From assembly GCA_963920765.1 (NCBI GenBank), contig OY987242.1, positions 33,752,002-33,816,001 on the forward strand: a stretch of 64,000 nt of DNA. The letters run 5' to 3'. Position numbers and translations under genes: made by a program. Of the stretch, positions 1 to 64,000 are shown piece after piece; the first letter of the stretch is position 1, and each line of letters opens with the position of its first letter. The notes under the pieces are model-generated. The model did no database searches. It saw only the letters and a program-made list of their open reading frames with translations, and was not told the DNA's origin. Origin of the DNA: Ulota crispa. Lineage: Eukaryota > Streptophyta > Bryopsida > Orthotrichales > Orthotrichaceae.

Positions 1-1049
1 ACTCCTGCGCAACAATGTCAGCAACCTACATCCCTCCATTTGAAACCCTCCCTCTTGTGAAATTGCCGTTTCATTTGTTGTTTGCCGCGCCCTAAGCTTT
101 GAGGGTAGAAGTTGCTTGTGTCCAAATGCTGAGGCACTTGTACATATGCAATTCAGTCGTACAAAGGACGAATTGTGTGTTGCGCAATAGAAACTTCCAT
201 CGCAGTCGGCGCCGGTAGCCGGTTGATCCAATCAGAGGGAAATCCTAAACATTTGTGCAAGAGGAAGAGATCCGCTTGCAAGTGAAGTGGTAATTTTGAA
301 AATGCACCATTATTCTCCCGTTTACAATTCTCTGTTTGTAGCTTATCACTGGGATTAACATCAAAAAATCCTCCAAGAATCATGTCTTAGATGTGATTTC
401 TTGCTGCATGCAAATTGCATTTCTTTGCATTCATAAGCGCAACGTTGTTGGAGGGTTTCTATGTGCTTTAGAGATTTGGATTCACTAAAATTGTAGAAGT
501 TTGAGACTTTCATTTGATACGCCGTACAAGGCGGAACCGTTGCAATTTTAATTGCAGTGATGCCATGATTCCATTGTAGTGGTCTAGCAATGCTGAATGT
601 TTAAGGATATATGCGGGCACCCAAGATGCCATCTGAAAGGGCAGGTACGCGAAGGTCAAAGAGGAACTTGGTCCCGCATCAAAGTCAGAGGAGGACCGGC
701 CATAGCATGATCCAGTGATTCCTGGAAGTAGTGCTATGAGTTGAAGCATCTAATACTTAATTAGATTAAGTAGATATACAAATACTGCATAACACATTGG
801 AAATGCTTGCCCATTGGAATTATTATATTTTCTGTGAAACCCTAATTTGAATTTTGTAATAGACACAAAGTACCAATTGAACCAGTCACAACAATGCCGC
901 ATGCAATAACGGTGCTATCCATCATAACTTCAAGGTGAGTTTGAATAGCTTATAGTATAATAAAGAGTGGTAAGTGGAACTTGTCAAATTCTAAGTGCTG
1001 ATTATTGAAACTTTACATTTTGTACAGCGTGAGAATGATGTACTTATAG
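1..1049. other. Stretch without a recognised gene
   Basis: I see no supported coding region here. The only open frames are short, on the minus strand, and resemble no family I know. The last few hundred bases (about 890-1049) may be non-coding leader or intron of the decayed gene that begins near 1050. Confidence 0.4.
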
Positions 1050-4000
1050 TTGAAGCACCCATCACTGCAAGTATTTATTGCACCTGCATCCTTGTCTTGC
1101 ACAGCTTACGATGGTATACCTAACTCAGTCGATCAAGAAATGGCAGCAGCTATGGAGACCATTCAAGAGGTCGGCAGCATCACCTCAACAGCCCCAAGCA
1201 ACAAAGCCGTGAGTTCGGCCAACATGGAAGAGGTTAGTAATTGCATGAATTCAAAATATTCCACTAAAACACTTACACACTAGCATGAACTTGAAATTGT
1301 GAGTACTAAGACCAAGTATCAATTACTTTGGAAGACCTCATTTGCTAATACTCACTATAGCAAATTTTGCAGATGTCTCCGATGAATCTAGGCAACCAAG
1401 TACAATCAATTACGGAGACACCAGGGACTGACAGTAGTATCCAACCTGACATTTTCCAAGGAAGTGATGAGGATAAGCCTGTTGATACAAAAGAGAACGA
1501 AGAGGATGCAAAACTTCTGGAGCAAGACTTGCGCAGGCTGCAAAAAGTAGATGCAGTGAAAATGATTGCGAGCTTGCGAGCTTGCGAATGAAACCAGAGT
1601 CCTTGTACCAAATGAGAGTGCCACTCATCCGACTTGTGCCAATGCCTATGGTAAGGCCAACACTTTTGTGTGACTTACTACTTCTGGAACACGAGTTTGC
1701 ACACGGGTATTGCGATGGATTGCCCATGTTGTACTTGTCAACAACAAATGAGGAGGAAGAGACAATAGATTTTAGTGAAGAGGAGATGAGAACATGGGGG
1801 AAACTATGGCATGAAGAGAACAACTCATTCCTTGAAGCAATTGCTTGTCATCCAGAACTGTTGCATCTAAAGACCCATAAATTATTTGTATGCGACTGGA
1901 ACCATAGGCGCATAATGTGGATGAACCACATCCAAACCCATCATCCGCTTGATCCCCCTTGGTATATATTGGGGGACAGCATAATATTAGAAATAAAGGG
2001 GCACAATGAAGTTCTTATGGAAGTGATGCACAATATCAACAAGTAAGCGACATATTCATAACAACTGGTGAATTGCGAAATGAAATAGTGCTTGTGATTA
2101 TTGAATGAGTTTGAGGTGATACAATCTTGCTCACAAATCTTAATGCAATTGCTATGCAAGCACACTGAAGACTCCCATGTCAAGACCAATCTTGTGCACA
2201 CATTGTATAGGGTACAGAAATACGGCCTCTTACCCACCGAGAAGTTCAAGGAGCTTTTGCGACTTGGAGAGATGAAACAATGTGTGAAGACATCCACTAA
2301 GAAGACTTGGTACACAACTCCTACGGAGGTCTTGGTATCATTTATTTTTTGTGTGAGTATCATATCACTCTTTCCAATATAAGCTCAAGTTTTAGGAATG
2401 GTTGTGCGCGGATCTCTGCACATTGTTGTCAAAGAAGTGCACACCGGACTTACTAATTTCTAATACCAAAATGTAGTTGCTTGACAACTGAATCTCCTAT
2501 GAGCACCTTTGAAGACAAAAGCGCTTCCGAGGGATGTAGTAACCATGTCATATCCAAATTGAAATTCATGTAATACATAAGAATGGCATGGATACTGCAT
2601 CCCCTGCGAGCACCTTTGCCCTCAAAGGTGCTCACGAGGGATGTAGTTGCTGCACCTCATGCTTCAAACAATAATAGCAAAACATCGCTGTGGCGCGGCA
2701 ACTGCATCCCCGCGAGCACCTTTGCCCCCAAAGGTGCTCGCGCGAGATGCAATCGCCGCGCCACAGCAGCAAACGTTGTAAGCCGCGGGGGGATGTGGCG
2801 CGGCGACTGCATCTCCCATGAGCACCTTCACCCCCATAGGTGCTCGCGGGGAATGCAGTTGCCGCGCCACATCCATTGAATAACAAGAACCATATGGAGA
2901 TGTGGTGCGTAGACTGCATCCCCCGCGAGCACCTTCGCCCCTGAAGGTGCTCATAGGGATGCAATAGCCGCATCTCATGCTTCAAACAATAAGAGCAAAA
3001 TGCCGCTATGGCACGGCAACTGCATCCCCCGCAAGCACCTTTGGGGGCAAAGGTGCTCGCGGAGGATGCAGTCGCTGCACCACAGCAGCAAACGTTGTGA
3101 GCCGCATGGAGATGTGGCACAGTGACTGCATCCCTTGTAAGAATCTTTGGGGGCAAAGGTGCTCGCGGGGGATGCAGTTGCCGCACCACATCCATTGAAT
3201 AACGAGAACCTCATTAGGATGTGGCGCGGGTACTGCATCTCCCTCAAGCATCTTTGCCTTCAAAGATGCTCGTGGCAGACACAGCAGCCACTATGTTTTT
3301 TTAACAAGGGTGTAACTAGATATGGTAGTTGGGATTATGCCCACAGGGATTTGGTTTTCACAATTGTGCTGTATTCTGCTTTGCATTGGGACCTCTAATT
3401 TTTGGTTTGCTGAGTTACATAGTAAATGACGCGGGTGTTTAATTGCCCATATTTTTGCTGCCACCATCGATAGAGAATTGCTCTGATTGATTAGGCTTTC
3501 CTTGCCATGTGCTTTGCTTTTGTACTTGGAATTGTCCTCGCTTACTTTTTTGATTATTCAATGTGTTGCGTGTGGCAGATGTTTAGTTGGTGTTACCTTA
3601 AATTTGGTTTATATATAGGCTTGTTTTTATACTTCTGATTCATAATTAGTTGGTGTTTTCTTCTAGGCTTATGGTAGCAAGATGTTTCTATTGCTTTGGA
3701 TTGTGCTGTGCGGAAATTCAATGAGGCCATGCCTTTGGAAGATAAAACCCCCAAAGCCATGGCAAATGCCATGCTAGCAGGTGCAAAAGAAAAGGAAGCC
3801 TTGTACCAAAAATGATGAAGCTCTTGTCCATTGCTAATCCTTCCAACGGGATGGACTTCATTTAGGAGGTAAATTTTGCTGCATCCTTCTATATTCCAGT
3901 TTAGCTATACTTTTTGTGTCCTTTTTTGACATATAGATTCTTGCATTTCAAATTGAGAAGCACTATAACTCAAACAAAGAGGTGGAGATGACTTTAGAGA

Positions 4001-7000
4001 AATTTCATATTGTGGCTAAATGACATACTACTGGCTACCACAAAACTAAATTCTTAAAGTGGTGGAATTCATCCTTACCCTCTCGTGAAGTCAAGCGCTT
4101 TCTGCCTCCACTTGCTATTGAGGACTTCCTAAAATCTTTCTTATGAATGTGCGTTTGGTACTCAAGGGTGAGTTTAATCATTCAATTTGCAACTGCTGTT
4201 TTCTTCAACTTGTTTGGTCCGTATTATTAGTGCACTCATTTTGTGACTTAAGTCATCCTTATTTTATGTGTATTCTTGTCAATTAATGCTAATTGAAGAT
4301 GCTACAATTGCTTTTTACAACAATGTGCTCAGAAAAAACAATATAGAAGTTGATATGTCTATATCACTGGAGCTAGAGACCCTTCCCGTGTATATTGAAG
4401 GATGGCGTTGGAAGATCTGGGACCAAGGCTTTTTACCATATGTAAAGGGAGCAAGTACTTTCAAGAAGGGAGATAATTTCAGCAATTTTGAGGGCTCAAA
4501 GCAGGCTGTTTGACGAGTATTGTTTAGGTAGGAATGCTGATAATGTTCTTCCATTCTTGCATGTGCATTTCTAATATTCCTATTCATTATACATATTTTG
4601 CTGTGATTGTTGCTCAATGTCGTGAGTTTGTTTGAATGCTGCTTCTAGCACTTGTTCATATTTTCTCTTCAACTTAACAAAGCTTTTGTTCTCTATAATG
4701 ACCTTGTTCAACTTAGAGCATAAATGGTAATATGATTGTAGGGGCAATTGCTCTGGCTTAAGGGATTTCTAACTATGCGTTTTTGATTGGTTTCCATTGT
4801 CTTGTGGATTAGATACTTCAAGCACAAGCTTCTTGGGAAGGGGGCTATCAGTTGTAGCTCCTTACCTCCATTTTTGACTACTTGGCTTGACCGCACTTCC
4901 TCTGATTGTATGTTTATAGCAAACCAACTTAAGACTTATACTACTACTCAGTTAAATAGTGGCGGTTGGTTCTTAGACTGCAAGATAGAGTTCACTCACC
5001 CTTCTGAAGTGGCTCTGTGTAAATCACTAGAAGGAAAGGGGGTGATTAATATGGATGTGCACAAGTTTGCTAGTATGGATAATGAAACAAGGGATAAGGC
5101 TATTGAAAAACAAGCTGCTGCTGACACAAAGAAGGAGCTGAAGGAAGCTAGCATAATTAAGCAAAAGGCTTTAAGGAGGTCAAGAAGAGGAAGAAAGCGG
5201 CTGAGCGGGATGCCGAGAAGAAGAAGGGCCCTAAAAATATAGGTAAAACTTCAAAGGCGCCCAGTGCTAAAGCTCTTGACCCCTCGCTCCCTTCACCGTC
5301 TTCTGGATCCCACATGCAAACGCACTCCCAACAGGCACTGAAGAGGAAGAGCATTGTCATCAAGCTCACTGATGAGGAGGAAAACATCCTCCAATGTTCC
5401 AATATTGTCCCGTTAGATGCTATTGCTGATGCAGACGTCCAGGAGATGATCCTAAACATGTCTATGTGCAATGTGATGGATGATATGGAACTAGTTGGTC
5501 CCAACAATTATACTAAAGTGTTAGACTTTCTAAAGAAGGTGTGATTGTATTCTTTCTATTGTTTCTTCAACTATCACTTTGACACTTGTTTTATGTTTCA
5601 ATGTCTTAATGTTGTTTCAAGTTGGGGATTTTCTCAAATATGCGAGGTTGCCTCTGCAGGTAGCTGGAACTAAAGACCGGCGTTTAGATGGGGAGTTAGA
5701 CGGCGATGCTGTTGTTGATCTGGTGCTTCTGGATTGCCCGAAGAATCTTCTAGTACCAATGATCTCAACGTCTGAGACGGATATCCCTTCGTGGAACTTG
5801 GACAAGACCAATGAGCTTATCAATGCAGCATTTGCTTTTGCTGAAAAACACGTGCATGATGATGGGGCGTTGATAGTTTTTCATTCTTTCAGCACAGACT
5901 CCAAGTCTTGTATTGCAGGACTTTGCAAAATTTATGATATGGATGTGAGGAAAGAGTGGCAAGGAACTAATAGACTACATGTGACTTCTGTTATTGACTC
6001 ATCAAAGACTGTGAGTCTTTTCTTTCTTGAATCCTTCTTCACAATTTTTGGTTCTTCTAAAATTAATAATCTCTCCAACTTCTAACGCCTTTTTTTGTTC
6101 ATTTCAGACCCAGAAATTTGGAGTTACGTTGTTGGTGAAGAACCTTGGGGAGGGAAGGCAATCAAACTTTGTTTTTCATAACATGGAGTCAATGCAAGAG
6201 ATGGATTTTGATGTTGGGCAGGATGACACGCTTCTTAATCTTGTTGGTTTGAATGATTTGGCAAAACATGCCTCCATCCCATAGTGAGGACGGCGGCAGA
6301 AGGGAGCCTATTTTTATCAGCTGCTTGTTGAAGCCGCTTCAGAGTATGAGGATGTGGTCATTGATTGTATTGCATCCACTAGTTAATATTTACTTCAATC
6401 TAGTGTTTTTCATGCCATCCATGAAATTAGTTTGATTCTTATTTTCCTAGCTTTTGGTTTGTCTTTTCAGGATCGTCCATTCTGTAATTCAATCCTTAGT
6501 TTGTCTCTACATCTATTAAGTCAATTTGATTTTTTTTTTGATGCTCTGGGTTACTATTTTCAAGAGCGTCCATTGTCGCTTGCCGTGCTAGTGGGCGCAA
6601 CATCCTTGCAATGGAGGCGCAGACGCTCTTTTTGAGGCTATGCTTTGGCCAATGATTTGGATTTCACATGGTGCACCTCCTCCGGTTGAGGCACAGCCAC
6701 TTTCTGTGATACCTGTATCTTAAGATCTGGATAAAGCTGTTATAGTTCCAATGGAGTTCGTTCGCAAAACTAAAGCTAGTAAGTAAGTGTTTTTTGTAAC
6801 CTGTGTCTTCTTATGGTATTCATTTTTATTGGACTTGCTCTAACATTAGTGATAATGTATTTGTTTGATTTGTTCAGCAAACAGAGATGAAGTGTAGGAA
6901 GAAGTTTAGAGGCAAGACCATTACTGATGTATGGGTTAGCTTGGATAAGATGTACTTCTATCCATCTTATGCACATAAAATAGGAAATGCGTTTGAGAAA

Positions 7001-7144
7001 TTTGGTATAAAGAAGTCTTTTGTGAAACCTCCTAAGTTTTCTAAGGATGTATTAGAGTTCATGGATGTAATGGCGATTGAAGAACGTACAGTATCTTTGG
7101 ACCATAGTTCAAGTAACTCTATTGCTGAGACTAGTGAGACTTAG
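1050..7144 (+). pseudogene. Decayed multi-exon gene: ParB-like N-terminal part and amino-methyltransferase-like C-terminal part
   Basis: Coding-like blocks follow one another on the plus strand, many bounded by plausible GT-AG sites: about 1050-1232, 1373-1575, 1576-2042, 2102-2330, 3690-3868, 3930-4150, 4265-4510, 4795-5164, 5165-5538, 5622-6010, 6108-6283, 6300-6382, 6560-6735 and 6885-7144. The block at 1576-2042 carries a D-W-N-H-R-R motif in a setting like the (D)GNHR motif of ParB/sulfiredoxin-like domains. The block at 5622-6010 has VDLVLLDCPKN where amino-methyltransferases have a DPPY motif. It is followed by an AdoMet-motif-like stretch (VVIDCIAST, then ASGRNILAMEA). That order, catalytic motif before AdoMet motif, is the class-beta order. 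The gene is broken by an 8-base duplication at 1568-1583, stops near 3867, 4018 and 6720, a one-base shift near 3818, a shift near 5165, and a two-base shift near 6613. The hairpin array lies in an intron. Domain names come from motif reading only. It could be an old mobile-element gene or a lineage-specific gene family member. Confidence 0.5.
2488..3280. repeat. Tandem array of eight long GC-rich hairpin repeats with three-unit higher-order periodicity
   Basis: About eight imperfect palindromes are centred near 2515, 2618, 2728, 2834, 2940, 3047, 3150 and 3258, about 105 bases apart. Each pairs CTGCATCCCC-CGAGCACCTTTG with its reverse complement around a 4-8 base loop. The best (2791-2875) has arms of about 37 bases. 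The spacers are of three kinds and recur in order: a CTCATGCTTCAAACAATA spacer (2658 and 2973), a CAGCAAACGTTGT spacer (2766 and 3085), and an ATTGAATAACGAGAACC-like spacer (2874 and 3193). This gives a higher-order period of about 318 bases. The array lies in an intron of the decayed gene. It is GC-rich in an AT-rich neighbourhood. Confidence 0.85.
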
Positions 7145-8225
7145 CATTTTGGACTCTTCATACATGAAGAGTAGTTACCTACCTACTTGGATTTATTTCT
7201 TTTATTGAGGTTTGTATGTCTTTGTTTTGTTTTATGAACACCCTATCTTTTTGCTATTCTCTTATTTCATTATTTAGATATTTGGTAAACTTTTTTATGT
7301 ACGGGTGCATGTTTATAATGTGTTTCTAATCCCTAAACCTTATACCCTAAACTACCTTATTTCCACGGTCATAGGTACTTGCCTCTAATTTTCAACAAAA
7401 AAATTTCCCACTCACAAGCTCATGGGCTCATAGGCTCATGTTCATAAGCTCGCCTGCTATCAACCCTGGGCCAAATGGGGTTCTTGGAGGTGTAAAAGTA
7501 GACAAAAAAGACATTGCATGCTCAAGTTTTGGTCTGCCACTCAAGTCCAAATGGAGCTAAAAGTCCAACAAATTTTTTGGATCGGCTTGCTTTTCCTTGA
7601 AGCCTCTAGACTTTGCACCCAAATATTTGAATTTACTATTTTCAATATTAAAACTATTAGTGGGAGTGTATATAGGCATTGTACATTGCATTGTGGATGG
7701 AGGAAGTTTAGATGGGATGGGTTGGAAGCCCACACTTCCATATATAGGGGAGAAAGTTGGTGATATGTCGCTTTTTTTTCTCTCAATTGGGCAAGGTTTT
7801 TGTTGCTCTAAAGTATGAGCGAGCTAGATCCACTTACTTTGAATGACCATAAGTTTTGGAGTTTTTTCCCATTTGAGGAGTTTTTTGTTCCATCAAGTAT
7901 AGCTAGACACGGTCAACCATTAGGTGATTTTTTTTTTTTGGGAAAAAATCACATCAAAGTCCAAAACCCATATTGTGAACTGCTATCCAAATCAACAAAT
8001 ATGAAATTCTCAACAATGGGAATTTTGCATATTTACTTAGATTTGAAATCAGACTAGCTTTAAACTTTTAAATTTTAGTTGGGTATAGAATGACCGGTTT
8101 GGATTGTGTGAATACTTGTTCAACTTTTTAAAAATTGAAAGAATGTGCTGAAGGTTCCTTATTGGAGGTATGCTAAATTTTCTTAGCAAGATGCTTAGGC
8201 AACCTAAATACAATATTTAGTGTAG
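7145..8225. other. Intergenic stretch
   Basis: I see no gene. The first part is probably the former 3' flank of the decayed gene upstream. A few short telomere-like CCCTAAA motifs occur near 7335-7350, too few for an array. The open frames at about 7518-8057 show no conserved motif and no splice context. Confidence 0.4.
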
Positions 8226-8519
8226 GACTTAGGAACGCCCATAAGCGTTAGTGTCCCCATAACTATCACCTTTAAAATCTTAAAAAATTTATGAAAATGA
8301 ATAGATGTAATTACAAGAATATACAACATGTGAACATGAAACCTTAATGTTGATTATGGGTGCAATGGCAATTTGCTCTTTAAAAATTCACAACTTACTC
8401 TCACAGTATCCAAATAATATATTTAAAAGTGCAAACTCATTATTTTCTGTTCCTAATAAGATCCTACAATGTGCTAGCTGCTCATCATGCTCAAAACCCT
8501 GATGGGTGGTCCTACCTTA
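8226..8519 (-). mobile_element. MITE, family C (AAGGTAG-type ends), next to the URH1 5' region
   Basis: This is the reverse complement of the repeat at 30540-30858 over nearly its whole length. It begins at TTAGGAACGCCCATAAGCG and ends at GGGTGGTCCTACCTTA. No coding capacity is visible. Its right end lies about 350 bases before the URH1 start codon, so it may form part of the promoter region. Confidence 0.7.
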
Positions 8520-8873
8520 CGGGCAAACGAACATGTGACCAAGAGAGTGAGAGAGAGGAAGGGAACGGAAAACTCATCCATCAACGTCTGGATGAAAAAG
8601 CGATTGAAGAAAAAGTTCATTCGCCGTCCTTGTGGACCGATGGAGACCAGCGCCGGAGCTGCTGCAGCGCTTTCTTTCCTCCTCTGTAACGGAGAAATCC
8701 ATGCAACTTCAAACGAATCGAGAGAGCCAGCGCTCTCTCTCTCTCCCCCGTCCCTCAGTCAAACACAATCACACACAATCTCTCTCTCTTTGCAACGCCG
8801 CCGAAGAAGTCGCAACTTCATAACACCCAGATCCATTTGAATTTGAATTTCTGGGTGGTGGCAAACCAGCACG
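8520..8873 (+). promoter_or_regulatory. Probable URH1 promoter-proximal region and 5' leader
   Basis: This lies directly upstream of the URH1 start codon. It holds CT-rich tracts at about 8734-8755 and 8777-8792, of the kind often found in plant 5' leaders. I see no clear TATA box and cannot place the transcription start. Confidence 0.4.
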
Positions 8874-11800
8874 ATGGATGCAGCTCGAGAGGCGTCGACG
8901 CAAACGGACGACGACGCCCACGGAGGGATTTCCAACCCCCGAGCAGCTCATCGAAGGAAGGTGATCATCGACACTGACCCCGGCATTGGTATGGCTCCAC
9001 TTCGCCTTTCCCCCTTTACAAGAAACCTCGGGAATCACCCCAGTTCGAGAATCCCCCCTCCCTTGCTCTTTTGAAAATTTGAATTTGCCAAATTCATGCT
9101 TCGCAGCAGGCTCTGTTTTTCAAGGCTATGAGGTGGTGGTGGCTAGCTTGTTTTAAATTTCGAATCTTGTGGAATTTCATACTAATTGTCGATTTCCAAG
9201 GTTTTGGGGTTTGTGTGGAAACCATAACTTTCTTTGCTGAAAATCTTGTAAGAATAATCAGTAAGGTTTTTTTGTAAAACTGCTTATGAAAGAGAGATTT
9301 ACAAAATTCTGCTTATGTTCACATAAATTTTCAAGTACAACACTTTTTTGTTGTGGTTTTTTTTGGCTCATTTGTAAGCTGGTTGAAACCTAATTTGCTA
9401 CCTTAACGCTTAAAAGGACGGTTTTTATCACCTGGATAACAATAAAATACTCTGTAGGATGGAAATAAAGTTGTTTTCCATCTGATTTTTATTAGAAGTG
9501 ATCATAGATGCAAGGTCCTGAGTGTGGAAGGCAAAAAAACAACCTCACCAAATGCACTCTTATCCTTAGGTAACCCATATTGTGAGAAGATTCGTTGACA
9601 TGGTGTTGGGTCCCATGTTGTCCTTCTTTCAATTTTCATGGTGACCAGCCTGGTGTTTAGGGGTTGAGAACATTGGTGTAAATTCTTCAATTATTTTTGA
9701 TCTTTTTGCTACTTGAGAATTTCTGGCATTTCAACAATCTAGCCTCGTGTTTGTTTGTTTGGGAGTTTTTTTGTGAAAAATCTTGGGTGTTTTGATGTTT
9801 GATGAATTTTTATACTTGGTTGTGCAGATGACATGATGGCGATTTTTATGGCATTTCAAGCAAGTGAGGTTGAAGTTATAGGACTTACCACCATTTTTGG
9901 CAACGTAGACACCAAATTGGCGACAATCAATGCCCTCCATCTGGTGAACCTTTTTTTCTTCGTTGTCTTTTTACTAGTTTTTTCTTGTGAAAAGGTTTCT
10001 GAGCTGATCTAAGTGTTTTCTATTGAAATTTGTTACTTTAGTTACTCTTGTTGTTGTTAGTATTGAGAGCCTCTACAATCTTAGCCAAAGAACCAAAAAA
10101 GAATTCTTTGTAACATTGAGTGACTAGCACAAACATTTAGAAACTTTTTTGAGATTCTTGAATACGGTCAAGTCATAAAACTCTCGTGCAAATCCTTCCT
10201 TGTACGTTTCTGACAAATGTTTTTGCATTTACTAGTGCGAGATGGCAGGTTTTACCGACATTCCAGTTGCAGAAGGCCCAGCAGAATCACTACAGGTTTT
10301 TACTGTCATTCCTGTAGACCCATATTTTTTGTGTTTTTCTGGGCATGTGCCTTTTACTGGTACAGTAAAAAGTTTTGAAATTTCTTGTCTTCTGCATTGT
10401 TTAGGGGGTTGTTACTTGACATCGCCATGGAAGTAGTACCAGTATATCCCAAAGTCAATAGCTGCTACTGCTACTGTTCCGTAGTGCTTAAAGTATGCTG
10501 TTGTTAAGGAAAATTTGGAAAGCATTTTGCTTTAAGGGTAACTGCAGCTCCTTCTTATGCAAAGTTCTGAGAGCCTTTTTTTTCTTTTATTCTTTGTCCA
10601 AGTAGTTCTCTGGACTTGCATTGACTCTTTTATTTTTTCTTCTTCTTTCTTCATTGGGATATTTGAACAGTGTGTGGAACCTCGAATTGCATATTTCGTT
10701 CACGGATCAGACGGACTTGGAGAAACTCACCAAGCCAGCCCCAAAGGCCAAAAGCTACCAATTAGTGCTCCAGACTTTCTCGTGGAGAAAACAGCAGAGT
10801 TTCCTGGCGAAGTAACAGTGGTTGCTCTGGGACCTCTCACCAACATCGCTCTGGTTAGTAGTTGTTAGAAAGTTGTGTTTTCGAAGAGTTTTTTGAAATA
10901 TTCTGGTTTTACTGAAAATCTTATTTTGAAGGTGTTTGTGTTTAGAATCTCGTGGTATATTGAAAAAGCTGCAAAAAACCAGGAAAAGCACTATCTTATG
11001 CATGTCCTTTTTTTGTTTTTGCAGGCGATTCAGAAAGACCCTGGTTTTCGCAAGAATCTTGGGCAACTGGTGGTCCTTGGCGGAGCCTTCAATGCATGTG
11101 GAAATGTGAATGCTGCTGCAGAAGCCAATGTAAGTTTGAAAAAGCAAAAGTCTCATTCTAGAAACGTGAGGATCAAGCCCCCCCCCCCCCCCCCCCCCAT
11201 TAGTTTGAGTTGCCCTAATTTGGTTTTGCTCTTGCATGGTCAATTTGAAGAGTAATCAATATCTAAGTAGTGTTTTCTGGCGGGCCTTTTTTGTTTTTTT
11301 GTTTTTTTGTTTTCTAAGTCACACGGGGGTTTTTGGTTAAATTGCAGATTTTTGGTGACCCTGAAGCTGCAGATATTGTTTTCACAGCAGGGTTAAACAC
11401 TATTGCAATAGGCTTAAACTTGACCACTCAGGTGGTGTTTAGTGGTAATCTCTCTCTCTCTCTCTCTGGTGTCGTCTTCTTGCATTTTAAACATGTAGCA
11501 ACATTAAACATAGAGCCAGGGACAAGAAAGATCCTTTCCTCATTGAGACCCTTCCCTTCGTCATCAAATTTTATAGACTAAATGCACATTTTGAAAACCG
11601 AGAAAGGGAAACAAATTTTGTTAAAATCTGAAGTGTATTGATTAGGGGAAGTTTAGGAAATTTTTTTTGAGAAAAACATGTAAATCACGGTTAGAAGGCT
11701 CTGGAAGTCACTACAAGAAGTCCACCACTCACCAATCTAGTCACAATCTATAAGTTGCTTGCTTGAGTTCAGTGCTTTCAAGTTCTAAAATAGCAATGTA

Positions 11801-14235
11801 AAGCCAAAAAGGTCTTTGAAGAATCTGATGAACATGCAAAATTGCTCTTGGCAGGGCTAAAACTATGGTGGAGCAATAATCTGTACCTTAAACTTAACAC
11901 CCTTGTGTCTATGTTTTGGTCATTTTTTTGCTTTTGAATTTGGTGAGGAATAGACTGTGTATGGGAGGCGTTTGAACGAGGAATGGATTTTTTTTTTGTT
12001 GTCCCAGCCCTTATGTAGAAGTTTTGTGATGATTATTTCCCACTTTGGGTTATTAGAACCAAATCGTATTTTGTTCCACTTTTTAAAGCAATTTAGATAA
12101 ACACGCATAACCTGGAATTCTCAATCCTTCCTTCTTCTGATTTTTGGTTTGTAATTTGCAGAACAAGATTTGTGTGAAATCAGGGATGCAGGAGGGAAGT
12201 TCGGACGATATGTCTACGAATGTTGTCGCTTTTACCACAAATGGCACATAGAGTCTGACCATTTTGATGGTATTAATCCTCATCACATGACATTTTCCTT
12301 GCTATTTCACAACTTGAAGCGCCCTCCCCTTCTCTCACTTTTTTGGTGTTTTTGTATTGTTACATCTGAACTAACCTTTAAACGTTCCATGGGCATAGTA
12401 AATACGTTGTTGTATAATTGGCATTACAACAAAAAGTTTTAATTTAGGATCTCAAATAGTTCATTAGAATTGCATTGATCTATATTCCAACTTCATTGTT
12501 GGTCTCAAATGTAGTAAAGGTGTGGATCCATTCCAAATACAAAAAAATACCTCATATTGTATTGGTCGTGAAGAGGTTTTCAGACGTTTAAGGACTAAAG
12601 CATAAAACATATGTCGTCGTTGTTTTTTTCCCTTTCTTTTGGGAAAAGGGTGTCTATAACCTTAGGCCTGACATACATTTGTACATATTTTACAGGTATT
12701 TTTCTTCATGATCCTACTTGTATGGCAGCACTGCTGGACCCCTCGCTTTTCACATTTAGAAAAGGAGCTGTGCGAGTTGAGACCCAAGGGCGATGCGTGG
12801 GTCACACTCTCCTTGATTATGGCTTAAAAAAGTAAGTTACTAATTCATAGATCTCCCTCTTCTGCTTCTTCATTGAAATTGCAAAAAACATGTTTACCTT
12901 TATTGTACATTTTCTAAACTCCAAAGCAGCCTATAAAGTGGCTGCTTCAGTAGTTGAAATGAAACAGTTAGACGGTCACAAAACGTTCCTCAACTTCTTT
13001 GTCTTGATTTTAATTGTATAGTGCACGACATTTATAACCAATTAAATATATGCAATAAGAAATACTAAAGCACAACACATACACTCTCAAAAGCAATCCA
13101 CTAAAACAAAACCCTAGCTTCATCTTGGTGGTCTCAGAATTTTTATAGTTTTTTGATAGAGTAATAAATTGGTCGCTCAAATTTGGGAGTTGTTAGTTAT
13201 AAGTGTCATGCACTATACATAGGAAAATATACATTACTTGTAAGTGTTTCACACTACGTTTGAAACTTCAAAATCTGATTGGTTGAGAGTTGAGAGTTGG
13301 GACCTTGCAAATTATGTTCCAAGTCCCAAAACTTGGTGCACTTAGAAATGCTTACTCGGTAGCACTTTTGGAAGTTTTGGCGTCAACAAAGCGGGACTCT
13401 GCTCAAGAGTTGGGTGTTTGTAAACACAATGATTCAACTTTGAAACCAAGTCCCAACAATTTGTTTTTCGCTCAAATTTTTTCTTTAATATGATTTTTGC
13501 CTTCGTTGTAAAATCAACACATGTGGGATTTAGTCTTGAGTTGGGACTTGTAGAGTTAAAAGACATGGGGCATAATGTGAACCACCTTACTTAAAATTTG
13601 TCACTCATCAGCGTTATCTCACTAAAACCTTCTTGTTAGTATCAAGCATCTACACCATGAAAAGCTTTGTCTTTGTAGCATTGGCTTGTTTTTCAAGTAA
13701 GGTACCTATTCAAACTTTGTGAGGGTAGCTTCTTTTGGTGCAAATCCTCCTTTCCTATGGTCAAACATAGTAATAGCGGTGAAGCTATGGACATTAAGGT
13801 ATTTGTAATTAGTGTTACCAAAACTCAAACTCAATATCACTATTGATCCCTGAACGTCTGAAAATGCCTTTGCGGTTAATACAATACAAGGTATTTCTCT
13901 TGTCTTGCCAATGGATCCACACCTTTACTACATTTGAGTTCAACAAAGAAGTTGAAACATAAATCAATGTTGTTTTAGCGAGTTATTTGAGATCCCGAAT
14001 TAAAACTTGATGCTGATAGCAAATGCCAATTATACCACAACGTATCTACTATCCCATGGTACGTTTAGGGGTTAATGTACTTAGATTTGAGTCGCTAACT
14101 ATATATTTTTATTTTTTGTTTGGCAGTTGGGTGGGGGACAACCCTTGGATTGGCGTGCCTCCCATTGACGTTGGAATCACCGTTGATGTCGATGGTGTTC
14201 GAAAACTTGTAAAGAAATATCTGTGCAGCTCTTAA
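8874..14235 (+). CDS. URH1: Uridine/inosine-type nucleoside hydrolase (plant URH1/NSH1), nine exons, 342 aa
   Basis: It hydrolyses the N-glycosidic bond of ribonucleosides (mainly uridine and inosine/xanthosine in plants) in cytosolic nucleoside salvage and breakdown. The exons are 8874-8988, 9828-9943, 10236-10295, 10671-10853, 11025-11129, 11348-11444, 12162-12269, 12696-12831 and 14127-14235. All introns are GT-AG and the phases join without a break to 342 codons plus TAA. The calcium-binding motif DTDPGIDD (residues 33-40) is split by intron 1. ALGPLTNIA holds the expected Thr (T154), and LHDP holds the expected catalytic His and metal Asp (H266, D267). The order of conserved blocks and the length match the Arabidopsis enzyme (336 aa). 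The start is the first ATG before the conserved block. Introns 7 and 8 carry MITEs. I see no defect, so the gene looks functional. Confidence 0.95.
11178..11198 (+). repeat. Homopolymer of 21 C in URH1 intron 5
   Basis: An uninterrupted run of 21 cytosines in an otherwise AT-rich intron. The length is likely unstable and hard to sequence. Confidence 0.9.
11448..11468 (+). repeat. CT microsatellite just after the exon 6 donor of URH1
   Basis: A pure CT-repeat tract of about 20 bases begins a few bases downstream of the 5' splice site at 11445. Confidence 0.85.
12375..12594 (+). mobile_element. TTAA-type (piggyBac-like) MITE in URH1 intron 7, flanked by CTAA on both sides
   Basis: The element starts CCTTTAAACGT and ends ACGTTTAAGG, with CTAA at 12371-12374 and again at 12595-12598. 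The interior is closely related to the element at 53713-53944 in the same orientation and to 13847-14071 in reverse. It has no coding capacity. Confidence 0.75.
13017..13217 (+). mobile_element. MITE, family H, in URH1 intron 8
   Basis: The terminal inverted repeats are TATAGTGCACGACATTTATA and its near-complement ending GTCATGCACTATA. The interior matches 61245-61465. The element is about 200 bases and non-coding. Confidence 0.75.
13243..13588 (+). mobile_element. MITE, family I (GGTTCACATTATGTCCC-type ends), in URH1 intron 8
   Basis: The ends resemble TTCACACTACGT and ATAATGTGAACCACC. The interior carries the phrase TTGGGACTTGTAGAG and is homologous to 14618-14967 and to the split copy at 45460-46918. 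Confidence 0.7.
13847..14071 (-). mobile_element. TTAA-type (piggyBac-like) MITE in URH1 intron 8
   Basis: This is the reverse complement of the elements at 12375-12594 and 53713-53944. It is bounded by TTGA (13843-13846) and TTAA (14072-14075). The ends are TCCCTGAACGTC and ACGTTTAGGGG. It ends about 55 bases before the last URH1 exon. Confidence 0.75.
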
Positions 14236-14305
14236 AGAGCTGCTGCAATTTTTTGCATTGATTTGGAATTTTCGAAGGAAAAAAATCATTAAACTCCTCT
14301 TTCAG

Positions 14306-14368
14306 AAGCATTCTAAACCGGAGGATGCAGAGCACTGGCCAGAATTTGGAGCTCTTCAAAGACAATGG
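14306..14368 (+). other. Orphan exon-like segment just downstream of the URH1 stop
   Basis: Twenty-one open codons (reading HSKPEDAEHWPEFGALQ after an initial Lys) lie between a TTTCAG acceptor and a GTAAGT donor. The composition looks coding. An alternative donor inside the last URH1 exon (CTT then GTAAAG, at about 14209) would join to it in frame. The canonical URH1 C-terminus already matches the family, so this may be an alternative 3' exon or an unrelated exon relic. Confidence 0.35.
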
Positions 14369-14617
14369 GTAAGTTTGCTTTTCCATGGTTTTTTGTAGTT
14401 TTCTGGATCATTTGAAAGTGCTTTTGCAAATTTTTCTGTAATGTAGGAATTATTACATAACAGGTTTTTATGTGTGGATTTGTTACTGAGAAATGGTTTA
14501 GGAGAGGTTGTTCTTAGCCTTTTTATGTAAAACCATGTCTATTGAGTTGGTTATATGAAACTTTTGTGCAGCTCTTCCAAGTTGGTCATATGGTTAATTG
14601 CAAATGTTCTTACTCAC

Positions 14618-14967
14618 TAAGGGGCGGTTCACACTATGTCCCATGTTCACTGAAATCTAAGAATCTGATTGGTGGAGTCAAAAGTTGGGACTTGGCGCTT
14701 CAGACCAAGTCCCATGTCTTGGTTGCTTACATGACAGCACTTTTTGGAATTTTTGGTGTTAAAGGTGGAACTTCAATTCAAGAATTGAGTTGACCATTTT
14801 GCAAAACCCAACTTTCAACCCCAAGTCCATTGATAATTTTGCAGATAATATTCATGACTTTTTGTAGTACTCCTTTTTACTCTTAACAACCCAAGAAAAT
14901 TGGGATCTCTCATGTTGAAGTGGGACTTGTAGAGATGGGACGTGGGACATAATGTGAATTGCCCTTA
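14618..14967 (+). mobile_element. MITE, family I, intact copy
   Basis: Left end GGGGCGGTTCACACTATGTC and right end GGGACATAATGTGAATTGCC form an inverted repeat. The interior is homologous to 13243-13588 and, in reverse, to 45460-46918. It contains an unoccupied TTAA (about 14883-14886) exactly where the 45 kb copy is interrupted. Confidence 0.8.
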
Positions 14968-15996
14968 ATCATCAATTGCATCAATTATCAACTTTGTTGT
15001 CAATGTTGATTCAATGATCTGTAGTGTGTTTTTTTTCAGGTTCTCAACTATGAAGATTTGTAGTAAAAAATGCAGCTTACAAGAATAATGCAGTTATTGC
15101 AGGGTCAAAATTAAACTGTAAAGATGTGGTATGAAATGCAACTGAGAAGAAGGAATAATTCAATGGTTGTAGTTATTTATTTTAGTTTCAAAATGACAAG
15201 TGTTAAGATGTCTTATAAAAGTGCAATTTAGAAGACAAATCGAGGATGTTACTATAAAATGGAAGTGAAGAAAAATTCAGTAGCAGCTCTTTTCACACAA
15301 AAGTCCTAAAATCATGACTTCATGTAAAGCTACATTTTATGATTGCATTGACTAATCATTTTATCAAGAGCTTTTAAGACAATTTATTCAAAATTCTTTT
15401 TGAAATTGATTAGGGATTTGATTTTGTAAATTTTATAAGTTTTTTTCTTTTTTTCTATTTTATAGTTAAGTTTGAGATCTCAAGGTTTTATTTATAGTTG
15501 TGATAAAGCTAATTTCCCTTGTTTCCTTATATTGAAGATGGTTGTTTGAAGAGTTTATTTTGAAGTAAAAAAGTTTACTTTTTGAAGTGGAATATTTTTG
15601 TGTTGCTTGAATTGAAAAATAAATTTAGAGAAGTGTGTTGTGCTTTTATGTTGTAAAGTGTGTTGGAAAACCATCCCAAGAATCGAAGTGAATGAAAAAA
15701 AAAAATTACAATCATTCAGAATCTTTGCCAAGTGCTTTTTCACAGTTTATGAAAGACATGATTTTATATGCAAAATGGAGATAATTTTTCAATCTCTTAT
15801 GACACAAATTTAGGTACATGATATACCAATCACGGCAACAACTTGATTCAAAGTAAAGTCTTTGTATGAACCATTTTACGTGTGTATCCCTTTCTCTGCT
15901 AGTACACCTCCATTAGAAGGACTTAGTGTAAATTACTTCATGCATGTACCCTTTTTTTCCCTATTGGTCTTTTGCTAAAAGGACTTAGTGTTAACC
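14968..15996. other. AT-rich intergenic stretch
   Basis: No gene, recognised element or clear repeat. All open frames are short. Confidence 0.4.
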
Positions 15997-16331
15997 ACTA
16001 AGGTAGGAGGCTCATAAATGGAGCATCTAAGGGCTAAAACTAAATTTTGGGTAGGCAAAACTTCTTGAAATATTTTTCAGTAAATTTTCCTTGAAAGGCA
16101 AGAAGAATTGGCATTTAACCAAAGCTATTTCATTTTTTTGGAGCTTTGTGGAATTTGTTACAAAATTATGAAGTGGAAAAATCATAGGGCTCTAAAATGG
16201 AGCACCTCCTCAAATGTACATGATGTGTACATTGATGAAGGGCTATGAAAAGCAACATGTACAAATAGAGTACATTTGGGGAAGGTGTATGGTTTTAGAG
16301 CCAAAGCGGAATACAAGCCTCCTACCTTATT
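15997..16331 (+). mobile_element. MITE, family B (CACTAAGGTAGGAGGCTC ends)
   Basis: Left end CACTAAGGTAGGAGGCTC and right end GCCTCCTACCTTA are inverted repeats. The interior phrase AAATGGAGCACCTCCTCAAA recurs in copies at 24209-24489, 25588-25921 and 60147-60476. It is non-coding. Confidence 0.8.
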
Positions 16332-17020
16332 GAAAATTTGTGAGGAACAAGCTTAATTTTTCTATTATGTTAGACATCCTAAGTCAGTCTTAGAACATAC
16401 TTGAAGCTATTAAAATAACAAAATGGAAAGTAGAAAGGTTATAGAAGAATAAAATGTTGAAGAGAAAGTGGAAGAGAACTTGCAAAAGTTATAAAGTTAT
16501 GTTTTGAAAGAAATATTATATGTATTAAAGACCTTCCAAATAATACAACAATAAAGGATGTTATAATTTTCTTTATAAAGAATGTATCCTTTTTTGTTGT
16601 TGAAAATTTCTTTTGTTATAAAATATACTCTTGCAAGCTATACAAAAATAAAAATTGATAAAAACCCTTCACAAACAACAAAATCAAGTTAACTATGACT
16701 AGATCACTAATCAATCATGACACTATCTTTCTTGCACAATTTATCTTTGGAAAAATGACAAGTTAAACTTTTTCACTTATACATTGTGTTATATAAAACA
16801 TTTTGCCACCAAAAAGTGTATCACTTTCCAATAATTTTTGCATTATTTTGCATCTTTGTTTTGCTAATTTTGATACAAATTTCAAATCAAATATTTGATT
16901 TTTATTTGACACTTGGAGAATTTGGTTATTAAAGTTCAGTTTTTGAAACCATTTGTTAATGTAGAATTTTCTACATAGATATGTCAAAAAAGAGGTTTAA
17001 ATATATTATAAAAAAACTAA
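16332..17020. other. AT-rich intergenic stretch
   Basis: No gene or recognised repeat seen. Confidence 0.35.
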
Positions 17021-17776
17021 TATTCCCTCTGTCCCAAAATGATCTTCCTATTGGCCTTTTTTTAGTGTCCCAAAGTGATCTTCTTGTTGGAGGACAAAGG
17101 AAGCTAGCAACACTTGCACATACTATAGGTGGGGAGTAGATTTGGCTACCCACTGCCGAATTGATTATTTTTTCAGAAAAAATCAACTTGACATCAGATT
17201 TTATAAACAAGATTAGGCACTTTCAAAAAAAGTTGTTATTATTTAACATTCAATCAAAAAATTTAGTAGAATTAAGCTTTTTTCTAAGCATCTTCCACTT
17301 TTTAAAATTAACCCTTGGTAAAAAATATGCAATAAATTGAGCCCTCTTGAAATCAACCTTGACCTTCCATTGTTAGTTAAGCTTAATGACTTTTATAATA
17401 TTGGGCATTTCAATTTGATTTGTTTGATATTGGGCATTTTTGGAGAATAATTTATGGAATAATTAGGCAAAATTTTGGAGAATTTTTTTATGCCAAATCT
17501 GCTATCAACCTACAGTAGTCCAAAAGCATGGGCATGCTAGCCAATCCCATGTCATCAAGTGAATGACTACTAGTGCTCTTCAAAAGTGCCTCAAAAATCT
17601 AATTTTCAAGCACTTGGAAACCACACTTGAAAACTAATTTGAAACTCAAAATTTTAGAACAATAGGAGGACATCAAACTCTATTCATAGGTCAAAAAGTT
17701 TTGAAAAATAGATATTTTCAAGCTTAATCTATAACATTTTGTGTAATAGGAAGATCATTTTGGGATGGAGGGAGTA
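17021..17776 (+). mobile_element. Stowaway-like (Tc1/mariner) element with CTCCCTC-GTCCCAAAAT ends, TA target
   Basis: The left end TATTCCCTCTGTCCCAAAAT and the right end ATTTTGGGATGGAGGGAGTA are inverted repeats of the classic plant Stowaway type (CTCCCTCCGTCCCAAAAT), flanked by TA. At about 756 bases it is longer than most MITEs, but no transposase frame is visible. Confidence 0.85.
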
Positions 17777-18084
17777 TATGGTAATTTGTATAGATCATTG
17801 GATCTATTTTAGAGGTAATTGTTAATTAAGCACGCTTTTGTAAATTTTGGGTTGTCTATTGGGTTTGCTAAAGTAGATCATCTTGTAACTAATAGTTTAA
17901 AAATAATTAGAACTTTTGCATCAAAGAAGAACATTGCATTTGGTTTAAAAACAAAGATGGAAACTCACTCTAAGAAAATTAGTTGAAGGATAGAATTACT
18001 TGAGTTTGGACACAAGTAAACAATGAACCTATCAACTTTTCAATTGTTAACTTCTAGAAGTGCATGCATTAGTTTAAGTATTTT
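17777..18084. other. AT-rich stretch without recognised features
   Basis: Nothing recognised between the Stowaway-like element and the left arm of the foldback. Confidence 0.35.
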
Positions 18085-18455
18085 AGGATATAAATATGTG
18101 TTGTAAAGTGCAATTTGGGAAGAATATTTGGTGCAGGCTTTCAAACAATAGTGGAAAGCATAATCTATCAACCATATACTTTACATTAGATCTTCAAAGC
18201 TATGAATGTTTATCCAAGCATGAATCTAGAAATTCAAGTTTTGTACAAACTTTGATTTTAGTTGGAGTAGAAGTGACTAGATGGAATATTAGTGAAACAT
18301 GCTTGTACTCTTTGGTGTGGACAATATTTGCAACAAAGATATTAGAAACTTTGGTTTGGGCAAAAAAAACCAAGATAAAACAAATTTCATTATACTTCCA
18401 TCCTAGTATTCACCTAAAACCATCCTTATTTGTATTGTATTATGTCTTTATTTAA

Positions 18456-18679
18456 CCCCTAAACGTCACAAAAACCCTTTGCGGCCGTATGTATGGGTTT
18501 AGGTAAAGACGTATTTGAGGTGCTCCGAGGGCTTTCCAATTTTTTTAATGCACCCACCATCATACAACCCTTCAATATGTATGGTTGTAATACTTAATTT
18601 CTAGCTGATTCAAACTTCTAAATATTGGTTGCGACTGTATTTGGTACCATAGCTCCAGAGCCAAAGGACCCTTTAAAGA
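18456..18679 (+). mobile_element. TTAA-type (piggyBac-like) MITE inside the foldback left arm
   Basis: It is flanked by TTAA at 18452-18455 and 18680-18683. The ends are CCCCTAAACGTC and a degraded GACCCTTTAAAGA. The paired right arm has a single TTAA at the equivalent place (near 21408), so this is an insertion with a duplicated TTAA. Confidence 0.8.
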
Positions 18680-19495
18680 TTAACGAATGCACCATTTTTG
18701 GAAATTTAGTGGTTTTTACAATTTGAAGATATTACAGCATCATTTCAACCCTAAAATGAACCATCATCTAATTTGTGAATGATGACCATATTGCTACAGA
18801 ATAGCATTGCAATCATATTCTACAAAGCATAGCAAAACCACAATCTTGCAACTTGGTTTTGCCTTTTTGTTATTAGCTAAGTTTGCACTAAAAAAGAAAG
18901 GAGGTGTGGTGTATATTCATAGTTAAGGTTAAATCAATGAACCACAATATTTCATTGATGCAATTCCCAAGACAAAAAGAGAAAAATCCAATGGTGAAAA
19001 AATGCTCAATTTTTCCTATTAACTTGGATGAACATTAGTTCCAACCAACTAAGTTTGAACATCCTTCAATAATTACTTGGAAATAGTGATTTTTGAGAAA
19101 ACTTCTTTCAACAAGATCAAACTGGTTATTCATTTTGGATTATGAAGCTGCAAATGTGAAATTTGATAACAATGGAAATCTCTTAAAAAAATGGAGTCAA
19201 CAAAATTGGGTTTTCAAAATAAAAAGTATATTTCCTTTTATGCAAACATTGTGTTTTTGGGTGAGGTTGGATGGCATACCATTTTGTGGAACTAGGGTGG
19301 AAAATCTTGCCTTTTTAACTCACCAAATAATGTAAGAACGTGGATATTTACTATTGGGAAATTGAAGTTGGAAGCTTTTAATTGGTCAGGGCTGACAACA
19401 TTGTTCCACGAAGGGCACCCAAGTTTACCTTAGGGTAGAGTAAAAATGGTGGTTTCTAAATAAAGCAGTTCTCAAAAGTGTAATATCATAGGAGA

Positions 19496-20054
19496 ATTTA
19501 TATATGCACACCCGGGGTTTGACATATGCACACCTAGGGTTTGACGTATGCACACCTAGGGTTTGACATATGCACACCTAGGGTTTGACGTATGCACACC
19601 TTGACGTATGCACACCTAGGGTTTGACGTATGCACACCTAGGGTTTGACGTATGCACACCCGGGGTTTGATGTATGCACACCAAGGGGTGAATTTTTAGT
19701 TTTTTATCATCTGCAAGTGGAATTTGGAAATCTTGAATTTAGATTTGGATTTAGAGGCCTTGATTTTGTCTATAGTTACAACTGAGGTTACCATTGAACA
19801 ACACCTAGCGGAAAAGCTTAGTGTTTTCACAAACAAGGGTAAAAGTAATAATTTTGCCCCTTTGCTAGGATTTTCCACTAATTCATGTTCAATAATAACC
19901 TCATATGTAGTTCTAGACTAAATCCAGGTCTCTAAATCCAAATCTAAATTCAAAATTTCCAAATTTCACTTGTAAATGATAAAAAAACAAAAATTTACCC
20001 CCCTATGGGTGTGCACATATCAAACCTTGGATGTGCTCATATCAGTTCCCTATT
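19496..20054 (+). mobile_element. MITE, family A (GTGCACAC / TGATATGTGC-type ends), at the foldback centre
   Basis: An inner palindrome pairs 19700-19760 with 19918-19990 (for example TTTGGAAATCTTGAATTTAG and its complement). The outer ends are rich in TATGCACACC and GGTGTGCACATATCA. The same architecture is found at 51409-51863. The left end has expanded into a 22-base minisatellite. Confidence 0.7.
19507..19690 (+). repeat. 22-base minisatellite (CACACCTAGGGTTTGACGTATG-type), about 8 copies
   Basis: Units alternate CACACCTAGGGTTTGACG and TTTGACATATG-type variants, with one shortened unit (about 19595-19610). The unit matches the terminal sequence of the MITE that contains it. Confidence 0.9.
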
Positions 20055-21764
20055 ATAATGTGGTTATACATATAAGTTTTTTTAAAACTCAAAAATTTTA
20101 GACAATGCAAAAAATGGAATTTTGATATTCAAGAGAATTGAGTCTATCTATATTATAAAGCCTATAGCATATGTTTGTCATGTGATATAATTTTTTTATT
20201 ATTATCACAAGTTCTTGTGAGGAGAAGGGAAAGGGAGAGGAAAAGGCACCCTAAGAGAAGGTGAAAAGTCATTGAAACTTTTTTTTTGAAATTCTCATTT
20301 ACAAGCTTGAATTCTTCTATTATAAAAGCATTGGGTGTCAATCATTGGGTGTCAAGCATTGGGTGTCTACGAGACATTCAAATTTTAAAATTTAAAGGGG
20401 AGGGAGAGGAAAAGGAAGGAAAAGAGAGCATGAAAAGTCACCTCAAGTGTTACAAGGAAATTAAGAGTGGCTAAACAAGAAGAGCATGCAAGCCATACTT
20501 GTGTTGTATAAATATTGCATTTATATCTTTTTCATAGATTGTCAAAGTGAGAAAGCGTAGGCTAGTATTAGATAGCATGCCATTTTGCATGGTCAAGGTG
20601 GTAAATCTTTCCATTTTCTCACAAAAAAGAGGAAAATTAATAATTTACCCCCTTTGTTAGAGTTGGTCAAAATTTTCCTCTTTTGCAAGTCTAGACTCTC
20701 AAATCTAAATGTGAATTCAAAACTCCCAAATCCAATCTCCCAATAGTAAATATCTATAGTCTTACATTATTTGGTGGGTGAAAAAGGTGAGATTTTCCAC
20801 CCTAGTTCCACAAATGACATGCCATCTAACCTCAACTAGAAACACAATGTTCACATAGAAAGGAAATATACTTATTATTTTGAAAACCCAATTTTGTTGA
20901 CTCCATTTTTTTTATGATATTTCCATTCTTATCAAATTTCACATTTGCAGCTCTATGATCCAAAACAAATAATGAGTTTGTTCTTGTTGGAAGAATTATA
21001 CTAAAATTCATTGTTTCAAAGTAGTAATTTAAAAATGTTCAAGCTTAGTTGGTTGGAACTAATGTTCATCCAAATTAAAAGGAAAAATTGAGCATTTTTT
21101 CACCATTAAATTTTTTCTCTTTGTCTTGGAAATTGCGTCAATAAAGTATTGTGATTCATTGATTTCACCTAAACCTTGAATGTACACCAAACCTACTTTC
21201 TCTTCCATTGCAAACCAGCTAACAAGGCAAAACCAAGTTGCAAGAGTGTGGTTTTGCAATGACTAGCAGAAAATGATTGCAATGCTATTTTGTAAAAATA
21301 TGATGATCATTCACACATTGGATGATGGTTCTCTTCAGGGACGAAATAATGCTATAATGTCTTCAAACTGTAAAAGCCACTAAAACTCCAAAAATGGTAC
21401 ATTCATTAAGTAAGACACGATACACATAAGGGTGGTTTCAGGTGAACATTAAGATGGAAGTACAATAAATTTTGTTATTCTTGAATCGTTTTTTTGGTCC
21501 AAACCAAAGTTTCTAATACCGTTGTTGCAAATATTGTCCACACCAAAGCGTACAAGCATGTTTCACTAATATTCCATCTAGTCACTTCTACTCCAACTAA
21601 ACTCAAAATTTGTACAAAACTTGAATTTCTAGATTCATGTTTAGATAAACATTCATAGCTTTGAAGATCTAACGTAATGTATATGGTTGATAAAATATGC
21701 TTTCTACCATTGTTTGAAAGCCTGCACTAAATTTTCTTCCCAAATTGTACTTTACAACACATAA

Positions 21765-23301
21765 TTACATCCTAGACAATTTACTGGCTGTCCTGGGGTT
21801 CTGGGGTACACCACTTAGTTGTTGCTGTTGACGTTGTTGCTGGAGCTGTTGCTGCTGCTGCTGCTGCTGCTGAAGCTGCTGTTGAGCTTGGTTTCCCGAC
21901 AGAACTCCGTTACCCAAAGTTTGAGCAGGATTTCGCATCGCCATAGCAGCTGCAGAATGAAACAAATCAACACCTCCAAATTAAGGCCATGGCACAGTAC
22001 AGATCTCTTCCCATATAGTGGATCCACCTAAGCAAAAAAATTCACCTACTTCATTCGTTGCGTATGTATAAACAGTCTTCACGACGTAAATCCAGAGGAA
22101 TTCATTTTCATACAAACGCAATCTTACGGATTGCTAAAATCTGCACCTATGTTGTACTTTCACAATGATAGACTTCGGTGAAAGAAAGCGCCCTAAAGAA
22201 ACCCACACCAAGTCCCCTACAAACAAGAACAACTCCCGCTTGAAAGACATCCAAATTTCACCCTACAGCACAAACTTCTACAACATCTGCCATGTCCGCA
22301 AACTCGTAACTCCAGGCAGCCACAACCAACCTGGGTCTACTTGCTTCATTGCCGCTTGCGGTACTGCTTGTGCTCCAGGTGGATGCCTGTTTTGGAGCGG
22401 ATTCCCGTTGGCCTTGGTCTCAAGTGACAACATCTTCAGCGAGATCTTTCGGAGATAATCTTGCTATAAAACCATGCCCCATGCAATATGTCAATCACGT
22501 GCCCGTACTCAGCTGACCTTTGTCAACAAGGATCCAATGAAACATAGAGATCATATAAAGTGGAAGCACGCACTCTGGGTCCTTCCAGAGAAATAGCGGT
22601 CTAACAAGTACCACACTCTTACAATCAAACAAAACAATTGGATTGTTCAAAAGCAAAGACTTACTTGATCAGTTGCAGCCTGAAAGATTTTCTCTTCAAA
22701 CCTCCATGCAATCTTCAGAAGTTCGTCCACGCCATCCTGTCCAGCAACTGGCATGTGGCGCTGCAAAGTGTCCATGCTGCAACCCAAAAGAGTAGCCCTA
22801 AGCAAGGTACTCGTGTGCAATTATATCCACTTTTCAGTTCTGTAACCATTTTTCCACGACTAACCAGACGGCCAAATCCCAAGCACGACCTGAGAGGATA
22901 TCGCATAGCTTCCAACGCTGCTTCAAAGGGATTTACACACACACACAAAGCATGCAGGAAACACAAGCGTACAGACACCTCACAGACCAAGATCATAAGT
23001 ACTACTCTGCGAGTAGCTCATAATGTCTTTCCATTTAACAAAGTCTCAAGCTCCAGATGTCTTTGCAACTCGTGAAGTTACTGACTCAGGATGCACCACA
23101 GCAACATTTTTCACACGAGACTTCGAAGACTGGCAGCAGCCACTGAAACCAATGAGTTGTAACAATAGCAAGAACCTGGGCTTACTGGTGAAGGAACCAT
23201 ATATGAGAAACTTGAGGGCAAGAAATATTCAAAACTTACATTCTTTTCACTATTTTTTGTCGAGAATCGTGCGCCAAGGACGCACGCCAAGAATTATCCA
23301 T
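21765..23301 (-). CDS. Truncated inverted MED15 paralogue encoding a KIX-domain-only protein of 163 aa
   Basis: The exons on the minus strand are 23301-23240, 22776-22665, 22463-22331 and 21949-21765. They correspond to MED15 exons 1-4, with every splice site kept. The product is the KIX domain (about residues 1-85), a linker, and a short poly-Q stretch. In exon 4 an in-frame deletion removes about 27 codons. The frame then continues to GVPQNP and ends in foldback sequence that supplies the stop. In exons 1-3 I count five differences from MED15, all synonymous. The upstream region is duplicated too but carries three insertions (23909-24150, 24209-24489 and 24710-25077), so expression is uncertain. 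A KIX-only protein could compete with Mediator for activators; that is inference. It may be a pseudogene. Confidence 0.5.
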
Positions 23302-23908
23302 CTTGATCTGGATCTCGGTGACCGAATTTTTTGCCAACTTAAAAGTTGCTCCTGTCGTATTAACTTCACCAAACGCAGTCAGCTGAGCATAACAAGACCA
23401 TAAAATATCAGTTCGAGACAAGTTCAGCGACCAAACTTCCGCCATAGCTAAGGAGCTTTGAAGCAGCATCCATCACCAGGCTCATGAAACACCATTTCGG
23501 ATTCCTCCACATTTGCATAAACCGCTGTGCGCACATAATACACATATAATTTGAAACATCTATCGTCATTTCCAAGGCAAAAGGTTCACTACCATGGCAA
23601 GCCTCCTACGTTACAACCCTAATTCCATGTTTTGCGATAATGTCTGTACGGTAATTCAGCCCGCTTACACAAGCTCCCCGGTGGATCGAGAGCGTCGGAA
23701 GAGAATTAAGCAAGCACCTCGCCGACGAAAAACGAACACTTACACACTCAAACGCCTACGATACATCACCTCGAGAATGACACCGAAACCCCAACACAGC
23801 ATATCCTAACATTTCCAAAAAGAAATGCCAAACATCGGAACTAGTCCGAGGACCTCGAGGACAACAAAAACTAAAAGAACATGAGTATAATATTCACTAC
23901 CTGCTTAA

Positions 23909-24150
23909 CCCCTTAGCGCCCAGACTTGAACCCAACAAAAACCTTATCTACTTGCAATCAAGTGCCCTCTGTGGACTAAAAATTACAATCTACAAAACTG
24001 GACCAAACAAATTGTTAGTAGAAAGCATCTCCATCATGATGGCTTGATTGTAGGTGGTTTGATCAAAGAAGCAATGAGAATACAGCAGTCAAACATGCGT
24101 TGACACAGCTTTTGGAGAGACAGTGTAGAATGTTTCTTAGGCGCTCAGGG
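23909..24150 (-). mobile_element. TTAA-type (piggyBac-like) MITE in copy A of the MED15 duplication
   Basis: It is flanked by TTAA (23905-23908) and GTAA (24151-24154). The ends are CCCCTTAGCGCC and GGCGCTCAGGGG. Copy B has TCAA and no insert at the equivalent place (near 32109), so this copy inserted after the duplication or was lost cleanly from B. Confidence 0.85.
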
Positions 24151-24208
24151 GTAACTATGCACACCGTTCCACCGAATTCTAGCAATACACCAACATCATA
24201 ATTTCTCT

Positions 24209-24489
24209 AAGGTAGGAAGAAGGCTCTAATTCGGAACCGATTCTAAAATGGAGCACCTCCTCAAATGTACTCTATTTGTTTGTACATGTTGTTTTTCATA
24301 ACCCTTGAATAATGTACATTTAGTATACATTTGAGAAGGTGCTCCATTATAGAGCCCTATGACCTTTCCACTTCAAAACTTCAGAACTAATTCCACAAAG
24401 TTCCAAAAAATATGAAACAACTTGAGTTAGATGCTAATTGTTCTTGTCTTTCAAGGTTGAAAATTTACTGAAAAATACTTACACAAATC
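24209..24489 (-). mobile_element. MITE, family B, in copy A of the MED15 duplication
   Basis: It starts AAGGTAGGAAGAAGGCTC and contains TAAAATGGAGCACCTCCTCA, typical of family B. The right end is degraded. The sequence is absent from the equivalent place in copy B (near 32060). Confidence 0.75.
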
Positions 24490-24709
24490 TGCGCTGAAGA
24501 ATTCCGCTGTCTCACTCGTCCCTTCGCAAGCACGACGTGTCTCCTCCAAAGCAATCTTCTAAGTTAACCCTAGCTCCTTCCCCTCCCTCTGAAAGGCCAC
24601 CGAAACCCGCTCCACAAGGTCTCCACTCCAATTTCCCAACTGAAGTGCATTTATAGCAACCCTGGTGTCTACGGACTCCCTGGTCCTGAATGCCTGTAGT
24701 CTGTACCGC

Positions 24710-25077
24710 GTGAGGGCATCTCCTGCAGCACGCTTTTGAAGCCCTGGAAAAATGAGGTTTCATGGGAGAATGATTCAAACCTTCAGGGCTAGGCTTGAGA
24801 AGTTCTTGTGCAGTTTGAAACCTTCCTGGCCTGTACCTGAGTTACAACAAATCACACTGGTACACCTGGCTATGGAGTGGGTCTTGCATGAATAGTGTGG
24901 GAGGGACTGTGAAGGGGCCTGGAGAAAGCCCTTGAATTTGACTGGAATGAGGCTCAATCTCAAAACCCAACGAGCCTGCACAGGGACACATTGAGTGCTG
25001 TTGGGGACTTGAAACGCCAAAATCGTCATGGCTACGGAGCGCAGAATTATTTTGACGTGGTACAAGAGATGCTCTGA
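24710..25077. mobile_element. Insert specific to copy A with GAGCATCTC-type inverted ends (possibly hAT-like)
   Basis: It interrupts sequence that is continuous in copy B (near 31835). The ends GTGAGGGCATCTCCTG and, in reverse complement, GTCAGAGCATCTCTTG are similar. Such GAGCATCTC ends are common in plant hAT MITEs. I could not find a clear 8-base target duplication. Confidence 0.5.
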
Positions 25078-25250
25078 CAAATATCTGCATCTGCACGCTC
25101 TGTTGACAATCCGGGCACGAAAGAAAGAACCGAGTTAGGAAGTCTTGCCTGTACCGTAAAGGTGGTTTGCTGCACTGCACAGACAAATTTACATGGCGAA
25201 GAAAAGGGTGCACTGCCGTGCAAGCGGGGGACTGCAGCTTTGATGCCGGG

Positions 25251-25587
25251 GCCACACAGGGCCTGGAACCGGCTGCTTGAAACAGACGTTTTCGAAAACG
25301 TCGGTTTCAGCAGTCGGTTTTTAACTTTCAGGCCTCACTGGATCTCCGGCTTCATAATATTGTTCACCGGGTTATATTCTTTTCCCAATTGTGGAGGGAT
25401 ATTCCCCTTATATATTTGGGGGAGAGTTTAGTTATAAATTCTCGAAGCTAATTAGTGAGGTTTACACTCTATAGCTACTGAATGGCATTTGTTGGGAGAT
25501 CCTCATATTGGGAGAGCAAAAGGGGACCCCCTAGTGAAGGCTAACAATGTTATGTTTCTTAACTATTTTCAAAATTTTCAACTCACA
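25251..25587. other. Stretch without recognised features
   Basis: It lies just beyond the end of the MED15 duplication. No gene is seen, and the open frame across 25162-25431 has no recognisable motif. Confidence 0.35.
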
Positions 25588-25921
25588 CTAAGGTAAAAGG
25601 CTCAAACTCCGTTAAGGCAATAATACCGCTCACCTCCCCAAATGAATTCCGCAGGTACATGCCTTATTCATAGCCTTTCAGAAATGTACAATGGGCGTAC
25701 ATTTGAGGAAGTGATCCATTTTAGAACCCTATGACCTTTCCACTTCAAAATTTCATAACTAATTCCACATTGCTCTAAAAAAATACAAAATAGCTAGAGT
25801 TACATGCCAGTTCCTCTTGTCTTTCAAGGAAAATTTATTGAGAAAATATATCAAGAAGTTCCACCTCCCCAAAATTCAATTTCAGCTCTTAGATGGTCGG
25901 TTTACGAGCCTCTTACCTTAG
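25588..25921 (-). mobile_element. MITE, family B
   Basis: The ends are CACTAAGGTAAAAGGCTC and GAGCCTCTTACCTTAG. The interior matches the copies at 15997, 24209 and 60147. Confidence 0.75.
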
Positions 25922-26296
25922 TCAAAACCATAGGCCTTAGTACCGCGTTCAAGCTTAAATTAGAGCTAGGAACTTTGCTAGGGACTATTCTCCTCACAAC
26001 AAGCCAAAGAAAAGGGAATCTTGCTCTCACTATTAGCCAAGGAAAATAGAATCTTAATGGGAACCGCCGGTTTGCAGGCCTTCAAAATTGACATTTTGAG
26101 CAAGAGTTTGGAAACAAAAAAGATGTCCCAATGCAAAAAATAAGAATCTCAGGCTGAAAAGGAGCTCCAATTTCAAAACCGGCTATTTTGGGGCCTATGT
26201 GGCTTAGCCTTGAGTCTGACGTCACCGGCTGCATGCTGAGACGTGCATTAGGGCATCCTTAGAGCATCCACATGCCCCATTCTCACTAAGGTAGAA
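25922..26296. other. Stretch without recognised features
   Basis: Mixed sequence. No gene or repeat boundary identified. Confidence 0.3.
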
Positions 26297-26697
26297 GCAC
26301 CCAAATGCAACACTTACCTCAAATGTGGTAATTTGGTAATTTGGAGGGTCTTTTGAGAATGTAATGGCATGTGCTTGTTAGGAAATGGGTACATATTCAA
26401 GCAAAATTGTTTTTAGTATTTTCTGAGATCATATGAATAAATCATGAATTGTTGAAGGTAACTTCCTAGATTGATCTATTGTGGACACTAGACCCTTGAA
26501 AAAGCAACAACAAAAAGACCATGTCACACCCAATCATAAACCGCCACCAACACAAGTTATGTTCCCTTATGTCAACTTGCGTGTCCGGTTTGAGTGCAAG
26601 CATATCTTGTTTGCGTGCAAGAGTGTCTACTTTAGGTTTAATTTTGGATGTTGATAAACAGCTAGTGTTGCAATTGGGTGCTCCTACCTTAGCACGC
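26297..26697 (+). mobile_element. MITE, family D (AAGGTAGAAGCACCC ends)
   Basis: The ends CACTAAGGTAGAAGCACCCA and TGGGTGCTCCTACCTTAG are inverted repeats. The interior is shared in reverse with 31025-31438 (for example ATCATATGAATAAATCATGA and its complement). Confidence 0.75.
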
Positions 26698-26819
26698 TCA
26701 CCAATAGTTCAGTGAGCATGAACACTATTCTACATGAGTCATAACCAAATCTCATTCTCATTAGCAAGATGTGTTAGAGGAGTATATATGAGTAAAAATA
26801 TGCAAACAAAGACTAACAG

Positions 26820-27673
26820 TACAGTACCCAGAAGTAATGTTACGTAATCTTCATACAAGTTCATATAAAAATATATATACATGGCATTTGAATATCATAT
26901 TGTAGGTGTATGATTCTCATGTGATCCCAATTAACCATATCAAATTTTGGTTACTAAAAACCAAAATCCTATTTTTGGTAAATTATTTTGTATCAAAATC
27001 ATGATTTTACAAGAAATTTGATTAAAACACATTGGTAATGACTTTTTGAGATTTGATTACTTGGATATGTAGAAGACATCCATACGTATATCTTTTCTTT
27101 TGGCAAAAGTCTTCAAAAAGTTCAAGCTTCCGTTCATAGAGAATTGAATGCTGAAATAATCATGACCAAATTTAGTAAATTAGATTATTCTTCATGATAA
27201 TTAAATTGTGCTATTTAACTCAAACATTGTGATTAAAATTGTATCTTTGAACATGATAATGTGTTTATTTTCCCAAAAGATAATTAAAAAATGGGGATAT
27301 TTAATTTACTAAATTTGGTCATGATTATTTCAGCATTCAATTCTCTATGAACGGAAGCTTGAACTTTTTGAAGACTTTTGCCAAAAGAAAAGATGTGCGT
27401 ATGGATGTCTTCTACATATCCAAGTAATCAAATCAAAAAGTCATTACCAATTTGTTTTAATCAACTTTCTTGTAAAATCATGATTTTGACACAAAACAAT
27501 TTACCAAAAATAGGATTTTGGTTTTTAGTAACCAAATTTTAATATGGTTGATTGGGATCACATGAGAATCATAAACCTACAATATGAGATTCAAATGCCA
27601 CGTATATATATTTTTATATGAACTTGTTTGGAATGAGAAAATGAAGATTATGTAACACTATTTTTGGATACTA
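26820..27673. mobile_element. Foldback element with arms of about 370 bases
   Basis: The arms 26820-27185 and 27296-27673 are near-perfect reverse complements around a spacer of about 110 bases. Examples are CTTTTGGCAAAAGTCTTCAA against TTGAAGACTTTTGCCAAAAG. No coding capacity. Confidence 0.85.
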
Positions 27674-27983
27674 TACAAGAAAGTTTCAAAACCTCACCAC
27701 CAAGAAGGTCCCACATCATTACTACCACCTTTGAAGTCATACATGGAACCTTCTCATTAGTTGCTATAAATGAGGGAATGCGTCATATGAGAGAACATGA
27801 TTTACTGACGCATTCTAAATACGTTTGAGAGACTCATTTTAAAACCTTGTTGGTGGACCCACGTCAAGGAAGAAGACAAAAAGGTTCTCACCCAAACACA
27901 TCCAACTATTTAGTAGGAATGGGCCTTCAATCCACCTTGGCATAACAAGTGGCATAAAGGCCACTATATGAATCACAATCTAT
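27674..27983. other. Stretch between two foldbacks
   Basis: No gene or element recognised. Confidence 0.35.
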
Positions 27984-28389
27984 TGGTAGCATATAAGTTA
28001 AACACACAAAAAATTATATGATTTGAAGAGCATGAAAAACTTCATTCTAAAAGTGCAATAAAATTTGGTTTGGACATTGCATATTTTAGATATATCTTAT
28101 CACATGTTAGCTAATTTCCAAAAAACTTAGAGGCCTCTCCAAATCAAGCCTAAATAAAGAAATTTTAGCAAAGGGGTTGGTATATTTGCTATCCACTTTA
28201 TTAAAATTTCCTTATTTAGGCTTGATTTGGGGAGGCCTCTAAGTTTTTTGGAAGTTAGCTAACATGTGATGTGAAATATCTAAATCATGCAATGTCCAAA
28301 CCAAAATTTTATTGCACTTTTAGAATGCAAAATTTTCATGCTCTCCAAATCATGTAATTTTTTGTGTGATTAATTTATATGCTATTAAT
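27984..28389. mobile_element. Foldback MITE with arms of about 180 bases
   Basis: The arms pair TAGCATATAAGTTAAACACA with the complement of TGTGATTAATTTATATGCTA. The inner part pairs AACTTAGAGGCCTCTCCAAA with TTTGGGGAGGCCTCTAAGTT. Confidence 0.85.
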
Positions 28390-29199
28390 AGATCAAGATT
28401 TATATAGCAGCCTTTTTGCCAGGATGGACTGAGAATGCTCTCAACAGCAGCACAAAACCAAAACTCAAGACAGAAAAAGAACAAAAAGAACAAAACTATA
28501 TTATAGCAAAGATTGTGTAAAATATTGTAGAGAGAGTCAAGAATGTCGCTTAAGAAGCTACAGGCATGCATGGCAATGCAATGTGGTGGTGATGGGCAAA
28601 AGCCAAGTGACATTTGTGAGCGCATCTACAAAACCACAACAACTCCGGGACAACAACGATGAGAGAGGTTAGGGACAACAATGATGGGGTTTGAGGGTGG
28701 GGGACAATGACGAGGGGATCTGAGGGGATCTAGAACAACAACAAGATCCAAGATGATGACAAGATCGAGGACAACAACAACAGGGTCAGGGCTGACGACA
28801 CTGTCTCATAAAAGGCACCCAAGTTTACCTTAGGATAGAGTAAATATGGTGATTTCTAAGGCAAAAGTTTTCAAGAGTGTAATATCATAAAATTAAATGA
28901 CTCAAAGCTTTTACAACTATAAATAAATCTAAATAACCAATTTCAAATTTTTTAAATTTTTTTAAATGTAATTTTAAAAAATTGAGATGCCTGGCCTTTT
29001 TGACAAACAAAGAAAATGACATATCTTGCAATAACTTTTGAACCATGTAGATTTTTTTTTGAAAATTGTTGAACCTTGAAGCTCTTCCTTGGGAAAGTCA
29101 TGTGTGAAAATTTCAAAGAAAAAAAATGAAAAATTGTCTTGTGGTAAGATGTCCAAATCGCTATGTTGCCAAAAAACACTATTGGGGCCTTTAGGGGTT
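28390..29199. repeat. Mixed repeat sequence, including a unit shared with 19388-19490 and, in reverse, 30859-31024
   Basis: The phrase GGCACCCAAGTTTACCTTAG (28816) recurs at 19417 and, in reverse, near 30880. A CAA/GAT-rich low-complexity run (28632-28780) corresponds to the reverse of 30935-31010. The right edge GGCCTTTAGGGGTTAA (29188-29203) is a TTAA-type element end whose left partner I could not place. Confidence 0.5.
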
Positions 29200-30110
29200 A
29201 AACTACTACTTTGAAACAATGATTTTAAGAAGAATTCTTCCAACAAGAGTAAACTAATTATTCATTTTGGATCATAAAGCTGCATATGTGAAATTTGACA
29301 AGAATGGAAATCTCATAAAAAATGGATAAAAAGTATATTTCCTTTTATGTAAACATAATGTTCTTGGGTGAGGTTAGATGGTTTGCCATTTTGTGGAACT
29401 AGCACAAGAACTAGCATGGAAAATCTCACCGTTTTTCACCTACCAAATGATGTAAGACTATAGATATTTACAATCAGGATATTGAATTTTGGAGTTTTGA
29501 ATTTGGGAGTTTAGAATTCACATTTGAATTTAGAGATCCTAATTTAGTCTAGAACCACAAAAGAGGACAAACTTGACCAACTTCAACATAGGGGGCAAAT
29601 TTTATTTTTACCCTTTTCTAAACAAAAATAGTAAGATTTACCACCTTGACTTTGCAAAATGACTTGCCATTTTTTCTCACTTTGACAATTCATGAAAAAG
29701 ATAATAATGCAATAATCATAAAAAACAAGTATGTCTTGCAAGCGCTTCTTGTTTTTGCTCTCTTAATTTCCTTGTGACTTTTGAGGTGACTTTTCATGCT
29801 CTCTTTTCCTACCTTTTCCCTCTCCCTCCCCCTAAAATTTCAAATTTTGGATAACTCATAGACACCCAATGCTTTATAATAAGAATTTCTAGCTTGAAAA
29901 TGAGAATTTAGATAAAAGTTCCAATGACTCACCACCCTCCCTTTGGGTGTCTATTCCTCTCCCTTCTCCTTTTTATTAGAGCTTATATTGAGTTGATAGA
30001 AAACTATATTGCATGACCAACATGTACCAGAGGCTTTACAATATAGGTGGACTTAAGTTCACCAAAATACCAAAATTCCACATTGTATATTGTATAAAAT
30101 TTGTGAGTTT
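29200..30110 (+). repeat. Third copy of the foldback arm unit
   Basis: It is homologous to the reverse complement of about 20130-21040, for example CTACTTTGAAACAATGA at 29206 and AAGTATATTTCCTTTTATGT near 29330. It begins exactly at the TTAA where a TTAA-type element ends. Confidence 0.7.
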
Positions 30111-30116
30111 CATTAA

Positions 30117-30481
30117 CCCTTAAATGTCGGGCTGGTAACTGCAACCAGCCTAGCTACAGTAACTTCTACAATATCTCAAGATGTTTCATTGGTATGGCAA
30201 GTGCCCAGCTACTATAAAAGTCAACAGTACTCGCTGACCTCAAGAAAATTGCAAAATGGGCAGTATGGGACCTAAGACCATATCTATAAATCTTCTCACA
30301 ATTTGGATTACCTAAAAATATGAGTACATTTGATGAGGCTATTTTGTTTTATCTTCCATGATGCACCATATGTTTATGGTCATTTCTGCAAAAAAATCAA
30401 ATGAAAAATTGCTTTTCCTTGGTCGCTAGAAAGTTTTTTTAGAGCTAAAGGACAAAAAATGTCCTCCTTTGCGTTTAAGGG
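30117..30481 (+). mobile_element. TTAA-type (piggyBac-like) MITE, 365 bases
   Basis: It is flanked by TTAA at 30113-30116 and 30482-30485. The ends are CCCTTAAATGTC and GCGTTTAAGG-G. It is non-coding. Confidence 0.75.
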
Positions 30482-30539
30482 TTAAAAACTTATATGTACT
30501 ACCACACTATAACATTACACTGTTAAAGTCTTTTTGCCT

Positions 30540-30858
30540 TAGAAAGGTAGGAGCACCCATAAGCATCAGTTTAAGGGTTTTGAACATGATGAGTATTAAT
30601 AAACAGCTAGCAAATTATAGGATCCTACTAGGAACATAAAAATAATAAGTTTGCACTTTTGAATGTATTATTTGGATACTGTGAGAATAAGTTGTGAAAT
30701 TTTAAACAGCAAATTGCCATTGCACCCATAACCAACACTAAGGTTTCATGTTCACATGTTCTACATCCTTGTAATAACATCTATTCATTTCCACGGATTT
30801 TCCAAGATTTCAGAGGTGACGGTTATGGAGACACTAATGCTTATGGATGTTCTTACCT
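30540..30858 (+). mobile_element. MITE, family C
   Basis: It starts AAAGGTAGGAGCACCCATAA and ends TTATGGATGTTCTTACCT. The reverse complement matches 8226-8519. Confidence 0.7.
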
Positions 30859-31024
30859 AAAACCACCATTTTTACTCTATCCCGAGGTAAACTTGGGGTG
30901 CGCTTCGTGGGACAATGTTGTCAGCCCCGACCTCCCTTGTCGTTGCCAAGAGCGCCTTGTTGTCCACAACCCTTGTTGTCGTCGTCCCCAGGGTGTCGTG
31001 GTTTTGTACACGGGCTCACAATGT

Positions 31025-31438
31025 CGTTAAGGTAGGTTCACCTTAAATGGACAGGATTTGTTCTCGGACACTTATAAATGAGCCCATTTCAAATCCATCA
31101 ATTACCCAAATCAGACATACAAGTCAACTAAAGTTGTCCACCATAATTGAGTATTAGAACACAAATTGTGTAAGTGGCAGCATGTGATTGGATCTTCATG
31201 ATGTCACATTTGCATTTCAATACAAGCAATTCAATGGGATCTAGTGTACACAATAAGTGTGTTTAAGGAATTACCTTCAATAATTTGTAATTTATTCATA
31301 TGATCTCAAAAAATTCCAAAAACAATTTTCCAACACTCTTTGTAGGTTTCCTATCCCTTCTACATTCTCAGAATCTCCATACAAACTCTCTCAGTGAATT
31401 GATGTAACAAAAGTGTCCGATTAAGGTGCTCCTACCTT
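31025..31438 (-). mobile_element. MITE, family D
   Basis: The ends are TTAAGGTAGGTTCACC and AAGGTGCTCCTACCTTAG. The interior is shared in reverse with 26297-26697. Confidence 0.65.
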
Positions 31439-32719
31439 AGGCTTGTTCTCGTCACCACCTCGCGCATCGCGCGCTGCATTGCCACGCATGCCTGCAGCTT
31501 CTTCAGCTTAAGCGGCATTCCCGGCCTCTCTCTACAGTACTATACACAATCTCTGCTACAATTTAGTTTTGTTCTTTTTGTAATTTTGTGTTTTAATTTT
31601 GTGCTGCTGATGATGCGCGTCGCCGCACGCAGCCGGTGATGTCAGACTCAAAGCTGCAGTCTTCGCGTGCACGGCAGTGCCACTTTCAGTATCTTCCAGA
31701 CAACTACTCATCTCGCCCTTTTTCTTCGCCAGTAAAATTTGTCTGTGCAGTGCAGCAAAACTTACCACCACTTCGGCACAGACAAGTTCATATCTTTCGT
31801 GCCCGGATTGTCTATCGAGCGTGCAGATATTTGTGGCGGTACAGACATTCAGGACCAGGGAGTCAATAGACGCCGGGGTTGCTATAATTGCACTTTAGTT
31901 GAAAAATTGGAGTGGAGACCTTGTGGAGCAGGTTTCGTTGGCTTTTCAGAGGGAGGGGAAGGAGCTAGGGTTAGAAGATTGCTGTGGAGGAGACACGTCG
32001 TGCTTGCGGAGGGACGAATGAAACAGGGGAATTGACGGAAGCAGACAGCGGCGTAGAGAGATTATGCTGATGTGTTGCGAGAATTCGGTGGACGGTGTGC
32101 ATAGTTGAGCAGGTAGTGTATATTATACTCGCGTTCTTTCAGTTTTTGTTGTCCTCTAGATCCTCGGACTAGTTCCGATGTTTGGCATTTCTTTTTGAAA
32201 TGTTAGGATATGCTGTGTTAGGGTTTCGGTGTCATTCTCGAGGTGATGTATCGTAGGCGTATGAGTGTGTAAGTGTTCGTTTTTCGTCGGCGAGGTGCTT
32301 ACTTAATTCTCTTCCGACGCTCTCGATCCACCGGGGAGCTTGTGTAAGCGGGCTGAATTTGCGTACAGACATTATCGCAAAACATGGAATTAGGGTTTGA
32401 ATGTAGGAGGCTTGCCATGGTAGTGAACCTATTGCCTTGGAATGTTTCAAATTTGATGTGTTTGAGGTGAAATTATGTGCTCACAGCGGTTTATGCAAAT
32501 GTGGAGGAATCCGAAGTGGTGTTTCATGAGCCTGGTGATGGATGCTGCTTCAAAGCTCCTTAGCTATGGCGGAAGTTTGGTCTGTGAACTTGTCTCGAAC
32601 TGATATTTTATGGTCTTCCTTGTGTCTTGTTTTGCTCAGCTGACTGCGTTTGGTGAAGTAATACGACAGGAGCAATATTTAAGTTGACAAAAAATTGGAT
32701 CACCGAGACCTAGATCAAG
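31439..32719 (+). promoter_or_regulatory. MED15 upstream region and probable 5' leader (part of the duplicated segment, copy B)
   Basis: From about 31635 onward this is the uninterrupted counterpart of copy A. Similarity across a non-coding region of this length shows that the upstream DNA was duplicated together with the gene start. An in-frame TAG at 32711-32713 fixes the next ATG (32720) as the MED15 start in this exon. No clear TATA box was found. Confidence 0.45.
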
Positions 32720-35700
32720 ATGGATAATTCCTGGCGTGCGTCTTTGGCGCACGATTCTCGACAAAAAATAGTGAAAAGAATGTAAGTTTTGAAAGTTTTT
32801 GCCCTCAAGTTTCTCATATATGGTTCCTTCACCAGTAAGCCCAGGTTTTTGGTATTGTTACAACTTGTTGGTTTTAATAACTGTTGCCCGGCTTCGAAGT
32901 CTCCTGTGAACAATGTTGCTGTGGTGCATCCTGAGTCAGTAACTTCACGAGCTGCAAAAGCATCTGGAGCTTGGAAAAGACATCATGAGCTACTCGCAGA
33001 GTAGTAAATATGATCTTGGTCTGAGAGGTGTCTGTACGCTTGTGTTTCCTGCATGCTTTGTGTGTGTGTGTAAATCCCTTTGAAGCAGCGTTGGAAGCGA
33101 TGCGATATCCTCTCAGGTCGTGCTTGGGATTTGGCCGCCTGGCTAGTCGTGGAAAAACGATTACAAAACTAAAAAGTGGATATAATTGCACACGAGTACC
33201 TTGCTTAGGGCTACTCTTTTGGGTTGCAGCATGGACACTTTGCAGCGCCACATGCCAGTTGCAGGACAGGATGGCGTGGACGAACTTCTGAAGATTGCAT
33301 GGAGGTTTGAAGAGAAAATCTTTCAGGCTGCAACTGATCAAGTAAGTCTTTGCTTTCCAACAATGCAATTGTTCTGTTTGATGGCAAAGAGTTTGGTAAT
33401 TGTTAGACCGCTATTTCTCTGGAAGGACCCAGAGTGCGTGCTTCCACTTTATATGATCTCTATGTTTCATTGGATCCTTGTTGACAAAGGTCAGCTGAGT
33501 ACGGGCACGTGATTGACATATTGCATGGGGCATGGTTTTATAGCAAGATTATCTCCGAAAGATCTCGCTGAAGATGTTGTCACTTGAGACCAAGGCCAAC
33601 GGGAATCCGCTCCAAAACAGGCATCCACCTGGAGCACAAGCAGTACCGCAGGCAGCAATGAAGCAAGTAGACCCAGGTTGGTTGTGGCTGCCTGGAGTTA
33701 CGAGTTTGCGGACATGGCAGATGTTGTAGAAGTTTGTGCTGTAGGGTGAAATTTGGATGTCTTTCAAGCGGGAGTTGTTCTTGTTTGTAGGGGACTTGGT
33801 GTGGGTTTCTTTAGGGCGCTTTCTTTCACCGAAGTCTATCATTGTGAAAGTACAACATAGGTGCAGATTTTAGCAATCCGTAAGATTGCGTTTGTATGAA
33901 AATGAATTCCTCTGGATTTACGTCGTGAAGACTGTTTATACATACGCAACGAATGAAGTAGGTGAATTTTTTTGCTTAGGTGGATCCACTATATGGGAAG
34001 AGATCTGTACTGTGCCATGGCCTTAATTTGGAGGTGTTGATTTGTTTCATTCTGCAGCTGCTATGGCGATGCGAAATCCTGCTCAAACTTTGGGTAACGG
34101 AGTTCTGTCGGGAAACCAAGCTCAACAGCAGCTTCAGCAGCAGCAGCAGCAGCAGCAACAGCTCCAGCAACAACGTCAACAGCAACAACTATTGGCACAG
34201 GCTCTCCAGGGTAATGGAGCTGGTGGCATTCCAACCCCAGCCACTGGGTTGGGTCCCAATTTGTCCGCAATTGCTGGTGTACCCCAAAACCCCATGACAG
34301 CCATGGCTGGTCAGGTCATTAATCCAGCAATGATGACCAACCGTTTACAGCAGATGCAGCAGCAACAGCAGCGTCAACAACAGCAAGCAGTTCAGCAACA
34401 GCAACAACAACAGCAGCATCAGCAGCAGCAGCAGCAGCAGCAGCAACAGCAGGTATATACATTGCAGAGCTATAACTCTTGTTTTAGGCCTCGGTTACTG
34501 GCATGTGTTTGACCGTGCGCAGGTAGTACTTTCTGCAAGTTGCTATCGTGCTTGGTTTCTTATGTTGTCCAATGTGAATATATATCTCTAATTAACTCGA
34601 ATATATTTCTAATCAATGCGAACAGTTTGCTCTTGATGCGAGTGATTCTATCTTTTGCAAAACTGGTGGTTTTCAGGATGTCACGAAGCTTTGGAAACTT
34701 GATCTTTAACCCGAGGTCCTATGATGGTTGGTTGAAGCAGAACAGTCAACAACAGCAATTGCTATATCAGCAGCAGCAGCAGCAGCAACAGCAGCAGAGA
34801 TTGCAACAACATCAAGCGCAAACGCTTCTGAAGCAGAAAATGCAACAACAGCAGCAACAACAACAGCAACAGTCACTTCTCCAGCACCAACAGCAGCAGT
34901 CTTTGCAACAACAACAGGTGTAAAATTCACAACAATATGACTTAAATACTACTTTGGGTCAAATTTCATCAGAATATCATGTTTAACAAAATCTCATATG
35001 TATACTTATAACGTGAGTAATGTGGGTGGAACCGTGGAAGGTCTCGCTGGTCCCGTCTAAAGCGCTTGTACTGCCTAACAGGTTTTGAACGTCTGTGTCT
35101 TACCAACGAAAAACAGATAAAGTATAATTTTAGTTTATTCATAAAAAACAATCGCCGTTTCCAAATCCCGTTTGTAACTAGCGTTTGGAAGAGGAAATTT
35201 TGTGTAGTCTCTTTGAAGCCTGGGGTCGTTGTCTATTTTGTGTTGGAAAACTTCAAAGCTGACGCTATATACGAGACTGTCCCTGCCACATAAGTAGCTA
35301 TTTATACAGAGGTTTCTGAATCGATAATAGCTCTTTGGACCCGTTACAACTATATTTCATTTGTTTTACTATCATTTGCGACTTGGGATCCTCTGGTGCA
35401 AGAGGACGAAGCAGATTTAAGGGTGTTGATTTGCCTCTGAATTTCAAGTGATACTTATTATGCATAACAAATCTGGAACAGGTTTCTGGTTTGCAGCAAC
35501 AGCAACCTGTCAACCAGCTTTTGGGCCAAAACAATGCGATGGGCCAAAACAACGCAATGGGCCAAAACAACGCAATGGGCCAAAACAACGCAATGGGCCA
35601 AAACAACGCAATGGGCCAAAACAACGCAATGGGCCAAAACAACGCAATGGGCCAAAACAACGCGATGGGCCAAAACAATGTGATAGGCCAAAGCAATGTC

Positions 35701-38700
35701 ATGGGCCAGAGCAATGGCATGGGCCAGAGCAATGCTATCGGTCAAAGCAACGCAATGGGTCAAAACAATGCAGCACTACAGCAGCAGCAGCAGCAGCAAC
35801 TGATGCAACAACAGCTTCTGCAACAAACCAAACAACTACAAGTCCAGCAGCACCAAGTGAGTAAATTAATTGGTTTTTTCATTCATTGATGCTTGGATAG
35901 TAAAGAGTGGATGTGGATATAGTGAGAACTAGCATTACAGAACTGAGGCTTAAATGGTTTCGTTGTTCCACTAATATTTCGTCACTTCCACAGCAGCAGC
36001 AGCAACAACAGCAACAAAATCAGCAGCAACAGCAGCAGCAGCCTACAGCTACACCGACTCAATCACAACAATCGCAGCAATCCCAGCCTATTGTGCAGCA
36101 GCCTGTTCAACCGCAATCTGGATCAAACCAACAATCTCAGCAGCGTATTGGACAGCCAGGTATGTTAAATTTCCTTTCGAGTTTTCGGTTTTCTTGCTAA
36201 CGTTAGGGATGCTCTCAAGTTCCTCGTCATTTTTCATTTCCTTTCTTCTTCATTGATTATATTTGGGCAATAAATCTAGTTTTGGTAATGTCAGTGTGAA
36301 AAAATTGATGCCTTCTTCGAAATATCTAATCGATTTTTTCTAATCTTTGGTTTGCAAAATGACGACCTTATAATAAATTGGCTCTCATTGTCACGTTTTT
36401 CGAAAATACAGGATTTCGTTTAAAACCAATGGAGTCACGAAATATCGTAGTATGTGAATTCAACATCTATATGAGTGTGAATATTGCTCTTGACAAATGA
36501 AGCAGAAATCTGTCAACACAAAACGATCCTAAATGTGGCAACCTTTCATAGCACACCTCATTACCCGTATTTCTGCAATCAACATAAGTTAAAATCTAAA
36601 TGCGGCGGCCTTTAATGCGCTTCTCCTTTACCGCACTTCTTCAACGATGATGTGTTGGGGGGTAAAAGAGGGGGTATTTTTGATTTGCAAAATGTAGACT
36701 TGCAGTACTTTTCATTTTCTCTCGGAGCGCCCGTAGACCTCAAAATATAACCTATAGAACATGTAGATATTTTTAAATCAAGTTCAACGTGCGATAGCAG
36801 CCTCGCTGTACTATGAACGGTTAAGTCCTGTATTTTATTGAAATCAGGGAATTTTTTTGACTGTAATTGATATTGAAGAGGAAGTGTGATAGTGTTGTAA
36901 ATGAACGCCAAGCCGTTCTACCAAGTGCATTAGTTGCCTATTGTAATATCAGGGAAGATCCCAGGATTTTTATATCTTTGCAGTGTTTTATTTTAACTTG
37001 TTTTTGCTTGAAATGTGTTTATGTACTAAAAAATGAGATCATACTTCGGCGATGAATGCAGGAGGTTTGCTGCAACAGCAACAGCAGCAGCAGAACATCC
37101 TACTTCAGGCTCAACAACAGCGTGCTGTTCCTGAGCCTTCAACAGGTATGACTTCATTCTATTTGTGAGGTATCAAAATATGTGTATGTCCAGCTCCTTT
37201 ATGATTGTGGCCTTGATGCCAGACATCTCCTGGTTTAATTAAGTACGCTGAAATTTGGTCTTCTAGTGTCTTTTTTCTTTCGTATCGTGGACCGCCGATG
37301 GTTCCGTGTAATGAACCTGCGTTTTCTTGTTTTGTATGTGCAAGTTTTTTGTGTAAGGGCTTTCTGTTAGCAATCTTTGGTGGATGCTAGGTGATGCTAT
37401 TATATATGCTTTGATATGGTTGTATACTGACTAGCAACTGGTTTTAATGTCAACAGCATCTGTTGAGTCGTCAGCCCATTCTGGACCAACCGGCGCTGCT
37501 GCAGGCAATGTGGACCAACGCGAACTTGTGTGGACTAAGGTGCACATTGGTTCATCTAATTTGTATAGCCTTTGCGAGTTTGAATTGTTTTGAGAGCCTA
37601 TCAATGGATCCAACAGCACTATGTATTCAACATGCTTGGTTTGGTTGCACAGCTTCAACTTTTGAAGGACAAATACCTGCAAGACATGAATGAGCTGTAT
37701 GGAATGCTTTCAAACCGCAGTACTCAGGTATGCTCATTATAAAAAGACAGCTTGCATGCTCATGGGACTCATGATTTTGAATTGGTGTTTTTGAATTCCA
37801 TTTGAATTGAGGGGGCATTTATAATGAAAGAGCCAGTGCTCTCTAGACTTCATAGTGCATAATTGATCTATTGTCATATTTCCTGGGGCCAAGCTTCTTT
37901 TTTTGATATCTGCTTGTCTGGAGACAACCAATGCAAATAAAATTCAGCTCTGTTGAAAAAATTATTGAACCACAACCTCGTTTCATCTTTACCCTACGCA
38001 GGCTTGTGCTTTGTTGAATTTATTACTGATTTAGGCTGTGTATCCTTTTGGCAGCCTATGCCTGCCGAGCAATTACAGAAGCTGAGGCATTACAAGGATG
38101 TCCTTCAGCGGATGATTCCATACCTGCGTGTCCCGAGAGACAGAGTACCAAAAGAGTTCAATCAAGATAAAGTGGATGCTTTTGAGAAGCAGATTGTGAA
38201 TATCATGGAGACTTTTAAGAAGAGGCGGCAACCACAAGCGGCGGCCCCTGGTGGCCCTGCTGCCCCAAACCAGCCTCCTCTAGCACCACAGGCCCCAGCA
38301 CAGCCAGCGCAGCCTCCACCCGTCCAACAACCTGACCAAGTCAGTATGGCTGGTGGTTTAGTACAAGCACCACAACAACCACCAGCTCAAATGGTAATAT
38401 ACAACTTGTGCATTTCGTTGAAATTATTGTGTTCAACCTCTGTAGAAAGCATAAAGAAGATCATTAACCCCTAAAGGCCCAGCTGTCCCCTCGGGGGACA
38501 AATGGATTTCAGGCACGTACCTGTAGCTAATCTAGTTTTTGTATTTTTTTTAAACTTTTATTGAAGGTGGGGAATTTCAAGACCTACGCGGGCATCTAAT
38601 TTTTTCCTCATTTTGACATTTGACAAAGAAGTTATGCAAGAATTTCTGCTACCCGGGGGAGGGAGGGCAATCCGGGCAATGCAAAAACTTTTTAAAAATT

Positions 38701-41700
38701 TGTATTTTCTAAAAATAGAAATCTGAAATTGGCTTTTTAGATTCTTTTAGATTCTTTCATATGTGGGAAGCTTTGAATCATTCAACTTCAATCAATGAGA
38801 TGAAAGTTATGAGATGTTTTAGTTTGTGGGCAATTATGGATTCTCTACTCTAAAATAAACTTTGAAGTCCTTTATTTTCCACAATTTTCAATATTTTGGA
38901 AAAAAATCTAAACCTAAAGAAGTAGATTGTATATTACAACATTATAGCCATTGGGATTTGCATTTTTCATTTTAATAATTAAATTCTTAACAATTTAGTG
39001 ATTTGACTCATTCTCTACTTCTTTTTACTTACTATTTTCCCCCATGTGTTGTATAGTTCCAATTGATTTGAAAATTCTCCTTCACATACCTAACTTGGTC
39101 TTCTACATGGAAAAAATAGACCTCAACTTTGTGTAGAGTAATTTTTTTCATGCAAGAGTGGCCAAAGGCTTCTAAAATTTACTAGAAACAAAGAAAGAAA
39201 CCTTTTCCCTTCACCTCAAATGTAAATATCTCCCTCCTCTCCATCTAGAATGACTTGATTTTTTCCCACAAGTACCTCTTCTAATCTAAGGCAAGATCCT
39301 ATGGTTGGATTTGCAAAGCAAACTTTATTTCCTACTTTTCTACTTATTCCCCTCAAAGTGACAGTTAACTGTGACTTCACTGGAAAAAAGTGCTTGGGCC
39401 TTTAGGGGTTAAGTAGTTGTTTATATAGCCTATGGCTAACACAAGAGGGCCTCACCATTTCCTTGTCCTGGAATCATTTTCTTGTTCACCTGACTGACCT
39501 TAAATCTGGCCTTGAAGTATGGATATGCTTGACCGATTTTTGATCTGGTTCTATTTGGCAGCCACAGAATGGCCAGATACTTCAACAGGCCTCAAGCAAT
39601 AATCAGTCAGTGCAGCAGCAGAATCAACAGCAATTGCAGCAGCAGCAACAACAGCAGCAACAACAGCAGCAACAGCAACAACAGCAGCAACAGCAGCAAC
39701 AGCTGCTCTCACAGATGCAACAAGAAAAACAGGCTCAGATGAGCGGGGGAGTCTCACAAGCTGCAGGAACCATGCTGCAGCCCACAAATAATGCGTTGAC
39801 ATCACTACAGCACAACGCAGGAAACGTGCAGCAGACTCTTACTGGAGCCCCACTGCAAACAAATGTGATGCCTACATCACCAGCCATAGGAGCTGCAATG
39901 CCTACTAGCAGTACAGGGTCGATGGGTCAAAGTGGACTGGCTACCTTGCAATCAAATTCTGTGGTATGTGCTTTAACCCCTCCACGTACTGGTGATTTTT
40001 CTTCGTCTGACGGGTTAATGAAAGGGTCCGATTATTGCTCCTAAATAGACCTGACTTTCACATCTTCTTTGTAAGCATTTTGATTAATGGAGAAAAACTC
40101 TCATACAGAAGTGTAGATATAGCATTTCATTTTATGTATTTTTGCAATTCAGAATGCACCTGGCAATGTTTTGCAGCCCGGTATGAATCTGCCGCAGTCC
40201 AATGGAGTAAGTTCGCAGACTGGGGTAAACAACTATCAGCAAAATCCCAGCAACTCATTGCAGCAGAACGGGGCCACGATTCCGAACGGTACCAATGTCA
40301 CTTCGTTGCCAAGTCAGAATAACGCAATGCAGCAGCAGCAGATGTTGAAGCAACAACAAGAGCAGCAGCAGCAGCAGCTCTTGCAAGCTCAGCAAGCTCA
40401 ACAGCATCGATTGATGCAGCAGCAGGTTGGATTTTTTGCAGTCTTTTGGAAATTCTCCCGTGGGTACGATGTTTGGATCTAAGAATATTACCACGTCAAA
40501 TGTGATTTGAATAAACCAGTTTTTTGAGAATTAAGATTTTCAAATTGAAAGATGGAACTCTCCTGTGTAGAGCTAGTTGAGATTTATCAGGTATGTTCTG
40601 TGAAATTTATACAGGACTTGCAGCAGCGACAATTGCAGCAACAGCAACTGATTCAGCAACGGCAGATTCAGGCCAATCATCAGAAGAATCAGGCTGCTCA
40701 GCTGCAAGCGTTTCACGCACAGCAGGTCTGCAGTTTTTCCTTTTTCTCCTTTCATTTTCCCCTGAGGGTGTTAGCAGAGGTTCTATCATTAGAGCTTGAA
40801 ATGGCCCTGTAAAATTAAAACATATTCATTAATTGAAGCTATAACTGTAAATAGAAAAACTAACAAAGCTAAAAATATAGAGGCAAACAAAATAGAAAAT
40901 AACCGATTATATAGTAAGCACTCCTTTCTCTCAAAAGGATTCATGGCAAGGGCCAACTTGATCCTCTTCCCCAGGGATTTTAGATGAGATATAACCCTTG
41001 GAGAGCCGGTATTAGCACAATGGCTTTCAACTTCAAATTGAAAAAGAGAGGCTAAACCCGAACGAAAATTAATTAATTAATTAATCTAGCTAGCTAATAT
41101 TAAGAGAAAAGTTACTTTAAAATGACTTCTCTCTAAAAATTAACTATTTGCGATACATAAAATATTCTGCGAAAGCAGCTCCTAATGTAACAGTAAAAGA
41201 AAGACGGTTTTTTTTTCCTTCCTTGGTATTTCAAAGTAAAGATTAAAAAATAATTTTTATTTTCTATATATATTATTGTTTAAAAATAGTTAAATTATTA
41301 ATTACTGCAGAAACCGATTATGAATCAGCTTTGTCCTCGAAGAAGGAAGCTCCATACTTTCTCAATTTATGGTGTGATTATCTTCTTACGTCGGTTTCTT
41401 TTTTTTGCTCTTGCAGCAACAGCAAATGTTAGACCCGTATACAGACTCGAAGACGGATGCCTCTCTGAAGGCTAAGCAAGCAGCCGTCAAGCAGGTGCTT
41501 TTCTATACAAATAGTTTTATCTGACGGACGGGTGTAGATGTAAGTTGTGTTTGTAGCTCAAATATTGCAGACTAGCACTCGTTACATTTAAGTATTGTTG
41601 GTACATGAGATCGTCTCTTTGTTGATGTGTTTGGCGGTAACAGGACTTGAATGACGTGGCACATTATGTTCCAGTAAAGAACCGTGCTGGTTTTTAACCA

Positions 41701-41772
41701 GAAAAAAAGCTCTTGATATCCAGGCAATGCAGCAGCACAATATCAAGCAGCGTCAATTGTTTCAACAGCAAA

Positions 41773-41805
<33 letters not shown>

Positions 41806-44384
41806 CTCTCAAAGTTGGGTCTCCACAGCTGGCCTCTTCTCCGCAGCTAATGCAAGCCCCGTCTCCACAGCTATCGCAGCAAATGTCACCTCAAACAGAT
41901 CAAACCTTTACTCCCATGCAAATACAAAAGGTGAGATTTGCTTCTCTGTTTACAGTTTGATGCCATTGTGCGAACTGTACTGGATCATTCAAACACCATG
42001 AAGTCTCAAATGTACTACTTTGAGGGTAGTCTGCTGAATAGGAAACAGTAGACAATTTCTATCTCGCAGTACTTTTGTGCGATCCAGGGCGAAGTTGACG
42101 GGGTTTTGTGCTTCTTTTTTGTGAACACTCAGACGAGCACTCCACCATTTCGGACACCATCTCCTTCAGCACTACCGGCCACACCTCCTACTACTACTCA
42201 AGATGAGGCAGCAGATCATAAGGGCCCTACACCACCCACAAATTTCATACCAACAGCTACTACTTTGCAGGCTTTGCAACCACATCCAAGTGGTGTGACA
42301 CGAGCAATCAACACTCCTGGCATGTCAGTGTCACCGCTCATGGATGCTGGCTTCTCTCCAAGTCCTGCCCAATTAGGGGTAGCACAGGATGCCGTTCAAG
42401 CCTTTTCTCCTGGGACACCACTCCTGGACAAGACTAACACAACTGAACCTCCTCTAGAACGGCTAAAGAGAAGGGTCCGGCTTCTACTCCCTTGACTATT
42501 TCAAGCTTTTATCAGTCCTCATCTTTTTTCTATTATTTGTGAAGAAGATGCATACTATTTTTTACACTTCAAAAAAAAAACTCATACGTTGGACGTTTTA
42601 CAGGTGGACACCATGCCGCCGGCATGCCTGAAAGCAGGTGTGGATGATATGAACGACATAGTAAGCTGCGCAGAGAAACTAGGAGCCTCTGCTCCAGGAA
42701 CTGGCTCTCGTGCTGCCATTGGAGAAGACCTTCCAGCCAAGACAAGATCGTTGCTCCAAGTCCGAGCTAACTCACAAGAGAGCAGTACTGCTCCAAAGAA
42801 GAGGCGGCACGTCGATTCTGTAGCGCTCAACATGATTTTTGCAGACGGGACGATTTCCAACACCCTGCACAGGCCTTACCAAACTCCAGGACATGTTATG
42901 GTCTCACATGTCAATAGCCCCCGTATTAAGGTTTCAGCTCATCTCTCTCTCTCCTCAATTGTGTATTGGAAATAAAAGATATGAAAGTGATATTGAGGTA
43001 TATTATATACCGCCTAGATCTCATGTTTTACATACTAGATCATGTAGGGACTACTAGGTTTGGTGTACAGCTCTTTGGTTTTCTAGCTACCTATGTTCTA
43101 TGGTGCTTTAGCTACTTCAAAGTCCATCGTCTTTAGACTAATTGAGTTCCCATAGAGTAACCTAATTCCAGCAATTGTGATTGTGTTCAATGGCCACAAG
43201 CGTTGATTTAGTGCTGATATGAAAATTGCTCTGGTCCTGAAGTTGTGTTTGCCTTGACATTCTCAGATCACATTGGCTTTGGAGGAGGAGATCAGGAATA
43301 TCAATAGCCGCTTGATTGATACTATTGTGGAAGTCAGCTCTGAAGCCACAGAAGAGGTCGCGGCAAGAGGCCAGAATGGCATCGTGCTCTCTTGCTGTTA
43401 CAAGGGCAACGCTTTGAGTCGAAACCTGTGCTTTCTTCAAGCCAAAGAGTATTCTATGGTAACTATTCTCTGGCCAGTTCTCAGTTGATCCTGTACTTCG
43501 ATTTTCTGTATGATGGTTTCTTAAGCTTAATTGATTTTTTTGCATCTGCGTATATTTAGTTGAAACAGCAGTCTTTCCACTACGGTTAGTTAGTTACCGA
43601 ATTGCCCTTTTTCTTGTTGGTTGCTGGAAGCATTTAGTGCAATGAAAAACTGAACGAAGCTCCCTTGCAAAATGACAGGTGTCCAGGGCTGTACTCTATC
43701 TGACAGTGCCACCTACCTATCCTGAAAGTTCTCCAGATATCTGGTTCGACCTATCAGCACCTCAATCATAGTAAGTATCATCAACTGTACAGTGTTTATT
43801 TCCTAAAGTCCCATTTGGGAAGCTAACTTGCAAAACAAGTTTATGTAGTCCAGATGGTAGGGCATGATTTTCTTCCCTCTGTTGTTACATTCTTATTACC
43901 TTGAAGCCTTCTAAACGACTTGTTTCAAATCTCACAGCTATAAAAAAAAATTATGTAATCAATATAAAAAGGGCACCTTAAGATTAGTCTCCAAATTAGG
44001 CTTTTTGTTTTTAACTCTCAGTAGCTAGCAGTCAAATCGGTTGACCTCACTGCCTGAACCGAATATAAAAAAACCTGTTATTTGGAAGCTCGCTGCTGTG
44101 TTTTGTTACCATGAAGTTTTTTAAATCAAATATCATGCCTGTTTTTTTTCATCTTGCGCTGACCAAAGGGGGCTCTGGATTTTGGCAGTCACTATTGTTT
44201 CAAGGGAGCCAAAGAGGATTTTGAGAGGAACGTCCGGTGCTTGCCGGCACCCTTGTCTCTGACCTCTGTTGCAACAAGCTGGGATGAATGTGCTCGTAAT
44301 TCCCTGAACGACTATGCCACTCAGCATGGTGGTGGCAATTTTGCCACAGCCATCGGTAGGTGGGAGACAGCCCTGGCTACCTGA
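32720..44384 (+). CDS. MED15: Mediator of RNA polymerase II transcription subunit 15 (plant MED15a type), 21 exons, 1406 aa
   Basis: It is a nuclear tail subunit of Mediator that links activators to RNA polymerase II. The exons are 32720-32781, 33230-33341, 33544-33676, 34058-34452, 34741-34917, 35482-35856, 35994-36159, 37062-37145, 37457-37539, 37653-37727, 38055-38393, 39562-39963, 40153-40425, 40615-40725, 41417-41494, 41724-41930, 42133-42474, 42604-42930, 43267-43458, 43679-43770 and 44189-44384. All phases agree. The N-terminus MDNSWRASL leads into the KIX domain (SRQKIV, DELLKIAWRFEEKIF, DYLRKISLKML; residues 1-85). Then come poly-Q tracts, an 18-base-encoded MGQNNA repeat (exon 6), a conserved middle block (LQLLKDKYLQDMNELY to LRHYKDVLQRMIPYL, about 530-600), a PKKRR nuclear signal (about 1202), and the conserved C-terminus ending SWDECARNSL...WETALAT. 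Arabidopsis MED15a is 1335 aa. Exon 6 could start at 35497 instead. Intron 11 carries a MITE. Confidence 0.95.
35515..35775 (+). repeat. 18-base coding minisatellite (MGQNNA repeat) in MED15 exon 6
   Basis: About 14 tandem units of GGGCCAAAACAACGCAAT encode the hexapeptide MGQNNA, with N-to-S and A-to-V/M/I/G variants in the later units. The first units are almost identical, which suggests recent expansion. The length keeps the frame. Confidence 0.95.
38468..39408 (+). mobile_element. TTAA-type (piggyBac-like) element of 941 bases in MED15 intron 11
   Basis: It is flanked by TTAA at 38464-38467 and 39409-39412. The ends CCCCTAAAGGCCCAG and CTTGGGCCTTTAGGGG are perfect or near-perfect inverted repeats. 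Part of the left half recurs in reverse at about 45500-45869. No transposase frame is present. Confidence 0.85.
39607..39720 (+). repeat. Longest CAG/CAA poly-glutamine tract of MED15 (exon 12)
   Basis: A mixed CAG and CAA run encodes more than 20 consecutive Gln. Similar shorter tracts occur at 34123-34190, 34345-34452, 34766-34917, 35778-35800, 35994-36040, 40326-40425 and 41760-41805. CAA interruptions are frequent, which should limit slippage. Confidence 0.9.
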
Positions 44385-45173
44385 CTCCCGCTCCCTCCTC
44401 AGTAAGTTAAACACCTTGAAACTCGTCAATCTTTTATTTTGACATATTTATTTGGAAACGTTAGAAAAACCTTATTTCTTATATGGTTATTTGAAACGTT
44501 TCGCTTTGAGGAGAAATAAGGATTTATTACCAACCCTTGTGGAGGGTGCGCAGATTTTAGGGTTTAAACAGTGTTTTGGTATAGAATGGAAATAATTTTA
44601 CATGTAAATATCCAGCAGCAATGGACTTTGCTCTCTGTCTCCCTCTCTTTTTTGGCAGTAACCACAAAGCTGTTGCTTGTAAAATGGACTCTCATGCGAA
44701 GATGTTTTCTTTGCTTTTCAAGTGGAGTTGTTGATTAGGATACTCTTTTTTGGGTGGATTTTTATCAGTCTTACCTCATTTTGACACTGGCTACCTTTAA
44801 CACTGAGAAGCTTTGGTTAAGTAAGCAGATGAAATTGCCAAAACCTTGGATGAAACTTAGTAGTAACATTTGTTTAGTGGATGGGTGAGAACACATAAGA
44901 CGATTGTATCTATTTTTTCCTTACCTACATGCATGTTATGGTGTTTTTCACTTTGACCTATGAAAAAGTTCACAAAAATACCTTGAGTTTGATATGTGAT
45001 TTCATTTTGTGTATTTTGTTTGAAGTGATGGTTAATGTGATGGTACATTTCTTTGTTTTTCGCCCACTTCTAGGTAAAGCATTTTTTGTGTTGACTTGTG
45101 CGATTTGGCGCTTATCCCTTCTTGTGTAATTGATATGTGGACAGTATGTGGACAGTGCCACTCTTTTTAGTTA
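44385..45173. other. MED15 3' flank, probably including its 3' untranslated region
   Basis: No further coding sequence is seen. I cannot place the polyadenylation site; several AATAAG/AATAAT-like motifs lie within the first 250 bases. Confidence 0.4.
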
Positions 45174-45405
45174 AGGTAGAGGGCTCTAAAATGGAGCGGG
45201 CTCTAAAATGGTGCACTTCTAGGAATGGCTAACATGTTTCTCACACATATCTACTATTATCATTGATGAGTTTGATGGGACTAGTTTTATAGCTAGTCCC
45301 ACCAAAGTCGTCAATGATAGTAGTAGATATGTGTGAGAAACATGTTAACCTTTCCTAGAAGTGCACCATTTTAGAGCCTGCTCCATTTTAGAACCCTCTA
45401 CCTTA
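45174..45405. mobile_element. Near-perfect palindromic MITE with AAGGTAGAGGGCTC ends
   Basis: The two halves are almost complete reverse complements: AAAATGGTGCACTTCTAGGA pairs with TCCTAGAAGTGCACCATTTT, and TGTTTCTCACACATATCTAC with GTAGATATGTGTGAGAAACA. The short centre is TAGTTTTATAGCTAGT. It belongs with the AAGGTAG-ended families. Confidence 0.9.
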
Positions 45406-45489
45406 TGAGAATAATGGGACCTTTAGGTTTGGGAGGACTTGCACTAAAAATTACAAGTAATGGGTGGTTCACATTATGTCCCACGTTCC

Positions 45490-45869
45490 ACCTTGGGTTA
45501 TTACTCCCTCTTGAAACCACACCTACTTGCAAACAAAAACTTCTCATAACTTTCATCTCATCAATCAAAATTGAATGATTCAAAGTTCCCTATGTATATA
45601 TAAGTCTAAAGAAGTTATTTCATATTTTTATTTCTTTTAAATGCAACTTTTTAAGAAGTTTTAGGGTTGCCCAATCTTGCCCGTTTCTAGAAATTCACTT
45701 TTAACTTATTCAATAAACGTCAAAATGAAGAAAAAATTAGATGCCCACATAAATCTTTGAATTCCCCACCATCCGTAAAATATTCAAAAAATCACACAAA
45801 GTAGTTTAGCCATAGGTACATGCCCAAAATCCCATTTGTCCCCCAAAAGGGAGCTTGGTCTTTTAGGGG
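45490..45869 (-). mobile_element. TTAA-type element related to the MED15 intron 11 element, left-end half only
   Basis: The reverse complement resembles 38468-38840, including ATGAGATGAAAGTTATGAGA-type sequence and CATTTGTCCCCC. Its outer end TCTTTTAGGGG meets TTAA at 45870-45873. The other end is degraded. Confidence 0.6.
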
Positions 45870-45873
45870 TTAA

Positions 45874-46645
45874 CCCTTGAGCGCCTCAGCGACCAGATTC
45901 TGGTCGCTCCAGATTTTAAAACCCTGTTTGTGACATTGGATCTAATTTTTAGATCTTGCTATAAACTACAATTATGAAGGCATTCAAGTTGTCCATGCCA
46001 ATGGAGTAATGGTGAGGAAAGCCAAATGTTGAACAAGTGCTACAAGAGATTTGATTGGGTGAAAACATCATATGGGGTGTGGTTGCACCGTACGAGGTGT
46101 GGTGGCAAGTAGTAGTTTACTAGTTGCAATCGGTCAATATCCCTTGCAAGCTTCCTTGTGTGTCCTTTGTGGTAGCAGGAAAGTTGTTGGCAAAGGTTCA
46201 AGCATGTTCTAGACCCTTATTATGGTAACTGTCACCGACTGTGCCGATCATTGTTTTCCGTGCAATAGCCATTTGAAGCCCTAAAACTTGACATAAAAAG
46301 ATGTGCAATCTTCAATAATTTACAAGTGTGTGCACTCACATCTAATCTTGCTACTCACAAAATTTGAGATGAATCCAGAGCTTATAAAATCTTGTAAAAG
46401 TCATCAAATAGCAACTACCTACCAAAAAATGAGATTTTGTCATCACATGTTTGATCAAATGTTATAATCTCCCATCTCTCGGGGTGAATTGTTCCTAAAG
46501 TTTGCAAGCCATTTTCTAAGTAGGTGTTCCACTATTTTCAATGGTCACTTTTTGTGGATCATTTGATTGACCAAGATATGATGCATCAAAGTTGTCGGTC
46601 TCCAAAAATCTTGATTTTGGTGAATACGGCATGGGCACCTTGGGG
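45874..46645 (+). mobile_element. TTAA-type (piggyBac-like) element abutting the previous one
   Basis: It is flanked by TTAA at 45870-45873 (shared with the neighbour) and 46646-46649. The ends are CCCTTGAGCGCC and GGGCACCTTGGGG. No coding frame. Confidence 0.75.
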
Positions 46646-46918
46646 TTAAGGACAAATACAACTCCTAAAGAAAGCCATGAATGTTTTATGCAAAAATATT
46701 GGTGGGGCTTGGATTGAAAGTTGGGTCAACCTAAACGGTCGATCCAAATTTTGAGTGAAGTTTTATCTCTTTTTGTGCCAAAACTTCCAAAAAGCACAAC
46801 TATGTAAGCAACCTAGATGTGGGACTGTGACCTGTCAAGTGTTAGATTTTGGTTCTACACCAATCAAATTCTCAAATTTCAATGGGATGTAGGACGTGGA
46901 ATATAATGCGAACCACAA

Positions 46919-47344
46919 TTGAATCCTACAATAGATGAGGAAAGGGAAAATATTGAAAATAGGCTTGACAACTGGTCGTATTTTGAACACAAACTTGACA
47001 ATTAAAAATATTGAAAATAGGCTTCACTAGGGTCCAAGAAATATTTGAGTATAGGTTTCATTAGGGTTCAGGAAATATTTGAGTTTTTTTAAGTTGATTT
47101 CCTTCAATTCCTGAACTGATTTATCAAGGAACTTTTTCCTTTATTTTCTGTATTTTCATACTATAAATATATAAAAAATAGATTTTCAACCGGTATTTTA
47201 GCCAATGTTTACAAATTGCAAACAGTTTTTCTCATTTCAACTGGTTAGCTTTGAATTAGCCGCCAGTTCTTCCCGGACCTTGGATTGGAGTGTATGGGGT
47301 TCAATAACCAAATTATGGAAATGAGAAGGCATGAGATTCTATAA
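46919..47344. other. AT-rich stretch
   Basis: No gene. Short related phrases (ATTGAAAATAGGCTT at 46952 and 47008; AGGAAATATTTGAG) recur locally. Confidence 0.35.
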
Positions 47345-47640
47345 CCAAATTATGGGAATGGGGGCACAAGATGGGAGCCTAGGCATGAAGGGCATGGGGA
47401 TGGGGTATGGACATGGGTGCACAAGGATGGGGATATGGGGATGGGGTATGGGCATAGGTGCACAAGGATGGGGATATGGGAATGAAAGGCAAGGGCGTGG
47501 GGGGCACAAGCATGAGGGGCATGGGATGGGGGGCACAAGCATGGGAGGCATGGAATGGGGGGCACAGGCATGGGAGGCCATAGAAATGGGGGAGGGGCAT
47601 GAAGATGGGGGTAGTCACGATGTTGAGGGTAGTCACAAAA
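47345..47640 (+). repeat. G-rich degenerate minisatellite (ATGGGG / GGGCACAAGCATGG units)
   Basis: Units such as GGGGCACAAGCATGGGAGGC alternate with GATGGGGATATGGG. The strand is strongly purine-biased. The open frames on both strands (MGMG-rich or PCPS-rich) follow from the repeat and are not taken as genes. The G runs could form quadruplexes. Confidence 0.8.
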
Positions 47641-48844
47641 AACTCGTGCATCGTCCCATCAATACAACAAGAGTAGAGGACTTGTATATAAATAATTACA
47701 CGGCATTTGGTCTTCATTTAGCTTGATGATCTTGAATGCCCAAGATATTAAATTTTGGTGATTTTTACACAAAAATTTGATGTCTTGGGTATTTAGGGAT
47801 TAAATGGATCAAACTAGATTAAATTAATACTTTACCAACTATAAAAAAAAATCATAAGTTCTTTACAAGAACATCATTTAAAAATAAAACTAAACAAAAA
47901 CTCTCATTACTTATACACTATTATTATTGGAAAATGAATCCTAAATCAACATTATTTTTGTTGATTTGGATGTATTGATCTGAAAGTTTGAAACAAGGTT
48001 GTGATGATTAGGACTTGCTTGTGTTAGTACCGCTTCATTTTGGATTCATTTTTGACCGATGTATTGAGGTGGATACCAAAAGAGGATTAGCTTTTACTTT
48101 TGATAACTCTCATGTTACCAATAATAAAACACAATATGGGATATCTCTCCCATACTGTTATCTCTTTTGAGACTTCATTCTTTATACTTTGCATTAAAAT
48201 TGACATAATGTATAAAATTTGTATGACTTCAATGGGATTGAGAAGAAAACAATCTAAGGTTTACTAGTGCCTTTTTAAGGTGAACCTTTATAAGAAAAAA
48301 TGCTTAGCTAAGATGAAGGAAATGACTGTCCCTAGCGGTAGGGGAGCTATAGAAGATGTGTTTGGTTACAATGAATGCTTTCCTTACATGAAATGAATAT
48401 GTTGTTCAAATACCTTCATCTTATTGAGGCACCACTGTAGTACGCTCATAAATAGTTTGCATATTTTGAACCATCTAGTAGCTTGTTTTGAAATGGTGCA
48501 TTGGTAGTTCTTACATTGGCCTCTTACAACTCATTGAATGCATGGAAGAAAAGGTGTTTTTAATTGCAAGAACCAAACATTCTCCTTGCTTCCCCAAATC
48601 TCTTCACATCTTTCAAGTGAATGGTTCTTGGAAGGTCTAAGGTTAATAATAGGTACCTATGACACATGCACTTTGAGAATTCATAAGTAACTCATAAATG
48701 CTTCTAAAAATATGAAACAACTTGTGTTGCATTTTGCATCTATTTCTTTTTGTTTGAAAAATGAACAAAAAATCCTCCTATCCACGGAGAACCATGAAAA
48801 AGAGGGATGAGCCCTTAGATGAGCGGTTTTCAAGCGTACTACCT
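47641..48844. other. Intergenic stretch
   Basis: No gene or clear repeat recognised. Confidence 0.35.
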
Positions 48845-49378
48845 TCCAAAAGAAAAAGATATGTAGAGGATCCAAAAGAAAAAGATATATAGAGGATCCA
48901 AAAGAAAAAGATATATAGAGGATCCAAAAGAAAAAGATACATAGAGGATCCAAAAGAAAAAGATATATAGAGGATCCAAAAGAAAAAGATATATAGAGGA
49001 TCCAAAAGAAAAAGATACATAGAGGATCCGAAAGAAAAAGATATATAGAGGATCTGAAAGAAAAAGATATATAGAAGATTTGAAAGAAAAAGATACATAG
49101 AGGATCCAAAAGAAAAAGATACATAGAGGATCCGAAAGAAAAAGATACATAGAGGATCCGAAAGAAAAAGATACATAGAGGATCCGAAAGAAAAAGATAT
49201 ATAGAAGATCCAAAAGAAAAAGATATATAGAAGATCCAAAAGAAAAAGATACATAGAGGATCCAAAAGAAAAAGATACATAGAGGATCCGAAAGAAAAAG
49301 ATATATAGAGTATCCAAAAGAAAAGGATACATAGAGGATCCAAAAGAAAAAGATATATAGAGGATCCAAAAGAAAAAG
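48845..49378. repeat. 26-base minisatellite, about 20 copies, open in all three minus-strand frames
   Basis: The unit is AGAGGATCCAAAAGAAAAAGATATAT with a few variants (ACAT for ATAT, CCGAAAG for CCAAAAG). Because 26 is not a multiple of three and the unit lacks stops on the minus strand, three overlapping frames of up to 265 codons stay open. Each repeats the same 26-residue peptide, rich in Phe, Ile, Leu and Ser. I regard these as fortuitous. Confidence 0.95.
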
Positions 49379-49500
49379 TTGGTGGAGCCGCCAAGAGTTG
49401 ATCCCGGGACCTGCTCGCACTGGTTTGCACGGAGGGCTGTACGTGCGAGCTAATCAGTAGAGGTCTTTTAAGCCACAACTCCGCTAATAGAGGACATATT
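49379..49500 (-). mobile_element. Possible tRNA-derived SINE head
   Basis: Read on the minus strand, TAGCGGAGTTGTGGCTT resembles a pol III A box. About 75 bases further on, GGTCCCGGGATCAACTC resembles a degenerate B box. The 26-base minisatellite follows directly. The match is loose and no cloverleaf was worked out. Confidence 0.3.
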
Positions 49501-49663
49501 AAATCTATTTAAAGTCCTTTGCTAGTGGCCTTTTACCGCAAGCTGTGGGAGTGTGGTCTATCTTTTGACTATCAATTACTGCCAAGTCAGCGTCTGATTG
49601 AGGAACGTACACTAAATATTGCATTTTGGTTGCCTCACACTAAATTATTGACATTTTACACTA

Positions 49664-49923
49664 TAACACCATATTTGTTAAATTGGGAAAAAGAGTACAT
49701 TTTGGGACTTCTGAAGGCTTTAGGTGGTCACCTAAAACCAAGCTTGCAAAGTATTTTTTGGTACACGTGCCCTCACCTGAGAGGAGGAATTTGTGAGGGA
49801 AAAAATCTTAGGGGCTGAAATTGAATTTGATACCCTTGAATCTAGTTTTAGGTAACTTTTTGGGTTTAAGGTGGAGTAGCAAATGGTACCTTTGTGTTTC
49901 CCAATTTAACAAATATGGTGTTC
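49664..49923 (+). mobile_element. MITE, family F (Stowaway-like, TA target)
   Basis: The ends TAACACCATATTTGTTAAAT and ATTTAACAAATATGGTGTTC are inverted repeats flanked by TA. The interior phrase CACCTGAGAGGAGGAATTTG is shared with 60608-60869 and, nearly, with 53296-53554. Confidence 0.8.
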
Positions 49924-49928
49924 TATAG

Positions 49929-50240
49929 GAAAATTTTCATGTATAGGCTAGTATCCTTTATTTTTCAGAAATTGCACATATACCCTCGGACCATAATTTT
50001 TAGGCATTTATTTTGTTATGCACATTAATTCCTTTATGACCAATGTTAAAGCAAGGAGTGCAATAGAACAAAAAAGAAGTAATGTGCGCACAAAGGAGAA
50101 AGAAATGGCATGCACAATAGAACAATAACCTAAAGTTTATGGTCCAAGATTCCAAGGATACTTGTGCAATTTTTGAAAAACAAGGGGATATCTATACAAT
50201 TATGGCAAACTTTTAGGGTATTCATAAAAATTTCCCTAAA
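49929..50240. mobile_element. Foldback MITE of about 310 bases
   Basis: The left part AAAATTTTCATGTATAGGCT and TTTTTCAGAAATTGCACATA pairs with the right part TTGTGCAATTTTTGAAAAAC and TTCATAAAAATTTCCCTA. The middle has GACCATAATTTTTAGG against CCTAAAGTTTATGGTC. Confidence 0.7.
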
Positions 50241-51408
50241 TATAAATACTTATTGATACCGCAATAATTTCATTAATGGTAATTAAGATAACTTAATTTT
50301 AAAGGGTTTGGTAATAACTAGTAAGTTGTAGAGAAACAAACTAGCCATATTTAGATTGTAAACCATGTGAAAATCCTAATATAGAGAGAGTTGTATGTGT
50401 AGTCAAGTGGCTAAGCCTTGAGTCATGACATAAATTTCCAAGGTAAGACAGCCTAATTGTCAAGGCAACTTAAAATCAATATAGAGTCTAGTTTGCAAAA
50501 GAAGCCTAATTCCTAGTCTGGATGACTAGCTTGGTTGATGTATTATTTTCTAATGGTTGATTGCAGTTAGGACCAACTTGTATGGGCAATTGGAATTAGT
50601 CACGGTGATCAAAATTTTCAAATTAAAGGCAATTGAAACCCCCAAAATTCTTGTGCTTCTCATAAAAGAAGTGTCAAAATATCATTACCAATTTTATTTT
50701 TTTCCAACACACTTCCATGCAACGTATGTGTAACGTGTTTGTTATTTCCTATAGCTTTTCCAATTTCAAACATCCATGGAAGTTAACTCTTGGCAATTCC
50801 TAATTGTTGCTTCTAGTTTAGTCCTTCTGTCTAGGCCTTGAGACTATTTATGCATTGCCCGCCACTTGGCCATACCTACCTGCAACTTCACACCAAATAT
50901 GATTTTAGTTATTAGCTGAACTAGCTAAACACACTGCTAAATGTGTTAATTATTCAAAATCAACACCCTCGTACTCAATTCTTTGTATTCACAAAAAAAA
51001 AATTTATATGACTTTTATTAAAATGTTAGCTAGTTGTGAGCATTGGTCCTAATTCTAGTCACTCTACTTCATCTTATCCTCCCTAGTCCCTCTCTCAATT
51101 GGGCTCAGTACATCAACAATTTTGTTAAGAGGTCAATTTTCTTTCAGTCTTAGTATCATTGTAATTGTATTATCCCCCTAGTGGACCCATGCACCCTTCG
51201 GGCCCACTTCAAACACATATATTAAGGGTGAATGCTTTAATCATGATTTGTTTGTTGTTTATTTTAATCATTTATTTTAATCACGTTAATTGTTTTGTTT
51301 ATTTTAATTGTTTCTTGCTTGCTTAATCACGTCATGTTGTCGATTATTTAATCATTTTTTTTGCTTATTTTAATGGTTTTTGTGATAGGTGAGACTAATT
51401 GCGTTTTA
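50241..51408. other. AT-rich intergenic stretch
   Basis: No gene or clear repeat recognised. TTTATTTTAAT-type phrases recur toward the right end. Confidence 0.35.
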
Positions 51409-51863
51409 AGGGAATTGATATGTGCACACCAAGGGTTGATATTTGCATACCCCCCGAGAGGTAAATTGTAGATTTCTACCATCAAAAAGTTGAATTTGAG
51501 AAATTTGAATTAAAATTTGGACATAGAGACTATGGTTTACTCTAGAACCATAAAAAAAAGTTGCAATTTAACAACATTCAGTGAAAAAGCTTAGCTAGGG
51601 GAAAAATGTTACTTTTGCTTTTGTTTGTAAAAAAAGATAAGCTTTTTCATTAGGTGTTGTATTAATCCCCCAAGCTAAGCTTTTTCACTGAATGTTGTTA
51701 AATTGCAACTATTTTTGTGGTTCTAAAGTAAACCATGGTCTCGAAGTCCATATTTTAATTCAAATTTCTCAAATTCAGATTTTTGATGGTAGAAATCTAC
51801 AATTAACCTCCCAAGGGGGTGTGCAAATATCAACCCCTAGTGTGCACATATCAATTTCCTTTT
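51409..51863. mobile_element. MITE, family A, complete palindromic copy
   Basis: The ends AAGGGAATTGATATGTGCAC and GTGCACATATCAATTTCCTT are inverted repeats. The two halves pair through most of the length (GTAGATTTCTACCATCAAAA with TTTTGATGGTAGAAATCTAC). It has the same architecture as 19496-20054. Confidence 0.85.
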
Positions 51864-52722
51864 CTAATTGTTTTTTTTTAATGAATGACAAGTGAGGCTT
51901 ATTTTAATCATTTTTTAATGTGTGTGAGAGGTGAGGCTTATTTTAATTTTTTTTTAATGTGTGACAAGTGAGATATCAATGTGAGAACTTTTTATAATTT
52001 TTTTAATCACCCCCTCATGGCCCAATGCATGCCTCCATGTGCAATTTTATTATGGGAGCGCATGGCTTGCCCCCATGCCACGCAGGAAAATCATGCTTGA
52101 CCGACAGACACCAGTACTATTATTAGTACAGACTTAGGCGCCTCTTGCGTTTGTTGCTTTATTGATTTGTGATTGATTAGGAAGCCTTGCTCAAAATTAC
52201 CAAAGTTCTTTAGAGGTCCCCTCAATTTGAATTAAAGTTATTTGCTTAAAACTAATCTTTTTGTGTTCACTTTCACACCAAAAGCACACTCTGTGCTATA
52301 TTTCGTTCCAATTATACTCAAGGCAGGTATAATTCTATGCAGAGGGGAAATAATTTAGTGTGAGCAAGGAGATGTGAGCAATGAGTCTTGAGTTGTGAGC
52401 CTAGATTTTTGTTAGAATACCAAATTCATCTATACTTGAGGACAAAGAGTGCATTTTAGATTTCCATCTCTTGCAAAAACTTGTCATTTTTTTGTTTTTC
52501 TATTGATTTTGAGCACAAAATTTTTCCCTACTCACAAAAATCTTGGCTTACTACTCAACACTCACAACTTTATGCTCACAAAATACTGTCCTCTATTTTT
52601 ACCTTCTTGACAGACAAGTAAATATTGGCTGGTTGAAGTCCAAATACGCTTTAGCATCTAGATTTCAAATAAAAAGTCCTCTCCAAATTTGAGAGTCAGC
52701 AATCCAAATTGTAAATGACTTA
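51864..52722. other. Intergenic stretch with a short tandem repeat
   Basis: About 45-base units containing GTGAGGCTTATTTTAAT are repeated at 51893-52000, with a related start at 51391. Otherwise nothing recognised. Confidence 0.4.
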
Positions 52723-52850
52723 AGCTATGTTCACACTTGGTGTTAAGAGGAATAGTAGTAAAGGAAAGTTAGGTGCACTTGGACACACCTTTAGATTACA
52801 TTCATATTGCTAATACTCCTCCTAACACCAAGTGTGAACATACCTTAGGC
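52723..52850. mobile_element. Small MITE with TATGTTCACACTTGGTGTTA ends
   Basis: TATGTTCACACTTGGTGTTA and TAACACCAAGTGTGAACATA form perfect 20-base inverted repeats around a centre of about 75 bases. Confidence 0.85.
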
Positions 52851-53295
52851 CTCGCCTCGACTAAAAGACAACTCCTACCAATACTACTGGTAGTCAACAC
52901 CACAAAATGCATCACTGTAAGAAGAACTCTTTGGCAAGTTTCTTAACATAAATGTCAATGAACCAACCCCGACCAGTAGACTACAATTCAATACAAAACC
53001 AGACATCCAACAATCAGCAAATTGGGGCTCCACAAGCGGAGCTTAGATTCTCCGAATTCTCATAATAAAGGAGAATACAACATGAAAGCAAAAAATTGAA
53101 TGGTCTCCCCTTAAAAACAACAAGGGGACTAAATGGAGGCAATAAGAGAGTTCAAATTGTGAGGTGAAAGAAATTGGAAAATGTTACTACTCTTTATAAC
53201 AGATCACAACAATACCACCAAGAAAGAGTTATAGGACCTCATAAATGATGATAGAAATAGCCTCTTTGTTAGCAATTTCCGAGAGTACCTAGATT
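52851..53295. other. Intergenic stretch
   Basis: Nothing recognised. Confidence 0.35.
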
Positions 53296-53554
53296 GTAAC
53301 ACCATATTCATTAAATTGGGAATTTTCGGACAATTTGGGACTTTTGAAAGTTTTAGTTGATCCCCTAAAACCGTGTTTGCAGCATTTTTTTGGGTACACT
53401 TGCCCTCACCTAAGAGGAGGAATTTGCGAGGGGAAAAATCTTACTAGGTCACCCAAATCTGATAGCTTCAATTTTGGTTTAAGTTAACCTTTTGGGTTTA
53501 AGGTGAATTTCAGTTTGGGAATTGCAAATCCAAATTTAATGAATATGGTGTTTT
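53296..53554 (+). mobile_element. MITE, family F, diverged copy
   Basis: The ends TAACACCATATTCATTAAAT and ATTTAATGAATATGGTGTTT are inverted repeats. The interior CACCTAAGAGGAGGAATTTG matches the other family F copies. Confidence 0.75.
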
Positions 53555-53609
53555 GTACAGTTTATCACATCCAAAGTTTGCAGCACGTAGCTCTCCATCA
53601 TACAAAATC

Positions 53610-55180
53610 TATAGCCAAATTGATAACAATAATTAAGGAAGCCATTATCAATGTAATGCCACCAACTACAACAATCTTCCTCCTTCATGTATTCATGAAT
53701 CTTTGAAGTTAACCCTTAAACGACCGCTCTGCATATTGCATAGTAAATATGTTGCCATATAACTAGCATTTGCTACCAATAAGAAGTTTTGATTTGAGAT
53801 CTTGACTAGCTCACTAGAACCGCATTGATCTAAATTCTAACTTCTTTGTTGATCTCAAATGTAATAAAGGTGTGGATGCATTCCAAATACAAGAAAATAC
53901 AAAATATTGTATTGGCCGCAAAGGGCTCCTTGGTCGTTTAAGGGTTAATAAAACTCCTCTAATAACTTATTTAGCTACAGGATTGTTGAGTAGAAGAGAA
54001 CCCTAGGAGAAAAGGAAAAGTCAAGTAATTATTTGTGGGTTTTAGAGTAGCTACTCTTACTACCAAAGGTTCTCATTGTTGAGCAATGAGGTGCACTCAC
54101 ATTCTTCAACAACTCTTCCAATGCTGGAAGTTCATAATCATTCATCCTAAAGTGGGAACAATTAACTTGTTTTAGAACTTGCCTTTATGTTGTGGGGTTG
54201 GAGAATCCTCTTCTCCTCATGGGCCTGACTTCTAATTAGTCATCTCATTCCCCCATGGGCCTGACTTTTAATTAGCCATCTCATTTCAATGCTAGAAGAA
54301 CTTAAGGTTGAACATGACTCCTACCCTACTCTGAAATCCACTGTTGGTATTTACTCTAATTATTTGAATCACAAAGTACCAAGCACCATAAGAAAAAGAG
54401 CAGGAAACAAGTTCATTTCCACACCTCGTCATATAATCCAACCTTCCTTTGCAGATATTTCACAAAGACAAAGGTTGTCAAGACTAGTCAGTCCGCGTGC
54501 ATCAACTTCCCACTCTTCATTTTGGCTGCGATTCACAACACTCCAACCAACACTAAAAAATCAGAATAACAATTCCAGGACCTCCATAGAATAATGAAAC
54601 TTAAATGCACCAAAAAGATTGTGACCACAGATGGATTTGCAAAAAGTAAGACGCTATACCTTGCAAAACTAAGAGCCTTCTTAACTAGTGTGAATGGTGG
54701 TGTAAAACGGTATTAGTTTAGCAGTTTTGGTTCTGCCGCTCTCACAGCATTGTTTCGATGGCGAGGTGTAAAGCTTGTCAACAGGGTCGTGAGAACTCTA
54801 CGCATTGGAACCTGAAAACAATTGGAAGTTAAAAGATATCTTTAACATAATCAAAACATGGAGATTCATCCACACCAAAGAGAAGCCCTATAAGCATACA
54901 TGCACTTTAAGGTTCTGCAACATGAACTACATTTTAGGATAACGAGTAGTGTACATACAAGAAATTGAGCTTGCAAACGTGCTCTCATTTGCAGCCGCCG
55001 TGTTGACTTCCAAGTCAGGCGAGGTGGAAGCTTCATTTGGCGATTCTTCATCTTCTTAGAAGATGTCAACAGCCGTAATGAGACAGCATAAGCTGGAGAT
55101 CGGCTTTCCAAGTTTTCTTGTTGGGGTGTTGAACTGATTGGCACGAAGCAACCCTCTGTTTGAACCTGGCTGTGGGAGGA
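53610..55180. repeat. Inverted duplication: original arm at the 3' end of the DUF688-like gene
   Basis: Its reverse complement reappears from 62514 to the window end. The coding part is essentially identical in both arms. This arm contains a TTAA-type insertion (53713-53944) that the other lacks. The other contains a family F MITE that this one lacks. Confidence 0.9.
53713..53944 (+). mobile_element. TTAA-type (piggyBac-like) MITE, 232 bases
   Basis: It is flanked by TTAA at 53709-53712 and 53945-53948. The ends CCCTTAAACGACC and GGTCGTTTAAGGG are perfect inverted repeats. In the duplicated arm the equivalent site is a single GTAA (near 63896-63901) with no insert. It is closely related to 12375-12594. 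Confidence 0.9.
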
Positions 55181-57430
55181 CCCTTCCCTCAGCCGAGCAG
55201 AGAAGTCAGAGTTTGCATCCTTCTGGATTCCAAAGCTGGGCGCCCAAACCTCCAGGCTAGGATTAGTTCCTAGCTTGGTCTTCTTCCACCGCTTACCAAT
55301 CTTGCAGAATTTTATGAAAGCATTTTCACCATGTGTTACTCTCTTCTGGTAGTCTCTACTGCTCAAGTACTTGCGCATTTCTTCAAAGTTCAAATTGTAA
55401 GAAGCACTGCTGGTATGAAAGGTCTGGAACGGTAAAGAGATACTATAGTCAGGGATCAGAAGCTCAGAACTGTTGTCAATTATGTGCTCAGTCGCGTCAA
55501 ATGATTTGAGCGCATGTAAGCTACATTGAGACAAGGGTGATGCTGCCGTCGTGGATATTCGGGGAGCTTCATGTTTGGAGTTTAGAGAGGGATCATTAGA
55601 TGATGACCAACTTCCGGCATCTGGACCACATAAAATGCTGGTTGGAGAAGGAGGCCTTACGTTGCCAGAGAGATGTACATGCTTCTGCTGATAAAGTTGC
55701 CGAGCCATGCTGGTATTCGGTTTCGGAGCTGCTCCTTGGTCTCCAGCTTCTACACCTACTGGAAGACGGAAAAAACATTGAGGAGCAATCCTGACTTCCC
55801 CAACTGATTTCGACTTTCTCGTGGGAAACTCTCTAGCGGCGCCTGCATGGGGATCCCGCCCAGGCCGCTCTGAAGAAGGTGAACGTAAATAACAGGAGGT
55901 ATTTCCAAATGATGCTGAAAACCACGGCAACAACACCCTTTGATTTTCCGAAAACGGGTACGTAGGGCTTGCAGAGAAGGCGTAAAGCTCTCGTAGTGAC
56001 CCACTCATGGTCACGTTTCTACAATGCGAGGAGGAAGAGGAAACCAAAGGACAATGTGCTGCAGTTGTGAGACGAGGAGGAGGATGCGAAACCTGGGCAT
56101 TATTCAACTGACCCGATGCCGAATCAGATTTCTCGCGCTTCCCAAGCTCCTTCTCCCACTTGAGTGGAACTGCAACAACTGGTGTCTCAATGAGAGTTTG
56201 GATCGGAGAAAAACTTCCTCCATCTTTCAAAAACATAGCTGCGGAAGGTGCAACAAAAGTAATCCTGTTATTCATGTGTGTATCATCGGAGGAATTCCAG
56301 CACGAACTCTTCTTCCCCCTTGATGATGCTACCCTTGTGTAATATCTCTGGCTAATATCCTTCGTCTCAAGAGTTTCTAGGGAATGCGAGTTCCCTTGCT
56401 GTCCACTATCATCGGGCATGGTCTCATTCATGGATTGTGAGAGTCTCCTCGAGCAACACTTCTCCTTCGGCAAAGACTTTGCTATAGCACTCGTCTTTGT
56501 GGATTGTCGCGATCTTACACTCTTTGCTACTCCGGATACATTTTGCGGTGTATAGCCTACATCAACCGGGTTTCCTTGATTTGAGTCACTTTTGAGTAAG
56601 GGATTGATTTGGTCATTAGTTTTCTTGCTCCCATTTATTATGTCCATCGCCCTTGAAGAACCGATTAAGAGCTCACAACTAATAGCATGGCGGCGCTTGT
56701 TCAGACTCTCTGAATCTAGGGGAGTTGTTGCTGAGACAGGACCTGAAAATGGCAATTCGGTTCCGTCCGGCCTCCTACAGGCCGACTTTATGCTATACCT
56801 CACTTTCGGCGAAATGTGCAAGACCGACGTCTGAGAGGTCCTCACAGGTGATGAAGATACGATCTTAAAGCCTTTCCAAGATGGTCGACCACCAACTCTC
56901 TTCAAATAATCCAGCGACGGTGGACGCGAGCAATCGAGAGTAGCACCAGCAGCAGCAGCTTTGGAATCAGATTGCACCCACGCGTGAGTCAATATCTCCA
57001 TCTTCTTCACAGCACTGCTCTCGGATCCCAACCACGGCGATTGTGAACCCCGCCAAGTCAAGTCTGTCGAAACAGCCTTCGGAGATTTCTCCTTCTCCTC
57101 CCATAATGCAAGGGCCTCGTTCTCTTCCAACCGAAAACTATCATCATCTCCAAACCCGATGCTGGCTTTCAATGCAACCTCATCATCAGTCTTCCGCAAG
57201 CTTGTCCACTTCCTACTCTCAAACGCCTGCCGCTCAACAGCATTGCACGACAATGTGCTACGAGGAGAGAGACTCCAACCATGTGCAACATCCTCAACGT
57301 TTGATTGAGCAACCGACGACAGTTCTGATTGCGGAGTTTCCAAGGAATCCCCTGAATCTCCCTCCCCCGAGAATGATACACCGGTTGAGTCCACCTGTGG
57401 AATTTGGAGACTGGAGAGATCTCTCGTCAT
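54713..57430 (-). CDS. Plant-specific DUF688-like protein (VPxKWE motif), two exons, 856 aa
   Basis: Exon 1 is 57430-54959 and exon 2 is 54811-54713, joined in phase 0 across a GT-AG intron. An in-frame TGA two codons upstream fixes the ATG. The protein is long, Ser-rich and largely disordered. It carries VPLKWEKELGKRE (about residues 417-430) followed by PPPRL (about 450), the pattern of the plant DUF688 family (VPFKWEexPGxPK, then PPPL). Basic patches occur near 655-690 (GKRWKKTK) and 790-815 (SSKKMKNRQ, PPRLTWKSTRR). The short last exon ends AAEPKLLN. The family's function is not known to me. The KWE motif is partly degenerate here (EL for EP). Reading through the intron would give a similar-length protein with a Cys-rich tail, but the spliced form is preferred because the splice sites are good and also kept in the duplicate. 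Confidence 0.7.
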
Positions 57431-58497
57431 GGCTCACGCGCTCTCATCTCAACCACGATATCATCACCTACGTTGCCGAAATTACAGCTCCGAACACTCT
57501 CCAGCTTAGAATTCGGCAACAAGCATGATCCTCCATGCATCACGCAACCCGGTCTTCCACCGAACCTCCCAGGCAATCATCACCTCTGATAACACTAATT
57601 CTTGCAGGTAAAAGCCATCTTGAAGCTACCATCTCCTCATGTCAACACGTGTTGTTTTCTACATTCACCTGGATACTTGCAATTAAAAACTCAGAACAGA
57701 GCATTGTTAATTACGAAGAACAGCCGAATTCGAGTATTTCGGACTTAGTTTTATCACCATCTTCGCATTCTTTTTAAACATTCAGTGTAGAGTTGCGACC
57801 TCTCAGACGAAATTGAATAAAGTTTTAAAAAATGCATTCAAAAGTAAAACTCTCAGATAAGGTCGGAAAAAACGTCCAGAGCAAGAAAACGAGAACGTTG
57901 TCTACCTACGCAACAAGCAAGTTACAACCAAATCAATGCGTATAATTTCAAAGAATCCTCAACCAACTCCACAATGCTACTGGTACTCTCCCCGAAATCA
58001 GAACAAAATGGAAATCCTTCCATAACTTGTCCCGGAGAGTTCACAGTCGTCAATCATCACAATGCAGTAAAAACCAGTACGTAATGATTCCACACGACAG
58101 TAACAAACCTGCAAAGCGCTTAGCTTGCTACGATGCTTGCTTCCACGTCTAACATTTAACATACACCGCGTGCGCACTGTAACTACAATTCAACAAAGTA
58201 CAAAGTAGACTCTATCAATACAATTTTGAGGGAATTCTAATCCAACTGAGAGCAACGCCAGTAAGTCTTACTCTCCTCGAAATCAAATGATTTGCATTTT
58301 TCTTCCACAGTTTTTTGCTGTTTGCTTTTGCGCCACAACAGTATCATAGCGCTCCGAAACAGAACATTACTGTTCGCTCCCAATCTAAAACAGAAACAAA
58401 ACAGTGCGCACGCGTTTCCCATGGGCGTGGTATGCTCAGAATGAATTATCCCGAGCAATGTCCGGGGAGAACCGGCATTAAAGTGTATTATTGTCAG
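57431..58497 (-). promoter_or_regulatory. Upstream region of the DUF688-like gene
   Basis: It probably contains the promoter and 5' leader. No convincing TATA box, and no second gene seen on the plus strand. Confidence 0.35.
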
Positions 58498-58730
58498 CCG
58501 GTTCAAATTGCAAATAAGCAGGTTGAATTTGAAACTATCGATTAAAAAAATTTGTCAAATCTTACAAAAGAAACTAATTACAGCTATTTGCAGTATAATT
58601 ATAGATATCAGCCGGTTCAAATTGCAAATTTGCAAATAAGCAGGTTGAATCTGAAACTGTCGATTAAAAAATCTGTCAAATCTAACAATTAGAGACTAAT
58701 TAGAGCTATTTGCAGTATAATTATAGAAAA
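58498..58730. repeat. Tandem duplication of a unit of about 115 bases
   Basis: The unit from GCCGGTTCAAATTGCAAA to GTATAATTATAGA is present twice with about 10 per cent difference. The second copy has a short internal TTTGCAAA expansion. Confidence 0.85.
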
Positions 58731-60146
58731 ATATTCAGTGAAAAACCGATTGAACAATGAGAAATACCGGTACATTAGCTGGTGAAGTCAAAAACTTCGC
58801 TGGTCGCGAAGGCTATTTGCAACGAAAGGCCTTTTTCATAAATGTCCCGAAATACTGTAAGTACAATGAAAATTCTGTGTGAGGTTGCACGCGATACATG
58901 CGCAACCCCCGTGAGTCCGTGACCAACTGTATTCGACGTGAGAATCACCAGTTGTGGCCATAGCTGTTTGCTTTTTCGGTACAAATGGGAAGAGGTTTCG
59001 CAACGATTGCTATAATAAAACTATGCACTAGAGCCCTTGGGATTCTGTAATCTAAGTTTGAACGTCGAGGATTTCAGCTTCGTCGTTTGAAACAAGTCGG
59101 TCCTTGCGGGATTTTGAACTGGGGAACATTCTGGAAAGGCGCGGGAGATTGACAGCGGGGACTGGGGAGAGAGCGGGGGAGAGTTGGATGGATGGTTGCC
59201 AGCGATGTTGACAGCTCGAGGGATGGAAGTTTAGGATTTTTATGGATGAAATCAGTCGCTGTTGACAGCCCGTTGGATGGAAGTTGGAGAGAGTTGGATG
59301 AAATCAGGCGATGTTGACAGCAGCGGCAGTGGGGGCAGCAGCACTATTATTTTCATTTTTGGTTTTTAGCTTAACCTGCCAAAGACGTAGGTTGTAGGTT
59401 GGATTTTTTGCAACCTACCTTGAATCTTAGTAGTAGGTAAGTTGCAATACTTTCTTGTTTAGTTTAGTATTTTGTTTACAAGTTTTTTCTTGCCTAAGAA
59501 CTTTTAGCTACATGCATGGCAACGTATTAGGTTATAAATGGCAGCTTTAAGTTTAGTTCATATATTCTTCAATTATGTGAATTGGTGATGTCTGACATCA
59601 ATCTTCCGTAGTTGTTTTAGGGTTTAGGGTTAATGCTAAACTTGGACATTTGCAAAGTGTACACTAATAATTTTATCAACAAGCCACTAAAAGACTATTT
59701 AGTACATTTGTACAAGCACCAAACTGTGCCATGACACAATAACTACAAGTAATTGTTTGAGGGAGTGTAAGTGAATAAAAAGCACATTTACACTTCAAAT
59801 TATAGCTAGGTGGGGGGAATCAAATATGATTGATGGCTACTCAGGTTGTCTTAATCTGAGGTCCCATTAGCAACAAGGGAGCACGTCAAATCGCACCTCA
59901 CCTCAAAGGTAGTTTTGCATTTTGAAATTTTGGCTACTTTTAAAATTTTCCTCTTTATTTTTACAATAGAGTTTTAGCGCAACCAAATTTTAGATAGAAA
60001 TTTTGCTAAATCTAGCCAGATTTATTACCGCTCTGGGCACTTGTGAGCGGATGAATGAAAAGACTAGACTAGTGTCAGTGGAGATTTTGAGCTTTGTTGA
60101 CAAGAATCTGGCATTTTTCATTTCAACTGGTTTTTTGAGTGCATGC
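58731..60146. other. Intergenic stretch
   Basis: It holds a locally repetitive GATGTTGACAGC / GATGGAAGTT region (59195-59330) and two telomere-like TTTAGGG units (59617-59631). No gene is seen. Confidence 0.35.
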
Positions 60147-60476
60147 ATAAGGCAGTGTGCTCATAAACCATCCACCTAAAGGCTGAAACTGAAATTTGGG
60201 GCGGTGAAACTTCTTGAATTATTTTTCAGTAAATTTTCCTTGAAAGACAAGAAGAATTGACATCTAATCCAAGTTGTTTCATATTTATTGGAGTTTTGTG
60301 AAATTAGTTATGAAATTTTGAAGTGGAAAGGTCATAGGTCTCTAAAACCACCCACTTCCTCAAATGTACATCACAGGTCAATTGTTGAAAGGGTATGAAA
60401 AACATGTACCAACAAATTACATTTGGTGAGGTAAGCGGTTTTAGAGCCTGAGCAGAATATGAGCATACTACCTTAG
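60147..60476 (+). mobile_element. MITE, family B
   Basis: The ends AAGGCAGTGTGCTCATAA and ATGAGCATACTACCTTAG are inverted repeats. The interior matches 15997-16331 in the same orientation. Confidence 0.75.
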
Positions 60477-60607
60477 GACATTTAGGGGTGTCAAACCTAG
60501 GTGTTTTTCACCCAATAACCTAGGGTGATTTCATGTCATAACCCAATAATTTTTGCAAGTTATTATATCAAGCACCTCTAGAGGTACCCCATAACTCAAA
60601 TGAGCTA

Positions 60608-60869
60608 TAAACACCATATTAAGTAACTTGAGAAAAAGGGTACATTTTGGGACTTCTGCAGGTTGTACATGATCACGTACAACTAAGTTCAGCGTTTTTT
60701 TTTTTGTACATGTGCCCTCACCTGAGAGGAGGAATTTGCAAGGGAAAAAATCTTAGTGGCTCAAACTAAATCTGATACCTTTGAATATGATTTTGGGTGA
60801 CTTCTCTGGATCCAAGTGACGTACAAATTGCGACCCCTTGTTTTCCCAATTCACCCAATATGGTGTTTA
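60608..60869 (+). mobile_element. MITE, family F
   Basis: The ends TAAACACCATATTAAGTAAC and CACCCAATATGGTGTTTA are flanked by TA. The interior is shared with 49664-49923. Confidence 0.8.
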
Positions 60870-61244
60870 TAGTTATTTTCTACAACAAGTTATTAGGTGG
60901 TCTTGTAGGGTCCCTCTCTTCTAGCACAATGACTTGGTCCAACAGCTGCTAGTCAACAAGCATGTAGGGAAGCGTCTCCTCAACCTACTCAATGGGCGCA
61001 CTATGTTGTGACAAGTAGTGCATGATTGCATGTAGGTTGGGGAGCAACCGAGCAAGATGATGGGATAGGAAAAATGGGAAGTAGTTATGCAAGGGAAACA
61101 ATCGCAGTTATGAGGTGGTTGGTTTGTGAAACTTTGTGTGGGATGACAACTCTGTGGATTGCTATACAAACAACCACCCAATAACTTTGGGTGAATTTCA
61201 AGATAAAATTATCCAAAAATTAGAGGCTTGACACCCACTATTGT
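60870..61244. other. Stretch without recognised features
   Basis: No supported gene. The minus-strand frame at 60921-61181 shows no family motif. Confidence 0.35.
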
Positions 61245-61465
61245 CTATATGTTGCATGACACTTATAGTCAACTAAACTTTCACGACAAAAAATACTAAT
61301 GCTAAAGCACAACATGTACACCCATTAGCTCAAAAGTAATTCCACTAGTAAGAAAAACAAAACCCAAGCTTCATCTTGGTGGTATGTGATTTTTGATAAC
61401 TTTTTTTTGATGGAGTAGTAGACTAGCCACTCGAAATTGGGAGTTGTTGGTTATAAGTTTATAAT
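61245..61465 (-). mobile_element. MITE, family H
   Basis: It matches 13017-13217, with phrases such as AAGCTTCATCTTGGTGGT and GGGAGTTGTTGGTTATAAGT. The ends are partly degraded. Confidence 0.65.
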
Positions 61466-62513
61466 CGGACATTTTTTTGAGAAGCTCGTTGATGTTATTT
61501 GAATAAATTTTTTACCAATTTTCTTGCCATTTCATTTGGGTAACTTTCTGTTGTTTTTTAATCTCCGTGTCCATTGGTTGGATGACTCGAGAAACACCAC
61601 AGGGTTGAAAACAAGGAAGAATAGTTTGGGACTGTAGATCAACCTAAGCAAAGCAATTCTTGAGATTAGTTCAATTATTTAAACATCATGGAATTAGATA
61701 ACTGTAGTGATGGTTTGGACTTAAATACAGTCAACGCCTAGAGCAAGAAGATAACGTTGTCCATATCCAAGCATTAATCATAAACAGACACTCCACATAA
61801 CTAGGCCAAAAAAAATGGGACCTTGATACTAAATGTTTTCCTTACAAAGGTTGACATTATTTAAACATCATTGTATTGCTTAAAACTTGAAAATACTAAC
61901 CTTAGATGTCAGCAGCAGATTTCAAAAGTTTTAAGATTTAATTTTAATTTTAAACAAATGCAATTGTAATGGTATTCATTGCAATTGAAATTAGGGCCAC
62001 ACCACACCTTCCATCTTAGTGTACAAAGTGCTGGTCTAAGCTATCTTGGCTTTTCCATAAAAATTGCAAACTTGAGGAAACAAGGAGATTGCCTTCCTTG
62101 GCATATCACAACGTTTCAATTACTTTCAAGACCAACAATAATTCCGTGTTACTAATTGAAGGTCCAATAGCGCAGAGACTTCAGTCTACTAATGATGGAG
62201 GCTCTAGTTGTGGAGGTTTTGAAGGGGGCTTTAAAAGGACCAAAAATCATAAAGTAATGGGAAAATAAGGATGAGATATACTTTTGGTTTACATGAAAGT
62301 AAAAAAAAGGTGGGGCTATTAATACCCATCAAGCTAATACCTTTTCCTACTCGACTTTTATTATTAGTATCATATACACAAGTTGTTTCAATTAGAGTGC
62401 TCTGCATTAATGAGGCTAACTTGCACTAACGGCTCTAAAATCGTTCGATCATTTTGAACCAACCATGTGAAGTCACAAAAACAATGCACAGATGTTCTTA
62501 AATGGGTCACATT
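61466..62513. other. Intergenic stretch up to the second duplication arm
   Basis: Nothing recognised. Confidence 0.35.
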
Positions 62514-62985
62514 TTCCTCCCACAAAGCCAGGTTCAAACAGAGGGTTGCCTCGAGCCAATCAGTTCAACACCCCTAACAAGAAAACTTGGAAAGCCGATC
62601 TCCAGCTTATGCTGTCTCATTACGGCTGTTGACATCTTCTAAGAAGATGAAGAATCGCCAAATGAAGCTTCCACCTCGCCTGACTTGGAAGTCAACACGG
62701 CGGCTGCAAATGAGAGCACGTTTGCAAGCTCAATTTCTTGTATGTACACTACTCGTTATCCTAAAATGTAGTTCATGTTGCAGAACCTTAAAGTGCATGT
62801 ATGCTTATAGGGCTTCTCTTTGGTGTGGATGAATCTCCATGTTTTGATTATGTTAAAGATATCTTTTAACTTCCAATTGTTTTCAGGTTCCAATGCGTAG
62901 AGTTCTCACGACCCTGTTGACAAGCTTTACACCTCGCCATCGAAACAATGCTGTGAGAGCGGCAGAACCAAAACTGCTAAACTAA
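62514..62985 (+). pseudogene. Duplicated 3' end of the DUF688-like gene, inverted
   Basis: It holds the last part of exon 1 (to 62749), the intron, and exon 2 (62887-62985) of the gene at 54713-57430, with the same splice sites and stop. The upstream 90 per cent of the coding sequence is missing. A one-base insertion (CCCCTAAC) near 62576 shifts the frame relative to the parent. It has no own promoter as far as visible. Confidence 0.85.
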
Positions 62986-63694
62986 TACCGTTTTACACCA
63001 CCATTCACACTAGTTAAGAAGGCTCTTAGTTTTGCAAGGTATAGCGTCTTACTTTTTGCAAATCCATCTGTGGTCACAATCTTTTTGGTGCATTTAAGTT
63101 TCATTATTCTATGGAGGTCCTGGAATTGTTATTCTGATTTTTTAGTGTTGGTTGGAGTGTTGTGAATCGCAGCCAAAATGAAGAGTGGGAAGTTGATGCA
63201 CGCGGACTGACTAGTCTTGACAACCTTTGTCTTTGTGAAATATCTGCAAAGGAAGGTTGGATTATATGACGAGGTGTGGAAATGAACTTGTTTCCTGCTC
63301 TTTTTCTTATGGTGCTTGGTACTTTGTGATTCAAATAATTAGAGTAAATACCAACAGTGGATTTCAGAGTAGGGTAGGAGTCATGTTCAACCTTAAGTTC
63401 TTCTAGCATTGAAATGAGATGGCTAATTAAAAGTCAGGCCCATGGGGGAATGAGATGACTAATTAGAAGTCAGGCCCATGAGGAGAAGAGGATTCTCCAA
63501 CCCCACAACATAAAGGCAAGTTCTAAAACAAGTTAATTGTTCCCACTTTAGGATGAATGATTATGAACTTCCAGCATTGGAAGAGTTGTTGAAGAATGTG
63601 AGTGCACCTCATTGCTCAACAATGAGAACCTTTGGTAGTAAGAGTAGCTACTCTAAAACCCACAAATAATTACTTGACTTTTCCTTATTTCCTA

Positions 63695-63838
63695 GAATGT
63701 CATATTTGTTAATTTGGAAAGAAACCCTGATTTTGGGAATGAACTAGGTTTAAGGTAAGCACCTTAAACCAAGTTAAATGGTTAAGGTGAAGTACAACTT
63801 GGGAATCTGGTTTTCCCAAATTAACAAATATGGCGTTC
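63695..63838 (+). mobile_element. MITE, family F, short copy (144 bases) with an empty site elsewhere in the window
   Basis: The ends GAATGTCATATTTGTTAATT and AATTAACAAATATGGCGTTC are flanked by TA on both sides. The first duplication arm has a plain CTAG here (near 54004), so a TA target was duplicated, as in Tc1/mariner elements. Confidence 0.85.
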
Positions 63839-64000
63839 TAGGGTTCTCTTCTACTCAACAAATTTGTAGTTGAATAAGTTATTAGAGGAGTTTTATTACC
63901 TTCAAAGATTCATAAATATAGGAAGGAGGAAGATTGTTGTAGCTGGTGGAATTACACTGATAATGGCTTCCTTAATTAATTGTTATTTGTGTGGCTATAG

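Follow-up and report, generated by a model that had tools for sequence, protein, structure and literature searches.

A truncated inverted copy of MED15 with an open KIX-domain frame, probably young and partly homogenised with its parent gene, in the moss Ulota crispa

Local duplication of MED15 and proteins consisting of little more than a KIX domain have both been described in plants. In Arabidopsis, four MED15 paralogues are clustered on chromosome 1 (PMC4584954), and AT1G15780 and AT1G15790 are both included among the KIX proteins (PMC5668377). Stand-alone KIX proteins are on record in KIXBASE (PMC5668377), and in wheat the full Med15 gene has been duplicated, with all six homologues being expressed (PMC7048732); the domain list of wheat Med15b.D in the latter source was used here as the reference for the parts of MED15 beyond KIX. 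Because these systems precede it in the available passages of the three sources, a local KIX-bearing MED15 duplicate is not a new kind of locus. The locus analyzed here, in which a truncated copy (copy A) lies near a longer one (copy B), resembles the Arabidopsis cluster in that MED15 paralogues adjoin a full gene and at least two neighbouring locus numbers carry KIX (PMC4584954, PMC5668377); it differs from the cluster, as known from those passages, in having a single inverted and truncated copy that is partly homogenised with the full gene. Like the stand-alone proteins of KIXBASE, copy A encodes KIX as its sole known domain, whereas those proteins are database predictions whose origin the available passages leave unspecified (PMC5668377), and copy A consists of 147 residues identical to its neighbour followed by a 16-residue tail.

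Within the literature in reach, which held few subscription papers, neither this locus nor any KIX copy maintained by conversion was found. Searches on the MED15 KIX domain in Physcomitrella gave nothing, those on MED15 and moss gave no moss MED15 title among the matches listed, and those on a dominant-negative MED15 KIX domain in plants turned up only work on p300/CBP. Gene fragments that were duplicated without processing and have been homogenised by conversion between inverted repeats form a known class. Copy A shares with its members the kept introns, the truncated end and the mosaic identity, and differs in that its frame is still open.

The window, that is, the whole stretch of 64,000 nucleotides that was analyzed (C1:33752002-33816001), comes from a genome of 274.8 Mb in 157 contigs. 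This genome contains a clear match to the LEAFY SAM domain and 14 matches to the DYW deaminase, 11 of which span the full profile, numbers in keeping with a moss, as mosses possess about ten such deaminases. The two gene copies occupy the following positions:

23240..23301, minus strand: copy A exon 1 (ATG at 23301), 62 bp, 2 silent differences from copy B
22665..22776, minus strand: copy A exon 2, 112 bp, 1 silent difference from copy B
22331..22463, minus strand: copy A exon 3, containing the end of the KIX domain, 133 bp, 2 silent differences from copy B
21765..21949, minus strand: copy A exon 4, truncated, stop included (TAA at 21767-21765), with an 81-bp in-frame deletion at 21815/21816
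23302..23909, minus strand: upstream sequence of copy A, colinear with B 32104-32719, 608 bp, 5.0% substitutions (30/595) and 5 indels
24500..24698, minus strand: block further upstream of copy A, common to B 31840-32033, 88.9% identical
32720..32781, plus strand: copy B exon 1 (ATG at 32720)
33230..33341, plus strand: copy B exon 2
33544..33676, plus strand: copy B exon 3
34058..42975, plus strand: copy B exon 4 and the remainder of the gene, approximate, with glutamine-rich, MED15-like open frames judged by eye

Copies A and B stand head to head as a colinear inverted homology that includes the introns; their alignment covers 2109 bases at 94.5% identity, which is far beyond chance. The first-pass annotation had described copy A as keeping its start codon, three introns and a continuous frame of 163 codons through the KIX domain, and the spliced translation of the four exons (163 residues) together with the alignment bears this out, as the alignment places GT-AG borders at all three introns. 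Up to the truncation, exons 1-4 of copy A contain no frameshift, premature stop or lost splice site of the kind that marks an unprocessed pseudogene. A processed (retroposed) pseudogene was rejected as well, given that copy A retains all three introns and upstream DNA. The same annotation had counted five exon differences between the copies. This number holds for the 441 coding bases before the deletion, where all five are synonymous; the deletion junction adds two further bases, and the 29-bp tail beyond it adds two more, one of which changes Met to Arg.

Truncation removes most of MED15 from copy A. Its homology to copy B stops at 21785, 1-2 bases short of a foldback repeat, and past B 34303 nothing but glutamine-repeat matches was found. 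The stop codon, as had been proposed, lies in neighbouring repeat DNA, namely the right arm of the foldback, where the frame ends after 163 codons; the part of MED15 that joins Mediator, which lies in its C-terminal region beyond the KIX and glutamine-rich regions, is missing from copy A. Copy B, judged by its length and N-terminal domain, is probably the full working MED15 gene; two of its later open frames gave no Pfam match, and these later frames are presumably MED15-like.

The protein predicted from copy A belongs to the Pfam family KIX_2 (PF16987), which it matches over residues 3-77 (profile positions 2-77 of 83) with 97.9 bits and an E-value of 3e-28, compared to a curated cut-off of 25.6 bits. 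A second profile, Med15_N, matches residues 1-79 with 25.2 bits, barely above its cut-off of 24.1. Moreover, residues 3-77 align without gaps to the KIX domain in a plant MED15a structure (9zjn chain C; E-value of 5.9e-26). When copy A was used as a DNA query against its own genome, 26 matches were obtained; the whole query was covered only by copy A itself and copy B, and the remaining 24 were short matches at the glutamine-repeat end. Searching the genome with the KIX_2 profile gave three matches, which are copy A, copy B and one match under the curated cut-off (C9:10694480-10694554, 20.7 bits, with one internal stop). A scan of viral contigs with the KIX protein resulted in four pattern matches and no relative.

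The similarity between the two copies is strongly uneven, and one tract stands out:

21816..22607, minus strand: near-identical tract in copy A, 792 bp, 2 differences from B 33400-34191
33400..34191, plus strand: near-identical tract in copy B, counterpart of A 21816-22607

This tract runs from late intron 2 through exon 3 and intron 3 into the beginning of exon 4, and it ends at the 81-bp deletion (B 34191), which is in frame as the first-pass annotation had stated. Both of its differences lie in exon 3, 3 bp apart. Its non-coding part (B 33400 to 34057) shows 0 substitutions in 525 sites, compared to 68 in 1100 (6.2%) outside the tract and 30 in 448 (6.7%) in intron 1, and immediately before it, within 43 bp of intron 2 (B 33357-33399), there are eight substitutions and one indel. 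When the 68 substitutions were shuffled among the 1625 non-coding sites, the longest substitution-free run averaged 111 sites and reached at most 274, and the observed run of 525 was equalled in none of 20,000 shuffles. An identical block that gives way abruptly to diverged homologous DNA at its edges is what defines a conversion tract, although an assembly error would look alike. Recent gene conversion between the inverted copies is the most likely origin of the tract, a consensus error being less likely. An older paralogue under selection along its whole length was rejected for exons 3-4, as the parts of introns 2 and 3 inside the tract match between the copies just as closely as the exons do. 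The intactness of exons 3-4 says little about function because these exons lie in the recently homogenised tract. Of the earlier description as a KIX-only MED15 paralogue, the KIX-only frame and a KIX protein identical to that of copy B stand, while the intact exons 3-4 add nothing to it.

Repeats flank copy A on both sides:

23912..24151, strand not assigned: dispersed 240-bp repeat upstream of copy A, absent at copy B, with ends that resemble inverted repeats flanked by TTA
24215..24495, strand not assigned: second dispersed repeat upstream of copy A, absent at copy B, 281 bp
18075..21783, strand not assigned: foldback repeat bordering copy A at its 3' end, its right arm giving the last codons and the stop

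At least 40 matches to the 240-bp repeat were found (from 209 candidates, of which 40 were scored); one of them is the repeat itself, and the rest are 81-87% identical. Its ends with TTA resemble those of Tourist-like elements. For the 281-bp repeat, near-complete matches of 85-88% occur among the best 40 of 3662 candidates. Because these two dispersed repeats are present only in the upstream region of copy A, the duplication appears to be older than the identity of the tract suggests. The arms of the foldback lie at 18075-18370 and 21488-21783, and an arm used as a DNA query against the genome matched two places only, which are these two arms. Minisatellite-like repeats are found near the foldback center (19502-19687), almost no CpG remains in it, and its inner parts resemble 28784-30945.

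As a background sample, ten 20-kb stretches of the genome were examined, two of which contain 200 N. Hairpin-like inverted repeats of at least 100 bp are present in nine of them. None of the ten contains a separated inverted pair of at least 500 bp at 94% identity or more (the closest has 290 bp and 94.1%), so the MED15 pair is unusual relative to this small sample.

The coding differences and the CpG content bear on whether copy A is under constraint. In a model with a neutral copy A, a fully constrained copy B and equal rates on the two branches, about 40% of differences are expected to be silent. The observation of five silent changes out of five before the deletion then has p = 0.0105 (0.003-0.014 across settings), for changes that are unpolarised and lie partly inside the tract. 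If the tail is counted too, at least six of seven are silent (p = 0.005-0.027, again for a neutral copy A and equal branches), and outside the tract the three changes in exons 1-2 are all silent, with p = 0.065 under the same model. Exons 1-2 show no amino-acid change compared to about 4.0 predicted if the A branch were neutral (P = 0.018), and for exon 1 alone the amino-acid change rate gives P = 0.24. Exon 2 belongs to a segment (B 33172-33356) that shows just one A/B difference and may itself have been converted. The tail speaks mildly against constraint, one of its two changes being missense.

The CpG observed/expected ratio is 0.72 in copy A and 0.66 in copy B, compared to 0.26 in the foldback and 0.29 and 0.37 in the two repeats upstream of copy A. 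Outside the tract, 42 of 46 CpGs are common to both copies (three were lost in A and one in B), and in the block further upstream five of eight are common. Among four control repeat pairs, for which numbers are small, no CpG is common to both members in three, and in the fourth two are kept and one is lost. In the B-to-A direction, C-to-T and G-to-A changes (19) do not exceed those in reverse (24). The CpG loss in copy A, set against the expectation for methylated DNA, gives P values of 0.42, 0.11 and 0.002 for assumed decay rates of 3, 5 and 10 times, respectively. A long-methylated dead copy was set aside on these grounds (no C-to-T excess, kept CpGs), a hint only that hangs on the assumed decay rate, and long methylation of copy A is thereby mildly disfavored. 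Together, the all-silent changes and retained CpGs suggest that copy A is not decaying; as evidence of constraint, they are suggestive only.

We consider it probable that copy A is a young partial inverted duplicate of MED15, whose KIX frame owes its survival mostly to a recent origin and partial recopying. The 5' end of MED15 (exons 1-3, the first part of exon 4 and the DNA upstream of them) has been duplicated segmentally in a head-to-head inverted arrangement, and the duplicate is cut off at the site of the foldback repeat. On this view, non-coding divergence between the two copies had reached about 6% when the 792-bp stretch became homogenised, most probably through conversion of one inverted copy by the other. 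Much of the intact look of copy A may thus come from recopying of full-gene DNA. The duplication, the truncation, the frame, the splice sites and the mosaic identity are directly shown, while we infer that conversion was the cause, in which direction it ran and that copy A lacks an established function. The second inverted pair of the window, in which a 99.4% identical core lies beside pieces of 88-92%, shows a like mosaic and is consistent with this explanation, whereas the five silent changes out of five, the unchanged amino acids of exons 1-2 and the kept CpGs count against it as hints of constraint.

Those hints would be accounted for if copy A were an expressed gene, its short KIX protein being selected as a competitor or buffer for the activators that bind MED15, with conversion keeping the KIX surfaces matched. 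If transcribed, copy A would yield a 163-residue protein with the MED15 KIX surface and no Mediator-binding part. We regard such a gene as possible but rather doubtful. The intact start, splice sites and frame, the first 147 residues shared with copy B, the 608 bp retained upstream of the ATG, the low p values for silent changes under equal branches, and CpG ratios well above that of the adjoining foldback all point towards it. However, the silent changes, being unpolarised, would say nothing if they had occurred on the B branch, those outside the tract are just three, the deletion and the Met to Arg substitution both fall in the tail, and two repeats have been inserted upstream. A more specific version, in which copy A is a decoy refreshed by repeated conversion, kept identical to MED15 and competing for activators without Mediator, seems unlikely; if true, copy A would be unable to drift from its parent. 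If expressed, copy A would be a natural example of an activator-binding domain cut from Mediator that still equals the domain of its parent, and it would offer a simple system for asking whether free KIX domains dampen transcription. If copy A is not expressed, the locus would illustrate that an open frame in a young inverted duplicate can stem from conversion and is a weak sign of function.

That the near-identical 792 bp arose by error in assembly or polishing, with sequence of copy B copied into a copy A that may in truth be broken, appears quite improbable: near-identical repeats about 10 kb apart can mix in a consensus, and a single assembly is the sole basis of the analysis, but the tract retains two A/B differences, its flanks are cleanly resolved at 5-7%, and the window contains no N. 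Young plant microRNA genes can originate by inverted duplication, and the pair likewise offers long inverted arms from one gene that might feed small RNAs against MED15. We consider this very improbable, as the arms are about 8-11 kb apart and head to head, so that transcripts would diverge and both be sense. Compared to these alternatives, the young and partly recopied duplicate is the reading that we prefer.

Two further repeat structures were observed in the window. The second inverted pair lies at 54003-55180 and 62515-63695, with 99.4% identity over 1181 bp and about 7.4 kb between its arms; the 88-92% pieces adjoin its outer end, and one more weak match to it is present elsewhere in the genome. 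An open frame of 854 codons (54866-57430, minus strand), for which Pfam gave no match, has one of its ends within this pair. In addition, a tandem array with a 26-bp unit and about 20 shifted copies in register was detected at 48741-49494, where several minus-strand frames are open.
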